NCBI GenBank assembly: GCA_900314565.1
Contig: OMVU01000013.1
Location: 1 to 45,912, forward strand
Direction of reading: 5' to 3'
Length of the DNA: 45,912 nt
Source of the DNA: an uncultured Eubacteriales bacterium
Lineage (GTDB): Bacteria; Bacillota; Clostridia; Lachnospirales; Lachnospiraceae
The translations under genes were made by a program, and so were the position numbers. The notes beneath the pieces are model-generated. The model was not told the DNA's origin and did not search any database. It saw only the letters and a program-made list of their open reading frames with translations. The number at the start of each line of letters is the position of its first letter. The stretch's first letter is position 1. Shown here one piece after another: positions 1 to 45,912 of the stretch.

Positions 1-101
1 TACGGGCTAAGCGAACAGCCTGATGTGGAAGACGCTCAAAAGCGTTGTTCGACCACAGGGCAGGTACAAGCTCGTGACTTCAGTCATGAGTACGTTGACT
101 C
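1..101 (+). mobile_element. Right end of an IS200/IS605-type element (omega-RNA-like 3' end)
   Basis: The first 100 bases read like the 3' terminus of a TnpB-carrying IS200/IS605 element. A small perfect hairpin (ACGCT, loop CAAA, AGCGT, about 32-46) is followed by AAGC, a stem-loop with arms CTCGTGAC/GTCATGAG around TTCA (about 71-90), and TACGTTGAC. This AAGC-stem-loop-TAG/TAC-TT-AC layout is what I know as the right-end and guide-RNA scaffold end of such elements. A second stretch of the same layout lies at 31651-31685 on the other strand. The transposase or tnpB gene would lie left of the window. The boundary near 101 is inferred. Confidence 0.5.
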
Positions 102-207
102 TTTTATCATCTCTGATCAATTCCGCCATTTGCTGAATATTATCGCAGAGCAGTAAATTATTTCGCTGATCCGCTTTTTCCGTCGATTTCTTACTTTCAG
201 CCGCCAT
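7..207 (-). pseudogene. Small gene apparently truncated by IS605-type insertion
   Basis: This is a 66-codon reading frame with a very strong ribosome site (AAGGGGGG) seven bases before an ATG at 207. The first 36-38 residues are charged and look like a normal cytoplasmic N-terminus, with the segment NIQQMAELIRDDKR. The remaining residues are encoded antisense to the IS right-end hairpin (about 7-101) and look like random translation ending at TAG. I infer that the original gene continued leftwards and was interrupted by the element, so only the N-terminal third or less is original. Its function is not recognisable. Confidence 0.45.
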
Positions 208-221
208 AAGGTCCCCCCTTC

Positions 222-267
222 TCTCACAATGTCATATTAAGCGATCTGACAGGCGATCATTGTGAGA
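222..267. promoter_or_regulatory. Inverted repeat upstream of the truncated gene
   Basis: Perfect 10-base arms TCTCACAATG (222-231) and CATTGTGAGA (258-267) are separated by 26 bases. They lie just upstream of the ribosome site of the minus-strand gene at 207. The arrangement fits an operator pair or an mRNA leader hairpin. No regulator gene is adjacent. Confidence 0.4.
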
Positions 268-294
268 AAAATGTATGGTAGTCGTTCTTTAAGT

Positions 295-337
295 GTTATC
301 TGACGATTTTTGATAACCATGTTATAATTTTTATAAC
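295..337. promoter_or_regulatory. Two neighbouring palindromes in the divergent intergenic region
   Basis: GTTATC (295-300) and GATAAC (312-317) form an inverted repeat. Immediately after comes the perfect palindrome GTTATAA-TTT-TTATAAC (321-337). The region 208-589 has no gene and lies between divergent transcription units, so these are plausible operators. The rest of the stretch is AT-rich promoter DNA without other recognisable content. Confidence 0.35.
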
Positions 338-461
338 AGGAAAAATCGGATTCCCGTTTAATTGTATATTTTTACTCCTGAGAAGTCAATTTAATTAGAC
401 GCACTGTTTTCATCCGGTCTCAGGTAAAGTCAAACTTTAGCTCGTGTAAACCAGAAGTTTA

Positions 462-490
462 TTGACAATTAAAACTTCGTATGTTAATTT
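462..490 (+). promoter_or_regulatory. Putative sigma-A promoter for the zinc-ribbon gene
   Basis: A consensus -35 TTGACA (462-467) is followed, after 17 bases, by a weak -10 TAATTT (485-490). A better TATAAT exists at 495-500, but its spacing of 27 bases is too long. This would drive the 19-codon leader ORF and the 806-1555 gene. Confidence 0.35.
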
Positions 491-589
491 ATCTTATAAT
501 TCGACAGGCTCTTTCGAAACTCTGTACGAAATGGGCTTTTGTGAACAATTGCCTGTTAAAATTTGATGGTGAAAGGAGGTACAAAGCGT

Positions 590-649
590 ATGAAAACTGA
601 AGATGACATATGGCCTGTTCCGTTCCTGCCGGAGGCCGTTACAGATTAA
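590..649 (+). CDS. Putative 19-residue leader peptide or small protein
   Basis: A textbook ribosome site AAAGGAGGT (572-580) stands nine bases before an ATG at 590. It opens an ORF of 19 codons ending in TAA at 647-649, with product MKTEDDIWPVPFLPEAVTD. It precedes the zinc-ribbon protein gene by about 155 bases on the same strand. The peptide is acidic and proline-containing, with no runs of one amino acid that would suggest classic attenuation. It may be a real microprotein, a translated leader, or the start of a degraded gene. The ribosome site is stronger than that of the following annotated gene. Confidence 0.4.
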   Translation: MKTEDDIWPVPFLPEAVTD

Positions 650-805
650 TCCCTGATGCGGATCTCCCGCATGATAAGCGATCAGGTGCTCGTATTACCT
701 CAACTGAAATCGATACCACATTCACAGCAAGGTGAAAATACCCGGAGAATCCGGAGAAAGGAGAATCCAACTGCCAGACCGGAAGTGGATCGCAGGGAAA
801 GAAAT

Positions 806-1555
806 ATGGAAGTTAATCTGATACCCGTCATATGCCCGAAATGCGGATCAACGCTGAAAATAGAAGATTTCAGGACACACGCTTACTGCTCTTATTGCGG
901 TGCTGAAGTCCTTATTCAGAACGAAAATGAATATACTGTCCGCCATATTGACGAAGCTGATCTTAAAAAAGCAGAAACAGACCGGCTCGTAAAGCTCAAG
1001 CAGATCGAGCTTTACGAAAAAGAAACAAACGGGATTACGGAAGCCGGTAACGAGCAGTTCAAGAAGGCAATCCTCTGCTATGTCTTTGGTTCTCTGATCG
1101 TCCTGATATTTGGATGCATGGATGAGATTTTCGGAAAAGACAAAAAAACTATTTTTGATACGATGGTAATTATTGGGACAATGCCGATTATAATAGGGAC
1201 GATCATCGGTGCAAATTTCGCTGTTTCCTCAGGAAAATTCAAAAGCGTCTTAAAAAAAATTACCGCGAATGAGAATGAGGAGGAAGTCGAAAACTACACA
1301 CAGTCAAATAAAAAAATACATATCCCGGATAACGTAGGGTTCTATAAAGCGAAATCATATAAAGCGATCGCGATCTTATTTAAGAGTGCGGGATTCAGGA
1401 ACATCACATGCGTTGCTCTCGAAGACCTGCACATAGCCTTTATCCTCAAACCCGGAATGGTGCAGTCTATCAGCATCAACGGAAGGAACTATAACACGGA
1501 AAAAAGCTATCCCAAAGATGCCGCTGTAGTTATTTTGTTCCACAGCATGGCATGA
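806..1555 (+). CDS. Zinc-ribbon membrane protein with PASTA-like C-terminus
   Basis: The product has 249 residues if translation begins at the ATG at 806, preceded by AGGGAAAG. The open frame extends upstream to 656, but that part is Arg-rich and unlike protein. Residues about 10-35 form a zinc ribbon with two knuckles (CPKCGS and CSYCGA). A charged helix follows, then two transmembrane segments (about 90-145, containing LCYVFGSLIVLIFG). The C-terminal 75 residues resemble a single PASTA-like or SH3-like module (NVGFYKAKSYKAIAILF ... LKPGMVQSISINGR). Proteins of this layout are common in Lachnospiraceae and of unknown function. A cytoplasmic metal-binding head with a membrane anchor suggests sensing, which is inference. 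A terminator follows at 1633. Confidence 0.75.
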   Translation: MEVNLIPVICPKCGSTLKIEDFRTHAYCSYCGAEVLIQNENEYTVRHIDEADLKKAETDRLVKLKQIELYEKETNGITEAGNEQFKKAILCYVFGSLIVLIFGCMDEIFGKDKKTIFDTMVIIGTMPIIIGTIIGANFAVSSGKFKSVLKKITANENEEEVENYTQSNKKIHIPDNVGFYKAKSYKAIAILFKSAGFRNITCVALEDLHIAFILKPGMVQSISINGRNYNTEKSYPKDAAVVILFHSMA

Positions 1556-1632
1556 CAATACCCGGCCAGACACAGGTGCCAAGGAGGCAGCGAACACTAT
1601 GGATCACCGGTCCGGCTTGATTGCTCAGGAAA

Positions 1633-1654
1633 GGGCTCCCGAAAACGGGAGCCC
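1633..1654. terminator. Convergent bidirectional terminator
   Basis: Perfect 9-base arms GGGCTCCCG and CGGGAGCCC flank an AAAA loop. TCCTT follows on the plus strand and TTTCC on the minus strand. It sits between the convergent 806-1555 gene and the minus-strand DUF4097 operon, so it can serve both. Confidence 0.8.
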
Positions 1655-1718
1655 TCCTTCACGTCACTTATGTATGACCTCAATTTGTAAGTCACGTATT
1701 TACTGTCTCTTTTTTAAA

Positions 1719-2690
1719 TCACTTATTAACGATCTCTATTCTGATGTCACCTGTATCCGTGGTGACCTTGCATTTTCCGCCGCTCACCGTTTCCGGCACA
1801 TCGACTTTGCCTGTATCGCTCTGCGTGACAAAGATCTTGTCCGTAAGGAGAGATCCTTTCACATCTCCCGTGTCCGTAATAACAGTCAGCTCTCCGGCAT
1901 CACTTTTCTCAAAGCGCACGTCTCCGGTGCTCCGATCGACAGACATATTTTCTTTTACAATGACATTTTTCAAAATAATGTCGCCGGTGCTTCCGGTGGA
2001 GCTGAAGCTATTGCATGAAACATCCGTGAGCTCTGATTTTCCGGTGCTCAGGGCGATCCCCATGCTGCCCTCACAGGTGACTGTATGAATGTTGATCTGA
2101 CCGGTCGTTCCCGTCAGGTCAACCTCCCCTGCGGATAAGTTCCCCAGTTTGATATCACCTGTGCTGATCTTGACGCGAAGCAGTCCCCGCGATGATGCCT
2201 GACTGTCAACATCTCCCGTGCTGAGATTCAGATCCATGCTGCCGAAAACGAATTCCTTCGGGATCGAGATATCTCCTGTATCCTCCTCAATGAAGAGGGA
2301 TTCGTATTCGGTTTTCGGAAGATATACCGTGATCTTCGAATCTTCGAAGGAGAAAACAGAGATGTGATCGAACCAATTTTCCGAATCAATTTTTCTGACC
2401 GTAAGTGTACCGTCCTGAACATCCGCGGTATGCGATTCTTTCTCGTTTTCTACACAGACCACTTTGCATTTCCCATCATCAGAAAGACAGAACTCAATAT
2501 CCTCCGTATCGGTAAGAATGGAAATATTCCCGAACTCTTCTGTGATCTCATATGTTTTTGTTTCCATTTTTTCGCTGCTGAGCAATCTGAAATTCCAGTG
2601 GTTCGCCGCCATTGCAAAGAAGAAGACCGTACCGCCGACGAGTATCAGGCAAACCGCTATGACAAGCCAGATCATAGTATTCTTTTTCAT
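1719..2690 (-). CDS. DUF4097-family membrane-anchored beta-repeat protein
   Basis: The product has 323 residues. An N-terminal transmembrane anchor (about residues 6-29, MIWLVIAVCLILVGGTVFFF) is followed by an extracytoplasmic domain built from repeated short strands. These carry STGDI/DTGDV motifs (for example LSTGDVD, STGDIKL, DTGDVKG), the hallmark of the DUF4097 (LiaG-like) beta-helix family. It is the third gene of an ECF operon, starting six bases after the anti-sigma stop. Members usually sit with PadR/DUF1700 or sigma/anti-sigma genes and are thought to take part in envelope-stress responses. The exact role is unknown. Confidence 0.85.
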   Translation of the reverse strand: MKKNTMIWLVIAVCLILVGGTVFFFAMAANHWNFRLLSSEKMETKTYEITEEFGNISILTDTEDIEFCLSDDGKCKVVCVENEKESHTADVQDGTLTVRKIDSENWFDHISVFSFEDSKITVYLPKTEYESLFIEEDTGDISIPKEFVFGSMDLNLSTGDVDSQASSRGLLRVKISTGDIKLGNLSAGEVDLTGTTGQINIHTVTCEGSMGIALSTGKSELTDVSCNSFSSTGSTGDIILKNVIVKENMSVDRSTGDVRFEKSDAGELTVITDTGDVKGSLLTDKIFVTQSDTGKVDVPETVSGGKCKVTTDTGDIRIEIVNK

Positions 2691-2696
2691 TATCTT

Positions 2697-4028
2697 TTAC
2701 CCCCTTCTCATGAACAGAGATTTGATCCATACTGCGATATTCTTTGTCAGGATCACTGCACCTTTGGTCGCCGCTCTGCAGCCAAAGAACAGGAGGATCG
2801 ACAGACCGGCGAGTACACTGCCGGCGCAGAGCATTACAATACCCTGCAATCCGTTGCCCTGGAAAAATGCCCAGATGCCCAGGACGACGCTCCCGACAGC
2901 ACCTGCCATAAAGGAGACCATTGTGGTCCAGAGCGAAATAACTGCGACCCAGATCACAACGTAAACAGAAAACAGAAGTGCAAAACCGACGATGAGCAAA
3001 GTGATCCAAATGGGAGCGCCCAGTGCCAAAAGAACGATTTCCCATGCCGGCAGGCTGCGATCCGGTCCCTCTGTTTTCCCGGAGTATCTGAAATTCGGGT
3101 TTTCTGCGTGAACCCTTGACGTGATTTTTGCGATAGATTCCATTTCTGCCACTGCCTCTCTTTCTGTAAGACCCGTTTCCATTTTCTGATCGATCTTTGC
3201 AGTGTAACGGGTAAGCTGTCTCTGCTTCTCTTCTTTCGGAAGATCCGATAATTCTTCTTCCAACCGGACAAGGAAATCCTGTTTCGTTTTTACCTGTCTC
3301 GCATTCCGAATGATAAAGAACAAAGCCCACACAATCAGAATGACCAAAACGGTCATGGGCACTGCTATGCGGAAGAAACCGGCAGATCCTGTATGCAGAC
3401 CGATGGCGAGCATCATGAGTGCGAACAGAACTGTATCCGCCGTTACCACAGCAAGTCCCTTTCGATCTTCCAGGTAATCAGCCAGGAGCCTGCTCCTTAC
3501 TGCGAACGGAAGGAACACCAGAGACAGTCCGAACAGAACTGCTGTGCCTGCTACAAAGAACCAGTTCCCGCCCGTGTAGAGGCAGCACACGCCAAAAAGC
3601 AGAAGAAGAGAAACGGTAAAGCTCCCAAGTGTCCACAGCCCTTTGTTCTCCGGTGCCATGAGCGGCACGACCAGGAGCGAAGCCGCGACAAGGAGGGAAG
3701 CGAGAACAATAAAGAACCAATCGAGACCCGATCCTGATGCCAGATTAACGATGAGGCATATTAATACAGGAACCATGAAGATGCCGGCGATTACACTGCC
3801 GATCACAGCAGATCTGCGCTTAAAGAACCTGCGCTGCCCGGCGATCACGTCTTCTTTCTCGAAATTGATCGCCGTTTCAACCTCCTCGCTCTTCATTCGT
3901 CCAAGCAGTGCCCGGCAGTCCGCGCATTCCGCAAGGTGCTCTTCCACCATCCTGCGGCTGGCTTTGCTTGCTACGTTGTCGATATACAGCGGAATCAGAT
4001 CCCGGATAACATCACATTCATATTTCAT
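2697..4028 (-). CDS. Anti-sigma factor with zinc finger and HAAS (DUF1700-like) domain
   Basis: The product has 443 residues and overlaps the sigma gene by four bases (ATGA). The N-terminus is a ZAS-type zinc-binding anti-sigma domain: Cys5, then His31-x3-Cys35-x2-Cys38 in EEHLAECADC. A long multi-spanning membrane region follows (about 70-240). Next is a cytoplasmic helical segment at about 245-305 (QDFLVRLEEELSDLPKEEKQ ... TEREAVAEM) that matches the HAAS/DUF1700 signature, then further membrane helices to the end. HAAS domains are normally found in separate proteins, so this is a composite. It presumably holds the adjacent ECF sigma factor at the membrane until a signal arrives. Confidence 0.8.
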   Translation of the reverse strand: MKYECDVIRDLIPLYIDNVASKASRRMVEEHLAECADCRALLGRMKSEEVETAINFEKEDVIAGQRRFFKRRSAVIGSVIAGIFMVPVLICLIVNLASGSGLDWFFIVLASLLVAASLLVVPLMAPENKGLWTLGSFTVSLLLLFGVCCLYTGGNWFFVAGTAVLFGLSLVFLPFAVRSRLLADYLEDRKGLAVVTADTVLFALMMLAIGLHTGSAGFFRIAVPMTVLVILIVWALFFIIRNARQVKTKQDFLVRLEEELSDLPKEEKQRQLTRYTAKIDQKMETGLTEREAVAEMESIAKITSRVHAENPNFRYSGKTEGPDRSLPAWEIVLLALGAPIWITLLIVGFALLFSVYVVIWVAVISLWTTMVSFMAGAVGSVVLGIWAFFQGNGLQGIVMLCAGSVLAGLSILLFFGCRAATKGAVILTKNIAVWIKSLFMRRG

Positions 4029-4522
4029 TTGCTATCCATCCTTTCCTGAATTTTCAGTCTGGCGCGATGATAAGTAACGCGTGCCCAGTTCTCTGTTTTT
4101 CCGAAGATGGTACCGATCTGCCGGAAAGACAGTTCACCGAAACAGCGGAGCTGAAAGACCTCTTTATACGGTTCTTCCAAAGAATGCAGGATCAGGTGAA
4201 TTCTGAAAGAATCGTCTTTGTCCGCTGCGCGTTCCCCGAGTCCGGAACCCGAGTCCGGAATCTCTTCCGGAATCACGGCATCGCTTCGGCGGGCATTTCT
4301 GCGCATCTCGTCGTGAAACAGATTCTTTGCGATCGCGCAGAGCCAGGTGAACTCATCGCTGTTCCCGCGAAAGGACTGCCTCGCGGTCATGGCCCGGTAA
4401 AAGGTTTCCTGTGTGATTTCTTCCGCCAGATCTTTTTCTCCGGCTAAAGTCATCACAAAGGAATAGACTTTCATGAAGTAAGTCTCATACAGCTTTTGTG
4501 AGGTTTCCCTGTCCGTAATCAT
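4025..4522 (-). CDS. ECF-type RNA polymerase sigma factor
   Basis: The product has 165 residues, the usual ECF length. Region 2 is visible as LAEEITQETFYRAM ... FTWLCAIAKNLFHDEMRR and region 4 as LRCFGELSFRQIGTIFGKTE followed by the recognition helix NWARVTYHRARLKIQ. The ribosome site AAAGGAGG lies only two or three bases from the ATG. The gene starts an operon with its anti-sigma factor (4-base overlap) and a DUF4097 protein. A typical ECF promoter lies directly upstream (4549-4576), so autoregulation is likely. The regulon beyond this operon cannot be read from here. Confidence 0.93.
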   Translation of the reverse strand: MITDRETSQKLYETYFMKVYSFVMTLAGEKDLAEEITQETFYRAMTARQSFRGNSDEFTWLCAIAKNLFHDEMRRNARRSDAVIPEEIPDSGSGLGERAADKDDSFRIHLILHSLEEPYKEVFQLRCFGELSFRQIGTIFGKTENWARVTYHRARLKIQERMDSK

Positions 4523-4548
4523 CGCCTCCTTTCTGAGTTCTCACAGGT

Positions 4549-4576
4549 TAGACGGAGAACTCTGTATTTCGTTACA
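4549..4576 (-). promoter_or_regulatory. ECF-type autoregulatory promoter
   Basis: On the minus strand, TGTAAC (4571-4576) and CGTCTA (4549-4554) are 16 bases apart, the canonical -35/-10 pattern of Firmicute ECF sigma factors. They lie about 30 bases before the sigma gene. Perfect 8-base inverted arms GAGTTCTC (4535-4542) and GAGAACTC (4555-4562) bracket the -10, so a second regulator or an mRNA hairpin could act here. Confidence 0.65.
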
Positions 4577-4622
4577 AAAAAAATAAAAAAATTTCCCAAA
4601 AAATTTCCCGACAATTTTTACT

Positions 4623-4683
4623 CGAAAATATTACTCCGAAAATATTAATCGGCCGTGTATCATTATAACAATACACGGCCGAT
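4623..4683. repeat. 13-base perfect palindrome plus a short direct repeat
   Basis: ATCGGCCGTGTAT (4648-4660) and its exact complement ATACACGGCCGAT (4671-4683) form a 13-base stem with a 10-base loop. Next to it CGAAAATATTA occurs twice, at 4623 and 4638, 15 bases apart. On the minus strand the hairpin is followed by AT-rich sequence, so it may end transcription from the lipase pseudogene. It could equally be an operator. No gene lies between 4523 and 4830. Confidence 0.5.
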
Positions 4684-4830
4684 CTGAAACCAATACAAAA
4701 GATAAATCTTTGTCATTTTTTCGAAGCGCATTACTCTTCTTTATTTTCCGACCTGAAGTCTCCGATATTTCCATCGCCCGATCGAAAATGCCGCGGCTGC
4801 AACGAGAGCATAAATCACAGGCACTCTGTC

Positions 4831-5543
4831 TCAGAACCCCTTCTGTCTCAGGTCCGAGACCAGCTGTACATAATACTCACGTACGTCAAACCCATCGAAG
4901 TTCTCGCGATTCAGGTCGATCACGTCACCGTGCGAAATCCCCCGTTTTCCCTGATAATCCGAAGAATACGCTGTTCCAGTTCTCTGGCGCTGTCATCGAC
5001 GCTCGCCGCAGACTGGTGTTCCCCGTAATAAATCGTGGCGCCGTTCTTCATCAGTTCTTCCGGAATTCTGCCCCAGTAGTTGAAATGCTTGAAATCGCGG
5101 AAAAAGACTCCATGGACCAATAATAACGGGTATTTTGTCTGACACACTTGTTCAGATGAACGCAGCCTGTTGAGCTTACACCGGGTCAGTTCTGTCTTCG
5201 CTTCCTTCCCCGTAATGCGCAGAATAAGGATCAGCATAGTCAGATTTGCCAGCGGGACCATGCCAAGCATGATTCCCAAAAGACGTGTCTTAAATCCAAG
5301 CTGCCGGGAAGTTGTATAGACGATGATAATCCCGCCCCAGAAGATCAGGAACTCTGCCCCGGCCACCAGCAGGATCTCCCAAAGATGTGAGGCATCCCTG
5401 TCCCTGATCGCATGATACAGTACCGGCACATAATGCCAGATTGCGACGGCCGTTGTGATCACAAATATCCATAATATGATGTTCCCGGCGCGCAGAAGGA
5501 GATATTTATTTCTTTGATCTTTCAGATTTTTAGAATAATTCAT
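4831..5543 (-). pseudogene. Lipase-like alpha/beta hydrolase with internal deletion and frameshift
   Basis: The frame from 5543 gives an intact N-terminus. It has three or four membrane helices, then the start of an alpha/beta hydrolase fold (YPLLLVHGVFFRDFKHFNYW, then NGATIYYGEHQSAASV). It runs into a stop at 4920. Directly after, in another frame (about 4944-4831), a clear C-terminus of the same family appears: GISHGDVIDLNRENF, then DVREYYVQLVSDLRQKGF and TGA at 4831. Intact relatives carry about 150 more residues between these parts, including the nucleophile-elbow serine (GHSKGG type). The gene has therefore lost its catalytic core by a deletion that also shifted the frame at about 4938-4944. 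Confidence 0.75.
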
Positions 5544-5616
5544 GCGTCAGCCTCTGTATAATGCTGCAGTCAAACAAGAACTGCTATTTCGCCTGCACAT
5601 TGACTGTAACACTAAA

Positions 5617-5628
5617 CACCGGTCGGTG
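5617..5628. promoter_or_regulatory. TetR-type operator-like palindrome
   Basis: CACCG-GT-CGGTG (5617-5628) lies about 75 bases upstream of the lipase-like pseudogene start. It overlaps a weak promoter-like stretch (TTGGAC upstream on the minus strand). ACCGGTCGGT-centred palindromes are typical of TetR-family sites, but no TetR gene is present in the window. Confidence 0.35.
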
Positions 5629-5756
5629 CAATCTGTCCAATATTCTTTTTTGTTTTCCGATTTTTCCGTCCTTCTGACTTCTTTATGATAAAAAACAGAT
5701 AGATTATCTGAAAATCGATTTGTCCATCCATGCTATCCTATTTCATTCCCTAAAGC

Positions 5757-5795
5757 CATAAAAAAGGAGCCCACCGCCTGAAGGTGATGGACCCC
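5757..5795 (-). terminator. Terminator of the mannan-oligosaccharide operon
   Basis: On the minus strand an imperfect GC-rich hairpin (GGGGTCCATCACC, loop TTCAGGC, GGTGGGCTCC) is followed by TTTTTT. It stands 40 bases past the stop of the mutase-esterase gene, in the right place to end the long minus-strand operon. Confidence 0.6.
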
Positions 5796-5834
5796 GGTAA
5801 AATTCACACGGCCTCATACGAACTGTATGTCCAT

Positions 5835-8672
5835 TTAATTGTTATCAGTATCCTTACAATTGAGTATTTCGCGAAGCAGACCGGCAGTCACACGCGCCGC
5901 TGCCTCATGGCAGGCATACCCCGGATGCTCACGGGACCCCATTGTCTCCTCCGTGGCCTGCGGCAGCGAAAGATACCATACATTCGGATCATTGTTCTCC
6001 CGGCGATACCGGTCGATGGCATTTTTGATCTGCAGGCTCAGCATTTCTCCCAGCATTCCATAAGCCCAGACGATCTTTGCGTGAGGGTTCATGCTCCGGA
6101 TCTCGCTCAGGAAGGAAAAAACTGCATTTTCCAGAAGCAGAAGGCTTTCCGGAGTATTCCTCTGGCAGAAAGTTTCTCCGTCTTCCCCTGTCCATTCAGG
6201 TGAATCCATCGCGCCCACGTCATTCGCGCCGAGGTTAATGATGACCGCGTCCGCCTGCCAGTCCGAAAAATCATATTTCCAGTCGGAACCGTATTTTTTT
6301 CCCTCAGGGCTTTTGGAAATGCCGCAGACCTGCGAATAGTATTTCGGCAGAGCATGGCCCGGATCATTTTCCCAGCCTGAACGAATTCCCCAGCCGCTCT
6401 GACTGATCACATGAAAGTCTGCACCGATGAGGTCTGATGCCATTCTCGCCCAGGTACGGCTGGCACTGAAAAGTGCCGGGACCCAGTCCGTCTCACTCCG
6501 TGCACCGATGACTCCCTCCCCGCTCGTCAAACTGTCGCCAACGAACTCGAGCCGATATCGGGAATCGGGGAGAGGAAGGAATTCTCCGCCGTCCGCATGG
6601 ATGGCAGTAAGGCAGAGAAAGTGCTCATCATCCTCAAATACCGGCTGCGTCTCCTTAAAAAGGCGGATATGTTTCGCCACCCCGGGCGTCATTCCCCTGA
6701 GCAGGCTGATCCGATTAATTCCCCGGGAAAGCGGCATACGGATAATCGGTGCACCGTTCAGCTCTGCGGCGATCCAGGGCTCCACCTTCGTAAAGGATGC
6801 CTGAAGATCCACAGACAGGTCTGTCCCGGTGAACAGGAACTCTGCTCCGCTGCCGGCCCAGAACAGAGGAAAGCCTCCCTCTTTCCGGACAGCCTGCCGG
6901 TCTATGCGGCCATGCAGCCGAAGATTCGGAACAAATGCAGGCTTCTTTTTCGTCAGATCCATAAGGTCTTTACAAAGCTGCTCCAGGCGCTCATCGGCGT
7001 CATTCGCATTTTTACCGCAGACTCCGTAATAGAACTTGATCTTCGGTTCCGTCCCGGAAGGACGGACGCAGCACCAGGCATTTCCGGAAAGCTCATAGTA
7101 GAGCACGTCGGATTTCGGAAGACCGGTCGGCGTCCTGCTCTGCTCCGCAAGTTCCGTACGCACGCCGGAAGCATAATCCCGTACCGCAAGGACTTCACAG
7201 CCTCCGATCCTGTCAGCCGGAGCACTGCGAAGATCCTCCATGAGCGCTTTGATCAGCTCGCTTCCCTCCGCGCCTTTCCACTCAATGGAAGTCAGGCCTT
7301 CTTTATAATACCCGTACTTCCTGTAAAGGTCTTCCATCGCGTCACAGAGTGTTTTTCCCTCTGCCTTATAGAATGCCGCTGCCTCGCAGAGCATCATGAC
7401 CGCCGCGCAGGCATCCTTATCCCGGGCGTATGTCCCCGGAAGACAGCCATAACTCTCCTCGAATCCGAAGACATAGGAGTTTTCACCTGTCTCTTCAAAC
7501 TTTTTGATCTGCTCCCCGATGTACTTGAACCCGGTCAGTACCTCGATGAGATCTGTATTGTATTCGCGGGCAAGCGGCTTTGCCATATCCGTAGATACGA
7601 TCGTCTCAATAAGGGCAGGTCTCTCCGGCATGATCCCGAGTTTTTTCTTCTCCCTGAGAATATATTCGGCAATCAGGATGCCGGACATGTTCCCTGTAAA
7701 GGACCTGTACTCTCCTGTCTTTGCATCCTTAGCGTAAACGCCGAGCCGATCCGCGTCGGGATCCGTTGCCAGCACTATGTCCGCATCTTTCTCTTCTGCG
7801 AGCTTCAGAACAAGTTCCCAGGCTTTCGGATCTTCCGGGTTCGGATAAGCCACCGTCGGGAAATTCCCGTCGGCAATTTCCTGGCTGGGTTCCACAAAGA
7901 CCTGTGTGAATCCCAGTTCCCTGAGGACACGGCATACGGGGATATTCCCGGTCCCGTGCAGAGGCGTATAGGCGATCTTAAAGGACGATGCCTGCGCCCG
8001 GATCACATCCGGATGAATGGAAAGAGAACGGATCTCAGAGATATACGCATCATCGATCTCCTGACCGATCGTATGATACAGACCGGCTTCTTCTGCGTCA
8101 ACACGGGACATGGTCTTTACTTCGGCAAATGACGTGACCCGCCCCACTTCCTCGAGTATATTTCTGTCATGTGGAGGTGTGATCTGCGCACCGTCCTCCC
8201 AATAGACTTTATATCCGTTGTACTCCCGCGGATTGTGACTTGCCGTCACGACGATCCCGGCGATGCAGTGCAGATAACGGACCGCATAGGAGAGCTCCGG
8301 TGTCGGCCGAAGGGAATCGAAGCGATATGTGCGGATCCCATTTGCATTCAGAACGAGCGCCGCCTCCATCGAGAACTCCGGTGACATACGCCTCGAATCG
8401 TAAGCAATCGCGACCCCTTTCTCCTGACCGCCCTGTGAAATGATGTAATTCGCCAGCCCCTGTGTCGCCAGACGGACCGTATAGATATTCATTCGGTTCG
8501 TTCCGGCTCCGATCACGCCGCGCAGACCGCCTGTACCGAATGTGAGACTTCTGTAAAATCTGTCTGTGATCTCTTTCTCATCCCCTGCAATGTCTCTCAG
8601 TTCGCGTTTTGTATCCTCGTCAAAATAAGGATCAGAGAGCCACTCTTCATACACTTTCTCCGCATCTGTCAT
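5835..8672 (-). CDS. Phosphohexomutase fused to CE2-type acetylesterase
   Basis: The product has 945 residues and two complete enzymes. Residues 1-575 are a phosphoglucomutase/phosphomannomutase: TASHNPREYNG with phospho-Ser145, metal loop DPDADRLG (303-310), sugar loop GFEES (402-406) and phosphate loop RPSGTEPK (536-543). After a short linker at about 576-584, residues 585-945 form a CE2-type esterase. It has the beta-sandwich start LRLHGRID, then an SGNH domain with GDSLTSGEG (Ser713), INLGAND (811-817) and a C-terminal REHPG (His915). R. intestinalis carries separate mutase and CE2 genes in its mannan locus. The likely work is Man1P to Man6P plus deacetylation of imported manno-oligosaccharides. 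No signal peptide is seen, so it is cytoplasmic. It is the last gene of the operon, with a good site GGAGGAA before ATG. Confidence 0.9.
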   Translation of the reverse strand: MTDAEKVYEEWLSDPYFDEDTKRELRDIAGDEKEITDRFYRSLTFGTGGLRGVIGAGTNRMNIYTVRLATQGLANYIISQGGQEKGVAIAYDSRRMSPEFSMEAALVLNANGIRTYRFDSLRPTPELSYAVRYLHCIAGIVVTASHNPREYNGYKVYWEDGAQITPPHDRNILEEVGRVTSFAEVKTMSRVDAEEAGLYHTIGQEIDDAYISEIRSLSIHPDVIRAQASSFKIAYTPLHGTGNIPVCRVLRELGFTQVFVEPSQEIADGNFPTVAYPNPEDPKAWELVLKLAEEKDADIVLATDPDADRLGVYAKDAKTGEYRSFTGNMSGILIAEYILREKKKLGIMPERPALIETIVSTDMAKPLAREYNTDLIEVLTGFKYIGEQIKKFEETGENSYVFGFEESYGCLPGTYARDKDACAAVMMLCEAAAFYKAEGKTLCDAMEDLYRKYGYYKEGLTSIEWKGAEGSELIKALMEDLRSAPADRIGGCEVLAVRDYASGVRTELAEQSRTPTGLPKSDVLYYELSGNAWCCVRPSGTEPKIKFYYGVCGKNANDADERLEQLCKDLMDLTKKKPAFVPNLRLHGRIDRQAVRKEGGFPLFWAGSGAEFLFTGTDLSVDLQASFTKVEPWIAAELNGAPIIRMPLSRGINRISLLRGMTPGVAKHIRLFKETQPVFEDDEHFLCLTAIHADGGEFLPLPDSRYRLEFVGDSLTSGEGVIGARSETDWVPALFSASRTWARMASDLIGADFHVISQSGWGIRSGWENDPGHALPKYYSQVCGISKSPEGKKYGSDWKYDFSDWQADAVIINLGANDVGAMDSPEWTGEDGETFCQRNTPESLLLLENAVFSFLSEIRSMNPHAKIVWAYGMLGEMLSLQIKNAIDRYRRENNDPNVWYLSLPQATEETMGSREHPGYACHEAAARVTAGLLREILNCKDTDNN

Positions 8673-8691
8673 GCTTATTCCTCCATTATGA

Positions 8692-9387
8692 TCAAGGCGT
8701 TCGCCTGTCTTTTCTTATATTCTGTTCAAGTTCCGCCCGGTCTGCGGGACCCGCCTGCTTTTCCAGCTTCAGAAATATTCCCGTAAGGAACCAGGAACTG
8801 AAATACGCTATCACCGCAGCACCGATGATCCCCCACAAAAAAGCCGCGGCAAAAAATGTTTCGGGAGACAAAAGGAACCACATGACCGGAAAAAGATGGA
8901 GCACCGCAATAAGGACCGTCTGCGAAAGGTGTGTGACCGCAAGCCGCCAGGCATTTCCGAGATGGCTGCGGACTGTATTTTCAAACCAGGCTGCCAGCGG
9001 GAACGCATAGATAGCCACAGAAACAGCTGCAGCAAGGAGCATCAGGATGACGCCGTAAAAAAGACTTCCCGACGGAGAATGCATATGTCCGATAATGTGG
9101 AGATCCGCACCGAGAACAAGGAAAATAATGAGGAACACAGCTCCCATCGCACAGCCCTTTTTCAGATTTTCCCGAAAAGCCGCAAAATACGCGGATACGA
9201 CCGGCGGATCTTCATTCCGCATCCATTTAAAAATCACGGTATAGAGCGCAATGAAAGCGGCACCTGCCGTAATGACCGGAAGGGAACAGATCAGGCAGAG
9301 GATGTTCAGCAGAAGCAGGTCGAACACGCGCGTCAGAATTGTAAAAAAAGGATTGTCCGGCTGAAAAAAACCGTTTTTGCTGTTCAT
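8692..9387 (-). CDS. DUF624 (YesL-like) membrane protein
   Basis: The product has 231 residues from the ATG at 9387; GGAGGT abuts an earlier ATG at 9393 but is correctly spaced for this one. The N-terminus NPFFTILTRVFDLLLLNILC and about five hydrophobic helices match DUF624/YesL. These small integral membrane proteins are habitually encoded with sugar ABC transporters and glycan-degrading enzymes in Firmicutes. Their role is unproven; assembly or accessory function for the transporter is often assumed. It lies 19 bases upstream of the mutase-esterase gene in the same operon. Confidence 0.8.
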   Translation of the reverse strand: MNSKNGFFQPDNPFFTILTRVFDLLLLNILCLICSLPVITAGAAFIALYTVIFKWMRNEDPPVVSAYFAAFRENLKKGCAMGAVFLIIFLVLGADLHIIGHMHSPSGSLFYGVILMLLAAAVSVAIYAFPLAAWFENTVRSHLGNAWRLAVTHLSQTVLIAVLHLFPVMWFLLSPETFFAAAFLWGIIGAAVIAYFSSWFLTGIFLKLEKQAGPADRAELEQNIRKDRRTP

Positions 9388-9419
9388 TATCATACCTCCG
9401 TTCCATTATGCATCAGAGC

Positions 9420-10043
9420 TCAGGCCAATAAGCTGACCAGAGCAGATACTTCCTTCATGTGCTCGCTTTCACACATCACAGCCGCAAGATAATCAGGTGC
9501 CGTATCCCCTGTCAGGCTTTTCCATCGGGAGCTTCCCGCAAGTCGCAGGCCGTAGGGCAGGATCTCGCCGCGCCCGGTCTCATGATCCTCCATGGATATT
9601 TCTTCTGTATCGAGATAGCCTGCCGTCCTGAACAGCCTTCCTTCATTTGCAGCTGCTTTCGCCGTGTCCTCCGCGAGAACTCCGGTGATATCCTGAAAAT
9701 ACCCGTAAGCGGCAAGCGTCCGGATGACATCCTCACCTGCTATGACCACATCCACATCATGGTTGTATAAAAGCACCTGGAGCCGCTCCACATCCTTCGC
9801 GTTATCGGAACGGAAGGTGTCGTCAAGCGTAATTCTCCAGGCATCTTCTCCCGCCAGATCCGCTCGCAGTCTGTCCGCCTCTTCTTCCGAAAGCGTCACG
9901 TCGAACACGGCCACGTACAGGATCGGTTCGGGTTTCGGATGAAAGAAATTCCAAATCAGGAAGAGAACAGCTGCAGCAATCCCTACTGCCGCTGCGCACG
10001 GCCATATATCATAAGTCAAAAAACGTTTCCAGCGCACCTTCAC
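9420..10043 (-). CDS. Membrane-anchored protein of unknown function in the mannan operon
   Basis: The product has 207 residues and probably starts at GTG (10043), eight bases after GGAGGAGG. One transmembrane helix near the N-terminus (about 14-34, AAAVGIAAAVLFLIWNFF) anchors an extracytoplasmic domain. Segments such as ILYVAVFDVTLSEEEADRL and VDVVIAGEDVIRTLAAYGY resemble a small substrate-binding-protein or receiver-like alpha/beta fold. I do not recognise a named family. Its position between YesL and a GH130 phosphorylase, tightly spaced, suggests it partners with YesL at the membrane; that is inference. Confidence 0.65.
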   Translation of the reverse strand: MKVRWKRFLTYDIWPCAAAVGIAAAVLFLIWNFFHPKPEPILYVAVFDVTLSEEEADRLRADLAGEDAWRITLDDTFRSDNAKDVERLQVLLYNHDVDVVIAGEDVIRTLAAYGYFQDITGVLAEDTAKAAANEGRLFRTAGYLDTEEISMEDHETGRGEILPYGLRLAGSSRWKSLTGDTAPDYLAAVMCESEHMKEVSALVSLLA

Positions 10044-10056
10044 GATGCCTCCTCCG

Positions 10057-11079
10057 TTAGCGTCTTCCCACTTCGGAATCCGACTTGCGGATGACAGAAT
10101 TTTCCTTAATGTAGTCTATGATCAGATCCAGTTCTGTGAATGCCAGAGAAACATAACTGTCCGCACAGCCGTAATAAATCGCAATTCTGCCGGTCTCAGC
10201 ATCGTGGATCGTAGCGCACGGGAAGCAGACATTCGGTACGAAGCCCCTCTCTTCATACCACTCTTCCGGCGTCAGCAGGAAAGTCCGGCAGCGGTACAGG
10301 ACCTTTGACGGCTCATCCCTGTCCAGGATCGCCCCGCCGATAGAATACACCAGTCCGTTGCATGTACCTGTCACGCCGTGATAGAACAGAAGCCATCCTT
10401 CACTGGTCTCGATCGGGGCAGCCCCCGCACCGATCTTAACTGCTTCCCACCATTTTTCCGATTTCCCCATCACATGGCGGTGCTTTCCCCAGTAGACAAG
10501 ATCCGGGCTCTCGGAGAGATAAATATCTCCGAAAGGTGTGTGTCCGCTGTCAGACGGGCGGGAAAGAAGCATGTATTTTCCGCCGATTTTGCGCGGAAAA
10601 AGCACCGCGTTCCGATTGAACGGCAGGAATGGATTCTCAAGCCGGGTCCAAGTTTTAAAATCATCCGTTTTTGCCATGCCGATCGTCGCTCCATATGCAT
10701 CCTGGCACCAGATCGCATAAAAGCTGTCCTCAATTTTCACGAGTCTGGGATCATATGCGTAAGAGGGCATGAACGGCTGACCGTTCTCATCAACAAAAGG
10801 TACCTTCTCCTCATCAAAATCCCAGCGAATGCCATCCTCACTTCTGCCGAAATAGACATAGGGTATGCCATCCTTCTGTTCTCCCCGGAAGACTCCGACA
10901 AACTTTCCCTCATATGGAATCACCGCGCTGTTAAAGATCCTTGCTACATTCTTCAACGGATTTCTGCGAATCACCGGATTGTCCCTGTAGCGCCAGATCG
11001 GAATATCCGTGATGCTTCCTTCGATATCCTGCCACGGCATATTCGGTACCGCCGGTGCATTTAAGATCTGATATTTCAT
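10057..11079 (-). CDS. GH130 beta-1,4-manno-oligosaccharide phosphorylase (subfamily 2-like)
   Basis: The product has 340 residues and a perfect ribosome site (GGAGGTGAAGC before ATG). It is a five-bladed propeller glycoside phosphorylase of family GH130. Visible are NPVIRRNPLKNVARIFNSAV near residue 35-55, the conserved YAYDPRLVKI segment with the general-acid Asp region, the phosphate-site residues around LLSRPSDSG, and YYGCADSY near the end. Length and motifs fit the R. albus RaMP2-type enzyme, which phosphorolyses manno-oligosaccharides from the non-reducing end to mannose 1-phosphate. The substrate class is inferred from the neighbouring GH130_1 and epimerase genes. It is cytoplasmic, with 24 bases to the upstream gene. 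Confidence 0.88.
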   Translation of the reverse strand: MKYQILNAPAVPNMPWQDIEGSITDIPIWRYRDNPVIRRNPLKNVARIFNSAVIPYEGKFVGVFRGEQKDGIPYVYFGRSEDGIRWDFDEEKVPFVDENGQPFMPSYAYDPRLVKIEDSFYAIWCQDAYGATIGMAKTDDFKTWTRLENPFLPFNRNAVLFPRKIGGKYMLLSRPSDSGHTPFGDIYLSESPDLVYWGKHRHVMGKSEKWWEAVKIGAGAAPIETSEGWLLFYHGVTGTCNGLVYSIGGAILDRDEPSKVLYRCRTFLLTPEEWYEERGFVPNVCFPCATIHDAETGRIAIYYGCADSYVSLAFTELDLIIDYIKENSVIRKSDSEVGRR

Positions 11080-11103
11080 GCTTCACCTCCACCCGCATTT
11101 GCG

Positions 11104-12309
11104 TCAAAGAGATTCTTCGACAGTATGCGGAGCATTGTTCTCCCTCTCCAATATTTCCAGATTCCTGTCAATCAGTTCACATCGCTTACGGACACAGAGT
11201 ACGCTCCGGCCCGGATCCGGCGGGGTATTAAATATATAGTCCGAAAGCTGGGCTATACTGGTCTTCGCCACATAGACCCGGGTATCGCTTCCCGCGTAAT
11301 AGAGAAGGATCTCACCGTTTTCTTTGACAATTGCCCCGTTTGAAAATACGACGTTCGACACGTCGCCGACCCGTTCCCAGCCGAGCGGCCCGAGCAAAAG
11401 TCCGCCCGGCTCGGCAATCACTCTGGAAGGATCCTCCCGATCCGTCGCGTAAGCATAGAGCACATACCGTAATCCGGCTGCTGTATTGCGCACTCCGTGG
11501 GCGATATGGAGCCATCCCCTCTCCGTCCCGATCGGCACGATGCACTCCCCATTCTTCGATTCCGTTATCTGATGATATCTTCTCCGGCTCAGGATCTTTT
11601 CCTCGTCGATCACGGCGTGTTCAATGTCCTCACAGAGGCCAAAGCCGATTCCTCCACCGCCGCCTGTCTCAATAAAGCTGTCCATCGGGCGCGTATAGAA
11701 AGCATACTTTCCGTCCACGAACCCCGGGTGAAGGACGACATTGCGCTGCTGAGGCGACCGCAGGGTCACAAGGTTCGGAAGCCTCTCCCAGCTCTTCAGA
11801 TCCTTCGTCCGCACGATACCGGCGGCAGCGACTGCGGCTGACGGATCATCTGACCGGTCATCATGGCTCTCCGAGCAGAATACGCCGTAGATCCATCCGT
11901 CCTCGTGCTGTGTAAGTCTCATATCGTAGACATTTGTTTCCTCCGGGCAGGTATCTTCAAAGAGGATCGGCCTGTCCCAAAACCGGAAACCGTCAAGCCC
12001 GCTGTCGCTCTCCGCGACTCCGAAAAAAGACTTGCGGTCCGCCCCCTCGATCCGGGCAACGAGGTAATACTTTCCATTCAGGCTGATTGCACCGGAATTC
12101 AGCACCGCATTTATCCCGAGCCGCTCCTCGAAGAACGGATTCGTTCCCGTATCAAGGTCATACCTCCAGGTCAGCGGAATATGTTCCCTCGTCAGGACCG
12201 GGTTCTTATACCGGGTAAAAATGCCGTTATAGAAACGGGCCGGTTCATTTTTTCTGGCAAGAAGCCGCTCCTGCTTTTCTTTTTCTACATAGTACTGTTC
12301 ATGTAACAT
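11104..12309 (-). CDS. GH130 4-O-beta-mannosyl-glucose phosphorylase (subfamily 1-like)
   Basis: The product has 401 residues. The N-terminal extension and the motifs [41 protein letters not shown] and [12 protein letters not shown] match the RaMP1/BfMGP type of GH130. That enzyme splits mannosyl-beta-1,4-glucose with phosphate to mannose 1-phosphate and glucose. Its start overlaps the epimerase stop by 11 bases, so the two are translationally coupled. This fits the pathway, because the epimerase makes its substrate from mannobiose. It acts in the cytoplasm. Confidence 0.9.
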
Positions 12310-13465
12310 TTCGTTTTATCATCTCCAGACACATTCTTCCGTTGTGGTAGGGGCACTTCCACGGTTCCACGATCGGCCCTTTCTCCGGGATCCCGTCCGT
12401 CGTCAGGGACCAGAACCATTCACCGCCCTCCCGCCTGTCAATAAAGTTATCCCTTATATAGACCCATATGCTTTCGGCAGCATCCAGATACCGTTCCTCT
12501 TCCGGCATCTTCTGGTACGCGTCAACAAAGCCGTTGATACTCTCAGCCTGGACCCACCAGATACGGCCTTCTTTTTTGACGCCCGCTTCCATTTCCGACA
12601 CTACAGATCTTCCGTCATAGGCGGCCTCATACACGGCTTCCGTGAGAACGGCTGCCATCTTGCGTGTCTCAAGAATGGCTGCATCGTCTTCAAGGACTTC
12701 GGCCGTCCGCGTAAGGAGCCAGGCCGCTTCAATGTCGTGGCCGTAAGAAGTAAGATCGATCAGAGACTGATAGTCTCTGTCAAAAAAGACTTCCTGCCTT
12801 CTCTTTTCGGAATTGAAAATATGCTCCCTCACAATATTCAGGATCTCATAGAGCCGATCTGCGACCTCCTGATCCCGGGTCACCCGGTAAAGCTCAGTGT
12901 AGGCTTCCATCACATGCAGGATCGTATTCATGGTCCGGACCGCCGTGACTCCGTTCTCCGACAGTTTTTCGTTGTCGACAGGACGGAACTCTCTGTCGAA
13001 AGCTTCCAGATACCCGTCCCGATCCCGCATGCGCGTTTCGATCAGTCTGAAGAGCTGCATTGCGATCTCGAGCGCCTCCGGGTCTTTCCGCATCCCATAG
13101 TAAGCGGAAAGACCATAGATGGCAAAGGCCTGGTTGTAGGTATGCTTTGTCGTGTCAGAAGGTGTGCCGTCATAGTTCACCGACCAGAATACCCCGCCGA
13201 ATTCTCGGTCGAGGCATCGTTCTTTCAGGAACAGAAACGCGTGCTCCGCCTCCCCGGACAAGTCTTCTCTTCCCAGTGCTTCCGCAGCGCTCGAGAAGAA
13301 CCAAAGTATACGGCTGTTCAGGATCGCGCCTTTTTTCGCCTCCCGGTCTACTCTGAGATTATAATCCATATACCCGTAAAAGCCACCATATTCTTCATCC
13401 CGAAGGCTGCTCCAGAAGGGGATCAGCCGCTGTTCCAGATGACTTCTGATTTCCTCGACCATCAT
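12299..13465 (-). CDS. Cellobiose/mannobiose 2-epimerase (AGE family)
   Basis: The product has 388 residues from the ATG at 13465 ([18 protein letters not shown]). This matches the known start and length of R. albus cellobiose 2-epimerase, so the upstream ATG at 13483 is rejected. It is an (alpha/alpha)6-barrel enzyme with the family's essential histidines visible in [27 protein letters not shown] and the C-terminal [11 protein letters not shown]. It converts the reducing-end mannose of beta-1,4-mannobiose to glucose, giving mannosyl-glucose for the GH130_1 phosphorylase. It is cytoplasmic and part of the operon, directly downstream of the permeases. Confidence 0.92.
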
Positions 13466-13539
13466 AGCTTTCCGTCCTTTCATTTCGTCGCGGGGACCGG
13501 CCCCTTTACCGTACGGGTCAGCCGTCTCCCGCCGTCTTT

Positions 13540-14391
13540 TTATCCTTTCACAGCGCCTGCTGCAACGCCGTTGTATATCTGTTTCTGAAAGAGCAGGAAA
13601 ATGATCAGTGCCGGAAGCAGCGACATGATAACACCTGCGCAGATCAGTTCATACTGGTTGCCCATCGGACCTGTAAATGTATAGAGCGATGTCGCGACCG
13701 TGCAGAGATTTCTCTTGTCCTGCAGATACAGATTGGCGCAGTAGTATTCGTTGTAAACGCCGACTCCCTTTAAAATGAGATTCGTCATGATCGCCGGCTT
13801 TAAAAGCGGCAGAAGTATTGACCAATAGATCCTGAAATAGTTCGCGCCGTCCAGATAAGCACTCTCATCCAGAGAGATCGGCAGATTTTCAAAGAATTGG
13901 ATGTATATGTAAATGGACATGACATCCGTTCCCATCATCATGATGATGTATCCGTACAGCGTGTTGATGAAACCCAGCTGCTGCATGATCTGGTATACGG
14001 AGACCTGCATCGCGATGCCCGGAAGCAGCGCCGCAAACGTGAACATGTTCCGTATCAGGCTGTTCCCCGGAAATCGGAACCGATTCAGTACATAAGCGAG
14101 CGAGGAACCAATCAGCGTGGAGCCTGCCAGGACAAAGATCAGGATCAGGAACGAGTTGAAAAATGCCCGGCCCATATTCGCTTTCTGGAAAGCATGGAGA
14201 TAGTTGGCAAAATTCAACCAGTTTTCCGGCAGCGTCATGACGGTCGTGCGCTGGTACTCCTCCGATGTCTTAAAGGAAGTGATGACACAGGAGACGATCG
14301 GCAGGATTGCCATGAACGAGCAGAAGATCACGGAAAAATATTTAACGATCAACCATGCGATCGATCCGGGAGTATACTTATTCTTCGTCAT
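13540..14391 (-). CDS. Carbohydrate ABC transporter permease (MalG type)
   Basis: The product has 283 residues with six predicted membrane helices. It carries the EAA loop signature DESAYLDGANYFRIYWSILLPLLKPA, which docks the ATPase, and the typical short C-terminus ending in AGAVKG. It starts with GAGAGGAG before ATG, two bases past the stop of the first permease. By position it is the second permease of the manno-oligosaccharide importer. No ATPase gene is in the locus, so a shared MsmX/UgpC-type ATPase elsewhere is expected, as is usual for this class. Confidence 0.93.
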   Translation of the reverse strand: MTKNKYTPGSIAWLIVKYFSVIFCSFMAILPIVSCVITSFKTSEEYQRTTVMTLPENWLNFANYLHAFQKANMGRAFFNSFLILIFVLAGSTLIGSSLAYVLNRFRFPGNSLIRNMFTFAALLPGIAMQVSVYQIMQQLGFINTLYGYIIMMMGTDVMSIYIYIQFFENLPISLDESAYLDGANYFRIYWSILLPLLKPAIMTNLILKGVGVYNEYYCANLYLQDKRNLCTVATSLYTFTGPMGNQYELICAGVIMSLLPALIIFLLFQKQIYNGVAAGAVKG

Positions 14392-14393
14392 GA

Positions 14394-15344
14394 TTACACT
14401 CCTCTCTTTAATACGGCTCTGCGTACTTTTTTCTGAGGCTTTTCATCCGTTCCCGCATTGCGGAACAGGAATCTGAACAGCGCATCCTGCAGGAATTTGG
14501 CGATGATGATGATCGTCAGGAGGAACACGGCCATTGCACTCGCCAGACCGACCTTCTGACTCGTGTGTGCGATGTCGTTCATGACGACGAAGAATGTTGC
14601 CGTTCCGTTCGCGCCGCTGGTGATAACATAAGGCGGTTCGAACGCGGAGAGGGATCCGGTGATAGAAAGGATCACATTCAATGTAACGATTGTTTTGATG
14701 GAAGGAAGAATAATGTGCCAGAAAATATCCCACTTATTGGCTCCGTCGATTGCGGCCGCCTCATAGAGCGTATTGTCGACAGACATCATCGCTCCGAGGA
14801 AAAGGACCATCGTCGAGCCAAGATAGCGCCATACCGAGGAGTACACCAGCGACCAGTTGTTGATAGCCTGATCCTTCAGCCAGTACGGCAGATTATCAAG
14901 CTTGAATCCCAGTGCCATCAGAACGGAGTCCAGAACGAACCCTCTTGTATAGAAGAACTTGAAAATAAAACCGATCGCGATACCGCTGATCAGATATGGG
15001 AAGAAAATGAATCCTTTCCAGAGGTTCTCAAATTTCACCTTGAAGCAGAATACTGTGGCCAGGTACAGGGCCAGGAAGACCTGGACGACCGATCCCACCA
15101 TATAGTAGAGGGAAAGGAGCAGCGTCCGGATGATATCGTCTCTCTGGAAGATCTGACGGTAGTTTCGCAGTCCCACGAACTTCCTTGCGCCGATATACTT
15201 CATATTATAGAAGCTGAACTGTACCATTTTCAGAAACGGAAAATACGTGAAGAGAATAAGGAGGCCGACCGGAATCAGTAGAAATGCAATGATCACAGTA
15301 GTCTGCCGGCCCCTTCTGCTCTTCCAGAAACTTGTACTATTCAT
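14394..15344 (-). CDS. Carbohydrate ABC transporter permease (MalF type)
   Basis: The product has 316 residues with six membrane helices. Its EAA loop reads YEAAAIDGANKWDIFWHIILPSIK, the ATPase-coupling motif. The N-terminus is basic (WKSRRGRQTTVI) and the C-terminus is rich in Lys/Arg, as expected for cytoplasmic ends. It is preceded by GAGAGGATG and lies 115 bases after the binding-protein gene, beyond a strong hairpin. It forms the membrane channel with the gene at 13540-14391 for import of manno-oligosaccharides. Confidence 0.93.
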   Translation of the reverse strand: MNSTSFWKSRRGRQTTVIIAFLLIPVGLLILFTYFPFLKMVQFSFYNMKYIGARKFVGLRNYRQIFQRDDIIRTLLLSLYYMVGSVVQVFLALYLATVFCFKVKFENLWKGFIFFPYLISGIAIGFIFKFFYTRGFVLDSVLMALGFKLDNLPYWLKDQAINNWSLVYSSVWRYLGSTMVLFLGAMMSVDNTLYEAAAIDGANKWDIFWHIILPSIKTIVTLNVILSITGSLSAFEPPYVITSGANGTATFFVVMNDIAHTSQKVGLASAMAVFLLTIIIIAKFLQDALFRFLFRNAGTDEKPQKKVRRAVLKRGV

Positions 15345-15367
15345 ACAGTCATCCTCTCTTAGAGTAA

Positions 15368-15410
15368 CAGGATGCCCGCTTTCCGGACTATCCCTGCCCC
15401 GGGCATCCTG
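15368..15410 (-). promoter_or_regulatory. Intra-operon hairpin between binding protein and permeases
   Basis: Perfect 11-base arms CAGGATGCCCG (15368-15378) and CGGGCATCCTG (15400-15410) enclose a 21-base loop. On the coding (minus) strand no T-run follows. It is therefore more likely an mRNA 3'-end stabiliser or partial attenuator, giving more binding protein than permease, than a full terminator. On the plus strand TTTTTT does follow. Confidence 0.65.
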
Positions 15411-15459
15411 CGTTTTTTACGTTACTGTGTGTACATGCTGTCAGAAGGAGATTTTTTAC

Positions 15460-16887
15460 TTATTTTGTGATCTCTACATTATTGAGTTCCTGCGCTTCGG
15501 TCCAGGCAGCGTTCCATTTTTCCATAATCGCATCGAACGTCATATCTCCGTTGGATGCATGCTCGACGATTTCCTGGATCTTCTTGTCGCCGCCATTATT
15601 CAGATTCAGTTCGGAATCGGCATTCAAAAGATCAAGAAGGTCTTCCTCTCCCTCAACTGCAGGGTCATCAAAGACATAATCGATGCCATCAAATGCTGCA
15701 TACAGTTCCGGATATTTGTTGTCAGAAGCGCAGATCGGAATCCCGCCTTCGTTATAAGAGAACCCTGATTTTTCTGTCATCCACTTAACAAAGATAAGGG
15801 CTGCCATACGGTTCTCATCGGAAGAATCCTTGTTGATACCGAACGCGTAGTCCGCACCTGCGGAAGCGTACTGCTTGCCGCCGACAGTGATCGGGAAGCT
15901 CATATAGCCGATATCTTCCGGCTTGTCACCCGCTGCCTGCATCTGAGAATATGCCCAGGAACCAAGTACCATCGTTCCGATCTCACCGCGGTTCATCATG
16001 CCTTTGGAACCTTCCCAGTCGGTCGTGGAATAATCGTCCTCGGTGAGCCCTTCTGCTACCGCGTCATAGAGAACTTTATAGATGTTGTAAGCATGGCTTC
16101 CATCTCCCGGATCGGAGAAGGGGTTGGCAGTATGGAGCATTTTGCGGTTCGTATACTCGGAGTCGCCTGTCGCAGTTCCGCCGATGTACGCATCCCATGC
16201 ACCCATGGTCCACCCGGCCGCGTAGTTCGTATACAGCGGGATCGCGTCTGTCTTCTCTTTGATCAGCTTCAGGTCTGCAATAAAATCTTCAGGTGTTTTC
16301 GGAAGCTCTGTAATACCGGCCTTCTCGAATACTGCCTTGTTATAGAGCACACCCTGTGCAGCTCCTGTGGAAGGAATGCCATATACAGTCCCGTGATACT
16401 GCTTGGCGCTCGCGAAACGGATCTGCCCTTCCATTGTCTCCAGATCGCCGTAGGGCATGAAATAGTTCCCGAATTCCTCAGCGTCAATTGCCGGGATCAT
16501 CATGATATCGCCCCATTCACCGCCCTGCATACGAAGCAGCGCATCCTCGGCATAATTCGTAATTCCCTCGATGTCGATCTCGATATTCGGATACATCTTA
16601 TGAAATTCATCAATGTAAGACTGATAGTTCGTTCCGGGATAATCCGTCGCCAGCATATCTGTCCTGTGCGTAAGCAGCTTTAACTTTGCGGAAATGTCTG
16701 TCCCGGTCTCACCGAGTACAATATTCGCGTAGTTTCCGTCAGGCCCGTTCTTGTCATATTCCACTTTCGATTCCGCCGGTTTTGTCTGTGTGCTCTCACC
16801 TGAGGAAGCCGAAGAACCTCCGCAGGCTGCAAGCGATAACGTCATTACCGTTGCCATAGCCACTGCCATTACTTTTCTTGCTTTCAT
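15460..16887 (-). CDS. Extracellular sugar-binding lipoprotein of ABC importer
   Basis: The product has 475 residues. The N-terminus is a lipoprotein signal peptide (KARKVMAVAMATVMTLSLAAC) with the lipobox Cys at residue 22, followed by a Ser/Gly-rich linker. The mature part shows the cluster-B/family-1 binding-protein pattern: YQSYIDEFHKMYPNIEIDIE, then FIADLKLIKEKTDAIPLYT, YAAGWTMGAWDAYIGG and GTMVLGSWAYSQMQAAG. It should capture manno-oligosaccharides at the cell surface, as the R. intestinalis mannan-binding protein does. The substrate is inferred from the locus. Its promoter and a palindromic operator lie directly upstream, and it is the first gene of the catabolic operon. Confidence 0.9.
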   Translation of the reverse strand: MKARKVMAVAMATVMTLSLAACGGSSASSGESTQTKPAESKVEYDKNGPDGNYANIVLGETGTDISAKLKLLTHRTDMLATDYPGTNYQSYIDEFHKMYPNIEIDIEGITNYAEDALLRMQGGEWGDIMMIPAIDAEEFGNYFMPYGDLETMEGQIRFASAKQYHGTVYGIPSTGAAQGVLYNKAVFEKAGITELPKTPEDFIADLKLIKEKTDAIPLYTNYAAGWTMGAWDAYIGGTATGDSEYTNRKMLHTANPFSDPGDGSHAYNIYKVLYDAVAEGLTEDDYSTTDWEGSKGMMNRGEIGTMVLGSWAYSQMQAAGDKPEDIGYMSFPITVGGKQYASAGADYAFGINKDSSDENRMAALIFVKWMTEKSGFSYNEGGIPICASDNKYPELYAAFDGIDYVFDDPAVEGEEDLLDLLNADSELNLNNGGDKKIQEIVEHASNGDMTFDAIMEKWNAAWTEAQELNNVEITK

Positions 16888-16912
16888 CTCTGTTCCTCCA
16901 ATCTCTCTATAG

Positions 16913-16935
16913 GTTAAATAAACTATTTATTTAAC
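16913..16935. promoter_or_regulatory. 23-base perfect palindromic operator
   Basis: Arms GTTAAATAAA and TTTATTTAAC flank a CTA centre. It lies between the -10 box (16951) and the binding-protein start, where repressor binding would block transcription. The half-site TTAAATAAA recurs in the CE17 promoter region (20693-20702 and 20748-20757). One or both LacI proteins encoded next door are the likely binders. The AT-only centre is unusual for LacI sites, which often have a central CG. Confidence 0.65.
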
Positions 16936-16950
16936 TCTTCTTTTAGCTTA

Positions 16951-16978
16951 ATTATAGTTAATATATCCGGGATGTCAA
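16951..16978 (-). promoter_or_regulatory. Sigma-A promoter of the mannan catabolic operon
   Basis: On the minus strand a consensus -35 TTGACA (16973-16978) and a -10 TATAAT (16951-16956) are 16 bases apart. They are 64 bases before the binding-protein ATG, with the perfect operator palindrome in between. The surrounding intergenic stretch 16888-17247 is AT-rich and otherwise holds only the terminator of the LacI gene at 17149-17186. Confidence 0.8.
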
Positions 16979-17148
16979 TCATTATTTTAACTAAATTTCT
17001 AAATTTGCCCTCTTTTTTGCGCGATTTGTGATACATTTACAAAATTAAACCTGCTTTTCTATGCATTTCCGACAACCGCCTTTCTTATTAGTTTAATTTA
17101 CGTTAAGTTTTGTAAAGTTTTGTTAATCACCGTAAACTTCTGATAACG

Positions 17149-17186
17149 TTAAAAAGGGCTGCCGTATAAAAACGACAACCCCTTTT
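17149..17186 (-). terminator. Rho-independent terminator after the first LacI gene
   Basis: On the minus strand, AAAGGGGTTGTCG pairs with CGGCAGCCCTTT across the loop TTTTTATA, followed by a short T-run. It stands about 60 bases past the LacI stop and separates the regulator unit from the catabolic operon promoter. Confidence 0.75.
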
Positions 17187-17247
17187 AAGGATTTCCAACT
17201 GCTTAATCAGGAACGCCCCGGCGCTCATGACGCGTATATTTTATTTT

Positions 17248-18273
17248 TTAACGGGTGATCTCCCGAACTGTATTTCCCTCGATAAGCCTTCCTCTGGCAA
17301 GTATGGTGCAGAACGGCCAGTCTGTTTCCTCAAGGCGGGCTTTGATCAGCGTCATCATCTGCCGCACGATGGCCTTCATATTCACCTCGTATGTCGTCAG
17401 TGACACTTCCGGGTTCTCCTCCGGCAGGTAATGGTCAAAACTGACGACAGAGATATCTTCCGGAACGCGATACCCTGCTTCCTTCAGCTTTCCGATCATG
17501 AGCCGGGCGGTAAAATCACAGTTGCAGAAGAAAGCTGACGGCATGTTTTCCGGGTCCGGCAGGCAGAGCGTTCCCTCGGCTCCCACTTTCCCGGTCTCCG
17601 TGCTGCGATCATCAACGATCCAGCTCTGCTCCACCGTCTTTTTGGCCAGCACCATTGCTTTATAATATCCCAAATAACGGTCATCTATGCTCGGCGTCAT
17701 ATGCAGCGTCCCTACAAAACCGATTTTTTCATGACCCCGTTCAAGGAGGTAATTCGTCATCAGATATCCGCCCATGGAATTATCCACGATGATTGCATCC
17801 CCATCCACCTCTTCATAGACAGAATCCAGGGAAAAAAGCGGAATCTCTGACTGTTCGTTCAGCATTGTCAGATACGACCGATGGAAAACGCCAAGCACGA
17901 CCAGCACATCAGCCTTTTTGAACCGCAAAATTTTGGGCACTTCACAGGCCAGTTCCTCCTCACCGGATACCACCTCGAACAGGGAAAACCCTTCATGGCG
18001 CATCGCCTCCTGAGACAGTTCCTGATACATCTTCCAGTAAAAAGACTGTTTTTCCGAAATGAACCGTTCAGCGACAATGACACCCACAACGATCTGCTTT
18101 TTTTCTGCCCGTTTACTTTCCGCGGGAATATACCCCTGCCGCTCTGCCTCCGACAGGATCTCCTCCCTCAGTTGCTTCCCAACTCCACTTTTCCCGGACA
18201 GGGCTTTCGATACCGTCACGACCGAAACACCGACCTTTGCCGCAATATCTGTCATTGTTACTTCTTTTTTCAA
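17248..18273 (-). CDS. LacI-family transcriptional regulator (first)
   Basis: The product has 341 residues. The N-terminal LacI helix-turn-helix is clear (VTMTDIAAKVGVSVVTVSKA, then hinge-like GKSGVGKQLREEILSEA), followed by a periplasmic-binding-protein-like effector domain. Effector-site features include FSLDSVYEEVDGDAIIVDN, NYLLERGHEKIGFVG and DISVVSFDHYLPEENPEVS. Translation starts at TTG (18271-18273), 11 bases after AGGAG. The next in-frame ATG would cut into the HTH, so TTG is preferred. It lies between the second LacI gene and the catabolic operon and probably represses the latter; the inducer is likely a manno-oligosaccharide. Confidence 0.9.
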   Translation of the reverse strand: MKKEVTMTDIAAKVGVSVVTVSKALSGKSGVGKQLREEILSEAERQGYIPAESKRAEKKQIVVGVIVAERFISEKQSFYWKMYQELSQEAMRHEGFSLFEVVSGEEELACEVPKILRFKKADVLVVLGVFHRSYLTMLNEQSEIPLFSLDSVYEEVDGDAIIVDNSMGGYLMTNYLLERGHEKIGFVGTLHMTPSIDDRYLGYYKAMVLAKKTVEQSWIVDDRSTETGKVGAEGTLCLPDPENMPSAFFCNCDFTARLMIGKLKEAGYRVPEDISVVSFDHYLPEENPEVSLTTYEVNMKAIVRQMMTLIKARLEETDWPFCTILARGRLIEGNTVREITR

Positions 18274-18289
18274 TTTCTCAGCTTCTCCT

Positions 18290-18470
18290 GTTTATCTGAA
18301 TGTTGCCATTCGCATTCCGCTTGCGCTCCATGCTCATGTCGCGCTGTCGCGCTATCGCCTGTTCGCAATATGTGCGGCCTTGTGAGCAAGCTCCCGGCCG
18401 CCCATTTGCTCCATCCGGCACCGCTCGTAGATACGCGCAAATTTCCGTTTTTTCTCTGACGGCGCGTGAA
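18290..18470. other. GC-rich intergenic segment with short repeats between the two LacI genes
   Basis: The 200 bases between the two LacI genes hold no ribosome site or convincing gene. They contain GCGCGACA twice in tandem (minus strand, about 18335-18350), a GAATG/CATTC inverted repeat at about 18297-18318, and GC content above the flanking AT-rich control regions. The compositional break suggests an inserted REP/MITE-like sequence or the remnant of one. No T-run terminator for the upstream gene is obvious. Confidence 0.3.
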
Positions 18471-18474
18471 AATC

Positions 18475-19509
18475 TTATATCTTTCGAATAGAATCCCGCA
18501 GAACCATATGTGAGTCCACCTCACAGATCACTCCGGTCGATCCGGGACCGATCAGCCCCCGGATCACGAGTCTGACCGCACATCGTGCCATATGTTCCAT
18601 ATCCACATGATATGTTGTCAGACGTCCTGCCAGCGGATGATTATACAGATAATCATCGTAACTGGCGATAGAAATATCCTCCGGTACAGAAAGGCCGCGC
18701 TCCTGCAGCGCGTCATAGAGATAGGATGCCGCCCAGTCACTGCTTGTCACAAAAGCCGTTGGCAGCGTGTCCGGCAGTACAACGAGTCCTCTTTCTTCTT
18801 TCCCGTAACGATCGGGAAGTACCCATTCCTTCCTTACGCTCAGACCGTTCTCGCGCATGCATTTCTTATAGCCGTAATATCGATCGATAATATTTCTGGA
18901 GTAATCGAGCGAACCGACAAATCCGATTTCCCGGTGTCCGGCCCGGATCAGTTCCCGCGCGGACCGATACATACCATAATAGTCCCCGGATAATACACAG
19001 GAAACATCGTCGTCGAAGATAGGCTGATCCAAAAGTACGATCGGACCGTCGAACGCCTTCTTCAGACGTCTTTTGTATCCGTCATCCATCGGTCCGATCA
19101 GAATCAGTCCGTCGATTTCCTGATTTGCGATCTGAGGCGGGATCGCAGACTCCTCACTGTCGCTTTTCCAGATTATAAGAGATGTCAGACATTTGAGACC
19201 GGAAGCGACATAAGCCGTTTTCTGATACATCTCCCAGTAGAAAGAAGTTCCGACAGAGATATAGCGATTCAGAACCATTACACCTATAGAAGCGCCTTCT
19301 TTCAGCTCTTCCGAAGCCTCTTTGTTCGAAGTCGTTCTCTGTCTGTATTTTGCCAGATCCAGCCCCCTGCGGAGGGCACATTCAAGAATCTGTTCGCGCT
19401 TCTCCTCGCTCACACCCTTCTTTCCGGCGAGCGCATTCGATACCGTGACCGCAGAAATACCGAGTTCTTCTGCAATATCTCTTAATGTAACTCCTTTTTT
19501 CGGCCGCAA
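18475..19509 (-). CDS. LacI-family transcriptional regulator (second)
   Basis: The product has 344 residues starting at TTG (19507-19509), six bases after GGAGAG. The open frame runs further upstream to 19593, but that would overlap the esterase gene and add 28 residues unlike the family. The HTH reads KKGVTLRDIAEELGISAVTVSN. The effector domain includes DGLILIGPMDDGYKRRL, HREIGFVGSLDYSRNI and DISIASYDDYLYNHPLAG. The ribosome site overlaps the esterase stop region (13 bases between genes), so the two form an operon. It is roughly 30-35 percent similar by eye to the first LacI; each may control one promoter or both may share operators. Confidence 0.9.
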   Translation of the reverse strand: MRPKKGVTLRDIAEELGISAVTVSNALAGKKGVSEEKREQILECALRRGLDLAKYRQRTTSNKEASEELKEGASIGVMVLNRYISVGTSFYWEMYQKTAYVASGLKCLTSLIIWKSDSEESAIPPQIANQEIDGLILIGPMDDGYKRRLKKAFDGPIVLLDQPIFDDDVSCVLSGDYYGMYRSARELIRAGHREIGFVGSLDYSRNIIDRYYGYKKCMRENGLSVRKEWVLPDRYGKEERGLVVLPDTLPTAFVTSSDWAASYLYDALQERGLSVPEDISIASYDDYLYNHPLAGRLTTYHVDMEHMARCAVRLVIRGLIGPGSTGVICEVDSHMVLRDSIRKI

Positions 19510-19522
19510 CTGTTCTCTCCTT

Positions 19523-20638
19523 TTATTCTGTATAGATAACAGACAGCAGGTAAAAGGTCTCTGCGTCTTCCTCTGATGCCTCTGTGATCTCAATCTCGAC
19601 CGTGTGGGCTGATTGCTTCTCCCGAATCGGAATTATCTGGAGGAACAGGCAGTCTCCCCAGTCTTCCTCAAAGTCTGCTTCCATAAGCAAAGCATGCTCC
19701 CTGTCTCCGTCTAAAATACAGATCGCTTTCGGAGCCGGATGTCGGACCGTCTTGCGATATTGTATTGCCAGGCTTGTCAGAGAAGGCAGAATGAACCGGA
19801 TGGAATCTCCTGACTTTCGCCCGATCCACCCATTTTTAAAGAAATCAAGATGCCCTGACTTCTCTTCAGGATCTGCCCGGAAGCCGGCCAGAGCCGGCGC
19901 GCTGTTCCTGATGGTCAGCCGATTTGCATGCTCGAAGCGGTTTAAGGTCATCGGCTGATATTCTGCTGTGCCGGACCGTTCGCATCCGCACTCCCGCAAT
20001 GCTGCATCCGTGCGCAGAGAAGACTCTTCCCGAATCTTTATAAGCTCACGTATAATTTCTTCCGCCAGCAGACCGTGTCCGAAGTCATTCGGATGCAGCC
20101 CGTCCGGTGTCAGTTCCTCCAACGTGTACATTCCTTCCCGCATGCGTCGATACACCGTATCCCGTATACTGACATGCGGTATCCCGTAATGATCGCCGAT
20201 GCGGATATGCTGGTCCTCGGCAGTCTTTCCACTGTCATAATATACATTATGGAGCAGCAGCACGCCGGGTTCGTTATCGTTGAGGAAGATCTGCCTCACT
20301 ACGCCCTCATAAGTCTCCATAAAAAAGTCATTCGGTTCATCATTTACGGAAAAATCCACAATGACAAAATCCGGCTGATAGCACAGAAGGTCCTCACGGA
20401 TCCGGGCAGCTCCAAAGTGGGAGGACGTACCCCCGATTCCCGCGTTTATGAAATGGAAAACTGCTTTCGGAAATGTTCTTCTCCACCAGTCGAACACCCG
20501 GAACGCATAGCACAGTGACGGATCGGACGCAAGTGATCCCTGTGTGATCGATCCGCCGAAAAATCCCAAATTGATCTCATCTCCGTTTTCCGCGCGTTTC
20601 ATCAGCTTCCTGATCCGCAGTTTTCCTTCTTCATACAT
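19523..20638 (-). CDS. CE17-type carbohydrate acetylesterase (SGNH plus C-terminal CBM-like domain)
   Basis: The product has 371 residues from the ATG at 20638; GAGGGT is too close to the ATG at 20644. The SGNH core has the nucleophile motif FFGGSITQGS (Ser about residue 30), GIGGTSSHFGAAR, VDFSVNDEP and the acid-base pair in TPDGLHPNDFGH. The last 140 residues are beta-rich and fit the C-terminal CBM35-like lid of R. intestinalis CE17, an esterase specific for axial 2-O-acetyl groups on mannose. There is no signal peptide, so it deacetylates imported oligosaccharides. Together with the CE2 domain it could clear all acetyl positions. It heads a two-gene operon with a LacI regulator. Confidence 0.85.
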   Translation of the reverse strand: MYEEGKLRIRKLMKRAENGDEINLGFFGGSITQGSLASDPSLCYAFRVFDWWRRTFPKAVFHFINAGIGGTSSHFGAARIREDLLCYQPDFVIVDFSVNDEPNDFFMETYEGVVRQIFLNDNEPGVLLLHNVYYDSGKTAEDQHIRIGDHYGIPHVSIRDTVYRRMREGMYTLEELTPDGLHPNDFGHGLLAEEIIRELIKIREESSLRTDAALRECGCERSGTAEYQPMTLNRFEHANRLTIRNSAPALAGFRADPEEKSGHLDFFKNGWIGRKSGDSIRFILPSLTSLAIQYRKTVRHPAPKAICILDGDREHALLMEADFEEDWGDCLFLQIIPIREKQSAHTVEIEITEASEEDAETFYLLSVIYTE

Positions 20639-20680
20639 GACCATACCCTCACTGTCTTTGTATAAATGTGATTTAGGTTA

Positions 20681-20757
20681 ATATTAGTATGATTTATTTA
20701 ATTATGCAATATCTCTTTTTAATTTCTTTTTTAATTTCATAAATGCATTTATTTAAC
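20681..20757 (-). promoter_or_regulatory. Promoter and operator half-sites of the CE17-LacI operon
   Basis: On the minus strand -35 TTGCAT (20704-20709) and -10 TAATAT (20681-20686) are 17 bases apart, about 43 bases before the esterase start. TTAAATAAA half-sites, as in the palindrome at 16913, occur inside the spacer/-35 region (20693-20702) and upstream (20748-20757). The upstream one forms an imperfect palindrome around TGCA. This suggests coordinate control with the catabolic operon. Confidence 0.55.
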
Positions 20758-20899
20758 TAGCGTCTGTGGCACCCGCAATCTGCTTTTTTCAGAATTCGCC
20801 GTATGAAAAGGCTTGCTACAGCCTCCGCAGCCTTCCCGACCAAAACACCACTTCCTCGATCAGGACACCACTTCCCCGGTCGATACACCGATCATGTAC

Positions 20900-20930
20900 A
20901 AAAAACGGAGGCTTTGTCAGCCTCCTGTTT
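20900..20930 (-). terminator. Terminator overlapping the 3' end of the acetyltransferase gene
   Basis: Arms GGAGGCT (20907-20913) and AGCCTCC (20919-20925) surround a TTGTC loop. On the minus strand TTTTTT follows. The acetyltransferase stop codon (20917-20919) lies inside the hairpin. Confidence 0.8.
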
Positions 20931-21906
20931 TTCGGTCCCAGTTCCTCTGCCTGTCATCCTCTGTAATCTTCCGGATCACCCTGCAGGGATTGCCCACTGC
21001 AACACTGTCTGAAGGAATATCCTTCGTCACGATACTTCCGCCGCCGATCACGACATTACTTCCGATCGTGACGCCCGGCATCACCTGCACACCGGCTCCG
21101 ATCCAGACATTATCGCCGACGACGATCGGATACGCATATTCCAAGCCCTGGTTTCTTCGCTCAAAGTCGATCGGATGACCGGCCGTATGGAAGCCGCAGG
21201 ACGGCGCAATAAATACATTGTCTCCGAATGTCACACCGCCCCCATCAAGAATTACCAGGCCGTGATTTGCATAAAAATTCTCTCCGACTTTAATTCTGTA
21301 TCCGTAATCGCACCAGAAATCAGGCTCGATGTGAACATTTGCTCCGCTTTCCCCCAAGATCGTCTTAATGAACTCGTGCCGCTCCTCAATGTTCTCAATG
21401 GGAAGCGAATTATATTTCTGGCAGAGCTTCTTGCACCGGGTCCTTGCAATTTCCAGCTCTTTGTCATAATTGGCATCATACATCATCTGATTCTCCATTT
21501 TTTCCCTTTCAGTCATCTCCTGTCTCCTCGCATGATCCAAAGCTGTCACGCTGACAGGTGAATGCACGTATCCCCTGACATTTTTCAGGATGCGGGTCAA
21601 CTCCTTATTTCGCTCCAGCAAATTCCATATGCCGTCCTCTGAGAGAACTCCCCGCTTCAGTTCTTTCGGGAATCTGCCCTCTTCATCCATAGCATGATCG
21701 TCCTTCCACTGCTGACTCGTATAATACGCTTCCAGCTTCTTTATCTCTGACTGAAAATCCTCATACTCTGCTATTTTTTTCTCCAGCGCATCCATCTTCT
21801 GCGTCGCTTCATCCAGAATGCTTTCCATCTCACGGATATGCTGCAGCACATTTTCCGGAGCAGGACATCCTTCCACCTTCTTTTGTTTGCTCATTTTGCC
21901 CACCAT
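20917..21906 (-). CDS. Maltose/galactoside-type O-acetyltransferase with N-terminal DUF4298 domain
   Basis: The product has 329 residues, about 130 more than usual for the family. Residues about 18-115 are helical and match DUF4298 (ILDEATQKMDALEKKIAEYE, YYTSQQWKDDHAMDEEGRFP, LSEDGIWNLLERN), normally a free-standing small protein. Residues about 132-185 are the Maa/NodL N-terminal domain (TEREKMENQMMYDANYDKEL). From 190 on is a left-handed beta-helix of hexapeptide repeats with the catalytic GFHTAGHPID and the end IVTKDIPSDSVAVGNPCRVI. It should transfer acetyl from acetyl-CoA to a sugar hydroxyl. An alternative start at the fifth codon has a slightly better ribosome site. It lies next to a deacetylation locus, but any link is speculative. 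Confidence 0.88.
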   Translation of the reverse strand: MVGKMSKQKKVEGCPAPENVLQHIREMESILDEATQKMDALEKKIAEYEDFQSEIKKLEAYYTSQQWKDDHAMDEEGRFPKELKRGVLSEDGIWNLLERNKELTRILKNVRGYVHSPVSVTALDHARRQEMTEREKMENQMMYDANYDKELEIARTRCKKLCQKYNSLPIENIEERHEFIKTILGESGANVHIEPDFWCDYGYRIKVGENFYANHGLVILDGGGVTFGDNVFIAPSCGFHTAGHPIDFERRNQGLEYAYPIVVGDNVWIGAGVQVMPGVTIGSNVVIGGGSIVTKDIPSDSVAVGNPCRVIRKITEDDRQRNWDRKTGG

Positions 21907-22011
21907 TCCGTAATCGAAATTATCCGGGAGATCATTTTACGATTCCCCGTTTCTGCATGCGTTAATTTAGTCACTGTCTATGATGTTATCTGTCTTTCCA
22001 GGAGAAATCAA

Positions 22012-22053
22012 GGTCAGCACTGCCAAATCGTCAATCGTCGGCAATGCTGATCC
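22012..22053 (-). terminator. Hairpin downstream of tRNA-Ile
   Basis: On the minus strand GGATCAGCATTGCC pairs with GGCAGTGCTGACC (13 base pairs, one wobble) around a 15-base loop, followed by TTGATTTC. It starts 11 bases past the tRNA 3' end and probably terminates its transcription. Confidence 0.55.
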
Positions 22054-22063
22054 TTGCATCCAG

Positions 22064-22137
22064 TACTCCGCATGAGACTCGAACTCACGACACACGGCTT
22101 ATAAGGCCGCCGCTCTGACCGACTGAGCTAGCGGAGC
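22064..22137 (-). tRNA. tRNA-Ile (anticodon UAU)
   Basis: The cloverleaf folds completely. The acceptor is GCTCCGC/GCGGAGT, the D arm has GCTC/GAGC, and the anticodon stem is GCGGC/GCCGT. The seven-base loop CUUAUAA gives anticodon UAU, and the T arm is GTGAG/CTCAT with TTCGAGT. The discriminator is A and the CCA end is not encoded. UAU reads the rare isoleucine codon AUA directly, which most bacteria instead read with a lysidine-modified CAU tRNA. No integrase or attachment-site duplication is seen beside it. Confidence 0.93.
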
Positions 22138-22324
22138 ATCAACAAAAACCGGGCTGAGATTAAAATAATACCGCCTGCCTCATACAAGACAAGCGGCAGA
22201 TCTCTTCAGACTGTATAATCATGACCTTCCTGCCCTGCTTTCTCTGATAAGCTTATCGTACCATAAAAAACAAGGCATTTCTTTCAACTGCTAATATAAC
22301 TCAGCGGCACCAAGTGCCGACAAA

Positions 22325-23176
22325 TCAGCGTACTTCCACCAGTTCGATCCGGAAATTAAGTTCCTTTCCTGCCATTTCATGGTTCGCGTCGAAAGTGACT
22401 GTTTCCTCGTCCTTCGCCACCACCTTTACAGGGAACGGCTGTCCGTTTCTGCTCTGAAGGTATACCTGCTGCCCGACAGATACATTTTCCGCTCCCGGCA
22501 TCATAGCGACCGGAACCTTAAAAATTGCGCTGGGATCCGCTTCCCCATACGCTTCCGACGGCATAAGATGCACGTCGAGGATCTCTCCCACTTCCATGTT
22601 TGCCACAGCAGCGTCAAATCCTTTGATCATCATGCCGGCACCGCACACGAATTCAAGCGGCTCTCCTCTGTCATAGGAGGAGTCGAACTGTGTGCCATCA
22701 TTGAAAGTCCCGCGGTAATGGGTACGACATGTCTTCCCCACATTTTTGCCTGTGATCCCATTCCTGCCGGATCCGCCGCAGCAATGACCCTCATTATCCC
22801 CGCAGGAATGTCCCTCATGGTCTCCGCAGGAATGTCCTTCGCCATGATGGCTGCAGTTCGCGCCTGTATCGACTAATTCTCCCCTGAGATATGCTTTCAC
22901 CGCCTCATCGGCATCTCCGGAAGCGCCTGCGCAAAGCTCAATTCCGTGATCCTGCAGCGCAGCCTGCGCGCCGCCGCCGATCCCCCCGCAGATCAGAACA
23001 TCTATCCCTTTATCATCGAGAAGACCTGCCAGGGCCCCGTGGCCGTTTCCGTCTGAGCCGATGATCTCGCTCTTTATAATATTTCCATCCTCCACTTCGT
23101 ACACTTTAAACTGTTCTGTATGTCCAAAGTGCTGGAAAATCTCACCATTCTCGTATGTTACCGCTATTCTTTTCAT
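22325..23176 (-). CDS. NifX/NafY-like domain fused to SlyD-type FKBP isomerase
   Basis: The product has 283 residues. Residues 1-103 are a dinitrogenase-cofactor-biosynthesis (NifX/NifB C-terminal-like) domain: IAVTYENGEIFQHFGHTEQF, then LICGGIGGGAQAAL. Residues 106-136 are a metal-binding linker of near repeats (GEGHSCGD, HEGHSCGD, NEGHCCG). Residues 148-283 are an FKBP-type peptidyl-prolyl isomerase of the SlyD kind (HYRGTFNDGTQFDSSYDRGE, GAGMMIKGFDAAVANM, EAYGEADPSA) including the inserted flap. SlyD proteins bind nickel through a His/Cys tail; here the His/Cys run is in the middle. It may chaperone a metal site. No nif genes are nearby, so a nitrogenase role is unlikely. Confidence 0.87.
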   Translation of the reverse strand: MKRIAVTYENGEIFQHFGHTEQFKVYEVEDGNIIKSEIIGSDGNGHGALAGLLDDKGIDVLICGGIGGGAQAALQDHGIELCAGASGDADEAVKAYLRGELVDTGANCSHHGEGHSCGDHEGHSCGDNEGHCCGGSGRNGITGKNVGKTCRTHYRGTFNDGTQFDSSYDRGEPLEFVCGAGMMIKGFDAAVANMEVGEILDVHLMPSEAYGEADPSAIFKVPVAMMPGAENVSVGQQVYLQSRNGQPFPVKVVAKDEETVTFDANHEMAGKELNFRIELVEVR

Positions 23177-23441
23177 GTAGTCTCCTTTTTGTCATAAGAC
23201 ATGTTAATGCTCTGATCAGCCCGTTTCAGCAGATACAGATTTCCTCATTCATTTTTCTGCTCCCGCCGAAAGCAGGAAATGCTGAAGCCGGGATGCACAC
23301 AGTTCTATTATTATACACGAAACTTGTAAGGATTTCTTCACTAATTTTTTTAACAATAATTCGTCAGTGATTTTCCTTTATTTATAAAAAAAGACCTGTC
23401 CGCGATCTTTTCATCAAACGTCAGGCCGTCGATCATGCTCC

Positions 23442-23798
23442 CTAAACGCCCTGTCCGATATAAAAGATTGCAATAAAATCCACTGCGATGCAAAACAGCG
23501 AAAAAATAATTTCTATCAGCCCCAGAATAAATGTTCCAATGGGAGCATGAACAAGCCCTTTCCTTCCCAAATGAGCAAATATCGTTCCTATAAAGGAGAT
23601 GATCAGACAGGGAATCGGAAGGAGGAACATGCAGACCAAAGATATGGACATGAGCAAAGAATATACTGATCCTCTGTTCGTCGGTCTCTCAAGAAAACCG
23701 GCCGCGATGAAACAAAGCATGGCAACGACAAAAACTATCAACGGTATCGCTGTCAGAACCTTTGCAGCTCTGTATCTTTTTTGAGCTTTCACATTCAT
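23442..23798 (-). CDS. Small membrane protein of unknown function
   Basis: The product has 118 residues with three predicted membrane helices (AKVLTAIPLIVFVVAMLCFI, LVCMFLLPIPCLIISFIGTI and FILGLIEIIFSLFCIAVDFI). It resembles small DUF4190-like or tetraspan-type proteins but I cannot assign a family. It has a good site GAGGAAG before ATG and stands as a monocistron. The 265 bases downstream to the next gene hold only AT-rich sequence with a likely TATAAT box for the NifX-FKBP gene. Confidence 0.65.
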   Translation of the reverse strand: MNVKAQKRYRAAKVLTAIPLIVFVVAMLCFIAAGFLERPTNRGSVYSLLMSISLVCMFLLPIPCLIISFIGTIFAHLGRKGLVHAPIGTFILGLIEIIFSLFCIAVDFIAIFYIGQGV

Positions 23799-24006
23799 AA
23801 CTTACTTCCTCACTGCTCTTACTGCCGAAGCTTCTGCCCGATATTATTAACAGCTAAATCCAGGTATTTTTTCCAGAAAATATTATAATAAATAAATTTC
23901 CTTTTTACTATCTATCTGGTATTGGCACCGTTTCTTTTTTTGTTTGATTCACTGCCTCGCAATGATACAATAATTGATAACGGCAGCAGTAATAATTAAT
24001 AAATTC

Positions 24007-24031
24007 TGCAGTACTGCATTTGGAATCCAAA
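24007..24031. promoter_or_regulatory. Two adjacent perfect palindromes upstream of the Cys-motif gene
   Basis: TGCAGTACTGCA (24007-24018) is immediately followed by TTTGGA-A-TCCAAA (24019-24031). They lie in the 350-base gene-free stretch 23799-24157, about 125 bases before the plus-strand start. They are candidate operators for that gene. The rest of the stretch is AT-rich promoter DNA. Confidence 0.35.
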
Positions 24032-24157
24032 TCATCGAATTGCGAAAGGTTTCAGCATATAGCCTTAATAGCGCATGTCCATTAAAAGAGACAGATTATG
24101 GCATAAAATATATGACAAACTTGCAGATCCTGTGGTAAAAGGAAAGGAGAAATGAAC

Positions 24158-24397
24158 ATGGCATCTATTCTGATCAAAGACACGACCCGCGAAGAGCGTG
24201 CCCGCATAGTCAATGAGGCAATCGGAAACATTGAAGGCCTCTGCGACGGGTGCAGTCCGGGCCTGCTCAGGATGTACGACGATTACATCAATGGCACAAA
24301 GGAGTTGCGGGAGGTCAACATGGAGTTCAATGCCCGCTATGTGTCCGGACAGACCGGACCGGATCAGAGCGGCATGAGCTGCGTGGAAGGACATTAA
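24158..24397 (+). CDS. Small protein with CxxCSPG motif, function unknown
   Basis: The product has 79 residues from the second ATG (24158), eight bases after AAAGGAG; the ATG at 24152 is too close. The central segment EGLCDGCSPGLLRMYDDYI holds the only close Cys pair. The rest is charged and helical, ending in a short Gly/Ser/Cys tail. I have a general memory of such short proteins in Clostridia but no named family. It is one of only two sizeable plus-strand genes and is followed by a hairpin at 24416. The antisense ORF over it is a shadow. Confidence 0.65.
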   Translation: MASILIKDTTREERARIVNEAIGNIEGLCDGCSPGLLRMYDDYINGTKELREVNMEFNARYVSGQTGPDQSGMSCVEGH

Positions 24398-24415
24398 GGT
24401 CCGCCTGTCAGAACA

Positions 24416-24439
24416 GCAGGAACGCCTCGTCGTTCCTGC
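24416..24439. repeat. Palindromic element, copy 1 (CAGGAACG / CGTTCCTG)
   Basis: GCAGGAACG-CCTCGT-CGTTCCTGC forms a perfect 9-base stem 18 bases after the small plus-strand gene. There is no T-run. A nearly identical palindrome (two loop changes) is at 27851-27872, and a degraded relative (CAGGAACGCCCCGGCG) is near 17205. This points to a dispersed REP-like element that may double as a transcript end. Confidence 0.6.
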
Positions 24440-24521
24440 CGTTCCGCATGCAGCGCGATAAGATTGCCGAGGTGTTCCTGATCGGACTATGATGTGTACA
24501 CCAATGTATGCTCCCGGTATA

Positions 24522-25283
24522 TCACTCTGCCAGATACTTAAAAAGCAGTTTGCAGTCTTCCGGATGAAGACTCTGCAGTGTTCCCGTCTCATCAATTCTG
24601 CAGGCCAGACAGCGGCTGTAAAGTGTGATCCCTTTTTCCGGAATGCAGGCCATCGGTTTCATATCACGCCCCATTTCACGGAGCTGTTCCTTCCGGTCTT
24701 TTCTATATTCTTCTTCCTGGTTCTTGTTATAAACAAGAACCACTTTATCTGATCCGGGGATCGGAACGATCGTCCTGTCTATTCTCTCTTTATTACAAAG
24801 CTTTCTATCCAAATAGCCAAGAACCAGAGCATCCATGCTCTCCAGTGTCGTCTCCGTGATCGTGCGGTTCCCATAAAAGGCCTGCGCCATTACGGTAATA
24901 CGATTCTTCCGATTTTCCTGCGCCTTCTCCAGTTCAGCAGCACGCTTCTGCTCCAGGGCTTCACGACGTTCTTTCCTGATCTTTTCCCGTTCCTCCTCAG
25001 AAGGTCTAACCCAGTTTTCATCCCGTTCAAAGATCAGGTCTCCGTCATCCTCATATGTTACATCACATAAAATACCGTAGCAGTCTGTGCGATACACCTG
25101 CATGATATCATATTCCGGGCCATTACAATAATCTTTCAGGTCCTCATCAAAAATCTCATCGGCGGCGTCATAGCCACCCTCCTGATACAGAATAAAAACA
25201 TCATTATCTTTTTCAAGGACGATCCCCAGGCTGCCATCTCTCAATACTACCAGGTCAAAATTTCTTAAATCTGCTAACTTCAT
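24522..25283 (-). CDS. Hypothetical protein with beta-rich N-terminus and coiled coil
   Basis: The product has 253 residues with an excellent ribosome site (AAGGAGGAAACGTT before ATG). Residues 1-35 look like a small beta-barrel (LRNFDLVVLRDGSLGIVLEK). Residues about 95-140 are a strongly charged Glu/Lys/Arg coiled coil. The C-terminus contains GRDMKPMACIPEKGITLYSR and a Cys. I do not recognise a family. It is soluble and probably monocistronic. Confidence 0.65.
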   Translation of the reverse strand: MKLADLRNFDLVVLRDGSLGIVLEKDNDVFILYQEGGYDAADEIFDEDLKDYCNGPEYDIMQVYRTDCYGILCDVTYEDDGDLIFERDENWVRPSEEEREKIRKERREALEQKRAAELEKAQENRKNRITVMAQAFYGNRTITETTLESMDALVLGYLDRKLCNKERIDRTIVPIPGSDKVVLVYNKNQEEEYRKDRKEQLREMGRDMKPMACIPEKGITLYSRCLACRIDETGTLQSLHPEDCKLLFKYLAE

Positions 25284-25397
25284 AACGTTTCCTCCTTATT
25301 CATGAGAACTGTGTAACATTTCTGCTGTATCCACAGTGTATCAGAAGAACCGTTATGATTTCTCCTACTGCCAGTAGCATTTTTCATAAGCTTGCAG

Positions 25398-25480
25398 GCA
25401 GCTTCCTCAGATATCGGACCGAAACTTCCTTATAATCAGCTTTGATGCAGCTTCCTCAGATATCGGACCGGAACTTCCTT
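25398..25480 (-). repeat. 49-base-period tandem duplication of the kptA 3' end
   Basis: The 34 bases at 25447-25480 (coding the kptA C-terminal residues EVPVRYLRKL) recur at 25398-25431 with a single mismatch, just beyond the stop codon. The period is 49, not a multiple of three, so the second copy is non-coding. Confidence 0.85.
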
Positions 25481-26005
25481 TGTAAGCCATACCTGATTGG
25501 CAGAAAGGAAGAAGCGGTATCCGTCTCCCGACATTCCACGGCAGTCGATTTCATAAATGACCGGCTTCCCGTGCCTGCTGCCGACTTTCCGCGCAGTCTC
25601 CATGTCCGAAGAGAGATGCACGTACAAACGGCCTTTTGGAATCAGCCCCTGTGCATCGATGGAAGAGACGTATTTCTCTCCGGTGCCGTGCCAGAGAACA
25701 TCCGGCGGGATTTTTTCCTCCAGTTCTACATCTACCGGGATGGAATGTCCCTGGTTCGCACGGATCAGCGTGTGATCCTCATTGAAGGAATAGCGCTGTT
25801 TTTCATCCGTACGGACAATCTCCTCCAGTGTTTCCATGTCTAGCGTGTGATTACCTGATTTGTTGATCCCGTCGATCATTTCCCGAACATCCGCCCACCC
25901 GTGTTCATCAAGCGTGATGCTGATGGACTCCGGCTTGTGGCGGAGGATCAGGGAAATGAACTTGCTCGTGCTCTGCAATTGCTTATTGGATTTCCTGCTC
26001 TTCAT
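25436..26005 (-). CDS. kptA: RNA 2'-phosphotransferase (KptA/Tpt1 family)
   Basis: The product has 189 residues, the normal length. Family motifs appear in order: LQSTSKFISLILRHKPESI, LDEHGWADVREMI, RYSFNEDHTLIRANQGHSI, LWHGTGEKYVSSIDAQGL, YVHLSSDMETARKVGSRHG and the end FLSANQVWLTKEVPVRYL. The enzyme removes a 2'-phosphate from RNA using NAD+, giving ADP-ribose cyclic phosphate. Its bacterial substrate is unclear because bacteria lack tRNA splicing of the yeast kind. The start at 26005 has GGAGG at a rather long distance (about 12 bases). The 3' end is duplicated downstream. Confidence 0.93.
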   Translation of the reverse strand: MKSRKSNKQLQSTSKFISLILRHKPESISITLDEHGWADVREMIDGINKSGNHTLDMETLEEIVRTDEKQRYSFNEDHTLIRANQGHSIPVDVELEEKIPPDVLWHGTGEKYVSSIDAQGLIPKGRLYVHLSSDMETARKVGSRHGKPVIYEIDCRGMSGDGYRFFLSANQVWLTKEVPVRYLRKLHQS

Positions 26006-26204
26006 CTATTATCTCTGCCTCCGAATGTTTCTCCGAACAGCCTGTGTACTGATATTCCGGTTCCTATTATAAATTATAAAAAATTATTTTCGATATATGT
26101 TTTTACTGTTTCAAACAGAAAAATCCCCACCAATTCGGTGAGGAATTTTCCCGGATCTTTTTATCCTTCTTTATCAGGCTGTATTCATCCTTAATCAACT
26201 GTTA

Positions 26205-26660
26205 TTATTTTTCATCTGCTGTAATTTTAACAAACCCCTGCTTTACAAGGATATCGTCGATTTCGCTCAAATCAAATATTCTGTTATTGATCGCCACAAT
26301 AATGCACGCATCCCGCTTATCCTTTGCGTAGAGCTCGCTCAATCCGTACAGCTTAAGAGCCCTGTTCGTCTCATCACAGTTAAAATGACCTGAGAGGCAG
26401 AACCGTATGATCAGATCACGGCTGGCTGCATGCTTTTCCATACGAAGAATCTGGCTCCCATATGATTCCGATACCCCGGCAAATGAATAAACATCCTTCA
26501 GCTTAATATTCTTCTCCGCCAGAGTATCCTTCATATAGTAGTAGAACGCCTTCTTCTCATCCGCCAGATATTTCCGGTTTTCCTTAAAATAGCGGTCCAG
26601 CTGATTCGGTTTCATGTTTTCCAGAAGTTCATCCAATTCATCTGTAGGCTTCTTTTCCAC
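26205..26660 (-). CDS. Helix-turn-helix protein paired with the zinc-ribbon kinase
   Basis: The product has 151 residues starting at GTG (26658-26660) after GAGGGGGGTGG. Residues about 44-75 look like a Cro/XRE-type HTH (TLAEKNIKLKDVYSFAGVSE, then SYGSQILRMEK). The rest is helical, with an acidic N-terminus (DELDELLENMKPNQLDRYFK). It starts 77 bases after the kinase stop on the same strand. HTH proteins next to such kinases are plausible phosphorylation targets or antidote-like partners. This is inference from neighbourhood only. Confidence 0.65.
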   Translation of the reverse strand: MEKKPTDELDELLENMKPNQLDRYFKENRKYLADEKKAFYYYMKDTLAEKNIKLKDVYSFAGVSESYGSQILRMEKHAASRDLIIRFCLSGHFNCDETNRALKLYGLSELYAKDKRDACIIVAINNRIFDLSEIDDILVKQGFVKITADEK

Positions 26661-26672
26661 TCATTCCACCCC

Positions 26673-26777
26673 CCTCAGCTTTTCTCCGAAACTGACATCA
26701 GTTCTGCAACGCAGCTACTATAAACTCTCCGACACTGCTATAAGTTCTGCAGCGTCACTGCAAGCTCCGCAGCACTG
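26673..26777 (-). repeat. About 43-base tandem repeat at the kinase 3' end
   Basis: Three imperfect units run from the last 13 codons of the kinase into the intergenic DNA: 26777-26738 (coding), 26737-26695 and a partial 26694-26673. Each begins CAGTG/CAGTT then (G)CGGAG; the first two contain TTGCAG/CTGCAG followed by AACT near the end. Confidence 0.65.
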
Positions 26778-27829
26778 TATCGTTTATCCGCATCCAGACT
26801 GATGCAGCGCTCAATCACGTCCCATATCTTCCCGGAAGCCTTCTCTTCTTTTGGAAAATGCCCGGTAATCATGACATTCAGCAGCATTCCTACCGCATAA
26901 ATATCGGATTTTGCAGAGGATGCCGAAAACCCGTATCCAACCTGTTCGGGAGCAGCGTAATACTGCGTTCCCATATACCGTGTGTCGTCCACCTGAGCCG
27001 GGTCGAACCATTTTGCGACATTCATATCCAGCAGATAAACTTCACCCTGCGGAGAAACGATGATATTCGCCGGCTTAATGTCCCTGTGAATGATCGGGGT
27101 CGAAAGACTGTGAAGCTGATCAAGTATTTTGCAAACATTGATTGCTATCGCAACAGCCCTCTTTTCCGGAACGGGTCCTTCTTCCAGCATTTTCTCAACT
27201 GTTATGCCTTCAATAAACTCCTCTATCACGATCAGGCAATTTTTGCTCTCAAACATTTTGACGATACGGGGCATATGCCCGATCGGATTCTCACAAAGAT
27301 ATGCATATACGCTCTTATTATAGATGGTGAGGAGCTTTTTGATATAAAGCGTACCGTTTTCCCGGCTCTCAACAAGTATGATCCCTTCTCTGCCATCTAT
27401 GGGCCGGATCTCACGGTACTCTGACAGTTCCAGCATCGCCTCATCAGACAGCCCGCGATAGGGGCTTCGCTTCTCCGCCTGAAACTCCTCTTCCGAGAGA
27501 TAGATTTCACCCGGATCTATCTTATTGATAAATCCGCATTCTGTACACTTCCATTTCCCGGCATCTTCAGCGAAACCTTCCTGCTCGTTCATGACGGCAC
27601 CGCATCCGTCACAGAACCAGACTATATCCGATTCAATCTCAGGATTGATCAGCATCTCCCCGCAGCCTTTGCAGATCCAGTATTTGAGATTCGGATCAAA
27701 TCCTTTCTGCAAAGCAAGCGTGGCATGACACCGGGGGCAGAATTCGTCCGTTGCTCCCTCACCCTCTGCTGACTTGAATCCTCTTCTCAGCAGCAAGTCT
27801 TCTGCTCTCTTTAACCAATCCCTGATCAC
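26738..27829 (-). CDS. Serine/threonine protein kinase with N-terminal zinc ribbons
   Basis: The product has 363 residues starting at GTG (27829) after GGAGG. Residues 30-100 hold four CxxC knuckles (Cys31/34, 53/56, 73/76, 95/98), i.e. two or more zinc ribbons. The kinase domain covers about 145-363: candidate ATP lysine in LYIKKLL, hinge EEFIEG, catalytic loop HRDIKPANI (Asp250), metal motif LLDMNVAKW where DMN replaces the usual DFG, and activation-segment end GTQYYAAPEQVGYG. It has no transmembrane segment, unlike PrkC, so it is a soluble kinase. With the adjacent HTH protein it may form a signalling pair. The DMN substitution still keeps the metal-binding Asp, so activity is plausible. 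Confidence 0.85.
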   Translation of the reverse strand: MIRDWLKRAEDLLLRRGFKSAEGEGATDEFCPRCHATLALQKGFDPNLKYWICKGCGEMLINPEIESDIVWFCDGCGAVMNEQEGFAEDAGKWKCTECGFINKIDPGEIYLSEEEFQAEKRSPYRGLSDEAMLELSEYREIRPIDGREGIILVESRENGTLYIKKLLTIYNKSVYAYLCENPIGHMPRIVKMFESKNCLIVIEEFIEGITVEKMLEEGPVPEKRAVAIAINVCKILDQLHSLSTPIIHRDIKPANIIVSPQGEVYLLDMNVAKWFDPAQVDDTRYMGTQYYAAPEQVGYGFSASSAKSDIYAVGMLLNVMITGHFPKEEKASGKIWDVIERCISLDADKRYSAAELAVTLQNL

Positions 27830-27850
27830 CTGGCCTCCACATCAATTCAT

Positions 27851-27872
27851 CAGGAACGTCTCGGCGTTCCTG
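27851..27872. repeat. Palindromic element, copy 2 (CAGGAACG / CGTTCCTG)
   Basis: CAGGAACG-TCTCGG-CGTTCCTG is a perfect 8-base stem in the intergenic DNA just upstream of the kinase. It differs from copy 1 (24417-24438) only in two loop bases. The same gene-free stretch, 27830-28059, also holds the coding-like remnant after mtnN. Confidence 0.6.
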
Positions 27873-27942
27873 CGCGCTCTTTATCAGCGCCTGTTTATCC
27901 TTGCCATCAACCCCTGAAGGTTTCACCTGACATTTACCCCTG

Positions 27943-28059
27943 TCACATATCTTTGAAATTTCCCATCATCTTCCCGAATGCAGCGACAGGATTATCGCGC
28001 TGCTCCTATATCTTCCAACCTGCGGCGATAAAATCGTCGCACCGCTTGTCAGATCCGGA
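27943..28059 (-). pseudogene. Coding-like remnant with 42-base repeat after mtnN
   Basis: Directly after the mtnN stop and in the same frame, the DNA reads SGSDKRCDDFIAAGWKI, a TAG stop, then EQRDNPVAAFGKMMGNFKDM and TGA. The two halves align with each other (DDFIAAG-WKI with DNPVAAFGKM) at a spacing of 42 bases, so they look like a degenerate duplication. There is no start codon or ribosome site. It may be a vestige of a former neighbour gene or of a longer nucleosidase tail. Confidence 0.4.
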
Positions 28060-28770
28060 TCAATGGGAGATCATGCAGCGCGTGATGGCTGCGCATCTGA
28101 CCGCCGCTTCGTGCAGAAATTCAGTGAAATTCATCTCTGCGGAACCGTCTGCCTTATCGGAAATCGCGCGAATGATCACAAAAGGTATCTTATTCTGACA
28201 GCAGACCTGAGCGATCGCTCCGCCTTCCATCTCACAGCAAAGGCCTCCGAATTTGGAAACGATGGCCTCTTTCTGCTCTGCAGAGGAAATGAACTGATCA
28301 CCGGTACATACACGTCCCTCGAACACATGGACCTCCGGAGCGCATTCTTTGACAGCATTTACCGCACTTGCGCGCATCTCTTCATCCGCAGGTAATGATG
28401 CAGAATCAAACCCATCCAGCTGACCGGGCGCGAACCCGATCGGAGTTATGTCAAAATCATGCTGCACGGCATCCGTGGATACAACAATATCTCCGATATC
28501 GATTTCTGCATCCAGAGAGCCGGCCACCCCGGTATTAATGATTTTATGTGCACCAAAATCATTGATCAGTATCTGGGCACAGGTCCCTGCATTGACCTTT
28601 CCGATCCCGCATTTTACGATGACCACCTCTGTGCCATCCAGCATTCCCTCGCAGAACTCCATGCCGGCGACGGTCGTTTTCTTTGCCTCTTCGACTTTAC
28701 TGATCAGGGAGGCCACCTCTTCATCCATCGCGCCGATGATCCCGATCATATTTTTTGTCTTATTTCTCAT
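28060..28770 (-). CDS. mtnN: 5'-methylthioadenosine/S-adenosylhomocysteine nucleosidase
   Basis: The product has 236 residues from the ATG at 28770 (MRNKTKNMIGIIGAM), preceded by GGAG. An in-frame ATG at 28812 lies inside a GC-rich hairpin and is rejected. Family motifs are IGIIGAMDEEVASL, KCGIGKVNAGTCAQILI, NTGVAGSLDAEIDIGDIVVS, VCTGDQFISSAEQK, CEMEGGAIAQVC and IRAISDKADGSA with the catalytic Asp. The enzyme hydrolyses MTA and SAH to adenine plus the thio-sugar, feeding methionine salvage and the activated methyl cycle. It follows the P-type ATPase gene by 54 bases but is probably expressed separately. Confidence 0.95.
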   Translation of the reverse strand: MRNKTKNMIGIIGAMDEEVASLISKVEEAKKTTVAGMEFCEGMLDGTEVVIVKCGIGKVNAGTCAQILINDFGAHKIINTGVAGSLDAEIDIGDIVVSTDAVQHDFDITPIGFAPGQLDGFDSASLPADEEMRASAVNAVKECAPEVHVFEGRVCTGDQFISSAEQKEAIVSKFGGLCCEMEGGAIAQVCCQNKIPFVIIRAISDKADGSAEMNFTEFLHEAAVRCAAITRCMISH

Positions 28771-28788
28771 AAACGATTCTCCAAACAT

Positions 28789-28810
28789 GCGCGGCGCATA
28801 AGCGCCGCGC
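28789..28810 (-). terminator. GC-rich hairpin between ATPase and mtnN genes
   Basis: Perfect arms GCGCGGCGC and GCGCCGCGC enclose a four-base loop (ATAA). It lies 15 bases past the ATPase stop on the minus strand and about 12 bases before the mtnN ribosome site. There is no T-run, so it may be a weak terminator or an mRNA boundary that protects or separates the two messages. Confidence 0.5.
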
Positions 28811-28824
28811 ACTTCCCGATCAGA

Positions 28825-31455
28825 TCAAAGATTTCTCTCCCTCTTGATATCAAGCCTCTCTTTTGCCAGCGTGATCGCCGCATTCACCAGAACTCCCAGG
28901 ATTGCAATCATGAAGATCACTGACAGATCTCCCAAAGAAACCTCTGCGAGCTTAAGAAGCGAGCGCAGTCCCGGAATGACAAGAACGCTTACCTGCAGCA
29001 GAATACCGACCAAAGTGATAATATTCAGAGCCTTATTGTTCCAGGATTCTTTGGTGAAAAATGCAAGACTTCCCCTGGTCTTGCAGACATAGGCCATCAG
29101 CATTTCATTGATTGCAAGGGTGCTGAAACAGTATGTCCTGCACAATCTCAGTAGTTCCGGATTTCCGCTTAAATTACCGATAATATCTCCCGTCCCGTAC
29201 CTGACGATCACGGGAAGCAGGAATGCCAGCAGCGCAGCCACTCCGCTGATCACGCCCTGGATAACAATACTCAAATAATCGCTCTTATTCAGGATCCCGG
29301 ACTTCACGTCCCTGGGCTTTTCATTCATGACAGCATCCGATCCCACGTCTATGCCCAGCGCCAGAGAAGGAGCCGTATCCGTAAGCAGGTTGACCCAGAG
29401 GATCTGTATCGTGGAAAGCGGGGAAGAGAAGCCTGCAAAGATGGCAGACGCCATCAGAATCACTTCACCGAAGTTTGATCTCAGAAGGTAGACAACGGAT
29501 TTCTTGATGTTGTTGAACAGGTTCCGTCCTTCCATCACGGCATTCTTGATCGTGATGAAATTATCATCGACAAGGATCATCTCAGCGGCATCTTTCGCCA
29601 CTTCCGTTCCGCCGATTCCCATTGCGACACCGATGTCCGCTGCCTTCAGAGAAGGTGCGTCGTTCACACCGTCACCAGTCATGGAGCAGATCTTTCCATG
29701 GGACTGGAATGCTTGAACGATCTGCACCTTGTTCTCAGGTGATACCCTTGCAAATACGCGGTAATTCAGGACATTTTTACGGAACTCCTCCGGATCCATA
29801 GCATCGATCTCGGCGCCCGAAATACTCTGGGAAATATCCGTAGCTATGTTCAGCTCCTTCGCAATGGCAAAGGCTGTGATCTTATGATCCCCTGTGATCA
29901 TGGCTACTTCGATCCCGGCGTGATGGCACTCATCGACGGTCTCCCTTACACCGGGCTTGGGCGGATCGATCATCGCGCCGAGGCCGACGAAGATCATATC
30001 CTTCTCCTGCGCCTTCTCATCCCCCTCACGATAGGCCAGGGCAAGGACGCGGAGCGCTTCGGAGCTCATCTTCTCTGCAGCTTTCGTGACGAGAAGCACG
30101 TCCTCGTTCGTAATATCCCTTACTCCGTCTGCGTCAAGGATACGGTCACACCGCACGATCACGGAATCGATCGCACCCTTTGTATAGGAAATGTTCCTCC
30201 TGACGCCGTCCTTTACCACATGGCTCAGCGTCGTCATCATTTTCCTGTCGGAATCAAAGGGAATTTCATCGAAACGTGCGATACCGGACATGATCCTGTC
30301 ATATCCCAGCCGGTTGTCCTTCGCATATTTGATAAATGCGGTCTCTGTAGGGTCGCCGATCTCCTTTCCTGATTCCTGAGAGTATTTTGCGTCATTGCAG
30401 GCCAAAAAGCCCTCAAGAAGGATTCCGAAGACAGGATCATTGGCCTCAATGCTCTGCGGCTCCCTCTCCTCCCCGTTCAGGTACCACCGGACGACCGTCA
30501 TCTTATTCTGCGTCAGAGTTCCTGTCTTGTCGGAGCAGATCACGTTGACCGCGCCAAGCGTTTCCACCGCATGGATCTGCTTTACGATAGCATTACGCTG
30601 GCTCATCTTCTTTATGCCGGCGGAAAGGACCAGCGTGACGACCGTGGCAAGCCCCTCCGGGATTACCGCTACGGCAAACGCGATGGAGATCATCAGCGTC
30701 TCCACGATCTCCGTTTTATAAATAAAGATCTGGAACACGAACATCAGGACGCACAGGACCACGCCTGCAATGCCCAGGACCATGGAGATACTGTTCAGAT
30801 TCTTCTGCAGAGGGGTCTCCTGCTTGGTGATCTTATGCAGCATGCTGGAAATCTTCCCGATTTCCGTGCTGTCACCGATCTTTTCCACGACACCTTCGCC
30901 TCTGCCGTATTCGACCAGGGTGGACATGAACGCCTTGTCTTTGCGGTCCCCGAGCGGTGTTTTTTCATCGCTCCTTTCACGGCAGTCCTTTTCAACTGCA
31001 AGGCTCTCCCCTGTAAGAGCCGATTCATTCAGCTTCAGTGAGCTGGTCTGGACCAGTGACAGGTCCGCCGGGACGACCCGTCCCGCCTCCAGGATGACAT
31101 AATCCCCCACGACAAGATCCGCGGCCGGGATCTCCTGCTGTTCGCCATCTCTTATGACAACAGCAGTCGTGGCATTGATCTGTTTGAGTGCCTCCACAGA
31201 CTTCTCAGCCGTGACCTCCTGGACCGTACCGATGATGACATTCGCAAGGACGACGACGATGATGATGATTCCATCAATCAGCTCGCCGGTCGCTATAGAG
31301 ATCACCGATGCGGCAATCAGAAGGAGCAGCAGCGGAGATGCGAATTGCTCCAGGATCATGGCGAACAAAGTCTTTTTCCTGCCCTGCGTGAGTACATTTT
31401 TACCGTTCCGTGCTCTCTCAAGCACTTCTGAGCTCGTTAATCCTCTCTTTTCCAT
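28825..31455 (-). CDS. P-type Ca2+-transporting ATPase (PacL/PMCA-like, P2 type)
   Basis: The product has 876 residues, typical length. Motifs in order: the actuator region (GDYVILEAGRVVPADLSLVQ, then NESALTGESLAVEKD), transmembrane M4 PEGLATVVTLVLSAG with the ion-binding PEGL, phosphorylation site CSDKTGTLTQNKM, nucleotide-binding KGAIDSV, hinge MTGDGVNDAPSLKAADIGVA, and M6 NLLTDTAPSLALGID. The C-terminal cation-ATPase domain is complete. It should export Ca2+ (or Mn2+) from the cytoplasm at the expense of ATP. It is monocistronic and ends near the hairpin at 28789. Confidence 0.93.
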   Translation of the reverse strand: MEKRGLTSSEVLERARNGKNVLTQGRKKTLFAMILEQFASPLLLLLIAASVISIATGELIDGIIIIVVVLANVIIGTVQEVTAEKSVEALKQINATTAVVIRDGEQQEIPAADLVVGDYVILEAGRVVPADLSLVQTSSLKLNESALTGESLAVEKDCRERSDEKTPLGDRKDKAFMSTLVEYGRGEGVVEKIGDSTEIGKISSMLHKITKQETPLQKNLNSISMVLGIAGVVLCVLMFVFQIFIYKTEIVETLMISIAFAVAVIPEGLATVVTLVLSAGIKKMSQRNAIVKQIHAVETLGAVNVICSDKTGTLTQNKMTVVRWYLNGEEREPQSIEANDPVFGILLEGFLACNDAKYSQESGKEIGDPTETAFIKYAKDNRLGYDRIMSGIARFDEIPFDSDRKMMTTLSHVVKDGVRRNISYTKGAIDSVIVRCDRILDADGVRDITNEDVLLVTKAAEKMSSEALRVLALAYREGDEKAQEKDMIFVGLGAMIDPPKPGVRETVDECHHAGIEVAMITGDHKITAFAIAKELNIATDISQSISGAEIDAMDPEEFRKNVLNYRVFARVSPENKVQIVQAFQSHGKICSMTGDGVNDAPSLKAADIGVAMGIGGTEVAKDAAEMILVDDNFITIKNAVMEGRNLFNNIKKSVVYLLRSNFGEVILMASAIFAGFSSPLSTIQILWVNLLTDTAPSLALGIDVGSDAVMNEKPRDVKSGILNKSDYLSIVIQGVISGVAALLAFLLPVIVRYGTGDIIGNLSGNPELLRLCRTYCFSTLAINEMLMAYVCKTRGSLAFFTKESWNNKALNIITLVGILLQVSVLVIPGLRSLLKLAEVSLGDLSVIFMIAILGVLVNAAITLAKERLDIKRERNL

Positions 31456-31650
31456 ACCTTAACTGTCTCCTGTGACGTGAAACCCACGTTTAAAAACGCG
31501 AGAATACGCCGGTACCTTTTCAGTCTCCCGGGAAGCCGACGGCGATTCTCCTGTCGCGGCATTTGTATTTCCCTGCTCATCATACCTGCCCGCAGACTGT
31601 TTTTCAACGATACAATAAAACTTTTCCTATTCCATTACAGGGATCGCGTG

Positions 31651-31790
31651 GTGAACTACTCCGACTTATAGAAGTCGGAGCTTCCTGTTTCATTCACCGT
31701 TGCACCGGCTGCGATATACGCAACACAACGTCTTACACAATGTCCACAGGCGTATAAGTTTGGACTATTCCGTCCCTACTGTATAAATTC
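31651..31790 (-). mobile_element. Orphan IS605-type right end with omega-RNA-like scaffold
   Basis: On the minus strand the sequence reads GGAAGC, then a perfect 9-base hairpin (CTCCGACTT, loop CTAT, AAGTCGGAG; 31659-31680), then TAGTTCAC ending at 31651. This is the conserved terminal layout of TnpB guide-RNA scaffolds and IS200/IS605 right ends. Upstream (to about 31790) lie GC-rich, structured bases such as GTTGC...GCAAC with no open frame. No tnpA or tnpB gene exists in the 160 bases before the SEC-C gene, so it is an orphan end or a MITE-like derivative. The bases just below 31651 would be the guide or host flank. The stretch 31456-31650 otherwise holds only the ATPase upstream region. 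Confidence 0.5.
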
Positions 31791-31847
31791 ACCCTGGAAA
31801 TCAAAGGAGACGGAACCGGAGAGCTTCCGGAAAGAGGGGACTGATGC

Positions 31848-33812
31848 CTACCCCCTCCCGCAGCATTTCTTATATTTTTTCCCGCTGCCGCAGGGACAGG
31901 GATCGTTTGGATATATTTTCTTCTTGCCGGCAATCACCGTCTTACGGTCAGGAGAAACAAAAGCGGTATCTATCTCCCGCGCATTGCTGTCCAGATCAAT
32001 ATTGATACCCATCGCACGGAGCCGGTCTTCATTTTCTGCCAGCATTCCCGCCATCTGCGAACTTCCCGGTACGACCGTCATGCCTTTTCGGCGAATCTGT
32101 TCGATCTCGAGCGGCATCAGATCCTTCGGTCTGAAGCCTCTGTTATACAGCAGCGGTGTCGTGTTATTAAGGTCAGTAACACACTGCACAAACTTCTGCA
32201 TCGCCTTCTCCGACGGGAATACCAGATTCTTCTCATTGATCAGATCCATCACGTCATGAAAGTCGCCGCCCTGATTCAGCCTGTACCAGACTTCTTCCGT
32301 CAGATCTTCCGCATCAATCTCCTCCATCTCCATCTCATTTTTAAAGAAGGCCAGCAGCTTCTTTGCCTCCCTCTGCTGAGATGGGTAACCGTTCCGGGAA
32401 ATATCCTCCACTTCTTCCTTTGTGGGAATATAATATGCCTTATCCCTCTGGGAATTCTCCAGTGCCTTATACTCGTCATCATGCAGCCACCCGCTGAAGA
32501 TGATGCGGCCATCATGCACAACGCACAGCGTATCAAAGTCATCAAGCGCCTGAATCGCTTCTGTCATTTCCTCCAGGCTAAGCTCCCCGAACTGTCTGTA
32601 AAGACGGTAGAACTGTTCGATCGGGATGGAACCGTAATAATATTCGACAACTTCAAGGCAGTCCAGGAGCCAGACATGCTGCTGCCGTCTATGATGGAAT
32701 TCCGGCGTGTCTATTTCCTTAAAGACTTCCATAACATCTGTCGGAATCAGGAACTCGTCTGCATTCTTTGTCTCTGCTGCATAGTCCCGCTCATAAAGAA
32801 ATGCCATATCATCACCATCTTCGAAGGAAACTGCTTTAAAAACGCCTCCACCTTTGATGGCCTTCCTGAATGTCTCCGTCTGACGGTCATTCATCGAAAG
32901 AAGCCGTTCCTCCATACATTCTTTCTCGAGCAGGCGATCCGCACATCTTTTTGCGAGCATCATCGAGGCGAGCAGTTCCCTTTCCTTCTTCCTGAACATC
33001 GCAAGGAGCTCCCCGGGCAGATCCGTATTGATTCCGATTTCCTCCGCAAGGTCTCTCAGATCTTCCTCTCGATAAATCGAATAAAGCACTTCCCGAAGAG
33101 ACTCTCCGTCAGCAGAACGGAAATTCTTAATACCCAATGCCTCTTTAAGCTGTTCTGCGCCCTCCTTAGCAGCCTTTGCAATGCTTCGGATCGTATTTTC
33201 CGGCCTGCTCTCCGGCTCCGTCATAGTCGGCACATATACAGAGGGATCCAGCCATGTCGGTACCTGTCCCTCAGACAGGGATGGCTTCTTCCTGAGCGCA
33301 TCCAGAAGTTCTTTCTTCTTTATAAAACGAAAGTCCTCATCGTACTGCATGCGAAAGCGCAAAAACTGCCTCACCTTCTCTTTAAAAGCACTCTCGCCTT
33401 CTTTCTCGTAAAGCTCAAAGACTCCGCGGCTGTACCGTCCGTGGAAGGGATTCCCTTCCTTCTTGCTGCTGATTTCCTTCACCTCGACACGGAACGCGGT
33501 GTCTTCATTTTTATCCGGCTTGTAGGTGAACCATGCATTCTTCTCCATGTACTCATCAATAAACGTAGTATCCGCTTCCCGAATGTCCTGCCTGTAAAGA
33601 GGATGTGAGCCGTCCTCAAATATTCCCTCTCGAAGCTGCACCTCGAAAGAAGGCAGCTCAAATATAAAACCGGATGGCGGCGCATCCTTCGTCCCGGATA
33701 CGATGTCAAGGAATACCGAGAGTACTGAAAATGTAATTCCGCCCGGGACCTCAAGCTCATACCAGAGGATCGGTTTTGATTTTTTCATTATTATCTTCAG
33801 ATCATAGAGCAT
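31848..33812 (-). CDS. pRiA4b ORF-3-like / SEC-C zinc-motif protein
   Basis: The product has 654 residues. The N-terminal 140 residues resemble the plasmid pRiA4b ORF-3-like fold (ILWYELEVPGGITFSVLSVF ... GSHPLYRQDIREADTTFIDE). A long helical middle without recognised domain follows. The last 21 residues are a SEC-C zinc motif (NDPCPCGSGKKYKKCCGRG, the CxC-x8-CC pattern of SecA). SEC-C tails bind zinc and often mediate ribosome or SecB contacts, or mark accessory proteins of unknown role. It starts after GAGGTG with good spacing. A G-rich/C-rich hairpin just after the stop may terminate it. Confidence 0.75.
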   Translation of the reverse strand: MLYDLKIIMKKSKPILWYELEVPGGITFSVLSVFLDIVSGTKDAPPSGFIFELPSFEVQLREGIFEDGSHPLYRQDIREADTTFIDEYMEKNAWFTYKPDKNEDTAFRVEVKEISSKKEGNPFHGRYSRGVFELYEKEGESAFKEKVRQFLRFRMQYDEDFRFIKKKELLDALRKKPSLSEGQVPTWLDPSVYVPTMTEPESRPENTIRSIAKAAKEGAEQLKEALGIKNFRSADGESLREVLYSIYREEDLRDLAEEIGINTDLPGELLAMFRKKERELLASMMLAKRCADRLLEKECMEERLLSMNDRQTETFRKAIKGGGVFKAVSFEDGDDMAFLYERDYAAETKNADEFLIPTDVMEVFKEIDTPEFHHRRQQHVWLLDCLEVVEYYYGSIPIEQFYRLYRQFGELSLEEMTEAIQALDDFDTLCVVHDGRIIFSGWLHDDEYKALENSQRDKAYYIPTKEEVEDISRNGYPSQQREAKKLLAFFKNEMEMEEIDAEDLTEEVWYRLNQGGDFHDVMDLINEKNLVFPSEKAMQKFVQCVTDLNNTTPLLYNRGFRPKDLMPLEIEQIRRKGMTVVPGSSQMAGMLAENEDRLRAMGINIDLDSNAREIDTAFVSPDRKTVIAGKKKIYPNDPCPCGSGKKYKKCCGRG

Positions 33813-33840
33813 AAATTAAGCACCTCGCATTCTGCTTTTT

Positions 33841-35022
33841 TCATCCCTCCACCGGTTCCGGATATCGCACGGGTCTTCCGGCTGCCTCCGCCTGATCATA
33901 TTCCCCGTATTCGCAGCCCACATGGGTGGCAACGATCTCATCCACAAGCTCCAGTTCTCTGCCTCTGCGCTCATACAGACGGATAATTCCCCGGCCGTTG
34001 CCTCCGTTCCACAGCCGGTTATGCTTTTTGCTGCCATCCGGAGCCTCATAATTTACCAACAGCATATCCTTCTTGCAGCAGGTAATTTCCGTATCCATCA
34101 GTGCATGTATGTTCTCCTGGGTCACATGCCAGTATACATTTTCCGCATCCTCGTGAAATGAGAACTTCGTTTTTACGTCCAGCCACACCTTGGAGAAATT
34201 AAAGTCGTATTCCTTCCCCTCATACCAGAACACACCGAGAAGCCGCCGGTCCAGCGGAACAAAATAGATCTTCGGACGGCCCCCTCCGATATCAAAAACA
34301 CTGTTCGTAAGCATTTCTCCGGTCCGCCTGCTCTTTAAGTGATTGGAAGAAAGCCACACCCAGGGACTTGTAAAGTCACGCCCCCAGTTCTTATCAGCGT
34401 ACCCGTAGGATGTCTCCGGAGTCACCAGATACCGTCTGCCGTTATATTCCACCCATCCGTCATATGTACTTTTCATGCCCTCCGCATGCCAGTACATGGC
34501 AAATGCCTCAATATCCCGCAGCGGTTTGCTCGCGCCGTACCCGACATTGAAAGAAATCTGCTTGTTTACCGTGACGTCCCAGCGCATTTCTCCCGAATCG
34601 CACATCCACTCGGGGTGCGCGTTCACTTCCTCATCAGATATGCTGACACTTCCCTGCAGTTTCGTCTCTGAAGCATAACAGTCGTCCGCCTCGATGCTGT
34701 ACGGAGCGTCCCCATGCATGGCGACATGATCCCAGCCGAAGAAACGGTGCAGCTGCGCATGATCCTCTCCCCATGCGCCGGCCTTCACCATCAAATAAGA
34801 CGGTTTTATTCCGGCTTCCCTGTTCGCCGGCAGCTGTCCTAAGATCGGTTCCTCTCCGCCGAGTGCAGGGTTGCAGACATAAAACTCTATAAAAAATGCT
34901 TTCTCCTCTCCGGTCGTCTCTTCCTGCCCGGTAAAGGAGTGCCACCACCAGTCATATCCCTGATATTTTAAAGGGCCGTGCAGCATGCAAGCGTCCCTTG
35001 ACAAATCCTGCTTATTGAACAT
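33841..35022 (-). CDS. Tocopherol-cyclase-like / AttH-type lipocalin-fold protein with odd C-terminal tail
   Basis: The product has 393 residues. LHGPLKYQGYDWWWHSFTG near the start, YGYADKNWGRDFTSPWVWLS in the middle and a closing ATHVGCEYGEY are typical of the bacterial tocopherol-cyclase-like (PF14249/AttH-like) family, whose function is unknown in Firmicutes. Relatives normally end about at CEYGEY. Here a further tail (DQAEAAGRPVRYPEPVEG) follows that matches the end of the DUF4406-like protein at 35923-36264 in both protein and DNA. The ribosome site is modest (GAGGGG at a distance). The SEC-C gene starts 28 bases downstream. Confidence 0.78.
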   Translation of the reverse strand: MFNKQDLSRDACMLHGPLKYQGYDWWWHSFTGQEETTGEEKAFFIEFYVCNPALGGEEPILGQLPANREAGIKPSYLMVKAGAWGEDHAQLHRFFGWDHVAMHGDAPYSIEADDCYASETKLQGSVSISDEEVNAHPEWMCDSGEMRWDVTVNKQISFNVGYGASKPLRDIEAFAMYWHAEGMKSTYDGWVEYNGRRYLVTPETSYGYADKNWGRDFTSPWVWLSSNHLKSRRTGEMLTNSVFDIGGGRPKIYFVPLDRRLLGVFWYEGKEYDFNFSKVWLDVKTKFSFHEDAENVYWHVTQENIHALMDTEITCCKKDMLLVNYEAPDGSKKHNRLWNGGNGRGIIRLYERRGRELELVDEIVATHVGCEYGEYDQAEAAGRPVRYPEPVEG

Positions 35023-35047
35023 TTTCTTCTCAACCCCTCATAATCCT

Positions 35048-35386
35048 TCAGACCCTCAGGATCTTCTCCATCGGTTTCCCCTTCGCCAGTTCATCGACCA
35101 GCTTGTCCAGCTGGCGGATCTTTTTCATGAGCGGATCCTCAATGTTCTCTACCCTTACCCCGCAGACGGCCCCTTTGATCAGATCTGCTCGCGGATTGTA
35201 AGCCGGAGCATTCTCAAAAAACTCCGCATAGGTAATCTCCTGATCCACACTGCTCATGTCATATCCGGTCAGCCACAGGATGATCTCATCGACTTCCTCT
35301 TTTGTACGGCCTTTCCTTTCCGCCTTCGCCACCAGCAGCGGATACACCTTCGACACTTTCATATCAAATACAGACTGTCTCGGCAT
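35048..35386 (-). CDS. DUF2200 family protein
   Basis: The product has 112 residues from the ATG at 35386 ([19 protein letters not shown]), with GAGGAGG six bases upstream. The frame is open to 35401 but that start lacks spacing. The motifs [36 protein letters not shown] and [20 protein letters not shown] match DUF2200, a small cytoplasmic family of unknown function. Its ribosome site lies in the DNA created by the tandem duplication at 35401-35520. Confidence 0.85.
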
Positions 35387-35400
35387 ATTGAGCCTCCTCA

Positions 35401-35520
35401 TTCATCACGCGTGATTTCCGGTCTCCCTGCACTATTCCGCGATATCCGGAATCAGCTTTCTCCATTCATCATGCATGGTTCCCGGTCTCCCTGCACCATT
35501 CTGCGATCTCCGAGATCAGC
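35401..35520 (-). repeat. 64-base-period tandem duplication of the DUF1801 gene 3' end
   Basis: The bases 35465-35520 (coding the last 16 codons and stop of the DUF1801 gene) recur at 35401-35456 with 47 of 56 identical by eye. The second copy would read LIPDIAE, stop, CRETGNHA, stop: the Trp codon TGG has become TAG. It lies between two genes and supplies the upstream DNA of DUF2200. Confidence 0.85.
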
Positions 35521-35885
35521 TCCAGAGGAAGATTCTCAGAATACGGAATTCGGATCGATCCTTTACTGTATTTGCATCCTGCCTGATCCAGCTTCTCTGC
35601 AAAATGAGCGACCGCCTCCGGGCCGGGATACAGACCGATATGCTTTTTATTTGCCGCGAAATGAATAATATTGCCGCCCTGCCAGTAAGTAGGCATCGAC
35701 CATGCAATCTTCTCTGCTGCGTCAGGCAGACTCTTCTTAAGTGCTTCCCGGACAGCATACAGCTGACTGCGGAATTCCTCATCCTGCGCATTGATATACT
35801 CGTCAATCGTTTTCGGGGCTTTCCCGCAATAGTGACCTTGATTTTCCTTCTTGAATGTGCGTCCGCACTTCGGGCATTTCCACAT
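35469..35885 (-). CDS. DUF1801 (YdhG-like) protein with N-terminal zinc knuckle
   Basis: The product has 138 residues. The N-terminus MWKCPKCGRTFKKENQGHYC is a zinc-ribbon knuckle. The rest matches DUF1801/YdhG-YjhX-like proteins: IDEYINAQDEEFRSQLYAVR, IAWSMPTYWQGGNIIHFAA, KKHIGLYPGPEAVAHFAEKL and SKGSIRIPYSENLPLELI. The fold is frataxin-like. Biochemical function is unknown. AAGGA precedes the ATG. The 3' end has been duplicated downstream. Confidence 0.85.
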   Translation of the reverse strand: MWKCPKCGRTFKKENQGHYCGKAPKTIDEYINAQDEEFRSQLYAVREALKKSLPDAAEKIAWSMPTYWQGGNIIHFAANKKHIGLYPGPEAVAHFAEKLDQAGCKYSKGSIRIPYSENLPLELISEIAEWCRETGNHA

Positions 35886-35922
35886 CGTTCTTACTTATCC
35901 TTTCCAGATACAGCAGCCCATA

Positions 35923-36264
35923 TCATTCCTCAACCGGCTCAAGATATCGCACGGGTTTTCCAGATGCCTTTGCATACTCGATCTCCGAACGGGTGCTGCT
36001 GCCAATATACCCGCCAACATTGATCACAAATATCTCATCCGCCATATCGATCTTCCGCTTGTGCATATCGTCCAGCATCTCTTTTGTCTTCGTCAGCGTT
36101 CCCTCGTCCATGTTCTCCCAGACTTCATCATCGCCGGAGTGGCCAAAAAGACCGACGCTGATCACAATATTTTTCTCCAGAGTCAGACGTTTCTGTGCTT
36201 CCATGAAATCATCTTTGAAGCGGGTACTGCCGCAGAGGGTGATGACTTTATATTTTCCGACCAT
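35923..36264 (-). CDS. DUF4406-like / nucleoside-deoxyribosyltransferase-fold protein
   Basis: The product has 113 residues. YKVITLCGSTRFKDDFMEAQ at the start and DMADEIFVINVGGYIGSSTR with SEIEYAKASGKPVRYLEPVE at the end match small Rossmann-like proteins related to nucleoside 2-deoxyribosyltransferase and DUF4406. These often recognise nucleotide or ADP-ribose-like ligands. Function is unassigned. It has the ribosome site GGAGGAACAGAT. Its 3' end shares sequence with the 3' end of the tocopherol-cyclase-like gene 2 kb away. Confidence 0.8.
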   Translation of the reverse strand: MVGKYKVITLCGSTRFKDDFMEAQKRLTLEKNIVISVGLFGHSGDDEVWENMDEGTLTKTKEMLDDMHKRKIDMADEIFVINVGGYIGSSTRSEIEYAKASGKPVRYLEPVEE

Positions 36265-36370
36265 ATCTGTTCCTCCATCTCTCCCTTTATTCGCTCATCC
36301 TGGTTCTCGGATAATGACACGACCGGCGGAACCGGATCAGCTTCCTTTTTTTATGGCAAATGGAGAAAGA

Positions 36371-36796
36371 TCATACTTCCTGCTTCTTCAATATCCGTAA
36401 TGTTCTCTCATCCGGCTTCCCGCCGAAAAACTTGTCAAGGACAGCCTGAAATGTTTTGCACTCCGGATCCGCTACCGAAAACAGCGTCATACATGACCGG
36501 AGCTTCATGTCATCCGGATACCCCATGACACGCTCTGCGTCATTCGTTTTCAGAGAAAGCAGAGCATCACACAGTTCCAGCAAATGCGTACGAAGCGTAT
36601 CGTTCTTCAAGTATTCCTTTGCCTCGGCAAGGTTTTTGATCGCATATTCCCTTGATGTGTATGTCATGCCAAGGCCGATGATCTGTGGAATCTCCCACCA
36701 GGACCAGTGAGAAGATTTATAACCGTTCTGCAGCTCCCGGAGGGCGGATGCGTGGGTCCGCTCCTGTGCTTTTATGTACTTCGAAAGATCGCTCAT
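36371..36796 (-). CDS. DUF1810 family protein
   Basis: The product has 141 residues. AQERTHASALRELQNGYKSS, HWSWWEIPQIIGLGMTYTSR, EYAIKNLAEAKEYLKND and the downstream MGYPDDMKLRSCMTLF are the DUF1810 signature, so the family call is firm. It is a small alpha-helical cytoplasmic protein with unknown biochemical role; relatives occur beside NAD or ADP-ribose related genes in some genomes. GAGG/GAGGG stands before the ATG. Confidence 0.85.
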   Translation of the reverse strand: MSDLSKYIKAQERTHASALRELQNGYKSSHWSWWEIPQIIGLGMTYTSREYAIKNLAEAKEYLKNDTLRTHLLELCDALLSLKTNDAERVMGYPDDMKLRSCMTLFSVADPECKTFQAVLDKFFGGKPDERTLRILKKQEV

Positions 36797-36877
36797 AATC
36801 CCTCTTACCTCTTTTCCTCCATGATGACTTCATCAGATCAACAATGGATCTACCGTCTTCCTCACTGCCTGTTCCGT

Positions 36878-37231
36878 TTATTTCAGCTTAGCCGTCCACT
36901 CCTCTTCTTTAAATCCGGTCAGGACAAATCCGTCACCGACCACCAGCGGGCGTTTCACCAGCATCCCGTCGGTCGCCAGTAGGGCCAGCTGTTCATCCTC
37001 ACTCATCGAAGGAAGCTTTTTCGAGAGCCCCATCTCACGGTAAGGAATGCCGCTCGTATTGAAGAAGCGCTTCAGGGGCAGACCGCTTACGGCATAGTAT
37101 TCCCGCAGAGTTTCCTCATCCGGGTGATCCGCTTTGATGTCAATGACTTCATGCTCGATTCCATTTTCATTTAGCCATTTCAGGGCTTTCTTACAGGTGG
37201 TGCACCTGCTGTAACAATATACTTTTATCAT
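36878..37231 (-). CDS. ArsC/Spx-family thioredoxin-fold protein
   Basis: The product has 117 residues from the ATG at 37231 (MIKVYCYSRCTTCKKALKWL), with GGAGGAAAGGA directly before it. The longer frame to 37255 is rejected. The redox motif CTTC, IDIKADHPDEETLREYYAVS, LPLKRFFNTSGIPYREMG and MLVKRPLVVGDGFVLTGF match the YffB/ArsC/Spx family. As it has CxxC rather than the ArsC CX5R loop and lacks the Spx C-terminal specifics, a glutaredoxin-like role is likelier than arsenate reduction. Confidence 0.88.
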   Translation of the reverse strand: MIKVYCYSRCTTCKKALKWLNENGIEHEVIDIKADHPDEETLREYYAVSGLPLKRFFNTSGIPYREMGLSKKLPSMSEDEQLALLATDGMLVKRPLVVGDGFVLTGFKEEEWTAKLK

Positions 37232-37288
37232 TCCTTTCCTCCAAATATCTGACAATTTTCCAGTTGATTTTTGATAAATACAAGCCTC

Positions 37289-38614
37289 TCACAAAAGGAA
37301 AGGAGTCAAATACAGCGGTTTCATCTTCAAGTCACCATCTATCCCTGTATCTTTCTGTGACAACAGGTAGCAATCTTTTACATTACCGGAAAATCGCTTC
37401 TTGAATTCAGTAATCGATTCGTGCTTTCCGACGCCTGATGATTTTACTTCGATAGCAGAAATTTTCGTCCCTTCTGAAATCAGAAAATCTATCTCATAGT
37501 AATGAGTGCTGTTCTCTTTTTCCCATGTATGATAGTAGAGCTCCCTTCCGGCAGACGCCAGCATCTGGGCGACAAGATTTTCATATAAATATCCCAGATT
37601 AGCAGGCAACTTATCTGACAGCAACTTCGCATACAATTCATTTTCCACTGCCGGTCGATCCATGAACATCAGAGTAACAAATAACCCGGTATCCGACAGA
37701 TAAAGCTTATAGCTTTCAGGATCCTTCGTAAGTGACAAACTTACTCTTGGATCTGTTGTATTGTATGAAATAAGGACTGTTTTCGAATCGACCAGATCAT
37801 ATAGGAGTTCTGCATCTCTGCTGCTTTTTCTCCCGGTGGCGGCTGAAATCCTGTACCTGTTCTGATCTTTTGACAGCTGTGCCGGAATTGATTGGTACAT
37901 TGCCGAGATACGTCCGGAAGGGTCTATTTTTTTAAAATCGTCCTGGTAAAGCCCTATGATCTGCCTTTTCACCTGATCGATCTCGGCAAAATTTCTGCCC
38001 TCCGTAAACGCCTCCACTGCCTGGGGCATTCCTCCAACTGCCATGTATATTCGGAGATCCCGCATTAACTTACGATTCGTTGCCTGCCCGATTGGCCTGT
38101 TTAAATCAAACACGCTTTTTAGCAGAGCATAGTTTTCCCCAGTCGCAAGGCAGAACTCTTCATAATCCATAGGGTAGACCGGAATTTTCATTTCCTCGGA
38201 AGGAATAAGAATATCTTTAACATTTTTTCTGATAGAGATCAGCGATCCTGTTTCTATATAATGATATCTTCCATCCTTAACCAAATATTTAATCGCCTGC
38301 CTGGCTTTAGGAAATAGTTGTACTTCGTCAAAGATAATGACTGACTTGTGTACATGCAGTGTCACGCCTGTCTCAGCCTGAAGGCGCAGAAAAAAAATAT
38401 TCAGATTTGCGATATCATCAAAACAGTCCCTTATAGCCTCTCCGGCTTCAGCGAAATCAATCAATATGTAAGTATCATATTCATTACGGGCAAATGTTTT
38501 AGCAATTGTAGATTTCCCGACACGTCTTGCGCCTTCAAGCAGAACGGCATAACGATCCGCGTAATTTTTTTTCCACTTGAGCAGCTCGTCATACGCTTTT
38601 CTTTTGAAATACAT
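37289..38614 (-). CDS. AAA-type ATP-binding protein with DUF4143 nuclease-like domain
   Basis: The product has 441 residues. The N-terminal AAA_14 domain shows Walker A EGARRVGKST (27-36), Walker B SVIIFDEVQLF (91-101) and the sensor-like YIETGSLIS. The C-terminal DUF4143 region includes YLYENLVAQMLASAGRELYY and the nuclease-fold signature HYYEIDFLIS followed by ISAIEVKSS (E/D...ExK). Such proteins are abundant mobile orphans in gut bacteria and of uncertain function. The ribosome site is GGAGGTGATATGA. The GC drops locally. Confidence 0.9.
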   Translation of the reverse strand: MYFKRKAYDELLKWKKNYADRYAVLLEGARRVGKSTIAKTFARNEYDTYILIDFAEAGEAIRDCFDDIANLNIFFLRLQAETGVTLHVHKSVIIFDEVQLFPKARQAIKYLVKDGRYHYIETGSLISIRKNVKDILIPSEEMKIPVYPMDYEEFCLATGENYALLKSVFDLNRPIGQATNRKLMRDLRIYMAVGGMPQAVEAFTEGRNFAEIDQVKRQIIGLYQDDFKKIDPSGRISAMYQSIPAQLSKDQNRYRISAATGRKSSRDAELLYDLVDSKTVLISYNTTDPRVSLSLTKDPESYKLYLSDTGLFVTLMFMDRPAVENELYAKLLSDKLPANLGYLYENLVAQMLASAGRELYYHTWEKENSTHYYEIDFLISEGTKISAIEVKSSGVGKHESITEFKKRFSGNVKDCYLLSQKDTGIDGDLKMKPLYLTPFLL

Positions 38615-38639
38615 TCATATCACCTCCGCTGATTTGAAT

Positions 38640-39070
38640 ACAGTACGAAAAGCGCCGTTTCTTCAATATTATTTTAGTATAAATATGCTGTTTCTTCAAT
38701 GTTTAATAGTTGAAAATTCGTCATCCCTTCAAGTTATTTCAAAATCTCATGATTCCGCAGCCTGCTCAAGTAAAGGTCGACTATCCGCTCATGATCCTAT
38801 ATCAGCATGGGCAGTCCTTGTCATGGTCATTGATGATCCCGCACACCTGCATGTGGGAGTCTTTCAGGGATACTTCTTTCTTCTGTCTTTGCCTGCCGCC
38901 ATTACCTTAGTTCCCGATCAGTGCCAACTCCATTCTCTTATAGTATTTCCTGATATACTGAGTTACGACCATTTCCAATGATCCAGGAAAAGGAGTTAAA
39001 CTTTCATAAAAATGTTTTCATTACTTATTCTCTCCAAAAAATACAATTCATACTGTGTCAATTTCTCTGG
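38640..39070. other. Gene-free stretch with decayed coding signals
   Basis: No start with a ribosome site opens a frame longer than about 60 codons. On the minus strand short coding-like fragments appear in different frames: VVTQYIRKYYKRMELALIG near 38970-38910, then DSHMQVCGIINDHDKDC, then DHERIVDLYLSRLRNHEIL near 38790-38730. They are broken by stops. This looks like a decayed gene of unknown family between the DUF4143 ATPase and the 39071 gene. Confidence 0.3.
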
Positions 39071-39616
39071 TCAAAGAGACCGATGAATCCGACCATTCTT
39101 TTTTGCCGTCAAATACACATCCTTAAACATCCTTTTCATTCCGTTGCCGACAATTACGAAATACGGCATTACCAACCCATCTGATATAATCACATCCTTG
39201 AATGGCATGAAGGTCGCTTCCACTATGAGTGGCATTGGTGCCCCATAAAACATTTCCTCCCAGCTCGATATAATACCACTTACCTGATACACTTCTTCAG
39301 TTTCAAGGGAGATGAAAATGCTCCCTTTTTTCAGATGTCGTTCCATCATGAACTTTCCCTGGATCCGCCGCTTCCAACTCTGAATAATCTCCTTGTGTTC
39401 TTCCGGCAGATCATCATTTTCCTTCAGGTATTCATTAATTATTGTTTCGTCGGCCCAGAGCATATTCGCCACTTTTTTCACTTCTTCCGGATCCAATGCT
39501 TGTGCTGCAGCTATGTTTTTCAGTTGACTGCTGACTTGATACTTCCCATTCACATAATCGAGCAGTGGCAGCCAGAGACTGTAATACAATTGTCCATCTT
39601 CCTGTGACAATGTCAT
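39071..39616 (-). CDS. Hypothetical cytoplasmic protein
   Basis: The product has 181 residues and the ribosome site GAGAGGAAA before ATG. The first half is helical (LYYSLWLPLLDYVNGKYQVS ... EEVKKVANMLWADETIIN). The second half is beta-rich (GSIFISLETEEVYQVSGII, LIVEATFMPFKDVIISDGLV). I have seen similar proteins near SEC-C genes in Lachnospiraceae but know no family name. No membrane segment or catalytic motif is visible. Confidence 0.6.
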   Translation of the reverse strand: MTLSQEDGQLYYSLWLPLLDYVNGKYQVSSQLKNIAAAQALDPEEVKKVANMLWADETIINEYLKENDDLPEEHKEIIQSWKRRIQGKFMMERHLKKGSIFISLETEEVYQVSGIISSWEEMFYGAPMPLIVEATFMPFKDVIISDGLVMPYFVIVGNGMKRMFKDVYLTAKKNGRIHRSL

Positions 39617-39645
39617 CGGTTTTTCCTCTCTTCCTTATTATCTAT

Positions 39646-40302
39646 TTATCTAAATGGTATCTTGCGATCTATAGCCATACCTTCTTCGTCAACTGAACAT
39701 CGTACTACTTCTATCGGAACGCCCGCTTCTTTTACATCTTCCATGAGAGCCGCGAAATACGGATCACTCTCCCGATTTGCATAAAAATAATCTGCATCGT
39801 CCCGACAGACAACAAACAGGAGGCGTGGGTCCTGACCACGATCCTTCATCCATAGAATTGACTCTAATCTCTCATTCAAGGCTTTAGACGGAATTTTCGG
39901 AAGATATGCCGCCCTATTATTGACGAATGATGTTCCCATCACCTGGATCATCAGGTCATGGTTTTCTCTATTCATTGCAAGAAGCATCATTCCCTTTACA
40001 TCTTCATAGAAGGAAAAATCTCTCCCGGCTCCCCTATTAAGTTTATCCGAAGCCCAAATTCCAGCAATTCGAAGTGGCTCCTTTGCATCAACACATACCA
40101 AGGCATCACCATCATAGACTGAGTATAAATCGAACAAAGTTCTTCGATTTCCATTCTTCGCTTCCCTCAGAAAACAGACAGTCCCGCTTTTCAAAAAATC
40201 CATATCTATCCCATTCGATATATAGGCTTCAAAAATATGCCCCTGCACTTCTACCTCAGCAAGTCTGCGGCTTATTCTTCTAATAAACAATCCTTGTATC
40301 AT
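39646..40302 (-). CDS. SfsA-family (DNA/RNA nuclease-like) protein
   Basis: The product has 218 residues. The N-terminal OB-like part (LAEVEVQGHIFEAYISNGID) and the C-terminal RecB-like part (LLFVVCRDDADYFYANRESD, then PYFAALMEDVKEAGVPIEVV) follow the SfsA pattern. It is a divergent member: the usual NTGR-type segment reads SNGID and the VEVKS motif is not clear, so nuclease-fold residues may be missing. SfsA was named for maltose-gene stimulation in E. coli, but its true role is unsettled. A terminal IDRKIPF is typical. Confidence 0.65.
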   Translation of the reverse strand: MIQGLFIRRISRRLAEVEVQGHIFEAYISNGIDMDFLKSGTVCFLREAKNGNRRTLFDLYSVYDGDALVCVDAKEPLRIAGIWASDKLNRGAGRDFSFYEDVKGMMLLAMNRENHDLMIQVMGTSFVNNRAAYLPKIPSKALNERLESILWMKDRGQDPRLLFVVCRDDADYFYANRESDPYFAALMEDVKEAGVPIEVVRCSVDEEGMAIDRKIPFR

Positions 40303-40423
40303 ATCCTGTCCTTATCCTGTTATATCGTATGAAAAAACCGCCAGGCTGAGCTCCAGTTCTATCACAGCGATCTTTTCTTCGAAGAATACGTACTTTCTGG
40401 CGCCCTGTCCCTGTTTGTCCTGG

Positions 40424-40547
40424 TTATTTGTCCTTTCTCCGTGTCGATTTTCGAGTCGGAATGTGCGCAATTTCGTCTGATGTAAAGATTCTGATTACAT
40501 TGATCAGTTCCTGTATTTCAGCATGTTCACGTTCACCAAATATTCGG
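40424..40547 (-). pseudogene. Coding-like 3' fragment without start
   Basis: A frame reading RIFGEREHAEIQELINVIRI, then FTSDEIAHIPTRKSTRRKDK and TAA looks like a real protein end. It has no start codon, however, and begins right after the stop of the ACT-fusion gene in a shifted frame. It could be the remnant of a deleted neighbour or an out-of-frame former tail. The remaining gene-free DNA to 40303 holds nothing recognisable. Confidence 0.35.
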
Positions 40548-41681
40548 TTACTTTATTTTGTATCCTGCATTCTTCAGGACCTTCAGCGACTTCTCAAAGT
40601 TCTCTTCTTTTGTAAGGATATAGTCTGTGTTATACGTTGAAATGGCAAATATACCGATTCCATTGGAAGCCAGTACCTTCGAGATTCCGGCCAAAATTCC
40701 AATCAGTGAAAAATCCAACTGCCCGATAATGCGAAAGCCTTTCCATCCGTCATCCCGATCAGTCGTGTTATCCGGGACAAGTGCCTCCGGACAGACCAGA
40801 GAGTTCTCTTCGTCTGTTGTCCCTGTAAAACAGAACGGCTGCATCAGATCTATGCCGGAATAATCGGTCACTTTGCAGACAGAGAAACGGCAGTCGAGCG
40901 ATTCAAGTTGGATCTTGTTTTCATTTTCCGAAGAATACTCTGCCGGTAAAACATTCCCGTCGACGTCTTCCCACGTAAACACTTTTCCCCAGACAGAGTC
41001 CAGGAAAGCTGTCAGGATGCGTTCATATTCCAGATAGCAATCCGGATGCAGCACAAAGATGTACGAGCGCTGGGTTCCTCTGTGAAAGGTGACTGCCAGA
41101 ATCTGCGCATCTCTGATGTAGTCTCTGATCTGTACCTTTGCCTGCGCCCAGTCTTCCTCCTTTCTTCTGCCCTTATGGCAATAGAAGACAACATTCCTCC
41201 CGCTTTCATAATAATCAACGACTTCCTTCGGAAGGATAAATTTCTCACTGTCCTTGGTCTTTGCTGTCTTCCGATAGCTGATGCCGTTGTCCGGATCCGC
41301 GAAAATGAGATCCGCATCCTTCAAAAGAAGCGTGGAATTATTGAACCATAATCTGCGGACCATCTCCCTTGCATGTACTTCCAGAGAGCTGCTTTTCAGG
41401 TACTCTCCAAAGAAACAAGCTCCCGGGATGATTCCGGCCTGCTCGATCATGTTGACATCCTTATCGGAACGACCGGCTACCTCCTTAAGGACATCGAACA
41501 GCACCGGGTCATAAATCCTTTCTTCCGGACGCTTCAGGTAGTCCGTAAATTTGCCGTCAGCAGACCCGTCATTCTCTGTCAGATACCAGTTAACACCGAT
41601 CTTTATTCCGTGCCCAGCCAGGAAGCGGAGCAGACCATACTTTCCATAGTCCCCGATATCGCCGACATATTGATTTTTCAT
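40548..41681 (-). CDS. Fusion of a conserved hypothetical domain with a CASTOR-type ACT domain
   Basis: The product has 377 residues from the ATG at 41681 (MKNQYVGDIGDYGKYGLLRF); a GTG 12 bases upstream is less likely. Residues 1-240 are a widely seen hypothetical family (KNQYVGDIGDYGKYGLLR, ADLIFADPDNGI, VVFYCHKGRRKEE) that has a nuclease/methyltransferase-like look but no proven function. Residues about 255-377 are an ACT_7 domain as in CASTOR and bacterial amino-acid-binding ACT proteins (PEALVPDNTTDRDDGWKGFR, IIGQLDFSLIGILAGISKVL, ISTYNTDYILTKEENFEKSL). The domains are normally separate. A ligand-gated activity is possible. Confidence 0.75.
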   Translation of the reverse strand: MKNQYVGDIGDYGKYGLLRFLAGHGIKIGVNWYLTENDGSADGKFTDYLKRPEERIYDPVLFDVLKEVAGRSDKDVNMIEQAGIIPGACFFGEYLKSSSLEVHAREMVRRLWFNNSTLLLKDADLIFADPDNGISYRKTAKTKDSEKFILPKEVVDYYESGRNVVFYCHKGRRKEEDWAQAKVQIRDYIRDAQILAVTFHRGTQRSYIFVLHPDCYLEYERILTAFLDSVWGKVFTWEDVDGNVLPAEYSSENENKIQLESLDCRFSVCKVTDYSGIDLMQPFCFTGTTDEENSLVCPEALVPDNTTDRDDGWKGFRIIGQLDFSLIGILAGISKVLASNGIGIFAISTYNTDYILTKEENFEKSLKVLKNAGYKIK

Positions 41682-41720
41682 GTGCTGCACCACCCTTTTC
41701 TCATATGGTTATGCGAACTA

Positions 41721-42023
41721 TTACAGGATCTCCCGCTCCTCATCGATAATCTCCGCTTCCGTGTTCTCCTCCACGAATTGGGAAATATCCTCCATCAGAC
41801 TGTCGGCGAAAGCATTGTGCGGGACAATGGCCGCAACACCGATTACAATAATCTGGTGGGTGTCCTGCTCGTCGATTTCCGCTGCAGAAACATTGTAGCG
41901 GTTTCGGAGTTTTGCGACGAGGCTCTTTACAATCATTCTTTTTTCTTTCAGACTGTGGACCCAAGAGGCACGAAGCTTGAAGATTATTGTGGCTATTCTC
42001 ATTGTCTTATAATTATCTTTCAT
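41721..42023 (-). CDS. DUF503 (YlxP-like) protein
   Basis: The product is 93-100 residues. It contains LRASWVHSLKEKRMIVKSLV, then LRNRYNVSAAEIDEQDTHQI and VIGVAAIVPHNAFAD, matching DUF503/YlxP, a small conserved family usually in the nusA-infB-rbfA operon. Here it is a stray copy outside that context. The start could be 42023 or, by comparison with YlxP, the ATG at 42002. Neither has a strong ribosome site. Confidence 0.8.
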   Translation of the reverse strand: MKDNYKTMRIATIIFKLRASWVHSLKEKRMIVKSLVAKLRNRYNVSAAEIDEQDTHQIIVIGVAAIVPHNAFADSLMEDISQFVEENTEAEIIDEEREIL

Positions 42024-42105
42024 TTATCTTATTAAATTGATGACTTGTACATATTATTTCTTATCAGCCGAGGCTATCCACAGTAGTAGACAAATCAAGC
42101 TATAT

Positions 42106-42738
42106 TCAGGATTTAAAATAATTAGCACTACGATAAAATAACCTGTCCTTTACAATATCCTTTATAGGAGTGGGTACCTTTGAACACTCCTCAATCGATC
42201 CCATAATTATACCCTTTATACTTATCCGAGAAGTAGCCATGTCAGTTACTACTTCTCTTGCTGTCACACGTGCTTTTGCGCTTCTTACTAATGATTCCAT
42301 AAAACTTTGGAAGGAATCAATATATCCCTCATGAACACCTTTTGTTATATTTATTGCAACATAATTCTGAAAATTCAGTGGTTCTTTTCCCAAAGGATTA
42401 TTTTGAAGAATTAACACTTCCGTTTCTCCGGAATACTTCCACTTAATTCGCTGTTCAAGTTTATTCTTAAAATCAACATATGCTTTCATGCTAAAAGACC
42501 AAGTATTATCGAATACATCTTTGACTGGCTTATACCCGTTTTCCGCAGTCTTATTAGGATCGTCTGTATAGCCTATGGCATAGATAGAACAATAACCATC
42601 TGAATTATAGTGGATATATTCGAATTCTTTAAGAATATCTTTGTCCGTAGCACGAGCAAACAAGAATACTACTACCTCCATGTTCTCTATCTTACGCTCT
42701 TGCAATTCTATCTCTTCATATGTACTTGCAGCATACAT
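42106..42738 (-). CDS. Unknown protein downstream of the PLD-like gene
   Basis: The product has 210 residues, soluble and rather AT-rich in codon use. GAGGAGAG with good spacing precedes the ATG at 42738. Beta-rich N-terminus (NMEVVVFLFARATDKDILKE, YCSIYAIGYTDDPNKTAENG) and helical C-terminus (DSFQSFMESLVRSAKARVTA). I recognise no family. It lies 145 bases downstream of the large PLD-like gene on the same strand and shares its low GC, so it may belong to the same transferred cassette. Confidence 0.6.
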   Translation of the reverse strand: MYAASTYEEIELQERKIENMEVVVFLFARATDKDILKEFEYIHYNSDGYCSIYAIGYTDDPNKTAENGYKPVKDVFDNTWSFSMKAYVDFKNKLEQRIKWKYSGETEVLILQNNPLGKEPLNFQNYVAINITKGVHEGYIDSFQSFMESLVRSAKARVTAREVVTDMATSRISIKGIIMGSIEECSKVPTPIKDIVKDRLFYRSANYFKS

Positions 42739-42883
42739 TTTTATCTCTCCTCAACATTGAAACTTATTGCTCAATTTATAAATTCCATATATCTCACTCT
42801 CACTTACCTTTTCACCTTCCCCAAATACAGCTCTCTAACCATTTGATTACACTAGCATTGCTCTCATGCTCTCAATAATCTGG

Positions 42884-45418
42884 CTAAAAACTGATAAAAT
42901 TAGGCCCATAATCCTCACTAGAACCTGACCCACGAATAATCCTATATCGATCCTTATGCTGACTAAGATTGATTAGGTGCTCTATCCGGGCTATCTCATT
43001 TTTCTTACAAGATCCGGAGTTAAGATATATTAAAAAAACCGAAGCCAACCTGGAAACATTAAGAGAATAACGATACAGCTCTCTTAAGATCGACTGATCT
43101 GGTTTCAAATAGTTGGACGGTTTTGGGACACTGACAATGATTCTGGCGTCGGACCCGTTTATCTGAATCAGTGCATCAGGCCCATAACATTTGTGTAGAA
43201 ATTCGGTCAGTGCTTCTATATCCTTATATCCAAACAGATTCTCAAAATAAACCAGTGCCTCTTTTTGACGGAAATGCCGCTCTTCCAAAGAGTGTCCGCC
43301 CTGCAGACTATCGACATATTCTTTGTATGATGAACGTATATGAAACTTTTTATCTATTGCCTGCAAAAGGCTCTGATTGTCTTTTTCAAAAGCTACCCGC
43401 TGTTCCTGAGAATCCATGCGTTCAAAGAGCTCATGGTTATTGAACAATATATCAAGAAATTTTACGATAATCGAATTGGTATCCGATCCTGCCGGATCAA
43501 GTTTCTTTAGCAACAGAGACATAAGTGAAAAGCGTGTTTTGATCATATAATCGAGGGAGAAAACGCCATCAATTTTTTCTTTTAGACAAAACTTATCAAG
43601 AATTTCAAAAACGATAAATACGCTCCCGGCATACTGCTCAGCAGTGACGACAGATACGAACTTCTCTTCATCCTGCATGCCACGTATTCGACGCTTAGCA
43701 AACTGAGCAAATCGCTTCTCATCATTTGTCGCAGGTCTTCGTTTTCTCTCTATGCCGTCACTTGCTGAACAGTTCTTATTGATTGATTTCTGCTTACGAG
43801 TCCTATAAGAGAAGAGCAACGACGTAGAATGAATATAGCGTGAAAAAATCCTTCCGCGCAGCTGTTCAACAACCTTAAATTGTCTGTAAGCCTTATAATC
43901 TTCATCACTTAGTGTTACATTGACAACAAAATTGTCATCATCTACCATGAGGTCTGGCTCTTCAGTCTCTTTGACACGTGCACTGAAGAGTGATTTTATC
44001 CGATTCTGTTCAATAAGTTCCGGGGCGCACATTGCGTCTATGCGGAGAAGTTTCTCATAATCCTCACGATACTTATCATCAAGTCCAAACGAAGCGGTGT
44101 CTTTTAATGTACCTGAGCCAGATGTCTTAGCGCGATTTATTTCCAAAACTGCCGTGTCATTATACCAACAACGAAGCGTCTCTTCTCCTCCATCAAATTG
44201 TGCGATGAGGTCAAATATTGTCGAAAAACTATCCTGTGAAATCTCGATCAGAATCTCCCCGTCCTGCATCTTCCAGATTACCTCGGCATCTTTATAAATA
44301 AACCGGAGGTGAGCCGGCAGTTTATGAAATCCAATATGAAGTCTCAGGTTTTTGGAAAGTTCGCCATACTTAAAAAAGAAACGGGCCTTTTCTTTGTTCT
44401 CAAAGATCATACGATGACTCTTGGGCGAATCGACATCTATGATTTCAAAACAATTAAAGAAATCATCAAAATCATCGTTGGATCCTTTAACAAGGAGATT
44501 ACATTCGCAATTTCCACTAATTTCCGTTGACTTTAACAGCGCACTGAGTGTACAGTTGCTGCTGCCATAAAAAATATATGCGTTGCGGGCAGAAGTGAAC
44601 TCAAAAACCTTTCCGTGATAAAAGCGTAAGTTTCCGTTTTCGGGAGCATTAACACTTTCAAAGATCTGAAGATCATCCGCGATTCTTTTCCTTGTCTGCA
44701 CAGATTCCGAAAATGTACTCCTTTCGAGCTGCAGATAGAGCTGAATTTTGGCCGATGGAAAACTATCTTTTAAGCTACTTAATGCAGCCAATTCATTGTC
44801 ATAGTAAGGAACCGCTATACGTATGTCAGTTATTTCTTCTGTAATTACTTCTTTAAGCTGCTCCAGCATGGATAGCTTGCTGTTTTCTAAAAAAACAATT
44901 CTGCCGTTACCCCTAGCCGCTCTGAAGTAAGGATATTTTTCAAGATTACGCAACAATGCATTATCCAGCCTGGGAGTCCATTCATATGCTGACTCAAAGA
45001 AACGGATGGCAGAATAAATTACATCCCTGTAATTCGGGTGCTGCGAGTCATAATCTATGTAGTTGAATACTTCATTGTTAATACAGTAGCCGGACAGCGT
45101 TATGTTTGCACTACTGACAATCAATCGTGCTTTTGAATCTCCCATGAGCAAAATCACCTTCGGATGAAATGCCCCATCAATCCTTACAGGATTCACAGCA
45201 TAGTTCTGTCCGAGTGAGCAGGTCTGAACCTCCCGGATTGCTTTCGCAAGTTCGTCAGAATCTACGAATACAGAGATGCTCTTGATTTCATTCCGAATGA
45301 GCCGACTCAGAACCGCCCTCTCAAAAAATTCTATTTCGTAATTGAACGTGGTCAACAAAGCAGTTTCATAGCCGACGCTTTTTTCCAGAATATTTAATAT
45401 GCCTTCTTTCTTCATCAT
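42884..45418 (-). CDS. Large phospholipase-D-like (HKD) protein, possible nuclease
   Basis: The product has 844 residues. Residues 1-310 hold two phospholipase-D-type half-sites: HPKVILLMGDSKARLIVSSAN (His85, Lys87, Asn105) and FYHGKVFEFTSARN with YGSSNCTLSALL (His268, Lys270, Asn288). These follow the HxK...S-N pattern of PLD-superfamily nucleases and lipid enzymes. The remaining 500 residues contain no domain I can name; they are helical and basic in the middle (GIERKRRPATNDEKRFAQFA). The start ATGATG overlaps the upstream stop by four bases, so it is coupled to the 45415 gene. The codon use is AT-rich compared with the mannan locus. A DNA-targeting defence role is plausible but unproven. 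Confidence 0.75.
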   Translation of the reverse strand: MMKKEGILNILEKSVGYETALLTTFNYEIEFFERAVLSRLIRNEIKSISVFVDSDELAKAIREVQTCSLGQNYAVNPVRIDGAFHPKVILLMGDSKARLIVSSANITLSGYCINNEVFNYIDYDSQHPNYRDVIYSAIRFFESAYEWTPRLDNALLRNLEKYPYFRAARGNGRIVFLENSKLSMLEQLKEVITEEITDIRIAVPYYDNELAALSSLKDSFPSAKIQLYLQLERSTFSESVQTRKRIADDLQIFESVNAPENGNLRFYHGKVFEFTSARNAYIFYGSSNCTLSALLKSTEISGNCECNLLVKGSNDDFDDFFNCFEIIDVDSPKSHRMIFENKEKARFFFKYGELSKNLRLHIGFHKLPAHLRFIYKDAEVIWKMQDGEILIEISQDSFSTIFDLIAQFDGGEETLRCWYNDTAVLEINRAKTSGSGTLKDTASFGLDDKYREDYEKLLRIDAMCAPELIEQNRIKSLFSARVKETEEPDLMVDDDNFVVNVTLSDEDYKAYRQFKVVEQLRGRIFSRYIHSTSLLFSYRTRKQKSINKNCSASDGIERKRRPATNDEKRFAQFAKRRIRGMQDEEKFVSVVTAEQYAGSVFIVFEILDKFCLKEKIDGVFSLDYMIKTRFSLMSLLLKKLDPAGSDTNSIIVKFLDILFNNHELFERMDSQEQRVAFEKDNQSLLQAIDKKFHIRSSYKEYVDSLQGGHSLEERHFRQKEALVYFENLFGYKDIEALTEFLHKCYGPDALIQINGSDARIIVSVPKPSNYLKPDQSILRELYRYSLNVSRLASVFLIYLNSGSCKKNEIARIEHLINLSQHKDRYRIIRGSGSSEDYGPNFISF

Positions 45419-45810
45419 ACGCCGGTCGCTCCATCAAACATGTCCAGATCATCCATCACCTGCATCAGCTGAACAAACCGATTTCCCTGGAAGTCCACTT
45501 GGAAACCGTACTCATTCTTGACGTAAAGATCCCCCATACACTCAAAGTAGAATCCATACACATTATTCGAAGACCGAGTCAGTTTATCAAAGCAAGTCCG
45601 TATGTGCTGGTTGATAATGCACTCTTCCATAATATAGATTAAGAATTCACGGATCGTTTTATTTTCATACCTGAGAATAAGGTCCTTCCATTCATTCAGA
45701 GAAAGGCTTCCTCGTCCGGCTACCCGGCCCTTTCCATAATCAAGCAATTTTTCACAGTCACCGAGATCATCCCTGCCAGAAAAGCGATTATAAATAGACA
45801 ATGAAAGCAT
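45415..45810 (-). CDS. Small unknown protein translationally coupled to the PLD-like gene
   Basis: The product has 131 residues ending four bases inside the PLD-like gene. It is acidic to neutral and soluble, with helices (SLNEWKDLILRYENKTIREF, LIYIMEECIINQHIRTCFDK) and a C-terminal beta part (GFYFECMGDLYVKNEYGFQV). The family is unknown. The start has only a weak ribosome site, and a TAA overlaps its ATG (TTAATG). This hints at coupling to a gene whose end reads about GRFRIESTLVNNSG (45811-45875), but that frame is closed further up by TGA. Confidence 0.6.
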   Translation of the reverse strand: MLSLSIYNRFSGRDDLGDCEKLLDYGKGRVAGRGSLSLNEWKDLILRYENKTIREFLIYIMEECIINQHIRTCFDKLTRSSNNVYGFYFECMGDLYVKNEYGFQVDFQGNRFVQLMQVMDDLDMFDGATGV

Positions 45811-45912
45811 TAACCTGAATTATTCACGAGGGTAGATTCTATACGGAATCTTCCGCTCGGAGTTTGAAAATCGGCAATTCATTAGCAACGCGGACTGAGT
45901 TATCCACAAAAA

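Follow-up and report, generated by a model that had tools for sequence, protein, structure and literature searches.

A predicted phosphohexomutase-CE2 acetylesterase fusion at the end of a mannan operon in an uncultured Lachnospiraceae genome

The window, which is the whole stretch of 45,912 nucleotides of contig OMVU01000013.1 that was analysed, holds a single open reading frame in which a phosphohexomutase is followed by a CE2 acetylesterase. It probably encodes one bifunctional cytoplasmic enzyme, in which a CE2 has been fused to a resident mutase and which serves the use of acetylated manno-oligosaccharides, the main effect of the fusion being equal production of the two activities. The basis for this reading is the intact frame, the folds and motifs of both enzymes, the place in an operon and the different relatives of the two halves. 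As a predicted natural bifunctional enzyme it would combine an early step of mannan use (deacetylation) with a late, hexose-phosphate step in one chain whose halves have different relatives.

Results

The fusion gene and its two halves

The gene and its parts are as follows.

5835..8672, minus strand: pgm-ce2 fusion gene, 945 aa, a single open reading frame without stop with Pfam domains of both enzymes
6948..8672, minus strand: phosphohexomutase (PGM/PMM) half, residues 1-575, ending in helix 556-575 (Pfam, paralogue alignment, model, Foldseek to PGM/PMM structures)
6921..6947, minus strand: hinge of about nine residues, 576-584, with pLDDT <50 at 577-581 in the AlphaFold2 model
5838..6920, minus strand: CE2 acetylesterase half, residues 585-945 (CE2_N and GDSL of Pfam, Est2A 3u37 by sequence, Foldseek)

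The first-pass annotation had described both enzymes in one 945-residue protein at exactly these coordinates, and one uninterrupted frame with the Pfam domains of both was found there; the strand, which it left unstated, is minus. The ATG start at the 8672 end has GGAGG seven bases ahead of it, and the 945 codons contain no internal stop. Chance cannot reasonably account for an open frame of this length with two whole enzymes in it.

All the catalytic motifs that had been named earlier are present. In the mutase half, PGM_PMM_I was matched at residues 44-177 (5e-41), II at 209-314 (2e-22) and III at 327-453 (7e-18), and the superfamily features are there, namely the active-site serine loop TASHNP at 143-148 with Ser145, DPDADR (DxDxDR) from 304, GFEES (GxEES) from 403 and RPSGTEP from 537, the last three of which we take to be the metal, sugar and phosphate loops of phosphohexomutases. 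PGM_PMM_IV was matched at 528-552 only, with 19.7 bits against a gathering score of 23.1, a score which the mutase of a congener passes narrowly with 25 bits. Residues 7-574 align with a stand-alone mutase paralogue of the same genome (G000:C113, 70%), and this alignment to residue 574 together with the structural model favours the presence of a domain IV in the fusion. In the other half, CE2_N at 587-702 (30.4 against 27.9 bits) is followed by Lipase_GDSL_2 at 710-894 (42 against 32.9 bits), which is the CE2 family architecture of an N-terminal domain and then an SGNH hydrolase domain, and its motifs GDSLTSGEG, GAND and REHPG start at residues 712, 815 and 914.

Neither half reaches its own NCBIfam equivalog cut-off (TIGR03990, 168 against 439 bits; NF042969, 40 against 500 bits), and the substrates of both halves therefore rest on context, from which mannose 1-phosphate is predicted for the mutase and manno-oligosaccharides for the CE2 half. 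Inspection of the sequence revealed no signal sequence ahead of the mutase, and the CE2 half is thus placed in the cytoplasm.

Structure and active site of the CE2 half

An AlphaFold2 model of the fusion, built on an alignment (A5) of 5 mutase rows and 31 CE2 rows, reached a mean pLDDT of 84 and a pTM of 0.64, at which the modelled arrangement of the halves with respect to each other is uninformative. The model shows the C-terminal mutase helix 556-575, then a hinge of low confidence and a CE2 fold from about residue 585. Est2A ranked first in a Foldseek search with this model (E 9e-43, TM 0.93 over the target), followed by PGM/PMM structures, and by sequence the CE2 half matched Est2A 3u37 with an E-value of 4e-83.

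The catalytic serine and histidine of the CE2 family are present as Ser714 and His916; the 4dev sequence has Ala at the position aligned with the latter. Position 816 is Ala, giving GAND for GTND, where Thr stands in at least 90% of 26 CE2 sequences. This Ala, which recurs in the CE2 remnant of a congener (G041, see below), could point to a CE2 half that is catalytically dead or serves mainly for binding or for mutase assembly, and non-catalytic binding at a CE2 active site is reported in the title of a paper (entry 2w9x). Such a role is nevertheless very unlikely, since Ser714, Asn817, Asp818 and His916, whose columns are invariant in the 26 CE2 sequences, have all been retained, and since the fold is near that of Est2A, which PMC5217386 describes as active.

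The mannan operon and its counterpart in the same genome

The fusion is the last gene of a same-strand operon that also encodes an ABC importer, two GH130 phosphorylases and a 2-epimerase of the cellobiose type, and the features found behind one another in this region are these.

8692..9393, minus strand: DUF624 / MusI-like membrane protein (DUF624 above cut-off; MusI_fam 122 vs 160 bits)
9420..10043, minus strand: protein without family match and with a hydrophobic N-terminus, homologues of which recur in mannan loci of congeners
10057..11079, minus strand: GH130, relative of beta-1,4-mannooligosaccharide phosphorylase (TM1225 1vkd, E 5e-145; 5ayd, E 1e-121)
11104..12309, minus strand: GH130, relative of 4-O-beta-mannosylglucose phosphorylase (5ay9, E 1.5e-177)
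12299..13483, minus strand: epimerase of the cellobiose 2-epimerase type by family matches, mannobiose 2-epimerase by context
13540..15344, minus strand: two ABC permeases, 13540-14391 and 14394-15344 (BPD_transp_1, both above cut-off)
15460..16887, minus strand: ABC solute-binding protein (SBP_bac_1, 102 vs 26 bits)
16951..16978, minus strand: candidate sigma-70-like promoter ahead of the binding-protein gene (12/12 consensus bases, a consensus match only)
17248..19593, minus strand: two LacI-type regulators, 17248-18273 and 18475-19593 (Pfam)
19523..20644, minus strand: CE17-like SGNH acetylesterase, upstream of the operon (6hfz, listed as GDSL-like protein, E 5e-101)

Sigma-70-like sites number 22 in the region against 12.2 in shuffles. 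The entry 6hfz is presumably the CE17 of R. intestinalis. The region thereby shows the genes typical of a Firmicute beta-mannan utilisation locus, with two GH130 types (their subfamilies being assigned from the closest structures), 2-epimerase, ABC importer, LacI, mutase, CE2 and CE17. The absence from the genome of any match to GH26 mannanase (PF02156), the enzyme with which primary degraders attack the polymer, at E <= 0.001 fits an oligosaccharide user rather than a polymer user.

Further along the window, all on the minus strand, lie a gene whose single protein product combines Nitro_FeMo-Co and FKBP-type isomerase domains (22325-23176), which is kept in G041, an RNA 2'-phosphotransferase of the Tpt1/KptA family (25436-26005), a 393-aa protein matching Tocopherol_cycl (33841-35022, E 4e-9), an unexpected family name here, an AAA_14/DUF4143 ATPase matching the PADLOC candidate PDC-S01 (37289-38614, E 8e-93) and an 844-aa PLD-like protein with weak PADLOC matches (42884-45418, PDC-M27B E 3e-16).

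A parallel operon on another contig of the same genome (G000:C113) contains three LacI regulators, binding protein, permeases, epimerase, both GH130 enzymes, a 616-aa phosphomannose isomerase-ROK protein, DUF624, mutase, a SASA acetylesterase gene and GH36, and the SASA gene starts 17 bases past the stop of the mutase. Both mannan-operon mutase genes of this genome thus precede an acetylesterase, each of a different family, one separate and one fused. The SASA gene is next after the mutase at L161 (the C113 operon, 15020-16558), L063 (G040, 1448-3076) and L170 (G026, 2989-4515) by Pfam, and these genes are a counterpart, from another family, of the fused CE2. The phosphomannose isomerase type I plus ROK kinase protein of the second operon (L161, 10716-12566, Pfam) was also seen in G021 (L059, 2931-4799, Pfam) and in G040 (L063, 6096-7946, by its start sequence), and would take mannose to fructose 6-phosphate by consecutive steps in one chain.

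Occurrence of the fusion

A search with the full protein found the fusion in 1 of 42 genomes of the genus, its own genome included; one congener (G018) has a separate and distant CE2 (37%). The CE2 half was matched in 44 of 397 genomes of the family, fused in one of the 44, in 27 of 392 genomes of the order and in 23 of 295 nearest relatives, and at the stricter 1e-60 in 8 of 391 genomes sampled from the class, in 5 of 299 from the phylum and in 3 of 13 from one outside family, all of these being overlapping samples whose counts are kept unmerged and in which some matches lie at contig ends. Throughout the six sets of CE2-half matches, a frame long enough for mutase and CE2 was listed from the own genome only (959 aa), the others being 568 aa at most. 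At least 514 CE2 relatives were confirmed in named genomes and 80 of their loci kept, and none of these 80 has a fused CE2, the CE2 open reading frames being 332-449 aa long and two of them (L111 and L160) reaching a contig end on the 5' side. Among viral contigs, 10 stretches matched a pattern, and none of these encodes a relative of the full protein.

Four long frames were considered as further fusions and rejected. L172 (frame 568 aa, open reading frame 528 aa) is without a mutase domain and L065 (530 aa) gave no mutase match, while the 862-aa frame of G005 contains an ordinary mutase of 563 aa and the 994-aa frame of G026:C423 is interrupted by a stop and resolves into a mutase gene and, behind it, a SASA gene of its own.

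No description of a mutase-esterase fusion protein was found in a literature search of open-access papers. Each half is of a known kind, and no second case of the two in one chain turned up in the genomes searched, nor any in the open-access papers. Abundant identical fusions, which the first-pass annotation had named as grounds for discarding the observation, did not appear in these genomes, where there is one intact example in all.

Integrity of the join

The last helix of the mutase continues in frame into the start of the CE2 half, the join being codons 574-585 at about 6918-6953. Its exact position rests on the assembled sequence, and the fusion is in this respect a predicted one. Two real genes made into one by a missed stop or a chimeric join could be imagined in an assembly of 191 contigs with 3.84% contamination and 4.2 Mb, compared with 1.7-4.1 Mb in the other 41 genomes of the genus, the more so as a second intact fusion was not found in the genomes searched. 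Such an error is nonetheless very improbable. The in-frame continuation of the helix argues against it, as does the sequence ahead of the CE2 half, which offers no good ribosome site, and codon use is even, with a cosine to the operon of 0.941 for the mutase half and 0.941 for the CE2 half and of 0.906 between the halves. A further argument against an assembly error is that the congener G041 carries the remnant of a CE2 at this locus.

This remnant is damaged and in pieces, at the matching place behind GH130 genes that are 92-95% identical in protein. The dN/dS of its pieces, compared with the species of the window, was 0.15 (96 codons) and 0.04 (25 codons), and 0.03-0.05 for the GH130 genes; the low values mean that the CE2 was under selection for much of that time, and with the position of the remnant they indicate that the CE2 belongs to the locus. 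The remnant starts just past the join and is therefore silent on whether the ancestor of G041 carried a fusion. The mannan locus of G041 (L055, G041:C77, 1800-6530) has several large deletions; the Nitro_FeMo-Co/FKBP gene abuts a cut permease, the epimerase and the mutase are missing, and both GH130 genes are whole.

A free esterase might also be made beside the fused one by an internal in-frame start at Met571, an ATG near the usual start of stand-alone CE2 proteins. The only candidate site for it, a GGAG, lies 18 bases upstream, a greater distance than a normal ribosome site allows, which makes the coexistence of fused and free esterase extremely unlikely.

Relatives of the halves

Trees were made from part of the sequences in hand, 41 CE2 rows and 19 mutase rows, leaving out a short fragment of G025 and mutase paralogues of 40-46%. 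The CE2 half groups with L081-L083 (support 100/99) within a wider clade (98/93) whose members are mainly from Clostridia, Faecalibacterium, Gemmiger and further Oscillospiraceae, one being labelled Eisenbergiella. The mutase half falls with the mutases of its own genus (99/98) and apart from those that stand beside CE2 relatives (100/100). The two halves have different relatives, and the tree gives the placement of the CE2 half, not the direction or the date of a transfer.

In the congeners G004, G021 and G025 the genes of the operon come in the order seen here as far as the mutase, and the mutase orthologues (73-84% identity) are cut short by the contig ends. No CE2 match was listed for these three in the genus search with the full protein or in the search of nearest relatives with the CE2 half. 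G040 has a similar operon, whose stand-alone mutase is complete; this mutase groups with the second operon (C113) and is for that reason not a direct counterpart. Joining contigs C14 and C89 of G021 (end of L058, start of L059) would place GH36 and not CE2 behind the mutase; the join was set aside with a repeat being equally possible. Over 99 bases that fall within the mutase gene the ends of these contigs are identical, which resembles an assembly broken at a repeat, perhaps one between mutase paralogues.

Predicted function and origin

We infer the activities, the substrates, the order of events and the effect of the fusion as follows. In the pathway as set out in PMC6385246 and PMC8262883, deacetylation by CE2 with CE17 is followed by phosphorolysis and a mutase step. 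Here the C-terminal CE2 half would strip 3-, 4- and 6-O-acetyl groups, as its characterised relatives do, from imported oligosaccharides, with the CE17-like esterase presumably working alongside it on 2-O-acetyl; the two GH130 enzymes would phosphorolyse the deacetylated oligosaccharides, and the N-terminal half would convert mannose 1-phosphate to mannose 6-phosphate. The fusion would have arisen when a CE2 gene of the Clostridia/Oscillospiraceae type became placed after the resident mutase, the final gene of the operon, and the intervening stop was lost, leaving almost no linker. Its main effect would be that both enzymes are made in equal amounts, which is the most likely gain because the GH130 and epimerase steps separate the two reactions.

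Two earlier proposals are less well supported. The conversion of mannose 1-phosphate had been called the last step, and an isomerase follows it according to PMC6385246 and PMC8262883. The fusion had also been thought to tie deacetylation to the mutase, but these steps are not consecutive and co-production is the most that can be expected, unless the CE2 half acts on an acetylated sugar phosphate.

This last case, in which the CE2 half would clear acetyl from acetylated mannose 1-phosphate made by GH130 and hand the product to a mutase that needs a free O6, as a pair for proofreading and mutase action, is unlikely. It would be in keeping with the stand-alone CE2 gene lying directly before the mutase gene, in reverse order, in 5 of the 80 loci kept from at least 514 relatives (L081, L082, L083, L088 and L157), with the SASA gene next after the mutase in G000:C113, G040 and G026, and with the removal of 3-, 4- and 6-O-acetyl by characterised CE2 relatives (PMC8262883 and PMC7666174). 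Adjacency is, however, to be expected of genes that serve this pathway from one operon, oligosaccharides were the substrates in the assays of the characterised CE2 enzymes, and 74 of the 80 kept loci (of at least 514) have no mutase in the flank, which covers up to 6 kb and is shorter in some. To our knowledge there is also no report of GH130 enzymes releasing acetylated mannose 1-phosphate. We give rather little credence to the further idea of an unnoticed pathway step, in which phosphorolysis of partly acetylated oligosaccharides would yield acetylated mannose 1-phosphate that blocks the mutase at O6, and a mutase-bound esterase would deacetylate it just before or within the same encounter. 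If it were true, the repeated pairing of mutases with two acetylesterase families, CE2 and SASA, would be a wider sign of it; with an esterase acting on acetylated mannose 1-phosphate the reactions would be consecutive and the repeated pairing explained. The question is thereby raised whether acetylated sugar phosphates really occur as intermediates in GH130 pathways. Should there be no coupling, the preferred reading of one bifunctional enzyme with equal production of its halves still leaves a neat example of two genes fused by the loss of a stop at an operon end.

Comparison with known systems

The CE2 domain of the C. thermocellum endoglucanase E (2wao, 2wab) has a far lower similarity to the CE2 half (E 3e-17). 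Like the fusion, that protein joins a CE2 to another catalytic domain; unlike it, the partner is a cellulase and the protein is secreted. The closest solved structure to the CE2 half is Est2A of Butyrivibrio proteoclasticus (3u37, 4dev), which stands alone and is described in PMC5217386 as an acetyl-xylan esterase, in both respects unlike the fusion, and which is listed there in the cytosolic proteome, like the cytoplasmic CE2 half. The first-pass annotation had taken the fusion to confirm that this CE2 works inside the cell. A cytoplasmic place is supported by the lack of a signal sequence on inspection, and the fusion adds support for cytoplasmic work of this CE2 type, but the proposal itself is older, having been made for R. 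intestinalis (PMC6385246) and F. prausnitzii (PMC8262883) besides the proteome listing of Est2A.

In activities and pathway the fusion is most like RiPgm and RiCE2 (ROSINTL182_05473) of the large mannan locus of R. intestinalis, which, like the present one, has GH130_1, GH130_2, an epimerase, an ABC importer and a second SGNH esterase. The two are described apart in PMC6385246, in agreement with the earlier statement that they are separate genes; they are two proteins there and one open reading frame here, with the mutase first. FpPmm and FpCE2 of F. prausnitzii belong to an oligosaccharide-using version of the pathway, as here, and are listed as separate enzymes in PMC8262883, unlike the fusion. 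A Faecalibacterium CE2 (L085), which falls within the wider clade of the CE2 half, likewise has mutase and CE2 as separate genes on its contig.

Enzyme fusions in mannan loci are already known. RiGH1 (ROSINTL182_05469/70), a predicted two-domain glucosidase-isomerase (PMC6385246), resembles the fusion in joining two enzymes in a mannan locus, one of them acting on hexose phosphate, and differs in its other domains and in an isomerase half that takes the step after the mutase. Another such fusion, the isomerase-ROK protein, is encoded in the same genome as the mutase-CE2 fusion.
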